DNA of 41,107 nucleotides from Yinghuangia seranimata (GTDB taxonomy: Bacteria > Actinomycetota > Actinomycetes > Streptomycetales > Streptomycetaceae): positions 1 through 41,107 of the forward strand of contig NZ_JASAOI010000074.1 in assembly GCF_029953285.1 (NCBI RefSeq). The letters run 5' to 3'. A program made the position numbers and the translations under genes. Below the pieces are notes generated by a model. That model did not search any database. It had not been told where the DNA came from and was given only the letters and a program-made list of their open reading frames with translations. Positions 1 to 41,107 of the stretch are shown here, in pieces. Each line of letters starts with the position of its first letter. The first letter of the stretch is position 1.

Positions 1-346
1 CACAACGGAGGTTCGGGTAGTGCGGTTACCGGTGCCTTCGGGTGGGTGCCAGAGCTGTGTAAGGCAGGGTTTTGAGCGCGGCGCCGCCATCGGCGGCGTC
101 GCGCAAGCCGTCCATAATCCGCGCAGGTCGGGCTTATGCATCAGCACGAGCCCGATCCGATCCGCCACATGGGGTTTTGGCGCGGCGCGGACCGTGGGCG
201 CGCCGCGCAATCGGTTGGGGTGACGGGGATCGCAGGCTGCGGCCGTTCGTCGGGTCATCGCGATGGCCGACGTTCCCGACCTTGGGCCGCCGTCCGCTGC
301 GGGCGCCAGGGCTTGCGGCGGGCTGCGCCGCGTGGTTGGGGGTGGG
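1..346. other. left-edge region with no confident gene; GC hairpin at 76-104
   Basis: No gene could be supported here. One frame on the plus strand is open from base 1 to a TGA at 73-75 and could be the last 24 codons of a gene entering from the left, but the residues match nothing I recognise. Directly after that stop, 76-88 pairs with 92-104 (13 bp with one G-U pair, 3-nt loop). That would suit a terminator for such a gene. The rest of the stretch, up to the deaminase stop at 347, shows only shadow frames. Confidence 0.4.
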
Positions 347-1621
347 TCAGCGGGCTCCGGCGGGGACGCGGGTGCGTTGGGGGGTGATGGTGAGGCGGCC
401 TCGTGCGGGTGGGGCGAGGGCGGGGGCGTTGGTGCGGCTGATTACGCGGCCTCGGCGGAAGACGATGCGTTCGACCGGCGGGGATGCCAGCGCCTCGGCC
501 AGGGAGCCGGCGCGGACGGCCAACAGGTCGGCGACTGCCCCGGGTTCGGGTCCCGCCTGGGGGAGGCGCATGGTGTCGCGGGCGTCGACGCTGACCGCGG
601 CGTAGGCCTGGTCGGGGGTGAGCCGGCAGGTGGCCGCGAGCAGCGCGGCGGTCTCCAGGGCGTCGGCGCGGCCCATCGGGTGGAGGGCGTCGCGGAGGTG
701 GTCGCCGCCGGCCGCGAGCGGCACGCCCGCGTCGAGGAGCGCCTGGACTGCGGTCGCGCCGCCGCACGGGGCGGTGGCCGTACCGGGGTCGGCGCCGGGG
801 CGGCGCGCCGGGGGCGCCGACGGGAGGCCGACGACCGCCATGCCGGACGCGGCGATCGCCTCGACGACCTTGGCCAGCGCCGGCGGCCGCAGTCGGCCGA
901 GGAGCGCGCAGTGGCTCGCGGTGACCTGCCGGCCGAAGCCGGACGCGCGCAGCAGCCGGGCCAGGTCGGCGACGGCGAGGACCCGCGAGTCGGGCTGATC
1001 GTCCAGGTGCAGGTCGAGGTCGACCTCGGCGCGATCGGCGAGCCGCAGCAGCCGCCGGGTCTCGCGGCGCGGGTCCGGCGCGCTGTGCGGCCGGCCGCCG
1101 AGCAGCCCGGCGCCCGCCGAGAACGCCTCCAGCGCGGCCCGGTCCGACAGCCCGGGCGACGGCACCGCGACGATCTGCAGGTCCAGCACGCGGTGCAGGT
1201 CCTCGCGCAGTTCGCGCAGGATCTCCACGGCGCGCAGCGGCGCCCCGGCCCCCACACCGATGTCGATGTGCGTGCGAACGGCCGTGGCGCCGTTGCCGGA
1301 CAGCGTCATCAGCGCCGTCCGGGCCCTGCGCCGCAGGTCGTTCGTCGTGTACCGGGCCGACCACGCGCGCCACGAACGCACCGCGCCGTCCCGGCCGTCG
1401 GGGTCGCTCCCGACCGGCTCCCACGTGAGCGCCCGGTCCAGGTGCACATGGGGCTCGACGGGCGCCGGCAGCAGCAGGTAGCCCGTGAGGTCGACGACGG
1501 TCTGGCCCGGATCGGGTATGCCGACGGGACGTATGTGGCTGACGCTGCCGTGCCGAAGGACGACGTTGCGGACACGGCCGTCGGGCAGCGTCGCGCCGGT
1601 CAAGGTGGTCGTTTCGGTCAC
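347..1621 (-). CDS. CodA-like amidohydrolase (cytosine deaminase family)
   Basis: 424-residue metal-dependent hydrolase of the cytosine deaminase branch of the amidohydrolase superfamily. The TIM-barrel metal motif HVHLD is at 58-62, a THID segment at 118-120, HLDD at 205-208, ASHCAL at 235-240 and GGD at 305-307. These match the His/His, His, His and Asp ligands of E. coli CodA. The segment DLQIVA (147-152) keeps the Gln that contacts substrate in CodA. The position of the catalytic Glu in CodA's HCDE motif is Asp here (HLDD), so the substrate may not be cytosine. GTG start, with AAGGAG six bases upstream. It diverges from an acetamidase/formamidase-family gene, which suggests joint use of an amide or cyclic-amidine nitrogen source (inference). 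The family is firm, the substrate is not. Confidence 0.8.
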   Translation of the reverse strand: MTETTTLTGATLPDGRVRNVVLRHGSVSHIRPVGIPDPGQTVVDLTGYLLLPAPVEPHVHLDRALTWEPVGSDPDGRDGAVRSWRAWSARYTTNDLRRRARTALMTLSGNGATAVRTHIDIGVGAGAPLRAVEILRELREDLHRVLDLQIVAVPSPGLSDRAALEAFSAGAGLLGGRPHSAPDPRRETRRLLRLADRAEVDLDLHLDDQPDSRVLAVADLARLLRASGFGRQVTASHCALLGRLRPPALAKVVEAIAASGMAVVGLPSAPPARRPGADPGTATAPCGGATAVQALLDAGVPLAAGGDHLRDALHPMGRADALETAALLAATCRLTPDQAYAAVSVDARDTMRLPQAGPEPGAVADLLAVRAGSLAEALASPPVERIVFRRGRVISRTNAPALAPPARGRLTITPQRTRVPAGAR

Positions 1622-1712
1622 GGCTTCTCCTTGTGCGCCGGGTGTACGCGGACATTTCCGGTGCGCCTGGACTGCGACTGAACTGTCGTCCGACCACTCT
1701 GATGGTGGGCTG

Positions 1713-1741
1713 TTGCCACAGGGTTACCTAGGGGTTACAGG
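1713..1741 (+). promoter_or_regulatory. possible promoter for the amidase-family gene
   Basis: TTGCCA (1713-1718) and TACAGG (1736-1741) are separated by 17 bp in the divergent gap. The predicted start would be about 30 bases before the ATG at 1778. The match to consensus is only moderate and no other support is visible. Confidence 0.25.
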
Positions 1742-1777
1742 GGCACCGGTCTCGCACGAAACCGGCGCGTAACAGGC

Positions 1778-2809
1778 ATGACTCCGCGGAGTTACCGGTC
1801 AGGCGTACAACCTCGGGATATGTCCCGAGATCTGCTGTCGTCGCGCCCCGGAACCGTGCTGTGGGGCTGGTTGCCCGGTGCCGTCGACCGTCCGGTGCTG
1901 AGCGTCGAACCGGGCGCCACCGTAGTCGTCGACACACTGTCGCACCAGGGACTGATGAGGCATCAGGGACGGGATCCCCATGCCTTTTTCGCATCGCTCG
2001 GCGTCGACGCGGCTGACGTCCTCGACGATGTGCACGCGCTCGCGGCCTCCGACCTGGCACACGATCCGGCCATCGACGGCCCGCACGTGGTCACCGGCCC
2101 GATCGAGGTCCGCGGCGCGCGCCCGGGCGACGTGCTCGCCGTGCACATCGAAGCGCTCGAACCGCGCGTCGGGTACGGCGTGGTCGCGCCGCGCGACGGC
2201 GGCCCCGGGCCCGAGGCGCTGCGCAGAGTGGACGACCGGTCGCGCGCGACGACCGAACCCGCCGCGCCCGGCTGCGCGTTCCGCCCCTCGCTCGGCGTGC
2301 TGGGCGTGGCGACGTCGGACGGACTGCGCCGGCACTCGGCACGCACCGGTTCGTTCGGCGGCAACCTCGACCTGCCCGAGCTCGGCCCGGGCGCCACGCT
2401 GCACCTTCCCGTGCAGGTCCCGGGCGCCCTCTTCCACGTCGGCGGGCCGCGGTTCGGGCTGCGCGCGGACGCGCCGGGCACCGCGTGGGACGGCCCGTTG
2501 CGCGCGACGATCCGGCTGGACGTCGTCCCGCAGCCCCGCGTCCGGGACTGGGGCGGTGCCGGCCGCCGCCCGTTCGTGACCACCCCCGGACACCTGGTTC
2601 CGCTCGGCCTGGACGCGAACGTCGACCGGGCCCTGGAGCTGTGCCGCGCCCAGGCGTTCGCCCTGCTCGCGGGCCGTTACGGGGAACCGCGCGCGGCGGC
2701 CCGCGCCCGGCTCGAGGACGCGGAATTCCGCATCCACCGTTCCGGTTACGGAGTGCATGCGCGGCTGCCGCTGCCCGACCGGGAACCAGTCGGGGCAACT
2801 GCCGCCTGA
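1778..2809 (+). CDS. acetamidase/formamidase family protein
   Basis: 343 residues, slightly longer than typical FmdA/AmdA-type amidases, which hydrolyse short amides to ammonia and a carboxylate. Family features seen are an N-terminal TVLWGW / PVLSVEPG strand region, DTLSHQG followed by GRDP, and the conserved block GNLDLPELGPGATLHLPV, followed by PGALFHVG. The ATG at 1778 has no clear Shine-Dalgarno sequence. The ATG at 1820 (MSRDLLSSRPG) fits the family's N-terminus about as well, so the start is uncertain. It diverges from the CodA-like deaminase, and the two could form a small nitrogen-salvage pair. The substrate is unknown. Confidence 0.82.
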   Translation: MTPRSYRSGVQPRDMSRDLLSSRPGTVLWGWLPGAVDRPVLSVEPGATVVVDTLSHQGLMRHQGRDPHAFFASLGVDAADVLDDVHALAASDLAHDPAIDGPHVVTGPIEVRGARPGDVLAVHIEALEPRVGYGVVAPRDGGPGPEALRRVDDRSRATTEPAAPGCAFRPSLGVLGVATSDGLRRHSARTGSFGGNLDLPELGPGATLHLPVQVPGALFHVGGPRFGLRADAPGTAWDGPLRATIRLDVVPQPRVRDWGGAGRRPFVTTPGHLVPLGLDANVDRALELCRAQAFALLAGRYGEPRAAARARLEDAEFRIHRSGYGVHARLPLPDREPVGATAA

Positions 2810-2877
2810 CGTACAGGGATTGGTGCAATGCGGGAACTCGCGTACATGTACGGAGAGTTGCCATCTGGGAGGTTGCC

Positions 2878-2913
2878 ATGGCGAGCGCCACTGGGTCAGG
2901 ATCGCCCCCATGA
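2878..2913 (+). CDS. 11-codon upstream ORF overlapping the SnoaL-like start
   Basis: Mini-ORF MASATGSGSPP with a strong ribosome site (GGGAGG, five bases before ATG). Its TGA (2911-2913) overlaps the ATG (2910) of the next gene as ATGA, the usual geometry for translational coupling. The downstream ATG has only a weak AGGA of its own. No function is implied beyond possible control of re-initiation. Confidence 0.35.
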   Translation: MASATGSGSPP

Positions 2914-3584
2914 CGACTTCCGAAAGCACCGAGGCGCCTGAGACTCCCCTGTGGCTCCAGGGCCGCGAGGCCGTGGTCGCCGCCGCCGCGCCGGAGGACT
3001 GGCGCGACGAGGCGCCGGACTACCACCTGTCGCACACCCTCATGCCGAAGCAGCGCACCCACACCTTCGACGCCGGCTCGCTTGAGGCGATCGTCGAAAG
3101 CCTGGTGCAGGTCTTCGAGATGGAGGTGTCGCACAAGAAGGACCCGGCGACCTGGGTCTCGATGGTGACCGAGAAGTTCCGCACCAACGTCAACGGCGGC
3201 CCCTGGGCGACCGCCGCCGACATCGCCGAGATCGGCAGCTACAACATCCTCATCGGCGACAGCGTCTTCTACCGCACCGGCCAGGAGAGCTTCGAGTCGT
3301 CGCACGACGTCTTCCACAAGGCGCTCCCGAACGGGTTCTTCTGGGAGGTCCTGGAGGTCCTGACCCCGCCGCCGGTGGTCACCTTCAAGTGGCGGCACTG
3401 GGGGAAGTTCGAGGGCGAGTACAACGGCTTCGCCCCGACCGGAGAGACCGTCGAGATGTTCGGCGTCAGCATCGCCAAGGTCAGCGACGACCTGCGGCTG
3501 CTGGACGTCGAGCACTACTACGACCCCAACACCTTCCTCGGCAAGCTGACCGGCGGCTGCCCGGTCGCGCACACCGCGGGCTGA
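2910..3584 (+). CDS. SnoaL-like (ester cyclase / NTF2-fold) protein
   Basis: 224 residues. The second half carries the SnoaL-like signature: FKWRHWGKFEGEYNGFAPTG, then ETVEMFGVSIAKVSDD and a terminal LLDVEHYYDPNTFLGKL. In this family a conical NTF2-like barrel binds small hydrophobic molecules; some members are polyketide cyclases and many are of unknown role. The first ~55 residues look unstructured. ATG at 2910 was preferred over longer in-frame starts because the upstream residues (Cys/Arg-rich) are not protein-like. It is probably monocistronic, ending 55 bases before the endonuclease V gene. There is no polyketide cluster nearby, so a biosynthetic role is not supported. Confidence 0.72.
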   Translation: MTTSESTEAPETPLWLQGREAVVAAAAPEDWRDEAPDYHLSHTLMPKQRTHTFDAGSLEAIVESLVQVFEMEVSHKKDPATWVSMVTEKFRTNVNGGPWATAADIAEIGSYNILIGDSVFYRTGQESFESSHDVFHKALPNGFFWEVLEVLTPPPVVTFKWRHWGKFEGEYNGFAPTGETVEMFGVSIAKVSDDLRLLDVEHYYDPNTFLGKLTGGCPVAHTAG

Positions 3585-3639
3585 GCCCCGGCGCCATATC
3601 CGCTGGGGCCGGGAACCCGGTCCGGCCTAGTGTGGACAC

Positions 3640-4377
3640 GTGCCGACCACTGTCCCGACCCACGACCCGACCACCGCGATCCAGCCCACCGCCACCCTGG
3701 CGGCGGCCGAGCCCTGGCCGACCACCGCGGACGAGGCGCGCGCGATGCAGGACCGGCTCCGGAGGCTCGTCGACACCACCGGACCCGGTCCGGCCGCCGT
3801 GCGCCGGGTCGCGGGCCTCGACGTCGCGTACGCCGAGGACTCCGACCGGCTCGCCGCCGCCGTCGTGGTGCTGGACGCCGAGACCCTCACCGTCCTGGAG
3901 TCCTCCGTCGTCGAGGGGCACGCGCACTTCCCGTACGTGCCCGGCCTGTTCGCGTTCCGCGAGCTGCCCTCGCTCGTCGAGGCGCTGGACGGCCTCAGCG
4001 CGCCGCCCGACCTGCTGGTCTGCGACGGGCAGGGCCTCGCTCACCCGCGCCGCTTCGGACTGGCGTGCCACATCGGCGTGCACACCGGCATCCCGAGCAT
4101 CGGCGTCGGCAAGACCGCGTTCGTCGGCACCTACGACCCGCCGGGCGCGGCCCGCGGCGAACGCTCCGACCTCGTCCTGGACGGCGACGTCGTCGGCGCC
4201 GTCCTGCGCACGCAGCCGGGCGTGAAGCCGGTGTTCGTCTCCGTCGGGCACGGCCTGAGCCTGCCGGAAGCGTGCGCCCACGTGCTCGCGCTGAGCCCGC
4301 GGTTCCGACTGCCGGAGACCACGCGCGCGGCGGACTCCGCGTGCCGCAGGGCGCTGGCCGCCGCGCAGGCGGGCTGA
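3640..4377 (+). CDS. nfi: endonuclease V (deoxyinosine 3'-endonuclease)
   Basis: 245 residues. Endonuclease V nicks DNA at the second phosphodiester bond 3' of deoxyinosine to start repair of deaminated adenine. All key blocks are visible: RVAGLDVAY (catalytic Asp at residue 61), FPYVPGLFAFRELP (wedge tyrosine at 99, Glu 108), LLVCDGQGLAHPRR (Asp 129) and SIGVGKTAFVGTY (Lys 158), then TQPGVKPVFVSVGHGLSL. The family usually starts near residue 25 here; the first ~24 residues (Thr/Pro-rich) are extra and could reflect a start annotated too early. GTG at 3640 is the only good initiator at the 5' end. A strong hairpin follows. Confidence 0.93.
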   Translation: MPTTVPTHDPTTAIQPTATLAAAEPWPTTADEARAMQDRLRRLVDTTGPGPAAVRRVAGLDVAYAEDSDRLAAAVVVLDAETLTVLESSVVEGHAHFPYVPGLFAFRELPSLVEALDGLSAPPDLLVCDGQGLAHPRRFGLACHIGVHTGIPSIGVGKTAFVGTYDPPGAARGERSDLVLDGDVVGAVLRTQPGVKPVFVSVGHGLSLPEACAHVLALSPRFRLPETTRAADSACRRALAAAQAG

Positions 4378-4414
4378 ACCAAGCCGAATCCGCCGACCCG
4401 ATGCGCGGAGACGC

Positions 4415-4455
4415 CGAAGGGCGCCTGCTCCCCCCGAGGGAGCAGGCGCCCTTCG
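4415..4455. terminator. bidirectional terminator between nfi and the ABC permease
   Basis: Perfect 18-bp inverted repeat (4415-4432 with 4438-4455) around the 5-nt loop CCCGA, in the 100-bp gap between two convergent genes. It is followed on the plus strand by CGTTTCCTT, a short U-rich tail. It can serve both strands. Confidence 0.88.
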
Positions 4456-4478
4456 CGTTTCCTTGCGGTGCTACCCCG

Positions 4479-7052
4479 TTACTCCGAGGAGATCGCCCGG
4501 AGCACGTTCATCCTGGACGCGCGACGGGCCGGCAGCAGGGCCGCCAGGCGGCCGATGATCGCCGCCGCCACGACCATCACGATGAGCGTGATCCACGGGA
4601 ACGTCAGCAGTTCGAGCCCGTAGTTGGCCAGCAGCCGCTGCGCGACCACGCCCCACGACACGCCCAGCGCGAGGCCGATGAGGGCCGCGAACAGCGCGAT
4701 CACGACGGCTTCCAGCTTGACCATCCGCTTGATCTGCCTGCGGGACGCGCCGATCGCGCGCATCAGGCCGATCTCCCGGGTCCGCTCGACCACCGACAGC
4801 GCCAGGGTGTTCACGACACCGAGGACCGCGATGATGATCGTCAGGCCGAGCAGCGCGTAGATCAGGTAGAGCAGGAACTTGATCTGGCCCTGCACCTGGT
4901 CCTTGTAGTCGGCCTGGTCGCGCACCTTGAACTGCGGGTACGGGTCCATGGTCTTCTTGACGGTCTCGCTGACCTGGTTCTTGTCCGCGCCCGGCTTGGC
5001 GTTGAACATCACCAGGAAGTCGTGCGTGCCGGGGTTGGCCTTGTCGAGGTCCGCGATCGGGATCGTGGACGCGTTGCCGAAGCCGAAGCCGCCCTTCGAG
5101 TCCTTCTGGATCGCGACGACCTTGAGCGGGACGGTCTGGCCGGTCGCGGCGAACTTCACCTGGACCGTGCTGCCGACGACGGCCTTGTGATCGTCCGCGA
5201 CGCCTTCGCTGACCGCGATGGTGCCCGGCTCGCCGACCTTGCCCTTGTCGCCGCCGACGAAGTCGATCTTCCACATCTGGGTGAAGCCAGGCTCGGTCGC
5301 GACGACCTGGTCCTTCTCGGTCGTGTGACCGTCGGGGTAGGTCAGCGACACGCCGCCGATCATCCGCGAGCGGACCACCTCGCCCACGCCGTCGCTCTTC
5401 TTGACGGACGTCGCGATGTCGTCCGGCAGCGGGTTGCTCTGGTTCGCCTGGATGGTGAAGTCCGCGCCGAAGTTCTTGTCGATCTGGTCGGCGATCGACG
5501 AGTTCATCGACGACGCGACGATCGACGTGCCGGCCACCAGCGCGACACCGATCATCACCGCGGACGCGGTGGCGCCGGTGCGGCGCGGGTTGCGGGTCGA
5601 GTTCTCGCGGCTCAGCCGGCCCATCGGACCGAACCACTTCGGGAAGCCCGCGGACAGCGCCGGGATGACGGTGCGCGCCAGCACCGGGCCGAGCACCACG
5701 AACGAGACGAGCGTGAGCAGGATGCCTGCGACCAGCTCCAGGCCGCCGGTACCGCCCGAGCTCGTGGTCGCCGCGCCGAGCAGCGCGGCCACGCCGACGC
5801 CGGCCATGACCAGGCCGATGATCGTACGGCGCTTGAGCGACTTCTGCGGCGGGGCGCCGGCCTCGCGCAGGGCCGCCATCGGGGAGATACGGCTCGCCCG
5901 GCGGGCCGGGATGTACGCCGCGATGACGGTGACGAGCGTGCCGACGAGGTAGGCGACGATCGGCGTGAGCGGCTTGAACACCAGGGACGCGCCCTTGAGG
6001 TTCATGCCCGCCGCGGTGATCAGCGCCTTGAGGCCGACCGCGAGCCCGAAGCCGGCCGCGATGCCGAGCGTCGAGCCGATCAGGCCGAGCAGCACGGACT
6101 CCAGCAGCACCGACTGGGTGACCTGCCCGCGGCTGGCGCCGATCGCCCGCATCAGGCCGAGCTCACGGGTGCGCTGCGCGACCAGCATCGAGAAGGTGTT
6201 GAAGATCAGGAAGATGCCGACCAGCACCGCCACGCCCGCGAAGCCGAGCATGAAGTACTTGATGAAGTTGACGAAGCTGCCGATCTGGTCGGCCGCGTCC
6301 TTCGCCGTCTCCTTCTGGGTCTTCACCTCGTAGCCGGCGCCCAGGGTGTCCTGCACGCGCTTCTTGAGGGTGTCGTTGCTGACGCCGGGGACGGCTTCGA
6401 GCTCCGCCTTGCTGATCTTGTCCGTGGAACCGAGCAGCGTCTTCTGCGCGAACTGGGTCTCCATGAACGCGAGCGTCGCGCCCGGGTTGGTCTTGGTGAA
6501 CGTCGCGATGCCGACGATCTTGAGGTCGACGGTGCCGAACCCGTTGATCAGCCGGATGGTGTCGCCGATCTTGAGGTTCTTGCGGTCCATCGTGTCCGCG
6601 TCGACGACGGCCTGGTTCGGGCCGGTCGGCTCGGTGCCCGACGTGATGTTCACGGCCGAGCGGTCGCTGTGGTACCAGTTCAGGCCGATGGTCGGCGGGC
6701 CGGTGTCCCGTCCGAGCAGGGTGTTCTTGCTGTCGACAAGCGTGATTTGCTCGGACTCGACCGACGGATGGGCCTTCTTGACCCCGTCGACCGCCGAGAG
6801 CTTCTCGACGGTGTCGGCCGGGATCGACTTGATCTGGCCGGACATCGCGATGTCCTGGTCGCTCTGGTCGGTCTTCTGCGAGACGGTCACGTCCGACGCC
6901 GTCGAGCTGAACAGGTCGTTGAACGTCTTGGTGATGGTGTCCGTGAAGATCAGCGTGCCGGACACAAAGGCGACCGACAACAACACCGCGATCGCCGACA
7001 GCACCATCCTGCCCTTGTGGGACAGGAAGCTTCTGAAGGATGCCTTCAACAT
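4479..7052 (-). CDS. MacB-like ABC exporter permease, double FtsX type
   Basis: 857 residues in the tandem layout of actinobacterial FtsX-type permeases. There is an N-terminal membrane anchor (around 16-36), a ~200-residue extracytoplasmic domain, and a first FtsX core (about 265-385) with TFSMLVAQRTRELGLMRAIG. A spacer, second anchor and second extracytoplasmic domain follow, then a second FtsX core (about 735-855) with TLALSVVERTREIGLMRAIG. The C-terminus ALLPARRASRMNVLRAI is typical. These permeases move lipids, peptides or drugs outward, or mechanotransmit. The partner ATPase lies 24 bases upstream on the same strand. The cargo is unknown. Confidence 0.9.
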   Translation of the reverse strand: MLKASFRSFLSHKGRMVLSAIAVLLSVAFVSGTLIFTDTITKTFNDLFSSTASDVTVSQKTDQSDQDIAMSGQIKSIPADTVEKLSAVDGVKKAHPSVESEQITLVDSKNTLLGRDTGPPTIGLNWYHSDRSAVNITSGTEPTGPNQAVVDADTMDRKNLKIGDTIRLINGFGTVDLKIVGIATFTKTNPGATLAFMETQFAQKTLLGSTDKISKAELEAVPGVSNDTLKKRVQDTLGAGYEVKTQKETAKDAADQIGSFVNFIKYFMLGFAGVAVLVGIFLIFNTFSMLVAQRTRELGLMRAIGASRGQVTQSVLLESVLLGLIGSTLGIAAGFGLAVGLKALITAAGMNLKGASLVFKPLTPIVAYLVGTLVTVIAAYIPARRASRISPMAALREAGAPPQKSLKRRTIIGLVMAGVGVAALLGAATTSSGGTGGLELVAGILLTLVSFVVLGPVLARTVIPALSAGFPKWFGPMGRLSRENSTRNPRRTGATASAVMIGVALVAGTSIVASSMNSSIADQIDKNFGADFTIQANQSNPLPDDIATSVKKSDGVGEVVRSRMIGGVSLTYPDGHTTEKDQVVATEPGFTQMWKIDFVGGDKGKVGEPGTIAVSEGVADDHKAVVGSTVQVKFAATGQTVPLKVVAIQKDSKGGFGFGNASTIPIADLDKANPGTHDFLVMFNAKPGADKNQVSETVKKTMDPYPQFKVRDQADYKDQVQGQIKFLLYLIYALLGLTIIIAVLGVVNTLALSVVERTREIGLMRAIGASRRQIKRMVKLEAVVIALFAALIGLALGVSWGVVAQRLLANYGLELLTFPWITLIVMVVAAAIIGRLAALLPARRASRMNVLRAISSE

Positions 7053-7076
7053 GTCAGGATGCCCCGTTGGTCAGGT

Positions 7077-7859
7077 TCAGCTGGTGCGGGCCGCGTCGAA
7101 GCGCTTCATGCGCTCGAGGACCGCGTCGGAGGTCGGGCGGTGCATCTCGTCGACGATGCTGCCGTCGGCGAGGAACAGGACGCGGTCCGCGTAGGACGCC
7201 GCGCTCGGGTCGTGCGTGACCATGACGATGGTCTGGCCGAGCTCGCGCACGCTGCGCTGCAGGAAGCCCAGCACCTCGGCGCCGGCCCGCGAGTCCAGGT
7301 TGCCGGTGGGCTCGTCGCCGAAGATGATCTCGGGGCGGCTGGCCAGCGCGCGGGCGCACGCGACGCGCTGCTGCTGGCCGCCGGACAGCTCGGACGGGCG
7401 GTGGCCGAGGCGGTCGCGCAGACCGACCGTGTCGATGACGTTCGCCAGCCAGGCCTCGTCGGGCTTGCGGCCCGCAATGTCCATCGGCAGGGTGATGTTC
7501 TCGAGCGCGGTCAGCGTCGGCAGCAGGTTGAACGCCTGGAAGATGAAGCCGATGTTGTCGCGCCGCAGCTTGGTCAGGTCCTTGTCCTTGAGCTGCGTGA
7601 TCTCGGTGTCGCCGATCCAGCTGCGACCCGAGGTGACGGTGTCCAGGCCGGCGAGGCAGTGCATCAGCGTGGACTTGCCGGAGCCGGACGGGCCCATGAT
7701 CGCGGTGAACTGACCGCGGGCGATCTCGACGTCGACGGCGTTGAGCGCGACCACGCGGGTCTCGCCCTCGCCGTACGCCTTGGTGAGCTGCTGGGCGCGG
7801 GCGGCGATCCCGGTGCCGCGGGGATCCGCGTTCTGCGTGGCTGCCGTGGCCGTGGTCAC
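7077..7859 (-). CDS. MacB/LolD-like ABC ATPase
   Basis: 260 residues with a complete nucleotide-binding domain: Walker A GPSGSGKST, Q-loop in FIFQAFNLLP, signature LSGGQQQRVACARAL, Walker B IIFGDEPTGNLDS and switch His in VMVTHD. The DEPTGNLDS form is characteristic of LolD/MacB/FtsE ATPases. The residue before DEP is Gly where the paralogue at 8204 has Ala. GTG start, with AGGAG six bases upstream. It is the first gene of the minus-strand operon with the permease. It is very similar along its whole length to the divergent ATPase at 8204-9007, which indicates duplication. Confidence 0.93.
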   Translation of the reverse strand: MTTATAATQNADPRGTGIAARAQQLTKAYGEGETRVVALNAVDVEIARGQFTAIMGPSGSGKSTLMHCLAGLDTVTSGRSWIGDTEITQLKDKDLTKLRRDNIGFIFQAFNLLPTLTALENITLPMDIAGRKPDEAWLANVIDTVGLRDRLGHRPSELSGGQQQRVACARALASRPEIIFGDEPTGNLDSRAGAEVLGFLQRSVRELGQTIVMVTHDPSAASYADRVLFLADGSIVDEMHRPTSDAVLERMKRFDAARTS

Positions 7860-8203
7860 GAGTGTCTCCTGCGGTGTCTAGCCGGTGTCCAACGGGACTC
7901 TTCGAGCGAACACGATCACGGTATGGCCCAGGTAAAGATGATGAATCGTCGCCAGGAAGGGAACATCCACTCCTCCCGCAGGAGGAGCGGGGGTACTACG
8001 ACGTACGCCCTCCCCTAGGGGGAACCCGGACGGGAGGGGACGGGAGGAGACGGGCACTCATCCATGAGGACGAGGGGTAGCGACTTTCGTAGGTGCCGAT
8101 CGCTCCCTTCCGGTCTACCGGCGGTCCGGGTGGCGGGAGGAGTCTGGATGGAGTCGGAGAACCGTCGGCCCCGTGCCCGGCACCGCGATCGAGGAGGACC
8201 GTC
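7860..8203. promoter_or_regulatory. divergent control region of the two ABC exporters
   Basis: This 344-bp gap drives both exporter operons. The clearest element is a dyad at 7989-8010: GGGGGTAC, 6-bp spacer TACGAC, GTACGCCC (7 of 8 positions complementary). An adjacent palindrome, TCCCCTAGGGGGA, is at 8011-8023. A short hairpin CTCCTC/GAGGAG is at 7970-7987. The dyad is a good candidate operator for the response regulator encoded at 12996-13649 (inference). I could not fix -10/-35 elements with confidence for either direction. Confidence 0.45.
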
Positions 8204-9007
8204 GTGAACGAGTACCGCGAGCAGACCCCGCCGAACGGATCGGCGGCGGTGCCCGAACCGCCCGCGCGGCCCGGAGTGGCGGCGCGCGCGGCCCAGTTGA
8301 CCAAGGCGTACGGCGAGGGCGAGACCCGCGTGGTCGCGCTGGACGCGGTCGACATCGACATCCCGCGCGGCCGGCTGACCGCGATCATGGGCCCGTCCGG
8401 GTCCGGCAAGTCGACGCTGATGCACTGCCTGGCCGGGCTGGACTCGGTCACGCACGGCCGGGTGTGGATCGCCGGGACCGAGATCACCCAGTTGAAGGAC
8501 AAGGACCTCACGAAGCTGCGGCGCGACCGGATCGGCTTCGTGTTCCAGGCGTTCAACCTGCTGCCGACGCTGACCGCGCTCGAGAACATCACGCTGCCGA
8601 TGGACATCGCCGGCCACAAGCCCGACCCCGAGTGGGTCGAGCAGGTCGTCGCCGCCGTCGGCCTGAAGGACCGGCTGCACCACCGCCCGGCGGAGCTGTC
8701 CGGCGGCCAGCAGCAGCGCGTCGCGTGCGCCCGCGCGCTCGCCGCCCGGCCCGACATCATCTTCGCCGACGAGCCCACCGGCAACCTCGACTCGCGCTCC
8801 GGCGCCGAGGTGCTCACCTTCCTGCGCCGCAGCGTCGACGTGCTCGGGCAGACCGTCGTCATGGTCACGCACGACCCCGGCGCGGCGTCCTACGCGCACC
8901 ACGTGGTCTTCCTCGCCGACGGCCGCATCGTCGACGAGATGGACGCGCCGACCCCGGACCGCGTGCTGGAGCGCATGAAGCGGTTCGACGCGGTGCGCAC
9001 CACCTGA
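8204..9007 (+). CDS. MacB/LolD-like ABC ATPase, paralogue of 7077-7859
   Basis: 267 residues. Walker A GPSGSGKST, signature LSGGQQQRVACARAL, Walker B IIFADEPTGNLDS and VMVTHD are intact. The GTG at 8204 was chosen over the longer open frame because GAGGAGG sits exactly six bases upstream. The first ~20 residues (polar, Pro-rich) precede the conserved AARAAQLTKAYGEGETRVVAL. The protein runs nearly collinear with the divergent ATPase, and the ERMKRFDA C-terminus is shared. It powers the permease encoded 194 bases downstream. Confidence 0.93.
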   Translation: MNEYREQTPPNGSAAVPEPPARPGVAARAAQLTKAYGEGETRVVALDAVDIDIPRGRLTAIMGPSGSGKSTLMHCLAGLDSVTHGRVWIAGTEITQLKDKDLTKLRRDRIGFVFQAFNLLPTLTALENITLPMDIAGHKPDPEWVEQVVAAVGLKDRLHHRPAELSGGQQQRVACARALAARPDIIFADEPTGNLDSRSGAEVLTFLRRSVDVLGQTVVMVTHDPGAASYAHHVVFLADGRIVDEMDAPTPDRVLERMKRFDAVRTT

Positions 9008-9201
9008 CCGACAGCGCCCGAACCTTCCCGCTGAACCGCCCCCCGTCCCACGGCCGGGAGGTGCCTCACCGCTGAGCGGCGGCTCGCCCGCGGCGTCCGC
9101 GACCGCCGTTGCCCGGAGGGCGATTCCGCATGCCCGCGAACGGCGGCGCAGCCCGCGCACCCCCCCGTCCGCCCCCGACTCCGTCGAGGACTGAACCCAC
9201 C

Positions 9202-11736
9202 ATGTGGAAAACCACCCTGCGCAACCTGGTCGCCTACCGGCTCAGGCTCGCGCTGACCGCCGTCGCCATCGTGTTCGGCGTGGCCTTCGTCTCCGGTGTG
9301 CTCACCCTGAGCAGCACGCTGTCGAAGGCGTACAAGGACGCCGCGGCCACCGACTACGAAGGAGTGTCCGTCGCCGTCCGCCCGACCGGCGACGCGAAGA
9401 AGGCCAACCAGATCCCGGCCCTCGACGAGGCGCTGACCGCCAAGCTGCGCGCGCTGCCGGGTGTCGCCTCGGTGCGCGCGACCAGCAGCGGGTTCACCGC
9501 CGTGGTCGACCGCGACGGCGAGCGGCTCGGCGGGCGCCGCAACGTCGTCGGTGCGACGTTCTCGCCCGGCAAGGACGGCCAGGACCCCAAGTACCGCTTC
9601 GAGACGGGCCGCGGACCGGCGAACGCGCAGGAGGTGGCGATCGACAAGCGCGTCGCGGAGGACGGCGGCTACAAGGTCGGCGACCGCATCCGCGTCGTCG
9701 CCAACGGTCCCGTGCGCGACGTGCTGCTGGTCGGCACCTTCACCACCGACGACGCGCAGTACAAACTCGGCGGCTCCATCACGCTGTTCGACCGCGCGAC
9801 CGCGCAACAGCTGTTCAACCAGCCCGGCCGCGACGGCGAGCTCAGCGTGCGCACCCTGCCGGGGACCGGCGAGGAGGCCCTGCTCGCCGAGGTGCGCCCG
9901 CTCGTACCGCGCGGCGCCGAGGCGGTCACCGGCACCAAGCTGCGCGACGACCAGGCCAAGGACATCGAACGCGACACCAAGTCGCTGTCCATGACGCTGC
10001 TGGCGTTCGCCGGTATCGCGCTGTTCGTCGGCACGTTCATCATCGCCAACACCTTCACCATGCTGGTCGCCCAGCGCACACGGGAGTTCGCGCTGCTGCG
10101 CGCCGTCGGAGCGACCCGCACGCAGGTCACCCGGTCGGTGCTCGTCGAGGCGACGCTGCTGGGTGTGCTGTCCGGCACGGCCGGATTCGTGCTCGGCCTC
10201 GGGCTGTGCCAGGGGCTGCGCGCGGTGTTCAACGCGGCCGGTGCCGAACTGCCGTCCGGGCCCCTGGTGATCACGCCGAACGCGGTCATCGCGTCGCTCG
10301 TCGTCGGCGTCCTCGTCACGGTCGTCGCGGCGTGGCTGCCGGCCCGGCGCGCGGCGTCCATCCCGCCCGTCGCGGCGCTGCGCAGCGATGTGCCGCCGAC
10401 CGCGAAGAGCCTGCGGCGGCGCAACCTGAGCGGCGCGTTCATGGTCGGCCTGGGCGCGGTCATCTGCTACGGCTACGGGCAGCTCAAGGACAAGACGAGC
10501 GGCGACGTCCTGATGATCCTGCTCGGCGGCGCCGTCGCGCTGACCGGCGTGATCATGCTGGTGCCGATGCTCGCGACGCCGGTCGTCCGCGCCGTCGGAC
10601 TGCCGCTGGCACGCGGGTTCGGGATCTCCGGCAAACTCGCGCGGGAGAACGCGGTGCGGAACCCGCGGCGCACCGCCGCCACCGCGTCCGCCCTGATGAT
10701 CGGGCTCGTGCTGGTCAGCATGCTGTCCGTGTTCGGCGCCTCGCTGAAGCAGGAGCTCGACCGGGTCGCGCTGCGCGGCATCACCGCCGACTACGGCGTG
10801 AGCCTGGTCTCCAACCAGCCCATGGACCCGGCGATGGTCGACGCGGTGCTCAAGGCGCCCGGCGTCCAGGCCGCGTCGCCGCTGCTGTCCACCGAGGTCG
10901 CCATGGGCACCGGCGGCACCACCACCGAGGTCACCGGCGTCGACGGCCGCACCGGCATGCAGCTGCTGCACGCCGACTTCACGGAAGGCGGCCCCGAGGG
11001 TTTCGCCGCGGGCATCCTGCTCGACCAGAAGTTCGCCAAGGACCACGGCTGGAAGGTCGGCGGCACCGTGCCGGTCACCTACCCGGACGGCCAGACGGCG
11101 TCCGTAACGGTCGCCGGCCTCTACGAGACCAGTCTGCTGCTGGGCAACGCGCTGATGCCCAACCAGCTGCTCCAACCGCACCTGGACCGCGCCACCGCGA
11201 CCGACGTCCTGGTCAAGTCCGCGCCCGGCGCGGGCGGTTCGATGCGCGACAACCTCAAGAACGCGCTCAACCGCAACCCGGCCGTGAAGATCATGTCGAA
11301 GGACGACTACCGCAAGGAACTCGGCGGCATCATCGACCTGATGCTCAACCTGCTGTACGCGCTGCTCGGCATGGCCATCGTCATCGCGGTCATCGGCATC
11401 GTCAACACACTGGCCATGTCGGTGTTCGAACGCACCCGTGAGATCGGCATGCTGCGGGCGATCGGCATGGACCGGCGCCGAATCCGCTCGATGATCCGCA
11501 TCGAAGCCGTCATGATCTCCGTGTTCGGCGCGCTGCTCGGCACGGGGATCGGCCTCGGCGTCGGCGTCCTCGGTGTGAAGGCCCTCAAGGGCAGCACACA
11601 GATGACGCCCACGGTCCCGTGGGAGCGCATGGGCCTGTTCCTGGTCCTCGCCGCGCTGGTCGGCATGCTCGCGGCGGCCTGGCCCGCCCGGCGCGCCGCA
11701 CGTATGGAGGTCCTCGGTGCGATCAAGGCGGAGTAA
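9202..11736 (+). CDS. MacB-like ABC exporter permease, double FtsX type
   Basis: 844 residues with the same architecture as the permease at 4479-7052: anchor at ~16-36 (LALTAVAIVFGVAFVSGVL), large periplasm-facing domain, FtsX core with TFTMLVAQRTREFALLRAVG, second domain, and FtsX core with TLAMSVFERTREIGMLRAIG ending in WPARRAARMEVLGAIKAE. ATG at 9202 was chosen because the protein then begins MWKTTLRNL, which matches the MLKASFRSF start of the paralogue; GAGGA lies 11 bases upstream. The residues upstream in the open frame are Pro/Arg-rich and unlikely to be translated. The two permeases are clearly more diverged than their ATPases. Confidence 0.9.
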   Translation: MWKTTLRNLVAYRLRLALTAVAIVFGVAFVSGVLTLSSTLSKAYKDAAATDYEGVSVAVRPTGDAKKANQIPALDEALTAKLRALPGVASVRATSSGFTAVVDRDGERLGGRRNVVGATFSPGKDGQDPKYRFETGRGPANAQEVAIDKRVAEDGGYKVGDRIRVVANGPVRDVLLVGTFTTDDAQYKLGGSITLFDRATAQQLFNQPGRDGELSVRTLPGTGEEALLAEVRPLVPRGAEAVTGTKLRDDQAKDIERDTKSLSMTLLAFAGIALFVGTFIIANTFTMLVAQRTREFALLRAVGATRTQVTRSVLVEATLLGVLSGTAGFVLGLGLCQGLRAVFNAAGAELPSGPLVITPNAVIASLVVGVLVTVVAAWLPARRAASIPPVAALRSDVPPTAKSLRRRNLSGAFMVGLGAVICYGYGQLKDKTSGDVLMILLGGAVALTGVIMLVPMLATPVVRAVGLPLARGFGISGKLARENAVRNPRRTAATASALMIGLVLVSMLSVFGASLKQELDRVALRGITADYGVSLVSNQPMDPAMVDAVLKAPGVQAASPLLSTEVAMGTGGTTTEVTGVDGRTGMQLLHADFTEGGPEGFAAGILLDQKFAKDHGWKVGGTVPVTYPDGQTASVTVAGLYETSLLLGNALMPNQLLQPHLDRATATDVLVKSAPGAGGSMRDNLKNALNRNPAVKIMSKDDYRKELGGIIDLMLNLLYALLGMAIVIAVIGIVNTLAMSVFERTREIGMLRAIGMDRRRIRSMIRIEAVMISVFGALLGTGIGLGVGVLGVKALKGSTQMTPTVPWERMGLFLVLAALVGMLAAAWPARRAARMEVLGAIKAE

Positions 11737-11742
11737 CGACCA

Positions 11743-12999
11743 GTGACAGCTTGGCTGCCGACCGTGCCGGCCCTGCCGGCCGGCGACCAGTGGGCGCGGG
11801 CAGGGGCGGTGGGTACCGTGGACCAGGTGAAACGCCGCCCCTTCTCGCGTCCGGTGCCCCCCGTGGTGTTCGACCGGATCTTCGCCGGCGGCTTCACCGT
11901 GCTGATCGTGGCCGCCCTCGCCTGGGCGGGCTGGACCGAGCGCCACGAGGGCATCGCCGCGACCGAGTGGATCAAGGCGGCGATGCAGATCGCCAGCACC
12001 GTCGCGCTGTTCTGGCGGCGGGCCCACCCGATCGCCGTCGGCCTCGCGTGCGGGCTGCTGTCCCTCCCGGAGCAGGCCGTCGCGACACCGTTCGCGATGT
12101 ACGCCGTGGGGCGCTACGTCGAGGACCGCACCAAGGTGTGGTTCGTCGTCGTGCCGGTCAGCGTGGTCTGGGCGCAGCCCTGGGCGATGCCGAGCACCGG
12201 CGACCGGATCGGCAACATCCTCATCGGCCTCGCACCCGCGCTGTACGGCCTGTACGTCGCGTCCCGGAACCGGCTCATCGCGGCCCTCGCCGAACGCGCC
12301 GAACGGGCCGAGCGGGAACAGGAACTGCGCGCCGAGCAGGCCCGCTCGGAAGAACGCGAACGCCTCGCGGGCGAGATGCACGACGTCGTCACGCACCGCG
12401 TCAGCCTGATGGTCCTGCAGGCCGGTGCCCTGCGCACCCGCGCCCCCGACCAGGCGGTCCGCGACGCCGCCGAGGACCTTCGCCTCGTCGGCTGCCAGGC
12501 GCTCGAGGAACTCCGCAACCTCGTCACGATCCTGCGCAACGAGGACCGGTTCGGCACCTCGGCGGCGGCCGAACCCGCCGAGCTCGACCTGTCCCGGCTC
12601 GTCGCCGAGTCCCGCACCGCGGGCGTCGACGTGCGGCTCAGCCTCGAGGGCGCGATGCCGCCCGCGTCGCCGGTGGTGGTGCGCACCGCGTACCGCATCG
12701 TGCAGGAGTCCCTCACGAACGTGCACAAGCACGCCCCCGGCGCGAGCGTGGGCATCCACGTGCGGCACTCCGAGGGCTGGCTGCGCATCCAGGTCGTCAA
12801 CACCGCCGCGACCGGACCGTGCGAACTCGTGTTCCCCGGCGAGGGCACCGGCCTGACCGGGCTGCGGCAGCGCGTCGAGATGGTCAAGGGCTCGCTGCGC
12901 GCCGGACCCACCGGCGACGGCGGGTTCGCGGTCGCCGCCGACCTCCCCGTCGCGACCGCGGCCGGGACACCCGCCCAAACCCCTTCAGGAGCACGATGA
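11743..12999 (+). CDS. NarL-type sensor histidine kinase
   Basis: 418 residues. The N-terminal half holds several membrane segments (about residues 45-180). Next come a coiled linker rich in AERAERAEREQ, the HisKA_3 dimerisation box ERLAGEMHDVVTHRVSLM with the phospho-acceptor His at about 213, and a HATPase_c domain with the N-box YRIVQESLTNVHKHA and G-box GTGLTGLRQRV. GTG start six bases after the permease stop; a second GTG at 11818 is also possible. The stop overlaps the response regulator ATG by four bases, so the pair is coupled. Being in the same operon as the exporter suggests the kinase senses the exporter's cargo or envelope stress (inference). Confidence 0.92.
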   Translation: MTAWLPTVPALPAGDQWARAGAVGTVDQVKRRPFSRPVPPVVFDRIFAGGFTVLIVAALAWAGWTERHEGIAATEWIKAAMQIASTVALFWRRAHPIAVGLACGLLSLPEQAVATPFAMYAVGRYVEDRTKVWFVVVPVSVVWAQPWAMPSTGDRIGNILIGLAPALYGLYVASRNRLIAALAERAERAEREQELRAEQARSEERERLAGEMHDVVTHRVSLMVLQAGALRTRAPDQAVRDAAEDLRLVGCQALEELRNLVTILRNEDRFGTSAAAEPAELDLSRLVAESRTAGVDVRLSLEGAMPPASPVVVRTAYRIVQESLTNVHKHAPGASVGIHVRHSEGWLRIQVVNTAATGPCELVFPGEGTGLTGLRQRVEMVKGSLRAGPTGDGGFAVAADLPVATAAGTPAQTPSGAR

Positions 13000-13649
13000 T
13001 CCGGGTGCTGGTGGTCGACGACGAGCGGATGGTGTGCACGCTGCTGCGCACCATCCTCGGCACGTCGTCCGACGTCGAGGTGGTCGGCGAGGCCTACGAC
13101 GGCGCCGAGGCCGTCGAGTCCGTCGTCCGCCTCGCCCCCGACGTCGTCCTGATGGACCTGCACATGCCGGGCGTGGACGGCCTCACCGCCATCGACCGCA
13201 TCCGCAGGCTCCCCGAACCGCCGCGCGTCGTCGTCCTGACCACGATCGACCCCGACCAGTACGTCCTCCGCGCGCTGCACGCCGGTGCCGCGGGCTTCCT
13301 GCTCAAGGACACCCCGCCGGAGGACCTGATCGGGCTGGTGCGGGTGGCGTCCGAGGGGCACACCGTGCTGTCGCCCGCGGCCACCCGCGGCCTGGTGACC
13401 GCGTCGGCGGGGCACGACGCCGTCCGGCAGCGGGCGTTGCTGCGCATCGAGGAACTGACCGAGCGGGAACGGGAGGTGCTCGCCTGCCTGGGCGAGGGCC
13501 TGTCGAACGCGCAGATCGCGGAACGGCTGTTCCTCAGCGAGGCGACCGTGAAGGGCTACGTGTCGCGGCTGCTGGTCAAGCTCGACTGCGCGAACCGCAC
13601 GCAGGCCGGGATCATCGCGTACGACGCGGGGCTGATCGCGCGCACATGA
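12996..13649 (+). CDS. NarL/LuxR-family response regulator
   Basis: 217 residues. Receiver domain with acidic pocket VVDDE (8-10), phospho-acceptor Asp 54 in VVLMDLHMPG, and conserved Lys 104 in GFLLKD. The C-terminal LuxR helix-turn-helix begins at about 150 (ELTEREREVLACLGEG) with LSNAQIAERLFLSEATVKGY. AGGAG lies five bases before the ATG. It is expected to bind DNA as a dimer once phosphorylated by the adjacent kinase. The dyad between the two ABC operons is a reasonable target. Confidence 0.94.
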   Translation: MIRVLVVDDERMVCTLLRTILGTSSDVEVVGEAYDGAEAVESVVRLAPDVVLMDLHMPGVDGLTAIDRIRRLPEPPRVVVLTTIDPDQYVLRALHAGAAGFLLKDTPPEDLIGLVRVASEGHTVLSPAATRGLVTASAGHDAVRQRALLRIEELTEREREVLACLGEGLSNAQIAERLFLSEATVKGYVSRLLVKLDCANRTQAGIIAYDAGLIART

Positions 13650-13688
13650 GGCGCGCGGTCGGCCCCGCGTCGTGGTCGCACCGGCGGA

Positions 13689-15176
13689 TCAGCCCACCGG
13701 GACCCCGCTCCTGGCCTCGGCCTCCGCCTCCGGAGACTCGGCGACGGCGGCGGACAGCGTGTTGTGCCGGGCCGTCCAGGCGACGAGGACGCCCAGCAAC
13801 GCGGCGCACGCCATCAGCACCGACTGGATCTCGAACGCGCGGCTGAACCCGTCGACGTTGGCGTGGAGCGGGTCGACGCCCTCGGCGATGCGGTCGTCGC
13901 GCAGGCTGCTCGCGACGGTGACCAGGACGGCGATGCCGATGGCCGCACCTATCTGCTGGCAGGTGGTCACCATCGCGGACGCGACGCCGCCGTCGCCCTC
14001 GCCCGCACCGCCGGTCGCGACCTGGATGATCGCGACGAACGCCGCGCCGAGGCCGAGACCGGTGACGACGAGGGCCGGCATCAGGTGGGCGGTGAAGGAA
14101 CTGGCCGCGTCCAGGCGGCTCATCGAGAACATGCCGCAGGCGGCGACGGCCGGGCCCAGGACCAGCGGGACGGCCGGCCCGCGCGTGGTCAGCACCTTGG
14201 ACGTGACACCCGCCGCGACGCCCATGCCCACGCTGAACGGGAGGTACGAGAGCCCGGTCCGCATGGGCGCCCAGTGCTGGATGTTCTGCATGTAGAGCGT
14301 GAGGAAGAAGAACATCGCGAACAGGCCGCCGGCCGCGACGAGGACGAGGAGCTGGGCGAGCGTGGCGTCGCGCCGCTTGAGCAGGCCGCGGGGGATGAGC
14401 GGTTCGTCGGCGGTGCGCTGCCGCAGCGCGAACCCGGCGGCGAGGACGGCCGCGCCCGCGAGGCCGAGCAGGGTGCGGGCGGAGCCCCACGGGTGCTTGT
14501 CGGTCTCGACGACGGTGTAGACGAGCAGCAGGACGGCCAGGGTGCCGAGCGCGGCGCCGGGGAAGTCGGGCGTGCGCCCGCGCTCGCCGCGTTCGTCGGC
14601 GGGGATGACGCGCGGCATGGCCAGCAGCGCGACCGCGCCGACCGGCAGGTTGATGAGGAAGATCCAGCGCCAGTCCGTCCATTCGACGAGCGCCCCGCCG
14701 AGGAGCAGCCCGGTCGCGGCGCCGAGCCCGGTGAGCGCGGCCCAGACGCCGAGGGCGCGGGCGCGTTCGGCGCGGTCCTGGAACGTCGCGAGCAGGATCG
14801 ACAGGGCGGCGGGGGACAGCATCGCGCCGGCGACGCCCTGCGTGGCGCGGGCGGCGATGAGCGTCCCGGCGTTGGGCGCCAGCCCGCATGCGGCCGAGGC
14901 GAGGACGAAGCCGGTGAGCGCGCCGGCGAACAGCCGCCGCCGTCCGACGAGGTCGGCGAGCCCGCCGCCGATGAGCAGGAAGCCGCCGAACGTCAGGAAG
15001 TACGCGTTGGTGACCCACGACAGCGCGTTCGGGGAGAAGTGGAGGTCGGCACCGACGGTCGGCAGCGCCACATTGACGATCGTGTCGTCGATGAGGAGCA
15101 CGAACTGCGCGGTGCACACCAGGAGCAGCACGAGACGGCGGTTCACGCCCTCGTGGCCGGTGCCGTGGGCTTGCAT
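13689..15176 (-). CDS. MFS drug exporter, DHA2/EmrB-QacA type (14 TM)
   Basis: 495 residues. The N-terminus LLVCTAQFVLLIDDTIVNVALP carries the DHA2 motif D1. The loop GGGLADLVGRRRLF is motif A, and the helix-5 segment with GLGAATGLLLGGALVEWTDWRWIFLINLPVG is motif C and the family hallmark. Length and spacing fit 14 transmembrane helices and proton-driven export of lipophilic drugs or metabolites. The ATG at 15176 follows AGGAGGGG; the longer open frame upstream runs through the operator and is not coding. It diverges from the TetR gene, the standard arrangement for ligand-controlled efflux. The ligand is unknown. Confidence 0.92.
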   Translation of the reverse strand: MQAHGTGHEGVNRRLVLLLVCTAQFVLLIDDTIVNVALPTVGADLHFSPNALSWVTNAYFLTFGGFLLIGGGLADLVGRRRLFAGALTGFVLASAACGLAPNAGTLIAARATQGVAGAMLSPAALSILLATFQDRAERARALGVWAALTGLGAATGLLLGGALVEWTDWRWIFLINLPVGAVALLAMPRVIPADERGERGRTPDFPGAALGTLAVLLLVYTVVETDKHPWGSARTLLGLAGAAVLAAGFALRQRTADEPLIPRGLLKRRDATLAQLLVLVAAGGLFAMFFFLTLYMQNIQHWAPMRTGLSYLPFSVGMGVAAGVTSKVLTTRGPAVPLVLGPAVAACGMFSMSRLDAASSFTAHLMPALVVTGLGLGAAFVAIIQVATGGAGEGDGGVASAMVTTCQQIGAAIGIAVLVTVASSLRDDRIAEGVDPLHANVDGFSRAFEIQSVLMACAALLGVLVAWTARHNTLSAAVAESPEAEAEARSGVPVG

Positions 15177-15189
15177 GGGAGAGCCCCTC

Positions 15190-15236
15190 CTACAGTTGTA
15201 GAAATGACTTCTCCAGTTGTAGAGATTTCTTCTACA
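15190..15236. promoter_or_regulatory. TetR operator region with repeated TGTAGA elements
   Basis: An AT-richer island in the 88-bp divergent gap. CAGTTGTAGA occurs twice as a direct repeat (15193-15202 and 15214-15223), 21 bp apart, about two helical turns. CTACA-GT-TGTAG (15190-15201) and TGTAGA-N7-TCTACA (15218-15236) are inverted repeats. This is a good candidate for two TetR dimers bound on one DNA face, shutting off both the exporter and the regulator. Confidence 0.7.
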
Positions 15237-15264
15237 GGCGTCAAGCTGCTGGCAGAATGGGGGC

Positions 15265-15909
15265 ATGCGAGACGAGGACGACACCACCGGCGAAGCCCGG
15301 CACCAGGGCGCCGCGGCCGGCCGGCGCGTGCAGCTGCTCGACGCCGCGATCCGCGTGCTCGCCGCGCAGGGGCTACGCGGTCTCACGCACCGCGCCGTGC
15401 AGCAGGAGGCCGGGCTGCCGCACGGCTCGGTGACGTACTACTTCAAGACCCGCGACCACCTCGTGCTCGGCGTCATCGAGCGCATGAGCGAGCTCGAGCA
15501 GGCCGCCGCCTCGCAGGTCGCCGACGAGCTGATGCGCGCGATGGTCGCCCGGCCGTTCGACCCGGACTACCGGCACATCGCGGACCTGACGAAGGCGTGG
15601 TGGGACGGCAGCCGCGACCGCGAGCTCGCCCGCTACGAGATGCAGATCGCCGGCCGCCGCGAGGCGTTGATCGGGGACGCGATGCGCCGCTCCACCGCGG
15701 AGTTCCGCAAGCTCACCGAGTTCATCGCGCTGGCGTGCGGATCGACCGACGCGGAGGCCGACGGCGAGGTCCTCATCGCCATGATCGACGGCATGCTGTT
15801 CCACTACCTGGTCAACCAGCCGGCCGACCCGCGCTACATCGAGATCGGCCTCCGCCGCGCGATCGAGTCGCTCCGATCCGTTCCGGCGGAGGCCGCGAAC
15901 CGCACCTGA
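15265..15909 (+). CDS. TetR-family regulator of the adjacent exporter
   Basis: 214 residues. The N-terminal helix-turn-helix spans about 22-66: LLDAAIRVLAAQGLRGLTHR, then AVQQEAGLPHGSVTYYFKTRDHL, the YYF(K/P)(T/S) signature of TetR proteins. The C-terminal ligand domain is divergent, as usual. ATG at 15265 follows a weak purine-rich stretch. The gene diverges from the MFS exporter, with a repeat-rich operator between them, so it is probably a local repressor released by an exported compound. Its stop lies two bases from the stop of the convergent ECM4-type gene. Confidence 0.92.
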   Translation: MRDEDDTTGEARHQGAAAGRRVQLLDAAIRVLAAQGLRGLTHRAVQQEAGLPHGSVTYYFKTRDHLVLGVIERMSELEQAAASQVADELMRAMVARPFDPDYRHIADLTKAWWDGSRDRELARYEMQIAGRREALIGDAMRRSTAEFRKLTEFIALACGSTDAEADGEVLIAMIDGMLFHYLVNQPADPRYIEIGLRRAIESLRSVPAEAANRT

Positions 15910-15911
15910 GG

Positions 15912-16796
15912 CTAGGCGGGGTCGACTCCGGTCCCGGTCTCGAACCCGGTGAGGCCCAGCACCGCGAAGTCGGTCGCCGCCGCGAACGTCGGCAGGGCGG
16001 CGAGCCGTTGTGTGTACGCCCAAAGGCTGGGGAAGTCCCGCAGCGTGCGGCCGTCCTTCCCGACCGCCGCGCCGTAGGCCTTCTCGAAGCGGATCAACTT
16101 GACCCACAGCCGGACGTCGGACAGCGTCAGCGCCCTGCCGTGCACGAACGCCAGCGCGGACAAGCGCTCTTCATGGGCGTCGAGGGCGTTGGCGGAGGTT
16201 CCGTCGGCGTCCTCGACGAGCCCGCCCGCACGCACCTCGGCGGTGATCCGTGCGTCGAACACATCGATGTCCGAGCGGAGTTCCACCGGATACAGGTCGA
16301 CGGACCCGTCGGCCCACGCGTCGAACCGGGTGGCCAGGTCCACTGGTATGACCGGGAATTCGTTGCTGACCACCCGGGACGTCGTGCGGTCCCACAGCGT
16401 CGGGACGGAGATGTGGCCGTCGTAGCCCGGTTCGGTCGCCTCGTAGGCGTCGCGCAGCAGCGCGAAGCCGTTGACCGGGTCGGGGCCGAAGCGTTCGCGG
16501 AACGCCCAACCGCGCCCGTCGCGCTCCTCGTCGACGTAGGACGCGGTGACCACGTCCTCGAGCCCCTTCACGGTCCGCACGATCGCGGCGATGTGCGCCC
16601 ACGGGCAGCCGTGCGCGAGGTACAGGTGGTAGCGGCCGGGCTCGGCGGGGTACGGGACCGAGCCGGGCGCGGAGATCCGGCCCTGGAACGGGTAGATCGG
16701 GCACTCGACACCGTTCGCGGACGACGGCGGCTTGGCGCGGTAGACCCCGAAGACGTCGGTGTCTACGGGGCTGGCGAACACTGCGGTGCTGGTCAT
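15912..16796 (-). CDS. ECM4/YqjG-type glutathione-transferase-like protein (paralogue 1)
   Basis: 294 residues. The family (xi/ECM4, glutathionyl-hydroquinone reductases) uses a nucleophilic Cys in a CPWAH motif; here HGCPWAH has Cys at residue 64. Other family blocks are DVFGVYRA near the start, GRGWAFRE, YEATEPGYDGHISVPTLWD, SNEFPVI and a C-terminal all-helical domain with LTLSDVRLWVKLIRFE. ATG at 16796 follows GGAG by eight bases; the upstream open frame belongs to shadow sequence. It is 68 bases downstream of the FAD-binding gene on the same strand, probably one operon under the leader peptide at 19024-19104. Actinobacteria generally use mycothiol rather than glutathione, so the thiol partner is uncertain. 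Confidence 0.85.
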   Translation of the reverse strand: MTSTAVFASPVDTDVFGVYRAKPPSSANGVECPIYPFQGRISAPGSVPYPAEPGRYHLYLAHGCPWAHIAAIVRTVKGLEDVVTASYVDEERDGRGWAFRERFGPDPVNGFALLRDAYEATEPGYDGHISVPTLWDRTTSRVVSNEFPVIPVDLATRFDAWADGSVDLYPVELRSDIDVFDARITAEVRAGGLVEDADGTSANALDAHEERLSALAFVHGRALTLSDVRLWVKLIRFEKAYGAAVGKDGRTLRDFPSLWAYTQRLAALPTFAAATDFAVLGLTGFETGTGVDPA

Positions 16797-16864
16797 CGAG
16801 GACTCCAAAGGTGCTGCCGGGAACCGGATTTCGGATGGGGAGGGGGGAATGGGGGAGGGGCTCG

Positions 16865-18850
16865 TCATGCGACGTCGCGGGCCTCGGGCGGGGCGGTCGC
16901 GGCGGCTCCGGCCCGGGTGCCCGCGTCCGGTTCCGCTTCGCCGCCGCCTTCGGCCAACCGGGTCAGCACGGTGCGGGCCAGCGCGTCGTTGACGCGGAAC
17001 GCAGGGGCGTCCAGCCGCGGGCGCGCGAACCCGCCGACCGCGGCCCCGCCGGCCGCCCCGTGCCCGACGGCGTGGCGGGCCGGGTGCTCGGTGCCGTCCG
17101 CCGCGATCAGCCGCTGGGTGCCGGGGGCGGTCGCGAGCTTGCCGGTGGCCCGGCCGGTGAGGACCTGCTCGGAGACGTCGCCGCGGGTGTACAGGCGGCG
17201 CAGCAGCGGGTCGCGCGTGCGGGCCAACGACGGTTCCGGCAGCCGCGCGTCGACCAGCGCGCCGGCGCGCACGGTGCCGGGCACCGACGGCGAGCGGGCG
17301 GTGAACGCGCCGTCGATCGCCGCGATCGCAGCGTCCGCCCCCAGGAACCGGACGACCCCGGCCCGGGCGAGCGCCAGCATCTCCTCCAGGCGCGGCCCCG
17401 GCGGGCCGCTCGCCAGATAGCTGAAGAAGCCGTGGAACTCCGGCAGCCCCTGGGCCTGCGCGGAGTCGGCGACCCGCCCCGTGCCGAGCAGCCGGGCGAG
17501 GACGCCGTACGCGGCCAGCAGCCCGTGGATCATCGCGAGGTCGGCACTGTGCCGCGCGTCGGAGCGGCGGGCCAGGTCGGCGGCGAGGTGTCCGTGGAGC
17601 GCGCGCTGCAACGCGTCCCGGTCGGCGAACCGCCGCCCGGCGAGCGGCCGGTCGAGCCGGGCGAGGTCCAGCCGGTCCTCGGCGTCGGGCACGGTGCGCG
17701 CGACCAGCGCGGCCGTCGCCGCGGGCCCGGAGGCGGCGGCGAACGCCGTGGCGAAGTCGTCCCAGGTGCCGGTCGTCCGCTCGCCGTGGGCGGTGAACAG
17801 CCTTTGGTAGTAAGACCATTCGAGTTCGCGCAGCAGGACCGGATGGAGGTCGCGCTCCCACTCCAGCGCCCCGTGTCCGGGTCGGTCGTCGAACGCCTCG
17901 ACGGTGAAGAATTGCGGTCCCGTGGGACGTTCGCCGGTCAGCTCGTAGCCGGTCTTGGCGCGGTAGGGCACGCCGCGCCGCGACGCCGGGTACAGCACCG
18001 GCTCACGCCCGCTGGGCCGGTACACCAGCGTGCCCGCGCCGTCGCGTTCGAAGCGGCCGCCGCGTTCCGACGTGACCCGGACCATCAGGTCGACGAACGC
18101 CAGCCCGATGCCGCGGACCAGCACCGGCGCGCCCGGCGCGAGCGTGTCCAGGTCCTGGTCCGCGGTGTAGCCGCGCGGCACGTACACGAGGCCGTTGTCG
18201 CGCGCGTACGCGGCCAGCCGCTGTTCTTCGGGGTCCGGGTCGGCGTCGAGGTGCCCCTGGGCGAGCACCACCGCGTCGACGGTCAGCTGTGCCCCGCTCG
18301 CGAGCGTCAGCCGCTGCCTGGGCGCCGGCCCGGGGCCCACGGTGTCGGTCAGGTCGACCGCGCGGTCCCGGTGCACCAGCACCCGGACGTTGGGCGGTGC
18401 GGCGGCCGCGGCGGAGCGGAACACCCACGCCAGGTAGGCGCTCATCAGCGGCCGACTGGGAAAGGACACCGGGGTCAGCCGCGCGAGCTCGTCCGCGAAC
18501 GGCAGCAGCGTCGCGTGCGGCCGCCCCTCGCGGAACTCGGCGGCGCGGGCGCGCCCCCACTCCCACAGCGACGGGCCGGGCCGGATCGGACCGGCGCAGG
18601 TGCTCGCCTCGTCCGTGAACAGCGTGACGTCCGACGCCAGCGAGTTGGCCCACAGCAGCGGCGACTGCTCGCGCCGCCACACCCGGCCCGCGCCGGGCGG
18701 GAACGGGTCGACGACGTGGACGCGCAGCGGGCGGGCGCCGAGCAGCCCGGCGGCGTTGGCGCACAGCCGCTCGACGAGCGACGTGCCGCCGGGGCCGGCG
18801 CCGACGACGGCGACCGTGAGCGGCTCGGGCGAGGACGGGGTGGCGGGCAT
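16865..18850 (-). CDS. FAD/NAD(P)-binding protein (NAD_binding_9 type)
   Basis: 661 residues. The N-terminal Rossmann motif VAVVGAGPGGTSLVERL (FAD) begins at about residue 13. VVDPFPPGAGRVWR, then LLWANSLASDVTLFTDE and FPSRPLMSAYLAWVF, are characteristic of the large NAD_binding_9 flavoprotein family, which has few characterised members. A second nucleotide fold with VRGIGLAFVDLMV lies near the middle. A single-component oxidase or monooxygenase role is likely but unproven. Start ATG at 18850 with GGGGGA upstream. It is first in an operon with the ECM4-type gene and sits behind a leader peptide in an organosulfur locus, so a role in sulfur-compound oxidation is a fair inference. Confidence 0.8.
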   Translation of the reverse strand: MPATPSSPEPLTVAVVGAGPGGTSLVERLCANAAGLLGARPLRVHVVDPFPPGAGRVWRREQSPLLWANSLASDVTLFTDEASTCAGPIRPGPSLWEWGRARAAEFREGRPHATLLPFADELARLTPVSFPSRPLMSAYLAWVFRSAAAAAPPNVRVLVHRDRAVDLTDTVGPGPAPRQRLTLASGAQLTVDAVVLAQGHLDADPDPEEQRLAAYARDNGLVYVPRGYTADQDLDTLAPGAPVLVRGIGLAFVDLMVRVTSERGGRFERDGAGTLVYRPSGREPVLYPASRRGVPYRAKTGYELTGERPTGPQFFTVEAFDDRPGHGALEWERDLHPVLLRELEWSYYQRLFTAHGERTTGTWDDFATAFAAASGPAATAALVARTVPDAEDRLDLARLDRPLAGRRFADRDALQRALHGHLAADLARRSDARHSADLAMIHGLLAAYGVLARLLGTGRVADSAQAQGLPEFHGFFSYLASGPPGPRLEEMLALARAGVVRFLGADAAIAAIDGAFTARSPSVPGTVRAGALVDARLPEPSLARTRDPLLRRLYTRGDVSEQVLTGRATGKLATAPGTQRLIAADGTEHPARHAVGHGAAGGAAVGGFARPRLDAPAFRVNDALARTVLTRLAEGGGEAEPDAGTRAGAAATAPPEARDVA

Positions 18851-18989
18851 GGAATCCCCCGGGGAACGGACGGCCGCCCAGCCGGGTCGCGTCACGCGGC
18901 ACCGAGGGTGCGGCGGAGGACGGGGGCGGACGGGCGCGAGGCGTACGGAGAGCGCGCGGGGCGCGGCGGCGAAGACCGGTGCGCAGCCG

Positions 18990-19014
18990 ACGGGCGGCAC
19001 TGGAAGGAGCCCGT
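18990..19014 (-). terminator. hairpin after the FAD-operon leader peptide
   Basis: ACGGGC (18990-18995) pairs with GCCCGT (19009-19014), 6 bp with a 13-nt loop. On the minus strand it begins nine bases after the leader stop. There is no U-tract. It is weak on its own and is listed because hairpins lie at a similar distance after two other leaders. It could be part of an attenuator. Confidence 0.3.
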
Positions 19015-19023
19015 GGGCGTCGT

Positions 19024-19104
19024 CTAGGCGCGCGGACAGGTACCGCCGGCCACTCGACACAGGTCGATGTGGCGGCACGACACGAGGTGGAGGTCCGCAC
19101 TCAC
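19024..19104 (-). CDS. leader peptide upstream of the FAD/ECM4 operon
   Basis: 26-codon ORF, GTG start, containing SCRHIDLCRVAGGTC near its end. The CRHIDLCRVA core recurs, with variations, in three other short ORFs of this window, each ahead of a sulfur-related unit. Short ORFs of this pattern (RRHIDLLRV-type) are known upstream of actinobacterial sulfur genes as putative leader peptides, and Cys-codon uORFs control sulfur genes by attenuation in mycobacteria. Three Cys codons fall in the last 17. The predicted promoter (-10 at 19112-19117) puts transcription start within a base or two of the GTG, so the message may be leaderless. Confidence 0.72.
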   Translation of the reverse strand: MSADLHLVSCRHIDLCRVAGGTCPRA

Positions 19105-19111
19105 GGCATCG

Positions 19112-19141
19112 ACGCTACGAACCCGTCGGACGTGCTGTCAA
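19112..19141 (-). promoter_or_regulatory. promoter of the FAD/ECM4 operon leader
   Basis: On the minus strand, TTGACA (19136-19141, a perfect -35) and TAGCGT (19112-19117) are separated by 18 bp. The expected start point is about seven bases beyond, at 19105 or so, next to the leader GTG at 19104. Its -35 interlocks with the -35 of the opposite promoter inside a 12-bp palindrome. Confidence 0.6.
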
Positions 19142-19148
19142 CGTTGAC
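19137..19148. promoter_or_regulatory. palindrome GTCAACGTTGAC spanning both -35 boxes
   Basis: Perfect 12-bp palindrome formed by the two back-to-back -35 hexamers (TTGACA on minus, TTGACC on plus). A dimer bound here would block or activate both operons at once. It may also be only a consequence of two overlapping -35 boxes. A second small palindrome, ACCTG-T-CAGGT, lies at 19240-19250 downstream of the plus promoter. Confidence 0.45.
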
Positions 19149-19172
19149 CAACTCAGAGGTGTCACGTAGGTT
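19144..19172 (+). promoter_or_regulatory. promoter of the FMN reductase/LLM operon
   Basis: TTGACC (19144-19149), 17-bp spacer, TAGGTT (19167-19172), close to the streptomycete housekeeping consensus. The predicted start near 19179 leaves about 100 bases before the leader ATG at 19280. Within that stretch lies the ACCTG-T-CAGGT palindrome. Confidence 0.55.
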
Positions 19173-19279
19173 CCAAAAGCAGGTTGGCAACGAAGTGGCC
19201 CTATTTCATGGGTAGTTCACAGATCGTTCATAAGTGACGACCTGTCAGGTGAGGGATCGCGAGGGACGGAGGGCGCCTG

Positions 19280-19384
19280 ATGACGCACCGGTCCGCCCGC
19301 ATGCCCGCGAGCGCGCTGCTGTGCGGTCGGCTCTACGTCGACCTCGGGCGCGTCTACAGCGCCGCGTGTAGCTCCGCCGGTTAG
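19280..19384 (+). CDS. leader peptide upstream of the FMN reductase/LLM operon
   Basis: 34-codon ORF with ATG preceded by GGAGGG (six-base spacing). Its C-terminal half reads CGRLYVDLGRVYSAACSSAG, a variant of the leader core with His replaced by Tyr (YVDLGRV), and two Cys codons. It ends 63 bases before the FMN reductase ATG, with a GC hairpin in between. Unlike the divergent leader it has a long 5' region and a good ribosome site. It probably couples ribosome progress at Cys or Arg codons to expression downstream. Confidence 0.7.
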   Translation: MTHRSARMPASALLCGRLYVDLGRVYSAACSSAG

Positions 19385-19396
19385 CCACCGGCTCCA

Positions 19397-19419
19397 GGCC
19401 GCCGTGACCCCCGGCGGCC
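19397..19419 (+). terminator. hairpin after the FMN reductase leader peptide
   Basis: Perfect 7-bp stem GGCCGCC (19397-19403) with GGCGGCC (19413-19419), 9-nt loop, starting 12 bases after the leader stop and ending 28 bases before the FMN reductase start. No U-tract follows. It could attenuate transcription or hide the downstream ribosome site in an alternative fold. Confidence 0.4.
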
Positions 19420-19447
19420 CTGTCCGCGACCCCACCGGAGCACACCC

Positions 19448-20053
19448 ATGTCCTCGATCCTCACCCTGTGGGGCACCCCTTCCGCGGTGTCCCGTACCGG
19501 AATCGTCGCCGAGCACGTCGCGACCCGCCTGGCCGCGGCCGGCCACCGCGTGGACCGGCTCGCCGTGCGCGACCTGCCCGCCACCGCGCTGCTGCACGCC
19601 GACACCAGTGACCCCGTACTCCGCGACGCGCTGCGCCTCGTCGAGAAGGCCGACGCGCTCGTCGTCGCGAGCCCCGTCTACAAGGCGTCGTACAGCGGCG
19701 TGCTGAAGACGTTCCTGGACGTGTTGCCGCAGTTCGCGCTGCGCGGCAAGTCCGTCCTCCCGGTCCTGACCGGCGGTACCCCGGCGCACGTCCTCGCGCT
19801 GGACTACGCGCTGCGCCCCGTGCTGACCTCGCTCGGCGCGACGCACGTCGCACAGGGCTGGTTCGTCCATGAGAGCTTCGTGCACCCCGCGGCCACGCCG
19901 GGCCCGGACCCCGACCCGCACACCGGGGCTCCCGCCGAGCCCGCGGATCCCGCCGACCGGGTCCACCGCGTCGACCCCGACGGTGTCGCCCCGCTGCTCG
20001 AACTCGTCGACGCCTTCTCCGCCCGCCTGTTCGCGGAAGGCGAGGCCCGCTGA
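19448..20053 (+). CDS. SsuE-like NAD(P)H-dependent FMN reductase
   Basis: 201 residues of the flavodoxin-like NADPH-dependent FMN reductase family. SPVYKASYSGVLKTFLDVLP and the following GKSVLPVLTGGTPAHVLALDYALRP are the classic SsuE/MsuE blocks. The enzyme makes FMNH2 for two-component flavin monooxygenases, here almost certainly the two LLM proteins encoded directly downstream. ATG at 19448 follows GGAG with eight-base spacing. A Pro/Asp-rich insert near residues 148-165 (PGPDPDPHTGAPAEPADPAD) is unusual. The ssuE symbol is withheld because the substrate of its partner monooxygenases is not known. Confidence 0.9.
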   Translation: MSSILTLWGTPSAVSRTGIVAEHVATRLAAAGHRVDRLAVRDLPATALLHADTSDPVLRDALRLVEKADALVVASPVYKASYSGVLKTFLDVLPQFALRGKSVLPVLTGGTPAHVLALDYALRPVLTSLGATHVAQGWFVHESFVHPAATPGPDPDPHTGAPAEPADPADRVHRVDPDGVAPLLELVDAFSARLFAEGEAR

Positions 20054-21270
20054 TGCCCGCCGTACGCGACCACGTCCACCTCGCCGTCGCCCTGGAGGGC
20101 GTCGGCCACCACCCCGCCGCGTGGCGCTCCCCGGCCACCCGGCCCGACCGGGTGTTCACCGCCGAGCACTGGCTCGAGCTGGTGCGCGAGGCCGAACGCG
20201 GCGCGCTCGACTTCGTCCGCGTCGACGACGCGCTCGGACTCGGTTCCGACGGCCAGGACCGGCTGCGCGGCCGACTGGACGCCGTCACCGTGCTGGCCCG
20301 GGTCGCCCCGGTCACCGAGCGGATCGGCCTGATCCCGGCCGCGACGACCACCCACACCGAGCCGTTCCACGTCTCCACCGCGCTCGCCACACTGGACTTC
20401 GCGTCGCGGGGCCGCGCCGGATGGTGGGCCAAGCCGTCGACGACCGAGGAGGAGACCCGGCTGTTCGGCCGCAAGCCGCTCGCCTCGCCCGGCGAACTCC
20501 AGGACGAGTCTGCGGAGTTCATCGACGTCGTCGGCCGACTGTGGGACTCCTGGGAGGACGGAGCCGTCATCCGCGACGTGCCGACCGGCCGCTTCGTCGA
20601 CCGCGAGCGCCTGCACTACGTCGACTTCCAGGGCACCTACTTCGACGTGCGCGGCCCCTCGATCACACCGCGCCCGCCGCAGGGCCGCCCGGTCGTCGCC
20701 TACTCCGTGACCGACGAGGCGTCCCTGGAGATCGCGGCACGCGACGCCGACGTGCTGTTCATCGACGTCGCCACACCCGGGCAGGCCCGCAAACTGCGGG
20801 CCCAGGCGCACCGGGTAGCCGAGGCCGCCGGCCGCGACCCCGACACGCTGCGGGTCCTCGCGGACGTCACCGTCGTGCTCGGCCGCACGGCCGCCGAGGC
20901 CGGCCGGGCCCGCCGCGACCTCGACGACCTCGACCACGAATCAGCGCCGGGCGCACTGCAGTTCACCGGGACCGCGAGCGGCCTCGCGGACCTCGTCGAG
21001 TCGTGGACCGCGGCCGGCGCCGTGGACGGGTTCACGGTCCTGCCCGCCCTGCTGCCCGACGGCCTGACCCGGCTCGTCGACTCCGTCGTGCCGAGACTGC
21101 GGGAACGCGGCCTGTTCCGCGACACGTACCGCTCCGACACGCTGCGCGGCCACCTGGGCCTCGCCCGCCCCGAGAGCCGCTACGCGCGGCCCACCGCCAC
21201 CGCCACCGCGCCGACGGCCTCGGACGCCCTTGCGCCCGTCGCGCCGGCCACCCCCGTGAGGACGCCATGA
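20053..21270 (+). CDS. LLM-class flavin-dependent monooxygenase 1
   Basis: 405 residues with the bacterial luciferase-like TIM barrel: strand 1 HVHLAVALEG, REAERGALDFVRVDD, VLARVAPVTERIGLIPAATT, ATLDFASRGRAGWWAKPS, LWDSWEDGAVI and a late TASGLADLVESW. Such enzymes use FMNH2 and O2 to cleave C-S bonds or oxidise sulfones, sulfonates or amines. Its ATG overlaps the reductase TGA by one base, so production of FMNH2 supplier and user is coupled. The Ala/Thr/Pro-rich C-terminal tail (about 375-405) is probably disordered. It is less similar to named families than its downstream neighbour. Substrate unknown. Confidence 0.88.
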   Translation: MPAVRDHVHLAVALEGVGHHPAAWRSPATRPDRVFTAEHWLELVREAERGALDFVRVDDALGLGSDGQDRLRGRLDAVTVLARVAPVTERIGLIPAATTTHTEPFHVSTALATLDFASRGRAGWWAKPSTTEEETRLFGRKPLASPGELQDESAEFIDVVGRLWDSWEDGAVIRDVPTGRFVDRERLHYVDFQGTYFDVRGPSITPRPPQGRPVVAYSVTDEASLEIAARDADVLFIDVATPGQARKLRAQAHRVAEAAGRDPDTLRVLADVTVVLGRTAAEAGRARRDLDDLDHESAPGALQFTGTASGLADLVESWTAAGAVDGFTVLPALLPDGLTRLVDSVVPRLRERGLFRDTYRSDTLRGHLGLARPESRYARPTATATAPTASDALAPVAPATPVRTP

Positions 21271-22658
21271 GCCCCCGCAGGCAGATCCACCTCGCCGCGC
21301 ACTTCCCCGGCGTCAACCACCACACCGTCTGGTCCGACCCGACGGCCGGCAGCCAGATCGACTTCGCGTCCTTCGCGCACCTCGCCCGGACCGCCGAACG
21401 CGGCCTGTTCGACTACTTCTTCCTCGCCGAGGGCCAGCGGGTGCGCGAACACCGCGGCCGCATCTTCGACCTGGACGTCGTCGGGCGGCCGGACGCGCTC
21501 ACCGTCCTCGCGGCGCTCGCCGCGGTCACCGACCGGATCGGCCTCGCCGCCACCGCGACCGCGACGTACAACGAGCCGTACGAACTGGCCCGCAAGCTCG
21601 CGTCGCTGGACCACGTCAGCGGCGGACGGGCGGCGTGGAACGCGGTCACCTCGCCCGACGCCTGGACCGGCGAGAACTTCCGGCGCGGCGGCTTCCTGCC
21701 GCGCGGGCAACGCTACGAGCGCGCCACCGAGTTCGTCGACACGGTCCGCGCCGTGTGGGACTCGTGGGCGCCCGACGCGGTCGTCGCCGACCGGGAGGCA
21801 GGGGTGTTCGCCCCCGACGGCGACACCGGCATCGGACGGTTCACCCGCGCCGGGAAGCACTTCGCCATAGAAGGCGCGGCGACCGTCCCGCGCGCCCCGC
21901 AGGGCCACCCCGTGCTGATCCAGGCCGGAGACTCCGACGAGGGACGCGAGTTCGGCGCCGCGTACGCCGACGTGATCTTCACACCGCACGGCGCGCTCGC
22001 CGAACGCCAGGCGTTCTTCGCCGACGTCAAGGGCCGGCTCGCCAAGTACGGGCGGCACCGCGACGAGCTCAAGGTCATGCCCGGCGCGGGCTTCGTGCTC
22101 GGCGCCACCGACGAGGAGGCGAGGGAACGCGCCGAGGAGGTGCGGCGCCACCAGATCAGCCCGCAGAACGCCCTGCACTTCCTCGAACAGGTCTGGGGCC
22201 GCGACCTGTCCGACCTGGACCCCGACGGCCCGCTCCCGGACTTCGACCCCGACGTCGAGGCGCAGGCCGACATCAGCCAGGGCCGCGTCCGGCTGTTCCG
22301 CGACCCGCTCGCGGTCGCCAGGCAGTGGCGCGAACGCGCCGCCGCGCAGGGGCTGAGCATCCGCGAACTGGTCATCGAGGTCTTCGCCCGGCCGGGGTTC
22401 GTCGGCAGCCCGAGCACGGTGGCGGCGCTGATCGACGAGTACGTGCAGTCGGAGGCGTGCGACGGGTTCATCCTCGTCCCGACCGTGATCCCGCACGGGC
22501 TCGACGAGTTCGTCGAAACGGTGGTCCCGCTCCTCCAGGAGCGCGGCAGCTTCCGCACCGCCTACACCGGCAGCACACTGCGCGACCATCTGGGCCTGGG
22601 CGCGCCCCGCGCCTCCACGCACAGCGAGGGCGCCGAACCCGGCCACCTGGCGGTCTAG
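21267..22658 (+). CDS. NtaA/SnaA/DszA-type LLM monooxygenase 2
   Basis: 463 residues, matching the longer NtaA/SnaA/SoxA/DszA branch of flavin monooxygenases. Family blocks are FARTAERGLFDYFFLAEG-like residues 34-50, RPDALTVLAALAAVTDRIGL, NEPYELARKLASLDHVSGGRA, WNAVTSPDAW, FRRGGFLPRGQRYERATEFV and the Gln-Ala-Gly-Asp-Ser contact PVLIQAGDSDEGREFGA. DszA and the Corynebacterium Seu proteins in this branch act on sulfones or sulfonate esters, others on nitrilotriacetate or EDTA. ATG at 21267 overlaps the previous stop by four bases, with GAGGA upstream. It probably uses FMNH2 from the SsuE-like protein. It is last in its operon, before a strong terminator. Confidence 0.92.
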   Translation: MSPRRQIHLAAHFPGVNHHTVWSDPTAGSQIDFASFAHLARTAERGLFDYFFLAEGQRVREHRGRIFDLDVVGRPDALTVLAALAAVTDRIGLAATATATYNEPYELARKLASLDHVSGGRAAWNAVTSPDAWTGENFRRGGFLPRGQRYERATEFVDTVRAVWDSWAPDAVVADREAGVFAPDGDTGIGRFTRAGKHFAIEGAATVPRAPQGHPVLIQAGDSDEGREFGAAYADVIFTPHGALAERQAFFADVKGRLAKYGRHRDELKVMPGAGFVLGATDEEARERAEEVRRHQISPQNALHFLEQVWGRDLSDLDPDGPLPDFDPDVEAQADISQGRVRLFRDPLAVARQWRERAAAQGLSIRELVIEVFARPGFVGSPSTVAALIDEYVQSEACDGFILVPTVIPHGLDEFVETVVPLLQERGSFRTAYTGSTLRDHLGLGAPRASTHSEGAEPGHLAV

Positions 22659-22679
22659 GGAGGGCCGTTCACGCAGCAC

Positions 22680-22721
22680 GTGCCGCGCGGTCCCGGGGGC
22701 AGGCCCGGGGCCGCGCGGCAC
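22680..22721. terminator. bidirectional terminator after the LLM operon
   Basis: 18-bp inverted repeat with a single G-U pair (22680-22697 with 22704-22721), 6-nt loop GGCAGG, followed on plus by TTTGCTC. It separates the convergent LLM operon and ECM4-type paralogue 2, whose stop is only six bases away. Confidence 0.88.
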
Positions 22722-22726
22722 TTTGC

Positions 22727-23647
22727 TCAGCCGCAGTCCCCGGCCGCGGCCTCCGGCGCGGTGCCGGCGAGCCGGTCCCAGTCGACGATCGGCAGGGTGC
22801 TCCCCGACGCGGCCGGGCCGCGACAGGACGCGCGGTGGTGCTGCGCGATGTGGTCCAGGCGCAGGTTGTCGCGGAACGCCGGAAGCTCGTACAGGCGCTC
22901 GAAGTAGGCCCACAACACCGTGTGTTCGCCGATCCGGCGGACGTCCTCGACCCACAGGTGCCGGCGGTGCACGGCGTCGACGTGCAGCAGCGTCGTCCAC
23001 AGGTGGACGTCCGCGGCCGTGAGCCGGTCGCCGAACAGGAACGGGCTCTGGGACAACCGGTGTTCCAGCAGCCCCAGCGCGTTGAAGACGGTGCCCGTCG
23101 CCTCGTCGTACCGATCGCCCCTGCGGGCCCGGCCGGCCTGCTGCGCGGCCTCCCACACGTCGTCGTCGAACAGCGCGCCGTAGCGGGCGATGCCGTCCGC
23201 CAGCCCGGCCGGGTACAGCTCGGGCCCGGCCCCCTCGAACGCGGTCGCCAGGTCGTACATGATGTCGTCCGCCTGGTTGCTGACGATGCGTCCGCTCCAG
23301 CGGTCCCACAACACCGGGACGGACACCGGGCCTTCGTAGTGGTGCTCGGTGGCCTCGTACGCCTCGCGCAACTGGGCGAACCCACCCACGCTGTCGGGGC
23401 CTTCGCCCGTACGGAACGCCCAGCCCCGGCCGTCCCGCACCGGTGTGACGACGGACAGCGTCACCTTGTCCTCGAGGCCGGCCAGGGAGCGGGTGACCGC
23501 CGCGCGCAGCGAGCGCGGACAAGCGAGCGACACGTACAGGTGATAGCGGTGCGGCACGGCGGTGAAGCCGCTGCCGGGCTCCCGGCCGATGCGGCCCTGG
23601 AAACGGACGGTGCACGGGGCGGCAGAGGTGGGTAGGTGTACGGGCAT
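22727..23647 (-). CDS. ECM4-type glutathione-transferase-like protein (paralogue 2)
   Basis: 306 residues, the same fold and block order as paralogue 1: RYHLYVSLACPRSL (Cys 43), VRDGRGWAFRTGEGPDSVGG, AYEATEHHYEGPVSVPVLWD, SNQADDIM, LTAADVHLWTTLL and a helical C-terminal domain. The Trp after Cys-Pro in the CPW motif is Arg here, so the active-site neighbourhood has changed while the Cys is kept. ATG at 23647 follows GGGAG. It stands alone behind its own leader peptide (23814-23921), apart from paralogue 1, which suggests separate but co-regulated expression. It could act on a mycothiol or other thiol conjugate formed while organosulfur compounds are broken down (inference). Confidence 0.82.
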   Translation of the reverse strand: MPVHLPTSAAPCTVRFQGRIGREPGSGFTAVPHRYHLYVSLACPRSLRAAVTRSLAGLEDKVTLSVVTPVRDGRGWAFRTGEGPDSVGGFAQLREAYEATEHHYEGPVSVPVLWDRWSGRIVSNQADDIMYDLATAFEGAGPELYPAGLADGIARYGALFDDDVWEAAQQAGRARRGDRYDEATGTVFNALGLLEHRLSQSPFLFGDRLTAADVHLWTTLLHVDAVHRRHLWVEDVRRIGEHTVLWAYFERLYELPAFRDNLRLDHIAQHHRASCRGPAASGSTLPIVDWDRLAGTAPEAAAGDCG

Positions 23648-23781
23648 GACAGGACTCCCTGGAGGCCGGGTCGGGCGGGGGCAGGGAAACACGGCCGCCG
23701 GGACTGTGGAGGCGGCGCGCGGGCATACGGGGGCCGGGCTCGAGGCCGGCGGACGCGACGGGACCGGAAGGACCGGGACGA

Positions 23782-23800
23782 GGGGCCTCACGGGGGCCCC
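23782..23800 (-). terminator. hairpin after the ECM4 paralogue 2 leader peptide
   Basis: GGGGCC (23782-23787) pairs with GGCCCC (23795-23800), 6 bp with a 7-nt loop. On the minus strand it begins 13 bases after the leader stop, nearly the same distance as in the FMN reductase unit. No U-tract. Confidence 0.35.
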
Positions 23801-23813
23801 GCCGCACGTGCGG

Positions 23814-23921
23814 CTAGGCCGCGCTGGCGACGCGCAACAGGTCGATGTGGCGGCGCCGGAGGAAACGGCCGGAGACCAGGCGGAGAGGCCGAGGGAAGAG
23901 CGTTCCGCGTGTGCCGCGCAT
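23814..23921 (-). CDS. leader peptide upstream of ECM4 paralogue 2
   Basis: 35-codon ORF with ATG behind a GGGGAGGGGG ribosome site. It ends in RRRHIDLLRVASAA then TAG, the clearest copy of the leader core in the window. It has no Cys codon, so a simple Cys-codon stalling model does not fit this copy; Arg/His/Leu codons or the nascent peptide itself may be sensed. It lies 166 bases upstream of the ECM4 start, with a hairpin shortly after its stop. Confidence 0.75.
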   Translation of the reverse strand: MRGTRGTLFPRPLRLVSGRFLRRRHIDLLRVASAA

Positions 23922-23954
23922 CGCCGTCCCCCTCCCCGGGTTTGCCGTTACCGG

Positions 23955-23984
23955 ATTATTCGCAGGGCGTCCATATACCGTCAA
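23955..23984 (-). promoter_or_regulatory. promoter of the ECM4 paralogue 2 unit
   Basis: On the minus strand TTGACG (23979-23984) and AATAAT (23955-23960) are separated by 18 bp. Both hexamers match the consensus at five of six positions. Transcription would start about 26 bases before the leader ATG at 23921. Confidence 0.55.
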
Positions 23985-24070
23985 GGGCCGTCTTGCCCCG
24001 TAAGATGCGGCGCTTGACGGGGGATTGTCGCTGTATACGCAGCTGGGTCTGCATGAGAGGCACGGGGAAG

Positions 24071-24787
24071 ATGTCTGACTCCACGGCGGGGCGTTCCGGG
24101 GGCGGAATGCGGGCGCTCGCGTTGAACTGGCTGCCTACGCTGCTGTTCAACGTCCTGATGCCGGTGGTCACTTACAACTACCTGACCGGGCACGGCATGA
24201 GCGGCGTGAACGCGCTGCTCATCGCCTCGCTGTGGCCGGTCGCGGAGCTGGCGGTCGTCTTCGTCGCCAAGCGCCGGCTGGACGACTTCAGCATGCTGAC
24301 GTTGATCTTCCTGGTGCTCACGATCGTGACGTCGGCGTTCTTCCACAGCGAGCGGCTCCTCCTCATCAAGGAGTCGGTGATCACCGGCATCTTCGGGGTC
24401 ATCTGCCTGGGCACGCTGTTCGCGGCCCGACCGCTGATGTTCTACTTCGGCCGCAAGTTCGCGACCGACGGCACCGCCGAGGGCATCGCCTACTGGAACA
24501 GCCTTTGGCAGTACGAGGGCTTCCGGGCCACCCAGCGGCTCATCACCACCGTGTGGGGTGTGGCCTACATCGTCGAGGCGGTCATCCGGATCGCGCTGAC
24601 CTACGTGCTGTCGCACAGCGCCGCGCTCACCGTCAACAACGTCATGCCGTACGCGGTCACCGGCGGCCTGCTCTTCTGGACGATCCGGCTCGGCAACAAG
24701 CGCCGCGCCGCCGCCGAGGCCGCCGGGCGCGTCCCGGGCCAGGCGAGCGCCGAGCAGCAGGCGCAGGCCGAGCCGTCGGCCAGCTGA
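24071..24787 (+). CDS. VC0807-family membrane protein
   Basis: 238 residues with about six hydrophobic segments from residue 20 to 215 (LALNWLPTLLFNVLMPVVTY, LIASLWPVAELAVVFVA, LTLIFLVLTIVTSAFF, ITGIFGVICLGTLFA, ITTVWGVAYIVEAVI and a last one near VMPYAVTGGLLFW). The pattern matches the VC0807 / septation-protein-A-like family of inner-membrane proteins with no settled function. ATG at 24071 has GAGAGG ten bases upstream; an in-frame ATG at 24053 is an alternative. The Ala/Gln-rich tail is probably disordered. No link to the neighbouring sulfur genes is evident apart from position. Confidence 0.75.
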   Translation: MSDSTAGRSGGGMRALALNWLPTLLFNVLMPVVTYNYLTGHGMSGVNALLIASLWPVAELAVVFVAKRRLDDFSMLTLIFLVLTIVTSAFFHSERLLLIKESVITGIFGVICLGTLFAARPLMFYFGRKFATDGTAEGIAYWNSLWQYEGFRATQRLITTVWGVAYIVEAVIRIALTYVLSHSAALTVNNVMPYAVTGGLLFWTIRLGNKRRAAAEAAGRVPGQASAEQQAQAEPSAS

Positions 24788-24800
24788 CCGAGCCCGGGCA

Positions 24801-24830
24801 GCGCACAACACCGCACAACACCGCACAGCA
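24801..24830. repeat. three tandem 10-bp repeats, unit CCGCACAACA
   Basis: GCGCACAACA, CCGCACAACA, CCGCACAGCA in direct succession, 13 bases after the VC0807-family stop. Short and imperfect. No function is assigned. Confidence 0.6.
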
Positions 24831-24845
24831 CCACTGCAGCATGGC

Positions 24846-24889
24846 GACGGGACCCATACGGCCGGCCGACCGGCCGCGCGGGTCCCGTC
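24846..24889. terminator. terminator between VC0807-family and CxxC-protein genes
   Basis: Outer stem GACGGGACCC (24846-24855) with GGGTCCCGTC (24880-24889), and an inner stem CGGCCGG/CCGGCCG (24859-24865, 24870-24876) with a 4-nt loop. It overlaps the stop codon of the minus-strand gene and lies between convergent genes. Confidence 0.7.
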
Positions 24890-25154
24890 ACCCGTATCCG
24901 GGCAGCGGCTTGCGCTCGTGCCGCTTGACCCAGGCGCCGGGCCCGCGCGCCCACGAGTGGCGCCCGCTGGCCTCGCACACCAGACAGGCCTCCTGCTTGC
25001 CGACGGCGACGACGCGGCCGCCGATGAGCGCCGCCCTGGCGGCGTACCGCCAGCCGTCGCCGTCGCATGTCACACACACCGCCGCCAGGTCCCGCGGGAT
25101 CTCGGGCGGCGGGGCGTCGGGGTCGTCCGGGGGCTCCGGAGGGTCGTCGTCCAC
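24888..25154 (-). CDS. small CxxC/CxxC protein, possible zinc ribbon
   Basis: 88 residues. An acidic Pro-rich start (MDDDPPEPPDDPDAPPPE) is followed by two Cys pairs, CVTCDGDG (Cys 27, 30) and CLVCEASG (Cys 57, 60). Each pair resembles the CxxCxGxG zinc modules of DnaJ-type proteins, and together they could bind one Zn. GTG start with only a weak purine-rich site upstream. The gene is convergent with the VC0807-family gene and begins seven bases past the end of the truncated LLM frame. No function is claimed. The Cys spacing makes it unlikely to be a chance frame. Confidence 0.6.
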   Translation of the reverse strand: MDDDPPEPPDDPDAPPPEIPRDLAAVCVTCDGDGWRYAARAALIGGRVVAVGKQEACLVCEASGRHSWARGPGAWVKRHERKPLPGYG

Positions 25155-25160
25155 TGCTCT

Positions 25161-25394
25161 TCACGGTAACCAGACGGACGGACGGGAAACGTCCTCCGCG
25201 CCCGGAAGTCCCCCGGGCGTGTGTCCTCCGCGCGTCCGCCCGGGCTCCCCCACGGGGCTCACACCTCCTGCCACACCCCCGACGGCAGCCTCTCCATCAC
25301 CTGCGAGTTCGCGCAGTCGGGTGTACGGCGAGGGCAGTTCGCCGGTGACGGGGTCGGGGGTGTCGGCGACAAGGCTGAAGACGGCGAACTTCAC
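25161..25394 (-). pseudogene. truncated LLM-class monooxygenase (N-terminal remnant)
   Basis: The GTG at 25394 follows GGAAGG by six bases and opens a frame whose first ~30 residues (KFAVFSLVADTPDPVTGELP, then SPYTRLREL) look like the N-terminus of a flavin-dependent LLM monooxygenase. Homology then stops and the frame runs on through low-complexity Gly/Ala/Pro residues to a stop at 25161, 77 residues in total against ~350 or more for the family. It sits directly downstream of the ABC importer genes, where a monooxygenase would make sense. A deletion of the 3' part is the likely history. It is probably non-functional. Confidence 0.65.
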
Positions 25395-25465
25395 GGCGGG
25401 CCTTCCGTGTGCGGGGAGCGGGGAGCGGGGAGCGGGGAACGAGCGGACGGGGAGCGGGCCGCGGT

Positions 25466-27202
25466 TCAGACGGGCGCGAGGCGGCGGCCGGGCACGGCGT
25501 CCAGCAGTTCGCGGGTGTACGCGTGGGCCGGATCGGCGAGCACGCGCTCGACCGGGCCCGACTCCACCAGCCGTCCCCGTCGCATGACGCCGACGCGGTG
25601 CGCGATCCGCGCGACGACCGCCAGGTCGTGCGAGATGAACAGCAGGGCGAGGCCGAGCTCGTGCTGCAGGCCGGTGAGCAGGTCGAGGATCTGCGCCTGC
25701 ACGGACACGTCGAGGGCGGAGGTCGGCTCGTCGCACACCACCACATCGGGACGCAGCACCAGCGCGCGGGCGATCGCCACGCGCTGCCGCTGACCACCCG
25801 ACAGCTCGGCGGGCCGCCGCGTCAGCACGTCCGGCGGCAGGGCGACCTGCGCGGCCGACGCGGCGGCCAGCTCCCGGCGTTCGGCGCGGTCGCCGACGCC
25901 GAAGGCGCGCAGCGGCTCGGCGATGACGTCGCCGACCGAGAACCGCGGGTCCAGGGAGGCGTACGGGTTCTGCGAGACGACCTGGACGCGCCGCCGCAGC
26001 CCCCTCAGCTCCCGGGCCGCGGCGCGCCGGCCGCCGCGCGGGCGGGGCCGGTCGTCCGTGCCGGTGAGCGCGGCGACGTCGACGCCGGCGACCTCGATCC
26101 GCCCGGCGGTGGCCCGCTCCAGGCCGAGCACGAGCCGCGCCGTGGTGGACTTCCCTGAGCCGGACTCGCCGACGAGCGCGAAGGTCTCGCCGGGGGCGAT
26201 GTGGAACGACACGTCCTCGACCGCGTGGAGCACGGCCTTGCCGGGCAGCGGGAAGTCCTTGCCGAGCCCGTTGACGTCGACGATCCGCCGCGGGGCCGTG
26301 CCGTCGGCCGACGCCGACGAGGGTACGGCCGCCCGGCTGTCGCCACGCCCGACGGTGCGCCAGGCGCCCAGCCCCGGCGCGGCCGCCGTCAGGTTCTTCG
26401 TGTACGGGTGCACCGGCTCGCGCAACACCCGTGCGGCGGGCCCCTCTTCGACGACCTCGCCGCCCGACATCACCACGATGCGGTCGGCGCGGTCCGAGGC
26501 GACGCCCAGGTCGTGGGTGATCAGCAGGACCGCTGTGCCGTTCTCGCGGGTCAGTCCGGCCACATGGTCGAGGATCTGCCGCTGCACGGTCACGTCCAGC
26601 GCGCTGGTGGGCTCGTCCGCGACCACCAGGCGCGGACGGCACGCCAGGGCGATGGCGATGAGCACACGCTGCCGCATGCCGCCGGACAGTTCGTGCGGGT
26701 ACTGCCGGGCGCGCACGTGCGGCGCCGGCAGCCCCGCCTCGGCGAGCAGCTCCACCGCGCGGGCCCGGGCGCCGCGTCCGTCCGCGAGCCCGTGCACCAG
26801 GAGCGCCTCGGCGACCTGGTCGCCGACGCGGCGCACCGGGTTGAGGGACACCGTCGGATCCTGCGGGATGAAGCCGATGCCCGCGCCGCGCACCGCGCGC
26901 ATCCGCCTTTCGTCGAGGGCCAGCAGGTCGCGTCCCTGGAACCGGACTTCGCCGCCGGTGACCTCGCCGCCGAGCGGCAGCAGGCCCAGCACGGCGTGCG
27001 CCGTGGTGCTCTTGCCGGAGCCGGACTCGCCGACCACCGCGACGACTTCGCCCGGTCGCACGGTCAGCGAGACGCCGTGCACCACTTCCCGCGGCATGCC
27101 GCGGCTTCCGCCGCCCGCCGCGTACGCGACCCGCAGGTCCCGGACCTCGAGCAGTGCGGATCCGTCCTCCGGGCCGCCGTCCACGGCCGCCTCGTCGGTC
27201 AT
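25466..27202 (-). CDS. fused double ATPase of a dipeptide/oligopeptide-type ABC importer
   Basis: 578 residues, DppD- and DppF-like domains in one chain. Domain 1: Walker [10 protein letters not shown] at 58-66, FIPQDPTVSLNPV, signature LSGGMRQR at 172-179, Walker B VVADEPTSALD near 194-203, THD at 229-231. Domain 2: Walker [10 protein letters not shown] at 345-353, VVSQNPYASLDPR, signature LSGGQRQR at 467-474, Walker B DEPTSALD at 491-498, SHD after it. The PYTK and AYTR motifs after each domain are typical of this family. The ATG overlaps the stop of permease C by four bases. Clustering with LLM enzymes and leader peptides suggests an organosulfur cargo (inference). Confidence 0.92.
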   Translation of the reverse strand: MTDEAAVDGGPEDGSALLEVRDLRVAYAAGGGSRGMPREVVHGVSLTVRPGEVVAVVGESGSGKSTTAHAVLGLLPLGGEVTGGEVRFQGRDLLALDERRMRAVRGAGIGFIPQDPTVSLNPVRRVGDQVAEALLVHGLADGRGARARAVELLAEAGLPAPHVRARQYPHELSGGMRQRVLIAIALACRPRLVVADEPTSALDVTVQRQILDHVAGLTRENGTAVLLITHDLGVASDRADRIVVMSGGEVVEEGPAARVLREPVHPYTKNLTAAAPGLGAWRTVGRGDSRAAVPSSASADGTAPRRIVDVNGLGKDFPLPGKAVLHAVEDVSFHIAPGETFALVGESGSGKSTTARLVLGLERATAGRIEVAGVDVAALTGTDDRPRPRGGRRAAARELRGLRRRVQVVSQNPYASLDPRFSVGDVIAEPLRAFGVGDRAERRELAAASAAQVALPPDVLTRRPAELSGGQRQRVAIARALVLRPDVVVCDEPTSALDVSVQAQILDLLTGLQHELGLALLFISHDLAVVARIAHRVGVMRRGRLVESGPVERVLADPAHAYTRELLDAVPGRRLAPV

Positions 27203-28104
27203 CGGTCGTCTCCCCGTTCGGTGTCGAGGGCGCGGGATATCCGGTTCGCGGCCAGCACCGTCGCGGCGACGACCAGGCCGGGGAAGGTGGTCAGCCACCA
27301 CGCGGTGGCCACGAAGTTGCGGCCGTCGGCGACGAGCGCGCCCCACTCAGGGGTGGGCGGGGCGGCGCCGAAGCCGAGGAAGCTCAGCGACGAGACGGCG
27401 AGGATCGAGACGCCGAACTCCAGTGCGGCAATGACCAGGACCGGCCCCCACGCGTTCGGCAGGACGTGGCGCAGCAGCACCGCGCCCGGCCGTACGCCGC
27501 TCGCCCGGGCCGCCTCGACGTAGCCTGCCCCGCGCACGCGCAGCACCTCCGCGCGCATCACCCGCGCGAACACCGCGGCGGCGGCCACGCCGACCGCGAG
27601 CGCGATCTTGGTGGTGCCGAAGCCGAGCGCGGTGATGACGGCGAGCGACAGCAGCAGCCGGGGGATCGCCTGGAGGACGTCGACCAGCCGCATCACCGCG
27701 TCGTCGACGAATCCGCCGGCGAACCCGGCGACCAGGCCGAGCGAGCCGCCGGCCGCGAGCGCGACGAGCACCGCGAGCGCGCTCGCGCGCAGCGACAACG
27801 ACGTGCCGTGCACGACCCGGGTGAACACGTCCCGGCCGAGCTGGTCGGTGCCGAACAGGTGGTCGGCGCTGGGCCCTTGCAGCTTCTCGGCGGGGACGCC
27901 GGTGAGCGGGTCGCCGCCCGCGAGCACCGCTGGGGCGACCGCCGCGAGGAGTACGAGGGCCGCGACGAGTACGGACAGCAGCAGCCCCGGACGGCGGACC
28001 GTGAAGCGGACCGCCGCGCGAACGCGCCCGGGCGGCCGGGCCGTTCCGCCGGAGGAAGCCGCATCGGCGGTCGCGTGCGCCGGGGGCGTCGCGAGAACGG
28101 TCAT
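27199..28104 (-). CDS. dipeptide/oligopeptide-type ABC permease (DppC-like)
   Basis: 301 residues. An N-terminal membrane segment (LLLSVLVAALVLLAAVAP) is followed by the DppC-type loop GTDQLGRDVFTRVVHGTSLSL and five further helices. The EAA-like coupling loop YVEAARASGVRPGAVLLRHVLPNAWGP contacts the ATPase. The first ~30 residues are an unstructured Ala/Pro/Gly-rich tail. ATG with GGGAGGAA upstream. Third gene of the operon, 13 bases after permease B. Confidence 0.92.
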   Translation of the reverse strand: MTVLATPPAHATADAASSGGTARPPGRVRAAVRFTVRRPGLLLSVLVAALVLLAAVAPAVLAGGDPLTGVPAEKLQGPSADHLFGTDQLGRDVFTRVVHGTSLSLRASALAVLVALAAGGSLGLVAGFAGGFVDDAVMRLVDVLQAIPRLLLSLAVITALGFGTTKIALAVGVAAAAVFARVMRAEVLRVRGAGYVEAARASGVRPGAVLLRHVLPNAWGPVLVIAALEFGVSILAVSSLSFLGFGAAPPTPEWGALVADGRNFVATAWWLTTFPGLVVAATVLAANRISRALDTERGDDR

Positions 28105-28117
28105 GGCGTTCCTCCCG

Positions 28118-29062
28118 TCAGGCCGCCGCGGCCCGCGCGGTGGTCACGCGCGGGTCGAGCACCGGATAGAGCAGGTCGAGCGCGAGGCTCACGACCACGA
28201 AGACCAGTGCGGAGAGCACCACGACGCCCTGCACCACCGGGATGTCCTGGCGGTCGACCGCGAACGCCGTCACGCGGCCGAGGCCCGCGCGCGAGAACAC
28301 CGTCTCGACGACCACCGACTCGGTGAGCAGGTTCCCGGCCAGCACGCCCACGACGGTGAGCGTCGGCAGCGACGCGTTGCGCAGCGCGTGCCGCAGGTGG
28401 ATCCGTGCCCGCCCCGCGCCCTTCGCCCGCGCGGTGTCGACGTACGGCGCGGCGAGCGCGGTCGTCATGCTCTTCGCCAGCACCTGGGCGATGAACGCGC
28501 CCGCGGGCAGGGCCATCGTGATGCCCGGCAGCACCAGGCTGTCGAACCCGTCGTTGCCCAGCGCGGGCAGCGCGCGCCACTGGAACGACACCACCTGGAT
28601 CAGCACCAGGCCGACCCAGAACGCCGGCATCGAGATGCCCACCGCCGGGATCGAGAGCAGCAACCGCCGTATCGCCCGGTTGCGCGCATAGGTGGCCAGC
28701 AGCGCGATGCCGCCGCCGAACACCACGGCCAGCAGCAGCGCGAACCCCGTCAGCTTGAGGGTCTCGGGAAGCGCGTCGGTGATCGTCGTCCGGACGTCGG
28801 CGCCGCTCTGGACGGAATGGCCGAAGTCGCCCTGCACCGCGTTGCGCAGCGCCTTGGCGTACTGCACCGGCAGCGGCTCACCGATGCCGTACTTGTCGCG
28901 GACGGCGGCGATCTCCGCGGGTGTCGCGGTCGATTCGATGCCGCCGAGCTTGATGTCCACCGGGTCGCCCGGCAGCACGAACAGGATCGCGTAGGACAGC
29001 GTGAACGCCGCCCACAGCACGAACAGCGCCTGCAGCAGCCGGCGCAGCAGGTAGCGGGCCAC
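28118..29062 (-). CDS. dipeptide/oligopeptide-type ABC permease (DppB-like)
   Basis: 314 residues beginning MARYLLRRLLQALFVLWAAF, the usual DppB N-terminus, then LPGDPVD, the large extracytoplasmic region with GDFGHSVQSG, and five C-terminal helices. The coupling loop is YVDTARAKGAGRARIHLRHA, and the C-terminus LLYPVLDPRV is a family signature. It starts six bases after the lipoprotein stop, implying tight co-translation. Confidence 0.93.
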   Translation of the reverse strand: MARYLLRRLLQALFVLWAAFTLSYAILFVLPGDPVDIKLGGIESTATPAEIAAVRDKYGIGEPLPVQYAKALRNAVQGDFGHSVQSGADVRTTITDALPETLKLTGFALLLAVVFGGGIALLATYARNRAIRRLLLSIPAVGISMPAFWVGLVLIQVVSFQWRALPALGNDGFDSLVLPGITMALPAGAFIAQVLAKSMTTALAAPYVDTARAKGAGRARIHLRHALRNASLPTLTVVGVLAGNLLTESVVVETVFSRAGLGRVTAFAVDRQDIPVVQGVVVLSALVFVVVSLALDLLYPVLDPRVTTARAAAA

Positions 29063-29068
29063 GGCCGG

Positions 29069-30694
29069 TCAGCCCTTGAGCCACGCGTCGTGGAAGTTCA
29101 GCCGCGACGACGCGTCGAGCGTGACGCCCTGCACCTTGGCCGCGAAGCCGTGCACCTGCGCGAGTTCGAACAGCGGGATCGTGTAGCCGTGGTCGACCAG
29201 CTGCCGCTGCGCCTCCGCGACCTGCGCGGCGCGCGCGGCCGGGTCGACGAGCTGGGCCTGCTGGTCCAGCGCGGTGTCCTGCGGGCCGAGCGGCAGCCGG
29301 CCGCGGTTGAGGCCCTTCGTGGAGAACACGACGCGCAGCACGTCCGGGTCGGAGCGGGTGAGGTTGTAGTAGGAGAAGTCGAAGTCGCCGGACGTCTGGA
29401 CGGTGTTCTGCTCGCCGGCCGTCAGCTTCCGCAGCCGCAGGTCGACGCCGACCTTCTTCAGCTGCTGCTGGAGCAGCTCCAGCACGGTCTGGCTGGCGTT
29501 GAACGCGGGTGCGAACACGACGTCGAGGCTCAGTTTGCGGCCGTCCTTCGCGCGGATCCCGTCGCCGCCGGGGAGCCAGCCGGCCGCGTCGAGGATCCGC
29601 TTGGCGCCCTCGGGGTCGTAGGCCAGCGCCGCGCCCAGGTCCGTGTAGCCCGGTGTCACCGACGCCAGCACGCTCGTTGCAGCCTTGTACTTCGTGCTGA
29701 GCACGGTCGTGGTGAGCTCGGGGCGGTTCACCGCCTTCTGGATCGCCTGCCGCACGTGCTCGTCGTCGAGTCCGGGGCGCGTGACGTTGGGGTGCAGGCT
29801 GAACACGAACCCCGGGTTGGGGCGGGTCAGGACGGTGTACCCGGCGGCGAACCGCGGTTCGTCCTGCGGCTGGACGTCGCTGATCGCGTCGACCTGCCCC
29901 GACTCCAGCGCCCCCGCGCGCACCCCGGACTCCGGGACGATCTTGTAGACCACCTTGTCGAGGTACGCCTCGCCCTGCTTCTTCCACAGCGACGAGCCCC
30001 ACGCGTAGCCCGCGCGCCGGGTGATCTCCACGCTCTGGTTCTGCTTGTACGAGCCGAACACGAACGGGCCGGAGCCCACCAGCGCGCCGAGGCAGCGCTC
30101 TTCCGGCGTCTTGGCGAACGTCGCGGGGGACACCAGCCCGAGCGACACCGTCGAGGTGGCCTGGAGGAACTGCGCGCTGGGCGCCTTGAACTCCACGCGC
30201 ACCGTGGTCGGATCGACGACCGTCGACGCCTTGTAGCCGGCCAGGTAGCCCGAGCCGATGCTCGCCTTGGCACCCAACGCGGCGATGCCGTCGAGGTTCG
30301 CCTTGACCGCGGCGGCGTCCACCGGGCCGCCGTCGCTGAACGTCACGCCGGGGCGCAGGTGGAAGGTGAAGGCGGTGGCGGTCGGGTCGACCTCCCAGGA
30401 CTGCGCGAGCCAGGGCTTGATCTCCCCGGTCGCCGGGTCCTGGTCGGTCAGCGAGTCGACGAGCTGGCGGCCGATGTTCAGGCTCGCGTTCAGCCCGTAC
30501 TGCTGCGGGTCGACGCACGTCGGGTCGACGGCGAGCGCGAACGTCAGCGTGCCGCCGGTACGCGGCGGACCCGCGTCCGCGGACGCCCCGGCGCCGGTGG
30601 CGGGGTCCGCCCCGGAGCAGCCGGAGGCGGCCAGCGCCAGCGCGGTCAGGAGAGAGGAGAAGGCGGGCAGGCGGGTACGGCGGAGCGCGGGCAT
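29069..30694 (-). CDS. ABC importer substrate-binding lipoprotein (SBP family 5)
   Basis: 541 residues. Signal peptide with Arg-rich start (MPALRRTRLP), hydrophobic core SSLLTALALAASG and lipobox Cys at 26, so it is anchored outside the cytoplasmic membrane. Family-5 features are LTFALAVDPTCVDPQQYGLN, FTFHLRPGVTFSDGGPVDA and FSLHPNVTRPGLDDEHVRQA, with a C-terminal DHGYTIPLFEL. ATG at 30694 has GGAG seven bases upstream. First structural gene of the importer operon, 90 bases after a leader peptide. The binding pocket cannot be read by eye, so the cargo is open; peptides, or organosulfur compounds given the context. Confidence 0.92.
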   Translation of the reverse strand: MPALRRTRLPAFSSLLTALALAASGCSGADPATGAGASADAGPPRTGGTLTFALAVDPTCVDPQQYGLNASLNIGRQLVDSLTDQDPATGEIKPWLAQSWEVDPTATAFTFHLRPGVTFSDGGPVDAAAVKANLDGIAALGAKASIGSGYLAGYKASTVVDPTTVRVEFKAPSAQFLQATSTVSLGLVSPATFAKTPEERCLGALVGSGPFVFGSYKQNQSVEITRRAGYAWGSSLWKKQGEAYLDKVVYKIVPESGVRAGALESGQVDAISDVQPQDEPRFAAGYTVLTRPNPGFVFSLHPNVTRPGLDDEHVRQAIQKAVNRPELTTTVLSTKYKAATSVLASVTPGYTDLGAALAYDPEGAKRILDAAGWLPGGDGIRAKDGRKLSLDVVFAPAFNASQTVLELLQQQLKKVGVDLRLRKLTAGEQNTVQTSGDFDFSYYNLTRSDPDVLRVVFSTKGLNRGRLPLGPQDTALDQQAQLVDPAARAAQVAEAQRQLVDHGYTIPLFELAQVHGFAAKVQGVTLDASSRLNFHDAWLKG

Positions 30695-30784
30695 GGAAGT
30701 CTCCAGTGGGCCGTGGCGGCGCGCGCACATGCGGAAGCCACGGGGAACGCGGAACGGGCGGGGCCGGGCGGCGAGCGGAACGCT

Positions 30785-30862
30785 CTAGCCGCGACGACAG
30801 CCCGCGCTGGAGACACGTCCGAAGTCGACGTGGCGGCGGCTGCACAGCTTCCTGGAGTGCAT
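30785..30862 (-). CDS. leader peptide upstream of the ABC importer operon
   Basis: 25-codon ORF containing LCSRRHVDFGRVSSAGC near its end, then CRRG and a stop. RRHVDFGRVSSA is the same core as in the other three leaders. Two Cys codons. It begins 10 bases after the stop of the rhomboid-like gene upstream on the same strand and ends 90 bases before the lipoprotein start. The ribosome site is weak (GGA). No convincing promoter was found; it may be read through from upstream or use a poor-consensus promoter. No clear hairpin follows its stop. Confidence 0.7.
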   Translation of the reverse strand: MHSRKLCSRRHVDFGRVSSAGCRRG

Positions 30863-30871
30863 TCCAGGAGC

Positions 30872-31831
30872 TTAGATACTCTGCCCCTCCAAGTTGCGAC
30901 GCTGGTGTGAACTCTTCGTCAACCGCGTGACGCCGCGCATCACGACGGCCTTCGCGGCACGGCCGAGGGCACCTGCCTCGATGCCCCGCGACTCGCGGTA
31001 GAGGCGGACGAAGCCCAAGAGCATCGCCGCGCCGATCGCTATCAGGTGCTCGCGGCCCGCGAGGTTCGGCACGGCGATCGACTCGAGGGTCATCGACAGG
31101 CCGGTCAGCGAGAACAGCACCGGTGCGCGCTTGACCACGGAGATGTAGGAGAACAGGCCGACCACCGCCGCCGAAGGGCCGGTGTCCAGCACGTACGCCG
31201 CCGAGTGCGGAAGGCCGAGCATGTGGTGCGGGCCGAGCGAGATCATGAACCGGGCGGTCATGGTGCCCGCGAGCGTGGAGATGTACGCGATCACGAGCGT
31301 GCGCTTCCAGCCCAGCGTGAGCTGCGCGAGCGCGAACGCGATGAACAGCTGCGTGAGGCCGGCCCACACCGGCAGGTTCAGCGCCGGGACGTACAGCGAC
31401 ACAGGGGTGCGCAGCAGCGATATGGGCAGCGGCAGGCTGGCCTGCACGCCGCCGATGATCCGCACGAAGTCGTGCCCGAACCGGGTCAGGTGGATGGCGT
31501 GCAGCACGATGACGCCGATGCACGCGATGAAGGCCAGGTTCAGGCCGCCCCAACGGCGGTTGACCAGGATCTCCTTGAACGGCGCGACGACGATCGACCT
31601 GAACTCGTTCAGCAGCATGCGCCACAGGAAGAGCACGACACGGATCGGGGGGATGTACCGCTTCGCGGGCACGCCGGTCTCGGCGGACGGCGCCTTCGGC
31701 TCTGCCTCAGCCCCCGTCTGCGCGTCTTTGCGCAGGTCGTCGAGGCGGTCGACGACGTCTAGTACTCGGAACACGGCCTGACCTACACCCCGACTCTCGC
31801 CACTCCCCAGGACGCCACCGGCATACATCAT
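30872..31831 (-). CDS. rhomboid-like polytopic membrane protein
   Basis: 319 residues. A cytoplasmic N-terminal ~60 residues, then about six membrane segments. TGPSAAVVGLFSY has a Ser placed like the rhomboid catalytic Ser (the motif is GPSA rather than GxSG), and the later GREHLIAIGAAMLLGF has a His followed by Gly residues as in the rhomboid last helix. This suggests a rhomboid fold with a possible Ser/His pair, though activity is unproven. The ATG at 31831 lacks a ribosome site and overlaps a possible -10 (TATGAT), so a start further inside (for example the GTG near 31775) is possible. Confidence 0.65.
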   Translation of the reverse strand: MMYAGGVLGSGESRGVGQAVFRVLDVVDRLDDLRKDAQTGAEAEPKAPSAETGVPAKRYIPPIRVVLFLWRMLLNEFRSIVVAPFKEILVNRRWGGLNLAFIACIGVIVLHAIHLTRFGHDFVRIIGGVQASLPLPISLLRTPVSLYVPALNLPVWAGLTQLFIAFALAQLTLGWKRTLVIAYISTLAGTMTARFMISLGPHHMLGLPHSAAYVLDTGPSAAVVGLFSYISVVKRAPVLFSLTGLSMTLESIAVPNLAGREHLIAIGAAMLLGFVRLYRESRGIEAGALGRAAKAVVMRGVTRLTKSSHQRRNLEGQSI

Positions 31832-31970
31832 AAGTATGCGAGTGGCGCGGACTCTGGTTGCCCGTATATGGACGAACGGCGGGCGCGTTGGGTTTCATCC
31901 ATCGATTCGGTTTCTGTGCGATTTTGTGTTTCCGCAGGTCAGAGGGGGGTTCTTCGGGGCGTGCGCCGGG

Positions 31971-32004
31971 CGCGCGGCGGCTGGAGCCCCCAGGCCGCCG
32001 CGCG
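31971..32004 (-). terminator. terminator after the quinone oxidoreductase-like gene
   Basis: 10-bp stem CGCGCGGCGG (31971-31980) with CCGCCGCGCG (31995-32004), extended by an inner CTGG/CCAG pairing, 20 bases past the stop at 32024. Confidence 0.7.
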
Positions 32005-32023
32005 GAATGGCCGAGACATTGGC

Positions 32024-32941
32024 TCAGACCAGCAGCACGACCTTGCCGCGGACGTGCCCGGCCTCCACCAGCCGGTGCGCCTGCGCCGCCTCGGTCAGCG
32101 GGATCCGGTGTCCGATATGCGGAACCAGCAGGCCCTTCTCGTACAGCGCGACCAGTTCGCCGAGCCGCGCCGCCGAACGCGCCCCCGGGCCGCCGCGCAG
32201 GCCGACCGCGCCGAGCCGCGCCGCGCCCTCGAAATCGGTGATCGTGCCGATCCGGGAGCGGTCCGCGACCAGCTCCACGGACGCCTCCAGGGCGCCCCGG
32301 CCGGCCCCGTCCAGTGCCGCGTCCACACCCTGCGGCGCCGCGGCGCGCACCCGTTCGACGAGCCCGTCGCCGTACGCGACCGGCACCGCGCCGAGCCCGC
32401 GCAGGAAGTCGTGGTTGGCCTCGCTCGCCGTACCGACCACCGTCGCGCCCCACGCGACCGCGAGCTGCACCGCGATCGTGCCGACGCCGCCGGCCGCGGC
32501 GTGCACCAGCACCGTCTCCCCGGCCGCGACCCGCAGCTCGCGCAGCGCGCGGTGCGCGGTCTGGCCGGACGCCGACATCACGCCGGCGACGTCCCACGGC
32601 ATGCCGGCCGGCTTGGGCACCGTCTGATCGGCGGGCACCACCACGTACTCCGCGTAGCTGCCGGTCATCGACCAGCCGAGCACCTCGTCGCCGACCGCGA
32701 CGCCGGACACGCCCGCGCCCAGCGCGTCCACGGTGCCGGCGAACTCGTTGCCCGGCGTCGCGGGCAACGAGACGGTCATCGTCGGCGGCGCGAAGCCGCG
32801 CCGCATCATCGTGTCGGCCGGCTGCACGCCCGCCGCGCGCACCCGCACCCGGATCGCGCCGGGCCCCGGCTCGGGGAGCGGCACCTCGGTCGACCGCAGA
32901 ACGTCGGGGGTGCCGAACTCGGTGAACGTCACTGCCTTCAC
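32024..32941 (-). CDS. zinc-independent quinone oxidoreductase-like dehydrogenase (MDR family)
   Basis: 305 residues of the medium-chain dehydrogenase/reductase superfamily, QOR branch. N-terminal KAVTFTEFGTPDVL, catalytic-domain blocks AAGVQPADTMMRRG and PATPGNEFAGTV, and nucleotide-binding GETVLVHAAAGGVGTIAVQLA (NADPH). The zinc-ligand Cys/His set of alcohol dehydrogenases is absent. It probably reduces quinones or enones with NADPH. GTG at 32941 was chosen since AGGA lies eight bases upstream and the protein then starts with the family's KAV; ATG at 32950 is an alternative. Monocistronic. Confidence 0.9.
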   Translation of the reverse strand: MKAVTFTEFGTPDVLRSTEVPLPEPGPGAIRVRVRAAGVQPADTMMRRGFAPPTMTVSLPATPGNEFAGTVDALGAGVSGVAVGDEVLGWSMTGSYAEYVVVPADQTVPKPAGMPWDVAGVMSASGQTAHRALRELRVAAGETVLVHAAAGGVGTIAVQLAVAWGATVVGTASEANHDFLRGLGAVPVAYGDGLVERVRAAAPQGVDAALDGAGRGALEASVELVADRSRIGTITDFEGAARLGAVGLRGGPGARSAARLGELVALYEKGLLVPHIGHRIPLTEAAQAHRLVEAGHVRGKVVLLV

Positions 32942-33080
32942 GGGGCACATCCTGTCGGGGCGGGAGAGCGGCGAGCCGCGGTCTCCCGACACGATCGGAG
33001 GTGAAGTGCGGTTGAAGTCAAGCGCGGCCGCTCCGACGGCAACCCCGGCGCCGCGCGGGCGGCTCGCCTAGAGTCGCGAA

Positions 33081-33113
33081 CGGGCCCGGGCAAGTTGCGA
33101 TTGCCCGGGCCCG
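33081..33113 (-). terminator. terminator after the sigma/anti-sigma-like operon
   Basis: Perfect 13-bp inverted repeat, 33081-33093 with 33101-33113, 7-nt loop GTTGCGA. It is 22 bases past the stop at 33135 on the minus strand. Confidence 0.8.
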
Positions 33114-33134
33114 CCTCGCGGGATGCCACACCGG

Positions 33135-33989
33135 CTACTTGCCGCCGACGATCCCGAGGTTGTCCTCCTGGCTCAGCACCTTGCCGCCGGCGTCGAACCA
33201 CTTGGCACTCGCCGCACCGTCCGGACGCGAACCCTCGGGCACCTCGAAGACGTAGTAGTGCTCCGACGTCCCGGGAACGGTCAGAACCTTCGCGTCCGCC
33301 TTGGTGCCGTCCTCGAAGGTCGCGGTGACCTTCGCGACGTTCGGGCTCATCCTGCCGAACGTCACCGCGCCGAGCTTGCCGACGCCGGGCTTGTACAGCG
33401 CGGTGTCACCGACCCCCACGTTCGAGAAGCCGGCATGGTCGTCCGTCACCGGACGGTCCCACAGCGGGTCCGGCGCGCACGCGTTGCCCGCGCGGTTGTC
33501 GAGGTGCCCGTCGAGGAACACCTCGTACAACTCGCAGTATCCGGTGGCCTCGACGAGCTTGCTCTTGTCGTCGGGACTCGGCTGCTGGTACATGCCGGTG
33601 CTCCGAGTCCGCACCAACTCCCACTTGTGGCCCTTGAAGTCGCCGCTGGCCACGGTCACCTTGCCGAGCCCGTCCGGCTGGGTCTTGGGGGTCGACGGCG
33701 TGGACTCCGGCGCCGGTGTCGCGGCGGGCGACTGCGCCACCGCCAACGGCGGCGAGCCGGCCGCGGCCGTCTTCTGACCGCCGCCCCCGCCGGTGGCGAG
33801 CGACACCGCGGTCAACCCGCCCGCCGCGACCAGCACCGCGGCGATGGAGCCGGCGATCGCGGTGCGCCGCCGCCTCAGCCGCCGGCCGCCGCCTTCGATG
33901 GCCTGGTGCGGGGCGAGCGTGTCCGGCACGTCCCGCATTCCCTGTTCGAATCTCTCGCGCATCCACTGTCCTTCATCGAAGTCACGCAC
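33135..33989 (-). CDS. single-pass membrane protein partnered with SigE-family sigma factor
   Basis: 284 residues. A cytoplasmic start (RDFDEGQWMRERFEQGMRDV) and a basic stretch RRLRRRR come before one membrane segment at about 43-66. A Ser/Pro/Thr linker (to about 110) and an extracytoplasmic domain with two Cys (CELYEVF..., NACAPDP) follow. The GTG start lies inside the last codons of the sigma gene (8-base overlap), so the two are co-translated. The layout suits an anti-sigma or sensor, but no zinc-binding anti-sigma motif is seen, so this is inference. Confidence 0.7.
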   Translation of the reverse strand: MRDFDEGQWMRERFEQGMRDVPDTLAPHQAIEGGGRRLRRRRTAIAGSIAAVLVAAGGLTAVSLATGGGGGQKTAAAGSPPLAVAQSPAATPAPESTPSTPKTQPDGLGKVTVASGDFKGHKWELVRTRSTGMYQQPSPDDKSKLVEATGYCELYEVFLDGHLDNRAGNACAPDPLWDRPVTDDHAGFSNVGVGDTALYKPGVGKLGAVTFGRMSPNVAKVTATFEDGTKADAKVLTVPGTSEHYYVFEVPEGSRPDGAASAKWFDAGGKVLSQEDNLGIVGGK

Positions 33990-34518
33990 GAACCTGAACC
34001 TCCGAGGGGTGTGCCGAGTCCCAGACGGGACCGGTGAGTCCGGGGTCCTCGCGCAGTTTCGCGAGGCCCTTGGACGCCTGGCTTTTGACCGTCCCCACCG
34101 AGCAGCCCAGCGTGCGGGCCACCTCGGTCTCCGGCAGGTCCTCCCAGTACCGCAGGACGACCACCGCCCGCTGACGGGCCGGGAGCCTCGCCAACGCCCT
34201 GAGCAGCGCGTCGCGTTGGTCGACGGTCCGGGTCGAGTCGGCAACTTGGACGTCCGGTATGCCCATGCCGAGCACCTGCGTCACCCGCTTCTTGCGGAAC
34301 CGGCCGGCATTGGCGTTGACCAGGATGCGGCGCACATAGGCGTCGGGGCTGTCGCTCGACTGCACCCGCCGCCATGCCGCGTACACCTTGATCAGCGCCG
34401 TCTGGGCCAGATCCTCGGCCTCGGCATGGTCACCGGTCAGCAGGTACGCGATCCGCACGAGCCGCGCCCAGCGCGCCTGGACGAACTCGTGGAACTGCGC
34501 CACCTCATCGGGTCTCAA
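33982..34518 (-). CDS. SigE-family ECF RNA polymerase sigma factor
   Basis: 178 residues. Region 2 with RIAYLLTGDHAEAEDLAQTA then LIKVYAAWRRV, and region 4 with LPARQRAVVVLRYWEDLPE, then VARTLGCSVGTVKSQASKGL. These are the hallmarks of the actinobacterial SigE-family (SigE70-like) ECF factors. The start is set to TTG at 34518 because GAGGAGG sits exactly six bases upstream and the protein then begins RPDEVAQFHEFVQARW, like its relatives. The ATG at 34539 would place that ribosome site inside the gene. The promoters it reads are unknown. Confidence 0.9.
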   Translation of the reverse strand: MRPDEVAQFHEFVQARWARLVRIAYLLTGDHAEAEDLAQTALIKVYAAWRRVQSSDSPDAYVRRILVNANAGRFRKKRVTQVLGMGIPDVQVADSTRTVDQRDALLRALARLPARQRAVVVLRYWEDLPETEVARTLGCSVGTVKSQASKGLAKLREDPGLTGPVWDSAHPSEVQVRA

Positions 34519-34601
34519 TGAGCACCTCCTCAACGGCATGGAGTACGGATGGGGCGGACGGGGTTGCCCGGGTCGCGGAAAGGCTTTTTCCGACGGCATG
34601 C

Positions 34602-34637
34602 CGAAGGCCGTACCGCCGAGGGGCGGTACGGCCTTCG
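34602..34637 (-). terminator. terminator after the DUF1772 gene
   Basis: Perfect 16-bp inverted repeat (34602-34617 with 34622-34637), 4-nt loop GAGG, 22 bases past the stop of the minus-strand gene at 34660. No U-tract on that strand, as is common for actinobacterial terminators. Confidence 0.8.
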
Positions 34638-34659
34638 TGGGAGCGGGGGTTCGTGGTGG

Positions 34660-35145
34660 CTACCGGCCGGCGGCCAGGCCGGCGATCAGGAGGGCGGCCG
34701 CCGCGATGGAGGCGAGGCCTCGGACGTGGTTCATGCGGGTCCAGTCGGTCAGGTAGGCGGCCCACATGCGGTCGGCTTCCGGGGTTCCCGCGGTGACCTT
34801 GTCGAGGGCCTCGTTGCGGGGGACGTGGTAGCCGCCGGTCAGGAGGAACGAGCCGACCAGGTACAGGCCCGCGCCCGCCGTCAGGTAGCCGGAGTAGTCG
34901 CTGTTCCAGTCCACGAAGGACCAGACGGCGAGCCCGGCCGAGGCGACGGTGGTGCCCATGAAGACGGACAGGAAGGCGAAGGTGATGGCCGACGTGTTGA
35001 TCGCCTGCATGACGCCGACGGCGTCCTTGGCGGGCACTTTGGCGAGGCCCTTCATCACCAGGACGGAGAACCCGTAGAACACGCCGCCGATCACGGCACT
35101 GCCGAGCGCGGTGGCCAGGGTGAGCGCGTACAGGGTTCCGTTCAT
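34660..35145 (-). CDS. DUF1772 / anthrone-oxygenase-like membrane protein
   Basis: 161 residues with four hydrophobic segments (LTLATALGSAVIGGVFYGFS, ITFAFLSVFMGTTVASAGLAV, LTAGAGLYLVGSFLLTGG, LASIAAAALLIAGLAA). The conserved HVPRNEAL and the late W-Tx-MNHVR pattern (WTRMNHVRGLAS) fit DUF1772, a family that includes fungal anthrone oxygenases but whose bacterial members have no assigned role. Start ATG with GGAGGG upstream. It is 65 bases downstream of the NmrA-like gene and likely co-transcribed with it. Confidence 0.85.
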   Translation of the reverse strand: MNGTLYALTLATALGSAVIGGVFYGFSVLVMKGLAKVPAKDAVGVMQAINTSAITFAFLSVFMGTTVASAGLAVWSFVDWNSDYSGYLTAGAGLYLVGSFLLTGGYHVPRNEALDKVTAGTPEADRMWAAYLTDWTRMNHVRGLASIAAAALLIAGLAAGR

Positions 35146-35210
35146 GATGCTGCCCTCCAGATGTGCGGGTGATCAGGGGTCGGGCATGGCGAACCGTCGG
35201 CCGGGGCCGG

Positions 35211-36077
35211 TCATTCCGCCGGGGCGTTCCACAGGCCGGTGGCGGCGACGGAGCGGGCGTACTCGGTGAAGTCGCGCGGCTCGCGGCCGAGGGCGCGCTT
35301 GACGCCGTCCGTCAGGTGGGAGTTGCGGCCGTCGAGGACCTCGGTGAACAGGTAGCGGATGAGCCACACGACCTCGTCGGGCTCGCCGAGCTCGGTGAGC
35401 ACCTGGGCGTACGCGTCCATCGGCACCGGCACGAACTCGACCGGGCGGCCGGCCGCAGCGGCGATCTCGCCGATCGCCTCGGCGAAGGTGAGCATGCGCG
35501 GGCCGGTGACCTCGTAGATCTCGCCGTGGTGCCCGTCCTCGGTGAGCGCGACCGCGGCGACCTCGGCGATGTCGTCGGCGTCGACGAAGGGTTCGAGCAC
35601 GCCGTCGACCGGCAGCGCGACCTCGCCCTGGATGACCGGGTCGACCATGAAGTTCTCGCTGAAGTTCTGGAAGAACCAGGCGGCGCGGACGACGGTCCAC
35701 TGGGCGCCGGCGGCCATCACCAGCTGTTCGGCCTGCTGCGCCTCGGGCTCGCCGCGGCCGGACAGCACCACCAGGCGCTCGACGCCCTCCTCGGCGGCCA
35801 GCTTCGCGAACGCGCCCACGGTCTCGGCCGCGCCGGGGACCGCGAGGTCCGGGTAGTACGCAAGGTACGCGGCGCGCACGCCCTGCACCACCGGCTTCCA
35901 GGTCGACCGGTCGTTCCAGTCGAACGGGATCTCGGCGCTCCGTGAGCCTATGCGCGTCGGGACGCCTCGTGCGGCGAGCAGTTCGGCGACGCGGCGGCCG
36001 GTCTTGCCGGTGCCGCCCGTGACCAGGACGGTGTCGTTCGAGGTGGTGGCGGCGGTGGTCTCAACGGAGTTCGACAT
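35211..36077 (-). CDS. NmrA-like NAD(P)-binding protein (atypical SDR)
   Basis: 288 residues. Rossmann motif TVLVTGGTGKTGRRVAELL near residue 16-34 (GxTGxxG), then VVLSGRGE and VRAAWFFQNFSENF, an FVDADDIAEVA segment and YEVTGPRMLTFAEA. It belongs to NmrA-like atypical short-chain reductases (relatives of the QorB-type quinone reductases and redox sensors), which lack the usual Tyr-Lys catalytic pair at standard spacing. ATG with AGGAG upstream. The DUF1772 gene follows it. The usual adjacent regulator is missing here. Confidence 0.88.
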   Translation of the reverse strand: MSNSVETTAATTSNDTVLVTGGTGKTGRRVAELLAARGVPTRIGSRSAEIPFDWNDRSTWKPVVQGVRAAYLAYYPDLAVPGAAETVGAFAKLAAEEGVERLVVLSGRGEPEAQQAEQLVMAAGAQWTVVRAAWFFQNFSENFMVDPVIQGEVALPVDGVLEPFVDADDIAEVAAVALTEDGHHGEIYEVTGPRMLTFAEAIGEIAAAAGRPVEFVPVPMDAYAQVLTELGEPDEVVWLIRYLFTEVLDGRNSHLTDGVKRALGREPRDFTEYARSVAATGLWNAPAE

Positions 36078-36132
36078 GACAAGCGCTCCTCGGCTGTGTT
36101 CGCGGATTTGTCTCGGATTTGGCGTTCCCTTG

Positions 36133-36148
36133 CTTGACTCAATTCAAG
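36133..36148. promoter_or_regulatory. dyad CTTGA-N6-TCAAG upstream of the NmrA-like gene
   Basis: CTTGA (36133-36137) and TCAAG (36144-36148) with a 6-bp spacer, about 56 bases before the NmrA-like start in an AT-richer stretch. Candidate operator for an unlinked regulator. Arms are short. Confidence 0.35.
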
Positions 36149-36205
36149 GGGAAGCCCGTGAGACGGAACATAGCCGAGGAGCGCAAAGACATATGCGATC
36201 GTCTA

Positions 36206-36231
36206 GATCACGCGGAGTCTGCCGCGCGATC
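36206..36231 (-). terminator. probable terminator after aminopeptidase P
   Basis: GATCACGCGG (36206-36215) pairs with CCGCGCGATC (36222-36231), 9 of 10 positions, 6-nt loop. It is 27 bases past the stop at 36258 on the minus strand. Confidence 0.5.
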
Positions 36232-36257
36232 ATGATCTTGGCTGGGCAAAGTGCGCA

Positions 36258-37700
36258 TCAGCCCAGAAGATTGCCCATCCACTCCTCGATCGCGTCGGGG
36301 TCGCGCGGCAGCGCCGAGGACATCAGGCGCGCGCCGTCCTCGGTGATGACCAGGTCGTCCTCGATGCGCACGCCGATGCCGCGCAGCTCGGGCGGGAGGG
36401 TCTCGTCGTCCGGCTGCAGGTACAGGCCGGGCTCGACGGTCAGGACGTGCCCGACCTCCAGCTTCCCGTCCAGGTACGTCTCGGCGCGCGCCTTCGCGCA
36501 GTCGTGCACGTCCATGCCGAGCATGTGGCCGCTGCTGCACAGCGTGTAGCGGCGGTGCAGCCCGCTCTCCGGCTTGAGCGACTCGGCCGCGGAGACCGGC
36601 AGGACGCCCCAGTCGTGCAGGCCCTCCGCGATGACCGCCATCGCGGCCTGGTGGAAGTCGCGGAAGCTGGCGCCCGGGCGCAGCGCGTCGATGCCGGCCT
36701 GCTGCGCGGCCAGGACCAGCTCGTACACCTGGCGCTGCACCGGCGAGAACCGCCCGGACAGCGGGATCGTGCGGGTGATGTCGGCGGTGTAGAGGCTGTC
36801 CGTCTCCACGCCGGCGTCGAGCAGCAGCAGGTGGTCCGGGTTGAGCGCGCCGTCGTTGCGGATCCAGTGCAGGACGCACGCGTGCGCGCCGGACGCGGCG
36901 ATCGTCTCGTAGCCGAGGCCGTTGCCCTCGGCGCGGGCGCGCAGCCGGAAGACGCCCTCGATCCAGCGCTCGCCGCGGTGGTGGCGCATCGCCTGCGGCA
37001 GCGAGCGCACGACGTCCTCGAAGCCCGCCGTCGTGTAGTCGACCGCGGCCTGCAGCTGGGCGACCTCCCACTCGTCCTTGATCAGGCGCATCTCGGAGAG
37101 GTACGAGGCCAGTTCGCGGTTCTGGTCGGTGTCACCGCGCACCGGGACCAGCGAGTCGACGTGCGGGTCCTCGCCGGACAGCACGCGGGTGGGCACGTTC
37201 GGGCCGCGGAACAGGTCGGCGAACGTGTCCAGGTGCACGGCCTCGATGCCGTACAGCGTCGTGGCCTCGTCGAGCGTGGGACGGCGGCCGACCCAGAACT
37301 CGCCGTAGCGGCGGTCGCGGAAGAACTCGCCGGTGTCGCGGGTCGAGCGCGGGCGCAGGTACAGCCGCGCCTCGTGCCCGCCGCCGACCGGCTCGAGCAC
37401 CAGGACGCTGCCGGGCTCCTGCTCGCCGGTCAGGTACGTGTAGGCGCTGTGCGGGCGGAAGCGGTAGTCGTCGTCGTTGCTGCGGACCTTGAGCACGCCG
37501 GACGGGATCACCAGCCGCTCGCCCGGGAACCGCGCCGACAGCCGCTCGCGGCGCTTCGCAGCCCACGGGCCGATCTCCGCCAGGCTCAGGTCGGGCAGCG
37601 GGCTCGGTGCCCACCGGTCGCTGACGTAAGCGGCCAGGGCGTCCGAGACCGGCAGGTCGTGGCTGCCGGTGTGGAAGCGGTCGGCGGCGTCCTGGGTCAC
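36258..37700 (-). CDS. pepP: aminopeptidase P (Xaa-Pro aminopeptidase)
   Basis: 480 residues. N-terminal AMP_N domain (about 45-185: RFPGERLVIPSGVLKVRSND, SAYTYLTGEQEPG) and C-terminal pita-bread metallopeptidase M24 domain. The five ligands of the dimetal centre are visible: Asp 295 (LLLDAG), Asp 307 (YTADITRT), His 392 (SGHMLGMDVHD), Glu 423 (TVEPGLY) and Glu 447 (RIEDDLV). It cleaves N-terminal residues before proline. GTG start with GGAGGA five to six bases upstream. Monocistronic. Confidence 0.94.
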   Translation of the reverse strand: MTQDAADRFHTGSHDLPVSDALAAYVSDRWAPSPLPDLSLAEIGPWAAKRRERLSARFPGERLVIPSGVLKVRSNDDDYRFRPHSAYTYLTGEQEPGSVLVLEPVGGGHEARLYLRPRSTRDTGEFFRDRRYGEFWVGRRPTLDEATTLYGIEAVHLDTFADLFRGPNVPTRVLSGEDPHVDSLVPVRGDTDQNRELASYLSEMRLIKDEWEVAQLQAAVDYTTAGFEDVVRSLPQAMRHHRGERWIEGVFRLRARAEGNGLGYETIAASGAHACVLHWIRNDGALNPDHLLLLDAGVETDSLYTADITRTIPLSGRFSPVQRQVYELVLAAQQAGIDALRPGASFRDFHQAAMAVIAEGLHDWGVLPVSAAESLKPESGLHRRYTLCSSGHMLGMDVHDCAKARAETYLDGKLEVGHVLTVEPGLYLQPDDETLPPELRGIGVRIEDDLVITEDGARLMSSALPRDPDAIEEWMGNLLG

Positions 37701-37816
37701 AGGATTCCTCCAGTCAGTTCACGCGAAATGGGACATCGTCTACTTGCGGCGCGGCGCGCCCCGCACGCTACCCGGCGCGGCCGCGTGTGTGGTTATACGG
37801 CTGTATGAGGCCGGGG

Positions 37817-38944
37817 CTACGCGGTTTGTTCCAGGCGTTCGACCGGCACCGCCGGCTCGTCGGCCTCCGCGCGGTCCGCCGGGGCCAGCGCCGCCGCCGC
37901 GGTCTCCTCCAGCGGCGCCGGGAAGTGGCACGCCACCTCGTGGCCGGGCGTCGCGCCGAGCCGCACCAGCGGCGGCTCCTGGTCCGCGCACACCCCCTGC
38001 GCCTTGGGGCAGCGGGTCCGGAACCGGCAGCCCGACGGCGGGTCGGCCGGGCTCGGCAGGTCTCCGGTCAGCCGGATACGCGGCTTGCGCGCGCCGTCCG
38101 CCTCGCGCTCGCCGGGCACCGCCGACAGCAGCGCGTGCGTGTACGGATGGTGCGGGTTCGTGTACAGCGTCTGCCGGTCCGCGACCTCGACGACCTTGCC
38201 GAGGTACATCACCGCGACCCGCTCGCAGAAATGCCGCACCACCGCGAGGTCGTGCGCGATGAACACGAACGCGATGCCCAGGTCCCGCTGCAGGTCCTTC
38301 AGCAGGTTGACGACCTGCGCCTGGATCGACACGTCGAGTGCCGACACCGGCTCGTCGGCGATCACCAGGCGCGGTTCGACGGCCAGCGCGCGGGCGATCC
38401 CGATGCGCTGCCGCTGCCCGCCGGAGAACTCGTGCGGGAACCGGTTGTAGTGCTCGGGGTTCAGGCCCACCCGCTCCAGCAGCTCCTGGACGCGCTTGCG
38501 GTGCCCGCCCGGCGGGTCGATCCCGTTGATCTTCATCGGCGCGGTGATGATCGTTCCGACCGTGTGCCGCGGGTTCAGCGACGAGTACGGGTCCTGGAAG
38601 ACCACCTGGATCTCCGAGCGCAGCGGCGCCAGTTCGCGGCGGCTCGCGTGCGTGATATCGCGCCCCGCGTAGCGGATCGCCCCGTCGGTCGGCTCCATCA
38701 GGCGCGCGACCAGGCGGCCCGTCGTGGACTTGCCGCACCCGGACTCGCCGACGAGGCCGAAGCTCTCGCCCGCGCCCACCTGGAACGACACGCCGTCCAC
38801 CGCGCGCACCGCGCCGACCTTGCGGCGCAGCATTCCGCCGTGGATCGGGAAGTGCATGCGCAGGTCCTCGACCTCGAGGAGCGGTGCGCCGGTCTCCGGC
38901 GCGGCGTCCTTGGCCCGCTTCGGGGCGGGGATGGCGCGGCTCAT
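37817..38944 (-). CDS. dipeptide/oligopeptide ABC importer ATPase (DppF/OppF-like)
   Basis: 375 residues. Walker [23 protein letters not shown], signature [15 protein letters not shown], Walker [15 protein letters not shown] and AHD. The C-terminal oligo_HPY domain has [11 protein letters not shown] and the Cys pattern [14 protein letters not shown]...VACHF, which in this family binds an Fe-S cluster. The start ATG overlaps the stop of the DppD-like gene by four bases. The Cys-containing ATPase of a conventional two-ATPase importer, unlike the fused one at 25466. Confidence 0.94.
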
Positions 38945-40029
38945 GAGGCGGCTCCCTGGGAGTGCTGGACGACCGGCAGCCCGCGGGCGCGCAGCCGCGC
39001 GTCGGCGTCGAGGTGGCACGCGGACACGCCGGAACCGGCGCCCGGCAGGCCCTCCGGGCGGGCCAGCGCGGGGCGTTCGCTGCGGCACGTGTCGATCGCG
39101 TGCACGCAGCGGGGGTGGAACGGACAGCCCGAGGGCGGGTTGAGCAGGCTCGGCGGCGACCCCGGCACCGGGCGCAGCGGCTCGTCGACGTCCGAGGTGA
39201 GCCTCGGCATCGACGACAACAGGCCCCAGGTGTAGGGGTGTTGCGGGGTGGTCAGCACCTCGTCGGTGGTGCCGCGCTCGACGCAGCGCCCCGCGTACAT
39301 GACCAGGACCTCGTCGGCGGTGTCCTCGATGACGCCCAGGTCGTGGGTGACCAGGATGATCGCGGTGCCCAGCTCGCGCTGCAGCTCCGCGAGCAGGTCG
39401 AGGATCTGCGCCTGCACCGTGACGTCGAGCGCGGTGGTCGGCTCGTCGGCGATGAGCAGGTCGGGGTCGCACACCAGCGCCATGGCGATCATCGCGCGCT
39501 GGCGCATGCCGCCCGAGAACTGGTGCGGGTAGTCGTCCACTCGGCGTACGGCGTGCGGGATGCCGACCCGGTCGAGCATGTCGACCGCGCGGAGGCGGGC
39601 CTTCTTGCGGTCCGCGCCGGTGTGCCGGCGGTACGTCTCGGCGATCTGCTCGCCGATCGAGTAATACGGCGACAGCGCGGTCAGCGGGTCCTGGAACACC
39701 ATCGACATGCGCCGCCCGCGCAGGTCGCGCAGCACCTTCTGGGACGCGCCCAGCAGGTCGACGCCGTCGAACCGGGCGCGGCCCTCGATGGTGGTGCGCG
39801 CCGGGTTGTGCAGGCCGAGGAGCGCGAGGTTGGTGACGCTCTTGCCGGAGCCGGACTCGCCGACGATGCCGAGCGTGCGCCCGCGGTCGACGGTGAACGA
39901 CAGGCCGTCGACCGCCTTGACGACGCCGTCCTCCGTGCGGAAGCGGATGCGCAGGTCGTCGACGCTGAGCAGGGGGACGGCGTCGGCCGAGGTCGGCTTG
40001 CCGCCGGGCTTGGGGGCGGTCGCGGTCAC
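38941..40029 (-). CDS. dipeptide/oligopeptide ABC importer ATPase (DppD/OppD-like)
   Basis: 362 residues. Walker [29 protein letters not shown], signature [15 protein letters not shown], Walker [16 protein letters not shown] and THD. The C-terminal Fe-S type motif is [14 protein letters not shown]...SACHL. GTG at 40029 overlaps the permease stop by four bases, with GAGGA upstream; the longer open frame through the permease region is not coding. It works with the DppF-like ATPase directly downstream. Confidence 0.94.
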
Positions 40030-41003
40030 GAGATCCTCACCCGGGGGTCGATGACGGCGTACAGCGCGTCGACGGCGACGTTGGCGAGCACCATCGCGGT
40101 GGCCGCGATGAGCACGACGCCCATGATCATCGGCAGGTCGGAGTTGGCGACCGAGGTGATCGCGAGCTTGCCGATGCCGGGCAGGTTGAAGGTGGTCTCG
40201 GTGACCACCGCGCCGCCGAGCAGCACGCCGAGCTCGATGCCGTATACGGTCAGCACGGGTGTCATCGCGCCGCGCCACGCGTGTTTGACGTACACGTCGC
40301 GGGACCTGAGTCCCTTGGCGCGGACGGTGCGCACGTAGTCCTCGCTGAGCGTGTCGACCATCGACGAGCGGGTCAGCCGCGTGTACACGGCCCCCTGCAC
40401 GAGCGCGAGCGTGAACCACGGCAGCAGCAGCCCGCCCGCCCAGTCGGCGCTGTTGTCGAAGAACGGCACGTACTTGGGCGGTGGCAGCCAGCGCAGTTCG
40501 TCCACCAGCACGTAGCGCGCGATGACGCCGAGGAACTGGATGGTGACCGACGCCGCGACCAGCGACAGCGCCATGGTCGCCTTGTCCAGCCAGCGGCCCC
40601 GGTTCAGCGCCGCGAAGATGCCGGCGCCGACGCCCACCACCATGAAGATGACGGACGCGCCGAAGGCCAGCGACAGCGTGGTCGGGAAGCGGTCCATCAG
40701 CGTGTCGAGGACCGGCTCGTGGTTGACGAACGAGTAGCCCAGGCAAGGGGCCTCGCAGTGCGTGTCGCCGAAGTCGCGGCCCGCGAAGATGCCGGTCAGG
40801 TAGTGCCAGTACTGCATCGGGACGGACTCGTCCAGGCCGAGGTTGGCGCGGATCGCGTGCAGCGTCTCGGGGGTGCAGGTCTTGCCGCAGGACAACCGCG
40901 CCGGATCGTCCGGGATGGCGAAGAACAGGAAGAAGGTGGCGGTGACGACGATGAACAGGATCAGTGCCGCGCCCAACAGCCGCCGTACCAGGAATCGGAG
41001 CAT
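40026..41003 (-). CDS. dipeptide/oligopeptide ABC permease (DppB-like)
   Basis: 325 residues: MLRFLVRRLLGAALILFIVV start, FAIPDDPARL, an extracytoplasmic loop with several Cys (SCGKTCTPETL, THCEAPCLGY), then five helices with coupling loop YVRTVRAKGLRSRDVYVKHA and C-terminus DALYAVIDPRV. The four Cys in the extracytoplasmic loops could form disulfides, less usual for DppB. ATG with GAGGA upstream. The matching DppC permease and binding protein are not in this window and should lie to the right. Confidence 0.93.
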   Translation of the reverse strand: MLRFLVRRLLGAALILFIVVTATFFLFFAIPDDPARLSCGKTCTPETLHAIRANLGLDESVPMQYWHYLTGIFAGRDFGDTHCEAPCLGYSFVNHEPVLDTLMDRFPTTLSLAFGASVIFMVVGVGAGIFAALNRGRWLDKATMALSLVAASVTIQFLGVIARYVLVDELRWLPPPKYVPFFDNSADWAGGLLLPWFTLALVQGAVYTRLTRSSMVDTLSEDYVRTVRAKGLRSRDVYVKHAWRGAMTPVLTVYGIELGVLLGGAVVTETTFNLPGIGKLAITSVANSDLPMIMGVVLIAATAMVLANVAVDALYAVIDPRVRIS

Positions 41004-41030
41004 GGGGTCGTCCTCACGACGAGAGGCGCG

Positions 41031-41107
41031 GGGCCCCCCCCCCGGGGGGGGGGCGCGGGGGGGGCCGGGGGGGGCGGGTGCCCCCCCCCGGGGGGGGGGG
41101 GGGGCCC
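41031..41107. other. G/C homopolymer tail, probable sequencing or assembly artefact
   Basis: From about 41031 to the end the sequence is almost only long runs of C and G (up to ~15 identical bases). Nothing like it occurs elsewhere in the window. It looks like a contig end with unresolved bases rather than biology. The true upstream sequence of the permease operon is therefore unread. Confidence 0.75.

Follow-up and report, generated by a model that had tools for sequence, protein, structure and literature searches.

A leader-peptide family with a nearly invariant UGU codon, putative cysteine attenuators of Yinghuangia seranimata and its class

Described leaders and attenuators of related kinds

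In cysteine attenuators of the mycobacterial type, a stalled ribosome frees the downstream ribosome-binding site (RBS), and Canestrari reportedly treated the mycobacterial Cys-rich leaders in 2020, together with the 'ribulon' idea. In arrest peptides of the TnaC and SpeFL type, the stalling depends on residues of the nascent chain and a small-molecule ligand is needed; in the leaders described here, Asp +2 and Arg +5 of the core are conserved. The available part of the work on mycobacteria describes short ORFs on leaderless mRNAs before cysA2 and nirA in which the Cys codons are placed towards the end (PMC4633059). These Ms5788A (cysA2) and Ms4527A (nirA) leaders resemble the present ones in being short ORFs with late Cys codons, and the polycysteine family f3 of our collection also has TGT at +11. 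However, the mycobacterial leaders contain polycysteine runs in which several codons are TGT, whereas most leaders examined here contain few Cys codons and a single fixed UGU. The NCBIfam model NF042934 (cis_reg_atten) agrees with our leaders in core sequence, size and position upstream of sulfur genes and matches all four leaders of the locus, but the four lie under its curated cut-off and, as a protein model, it is silent on codon choice.

In the accessible sections of a study on Rhodobacterales, uORFC-8-2 before cysS is a predicted Cys-codon attenuator, which differs from our leaders in its tandem Cys codons, the dominance of UGC, a terminator-like stem and the lack of an HxDLxR chain (PMC8632094). 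According to the available excerpt on the leu attenuator with its rare CUA codons, the sensitivity of an attenuator is tuned by which regulatory codon is used (PMC1183508). The synonymous choice matters there as it does here, but in that system several isoacceptors explain it, whereas we found one tRNA-Cys for both codons. Of the 8 attenuator leaders given in the accessible portion of the reannotation of Streptomyces lividans, none is for cysteine (PMC8079986). The leader family itself is already known; new here is the fixed UGU at +11, of which we recognised no report in the literature searched; something related might be mentioned in the paper on the mycobacterial leaders.

The four leaders of the window and their regulon

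The window is the whole analysed stretch of 41,107 nucleotides from Y. seranimata (contig NZ_JASAOI010000074.1). The four short ORFs that a sequence-only reading had described in it are present and translate exactly as that reading gave them (VSADLHLVSCRHIDLCRVAGGTCPRA, MTHRSARMPASALLCGRLYVDLGRVYSAACSSAG, MRGTRGTLFPRPLRLVSGRFLRRRHIDLLRVASAA and MHSRKLCSRRHVDFGRVSSAGCRRG for leaders A, B, C and D), and all four match NF042934 ("putative leader peptide"), each under the cut-off of 27 bits. This cut-off was passed by four other leaders of the Y. seranimata genome and by none of the four in the window. Class I comprises leader A (19024..19104, minus strand; 26 aa, GTG start; 25.5 bits, E 7.3e-6), leader B (19280..19384, plus strand; 34 aa, SD-like GGAGGG; 17.1 bits, E 0.003) and leader D (30785..30862, minus strand; 25 aa; 19.0 bits, E 7.8e-4), and leader C (23814..23921, minus strand; 35 aa, zero Cys codons; 26.9 bits, E 2.6e-6) belongs to class II. 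Leader D also matches the Ms4527A family model NF042936 (E 2.1e-6) and is below the cut-off for both models. Matches to the Ms5788A family were obtained as well. Leader B departs from the HxD core attributed to all four, as its core begins with Tyr instead of His (YVDLGRV). Cys codons are found near the end of A, B and D. In the codon listing, core position +11 is UGU in leader A (19036..19038, minus strand; the predicted stall codon), leader B (19367..19369, plus strand) and leader D (30797..30799, minus strand); in leader C a TAG stop takes its place (23814..23816, minus strand). A leader resembling B, likewise with TGT, was found in Yinghuangia soli (L187; RLYVDLGRVFSAAC).

The strict form of the motif occurred 3 times in the window, whereas 200 second-order Markov windows contained it 0.005 times each on average, which rules out a chance occurrence; leader A was missed by this form because Cys replaces Arg at -2. 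A search for Rfam elements at the gathering score returned none in the window.

The distances from the leader stop to the predicted gene start are 173 (A), 63 (B), 166 (C) and 90 (D) bases, in agreement with the 63-173 bases reported before. Leader A is followed by a gene for an FAD/NAD(P)-binding protein (NAD_binding_9; 16865..18850, minus strand; PF13454, E 6.5e-41) and, as the second gene, by one for a GST_C_2 protein (15912..16796, minus strand; PF13410, E 1.5e-8). Under leader B lie the genes for an SsuE-type NADPH-dependent FMN reductase (19448..20053, plus strand; TIGR03567, 186.7 bits, cut-off 164.05) and for two NtaA/DmoA-family FMN-dependent monooxygenases (20053..21270 and 21267..22658, plus strand; TIGR03860, 309 and 415 bits, cut-off 279.7). 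Another GST_C_2 protein is encoded under leader C (22727..23647, minus strand; PF13410, E 2.9e-13), and leader D precedes the genes of an ABC importer (29069..30694, 28118..29062, 27199..27927 and 25466..27202, minus strand), which by profile matches is of the peptide/nickel/glutathione type, with a substrate-binding protein, two permeases and fused ATPases. For the GST_C_2 proteins, ECM4 is a putative label that comes from the sequence-only reading. The link of the downstream genes to sulfur metabolism is clear for leader B and for several leaders elsewhere in the genome, and it is indirect for the GST_C_2 genes.

Leader-like matches in the Y. seranimata genome numbered 12, many of them upstream of cysteine/sulfur genes, and therefore the regulon is a genome-wide cysteine/sulfur regulon and not a locus-level one. 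The leaders outside the window precede MoaD-cysM, rhodanese, nirA-cysH, GNAT, metY, an SDF symporter, a small winged-helix protein and one unclear case. The sequence-only reading had proposed one organosulfur regulon at this locus: the common control is well supported, but its scope has to be widened in this way. The four leaders of the window are thus members of a regulon that extends over the genome and is of an already described type, that of the mycobacterial Cys attenuators. All 11 own-genome leaders with Cys at +11 use TGT for it; one of these (L013) was not matched by the regular expression and enters this count only. We consider it likely that the leaders are translated and constitute a family of cysteine-responsive, ribosome-mediated attenuators across the class of this genome. 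Their fixed codon offers convenient access to the cysteine/sulfur regulon in Streptomyces-like bacteria.

Codon choice at core position +11

Among 235 distinct class I leaders of 25 families, the Cys codon at +11 was UGU in 234 and UGC in 1, although these counts, like the p-values given below, overstate independence because the leaders share descent. At Cys +4 of the same leaders TGC prevailed over TGT (97 vs 10), as it did at Cys +9 (48 vs 11), and Asp +2 was encoded by GAC in 172 and GAT in 63 cases. The Cys codons right after +11, which belong largely to polycysteine leaders, were mixed and not dominated by UGC (+12, TGC 12 and TGT 15; +13, TGC 15 and TGT 11), which counts against the mechanism proposed below. 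In the predicted genes of the leader loci, TGT made up 48 of 726 Cys codons (6.6%), and the near-complete retention of one synonymous codon against this neighbouring-gene usage is direct evidence that codon identity, beyond the amino acid, is under selection. When we compared 234 leader pairs with identical peptide, the +11 codon differed in 0% of them, whereas each of 16 other places differed in 10-30%. The leader frame bears signs of translation, and the third-position differences between such pairs amounted to 0.19 vs 0.017 and 0. For leaders A, B and D, no codon of the element is conserved as rigidly as that of Cys +11. Since UGU is fixed at +11, it is the probable position of a ribosome stall, named to the codon and at a likely sensor. 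We infer that the ribosome is programmed to stall at +11, which it reaches with the conserved nascent chain inside the tunnel.

Identical cores were merged before counting, and four loci (L001, L002, L015 and L016) had been left out before the codon scan, of which L015 and L016 sit in long open frames; 4 antisense matches (VDLPRRF) were removed from an early leader count. The first leader finder demanded Asp +2 and Arg +5, and its 155/155 is uninformative for those two residues. With a finder blind to both, 236 distinct leaders were obtained out of 262 loci, 10 of which scored too low, mostly with the match shifted by a contig end. This count gave TGT in 229, TGC in 1 and a stop in 6 leaders at +11. 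A scan that additionally demanded Arg at -2 yielded no new leader from loci L198, L199, L222 and L247. Three class I-type leaders (L111, L138 and L183) have a stop at +11 and keep the chain in the absence of UGU; like the class II leaders in this respect, they count against the mechanism proposed below.

An ordinary counting of Cys codons in the mycobacterial style, in which the ribosome would wait at any Cys codon, the core would be kept by descent or RNA pairing and UGU would be incidental, is suggested by the family models, which bear the names of mycobacterial Cys-rich leaders, by the leaders upstream of cysA2 and nirA described in the available part of the mycobacterial work (PMC4633059) and by TGT at other places in polycysteine leaders. 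We nevertheless find it unlikely, as Cys +4 and Cys +9 are mostly encoded by UGC and tolerate a change of codon whereas +11 is fixed. Moreover, Asp +2 was present in 236/236 and Arg +5 in 235/236 leaders with no use of these residues by the finder (the family model that located the loci does weigh both), and their codons vary.

Selective isoacceptor charging was rejected as the reason for UGU in the Y. seranimata genome. In this 98% complete draft a single tRNA-Cys, with anticodon GCA, was found at 60 tRNA matches, one of them unassignable and one without an ARAGORN call, and therefore isoacceptor choice cannot explain the fixation of UGU in this genome.

The third base could also be kept for RNA structure, with UGU pairing with a downstream partner and thereby making or breaking a switch. 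In the nirA group (eight sequences) the alignment fold is a leader-tail stem that pairs the leader CUGU with a downstream GCAG-like stretch, and partners may stand at variable distance or be particular to one group. However, the pair in question is U-G, which UGC would strengthen, and the stem shows little covariation, with both sides changed in 3/45 pairs and an unfavourable covariation term. Nothing convincing emerged from the consensus folds of the rhodanese group or from the final portion of those of the MoaD-cysM group. In an ungapped scan at fixed offsets, no base outside the leader exceeded 0.55 bits, and the third base of +11 was unpaired in 57/148 single folds and otherwise had partners at offsets from -91 to +219, none of them common. 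A fixed RNA pairing of UGU was rejected, as neither the folds nor the ungapped scan contained a fixed partner, and the structural explanation as a whole appears quite improbable to us.

We also calculated the release of the RBS by a stalled ribosome. Over 107 related leaders, the gain in opening cost was 1.53 kcal/mol compared with 0.82 kcal/mol for shuffled sequences (P = 0.006), and leaders A, B and D are unremarkable in this respect; for an RBS that a stalled ribosome would free from sequestration, this is a small average effect and weak support. The spacers are C-rich in comparison to other upstream regions (P = 1.5e-12), and those inspected by reading gave no sign of an intrinsic terminator.

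Proposed switch, class II leaders and promoters

In the mechanism that we infer, the conserved chain R-x-[H/A]-[V/I]-D-L-x-R-x-x-S-A-x would be made first and would be in the exit tunnel when the +11 codon arrives. In class I leaders, UGU at this position would be decoded through a G-U wobble pair with the single tRNA-Cys that was found (GCA). A drop in charged tRNA-Cys would then stall the ribosome at +11, near the leader end, and the stall would turn the downstream sulfur genes on, either because the leader tail could then not enter a structure masking the downstream start or because Rho would be blocked on the C-rich spacer. A more specific proposal, which we put forward tentatively, is that, in a class-wide family, the nascent chain acts jointly with UGU, and with no synonym of it, as a programmed stall site read by a single tRNA-Cys, wobble decoding itself being the sensor. 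The derived class II would have kept the chain and dropped UGU, and would have to stall or sense differently.

The 36 class II leaders, which lie upstream of GST-like genes, keep the conserved chain without UGU at +11. Cys is encoded as UGC at +7 in 31 of them and is found at +11 in none (0/36), the class II leaders from the general set being by definition without Cys +11 and those from the GST-gene search not being so selected. In this search, 4 of 30 loci (L286, L289, L290 and L304) were without the leader motif. A stop stands exactly at +11 in 9/36 leaders, leader C among them, and 27/36 have neither Cys nor a stop there. It had been argued that a Cys-less copy makes simple Cys-codon stalling insufficient. 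Leader C indeed has no Cys codon, but the argument needs recasting, as it belongs to a distinct class. Leader C is one of the five class II members that also lack Cys +7, and therefore its response to Cys is doubtful.

Retention of the chain by class II without the +11 Cys, together with the stop exactly at +11 in nine of its members and in three class I-type leaders and with the C-rich spacer beyond the stop, might point to a ligand-sensing arrest peptide of the TnaC kind, in which the chain would sense a sulfur metabolite and UGU or the stop at +11 would merely be slow. We regard this as very unlikely, because +11 is Cys in 235 leaders, the amino acid of the following genes, which tRNA charging explains directly, and because the majority of class II has neither codon at that position.

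Upstream of leader A, a promoter-like element was read by eye on the minus strand (19112..19141), with TTGACA (19136-19141), an 18 nt spacer and TAGCGT (19112-19117). It ends 7 nt upstream of the GTG, which makes a leaderless mRNA probable for leader A. In 130 of 242 leaders, an in-frame start is preceded at 9-16 nt (in most cases 12-13 nt) by a TANNNT hexamer, compared with 17 in the shifted control; 34 others have an SD-like match and 78 have neither. About half of the leaders thus show a promoter spacing of the putative leaderless type.

Leaders in the window and the regulon they belong to

The sequence-only reading had placed four short ORFs, A (19024-19104, minus strand), B (19280-19384, plus strand), C (23814-23921, minus strand) and D (30785-30862, minus strand), under common control as leader peptides of one organosulfur regulon. 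Translations and strands proved exactly as claimed, and the gaps to the next predicted gene (173, 63, 166 and 90 bases, respectively) lay within the claimed 63-173 bases. Leader A precedes a NAD_binding_9 protein and a GST_C_2 protein, B an SsuE-type FMN reductase and two NtaA/DmoA-family monooxygenases, C a second GST_C_2 protein, and D an ABC importer of the peptide/nickel/glutathione type. A strict core pattern had three occurrences in the window, where 200 second-order Markov windows averaged 0.005; leader A fell outside it solely because Cys replaces Arg at -2, counted from the core His.

All four leaders matched the NCBIfam model NF042934 'putative leader peptide' (E-values of 7.3e-6, 0.003, 2.6e-6 and 7.8e-4 for A to D) with scores under its 27-bit cut-off. 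Ms5788A or Ms4527A was matched by three of the leaders as well, again under the cut-offs. Both of these models apparently take their names from leaders upstream of cysA2 and nirA in mycobacteria: an excerpt of PMC4633059 shows Msmeg_5788 and Msmeg_4527 as these genes. The kind of element is thus a known one, filed here as acting in the manner of the mycobacterial Cys attenuators and as a near-threshold NCBIfam member. The observation itself is real. Excerpts of PMC9094748 and PMC13236596 cite the mycobacterial Cys leaders, and cysteine is absent among the eight attenuator leaders listed for Streptomyces lividans in an excerpt of PMC8079986.

When the window's own genome (9.8 Mb, 113 contigs, one of which the window spans entirely) was searched with the family model at E up to 1, 14 matches were obtained, of which 12 were leader-like; the other two, L015 and L016, lie inside long frames and look like chance. 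The shared-control reading thus holds and widens, with eight more leader-like matches outside the window. These precede MoaD with cysteine synthase, a rhodanese, nitrite/sulfite reductase with PAPS reductase, O-acetylhomoserine sulfhydrylase, and a GNAT protein, an SDF-family symporter and a small winged-helix protein, the last three not plainly sulfur genes; one weak match had nothing clear downstream. One protein of the window has its nearest named relative in Yinghuangia soli (75%), which points to Yinghuangia as the probable genus. In the window's class a match (E up to 0.001) was present in at least 199 of 296 genomes and at least 80 of 115 genera; for its family the figure was 41 of 41. 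A phylum-wide search with a stricter threshold found matches in 7 of 149 genomes, all from the same class. Opposite-strand leaders sometimes lay close together, from a few hundred up to about 1,300 bases apart, neighbouring divergent units each having their own leader (window 19104-19280; L006/L013 on contig C7 of the own genome; L203, L232 and L141 in relatives).

A nearly invariant UGU codon at position +11

With the His of HxDLxR numbered 0, the conserved Cys of leaders A, B and D, here termed class I, falls at +11. An initial set of 155 distinct leaders, drawn almost entirely from the window's family, had TGT at +11 in 148, TAG in four, TGA in two, GGC in one and TGC in none; when other families were added, the 242 leaders gave 234 TGT, one TGC, four TAG, two TGA and one GGC. 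Class I comprised 235 of these (150 distinct peptides, 25 families), 234 with TGT; the lone TGC was in L262, the sole leader examined from family f89. The finder used for these sets demanded Asp +2 together with Arg +5. When the loci fetched in the family searches were recounted without using either residue, 229 of 236 distinct leaders had TGT, one had TGC and six had a stop; all 236 carried Asp +2 and 235 of them Arg +5, both residues being weighed by the family model that recruited the loci. Within the own genome, all 11 leaders having Cys at +11 used TGT. One leader, L036, has Leu at +5, where Arg is constant in all the others, and keeps TGT at +11; the class I-type leaders L111, L138 and L183 carry TAG, TGA and TAG, respectively, in place of UGU, MoaD being confirmed downstream of the first two. 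We recognised no report of a fixed UGU in the literature searched, and could not find a description of its near invariance together with two leader classes. A different Cys attenuator, from alphaproteobacteria, is said in an excerpt of PMC8632094 to be dominated by UGC.

The background frequency of TGT among Cys codons was 48/726 in predicted genes of the same loci and 3/66 in the window. Other Cys codons of the same leaders were TGC or TGT in 97 and 10 cases at +4, 48 and 11 at +9, and 12 and one at +10; usage was mixed just after +11 (12 and 15 at +12, 15 and 11 at +13), where many codons belong to polycysteine leaders of family f3. Asp +2, likewise C- or T-ended, was GAC in 172 and GAT in 63 (Fisher P = 8e-73 against +11, a value that overstates the evidence because the leaders share descent). 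Yet leaders related by descent are precisely those in which a neutral C/T third base ought to have changed. In 234 leader pairs with identical peptides from -5 to +11, the share of pairs that differed was 10-30% at each of the other 16 codons and zero at +11. Differences in these pairs amounted to 0.19 at third positions versus 0.017 at first and 0 at second positions, an excess that, as a sequence signature, is the mark of a translated peptide.

Nothing general spoke for a structural reason for UGU: outside the leader, no base rose above 0.55 bits in an ungapped scan, and of 148 single folds 57 left the third base of +11 unpaired, the others giving it scattered partners. Isoacceptor choice, the accepted reason for attenuator codon choice according to an excerpt of PMC1183508, is ruled out in the own genome, where 60 tRNA matches included one tRNA-Cys, with anticodon GCA (the anticodon of L359 was unclear and L362 was uncalled). 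With no general support for structure and, in the own genome, no choice of isoacceptors, the candidate reason left is decoding at the ribosome, where a codon read by wobble would follow a conserved chain at a single fixed position. If +11 occupied the A site, Asp +2 and Arg +5 would lie 8 and 5 residues before the P-site residue, distances that, judging from arrest peptides in general, should fall within the upper tunnel. The L359 locus (C25:25128-25201) is tRNA-like with an unusual anticodon loop and was left unassigned by ARAGORN (cagc).

A second leader class ahead of GST-like genes

Among 197 genomes from the order, 166 carried a relative of the GST_C_2 gene behind leader C (E up to 1e-20), and a leader of its type was found at 26 of the best 30 GST loci. 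Together with six named relatives and four leaders from earlier searches with a confirmed GST gene (L040, L044, L066 and L139), these 26 make up the 36 distinct members of class II. The class keeps HIDLxR-x-x-SA and has Cys at +7 in 31 of 36, encoded by TGC every time. At +11 it never has Cys (AGT 10, TAG 7, GGC 6, AGC 4, and others), and in nine of the 36 a stop stands precisely there. Cys +7 is absent from leader C, L284, L287, L139 and L191, and retained in the leader C counterparts L187 (Yinghuangia soli) and L040 (a same-genus genome). Leader C does lack Cys, as had been pointed out; by sequence comparison this looks like a lineage loss within an already differing class, and not like evidence on class I. 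It had been used as an argument against simple Cys-codon stalling.

Transcript start and the downstream switch

In 130 of the 242 leaders an in-frame start was preceded by a TANNNT hexamer at a distance of 9-16 nt, most often 12-13 nt, compared with 17 in the shifted control, and this spacing suggests that about half of the leaders, by eye including A, are probably leaderless. The others comprised 34 with an SD-like match and 78 with neither; an SD precedes leader B. Compared with 204 other upstream regions (C 40%, G 33%), the 143 spacers that follow leaders were rich in C (45%) and poor in G (29%; P = 1.5e-12), a composition that would go well with Rho loading or with an unstructured spacer. 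Release of the RBS was tested by folding in 107 of the 213 leaders with a confident gene, namely those with spacers up to 200 nt. The mean effect was small (1.53 versus 0.82 kcal/mol, P = 0.006; 64/107 above their own shuffles), with nothing special for the three class I leaders of the window. In the eight sequences of the nirA group (alignment A1: L053, L059, L051, L046, L047, L049, L050 and L095), the leader tail forms a stem with a downstream GCAGGT-containing stretch, for which covarying pairs were few and the covariation term unfavourable. On these results the switch may be either RBS release or Rho. The GCAGGT at about columns 216-223 of A1, which can pair with the leader tail, is kept in seven of the eight otherwise divergent spacers. 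By eye, the spacer of the own-genome nirA leader L005 contains GCGTCCTT, an 8-base complement to AAGGACGC ahead of the nirA start and a possible anti-SD.
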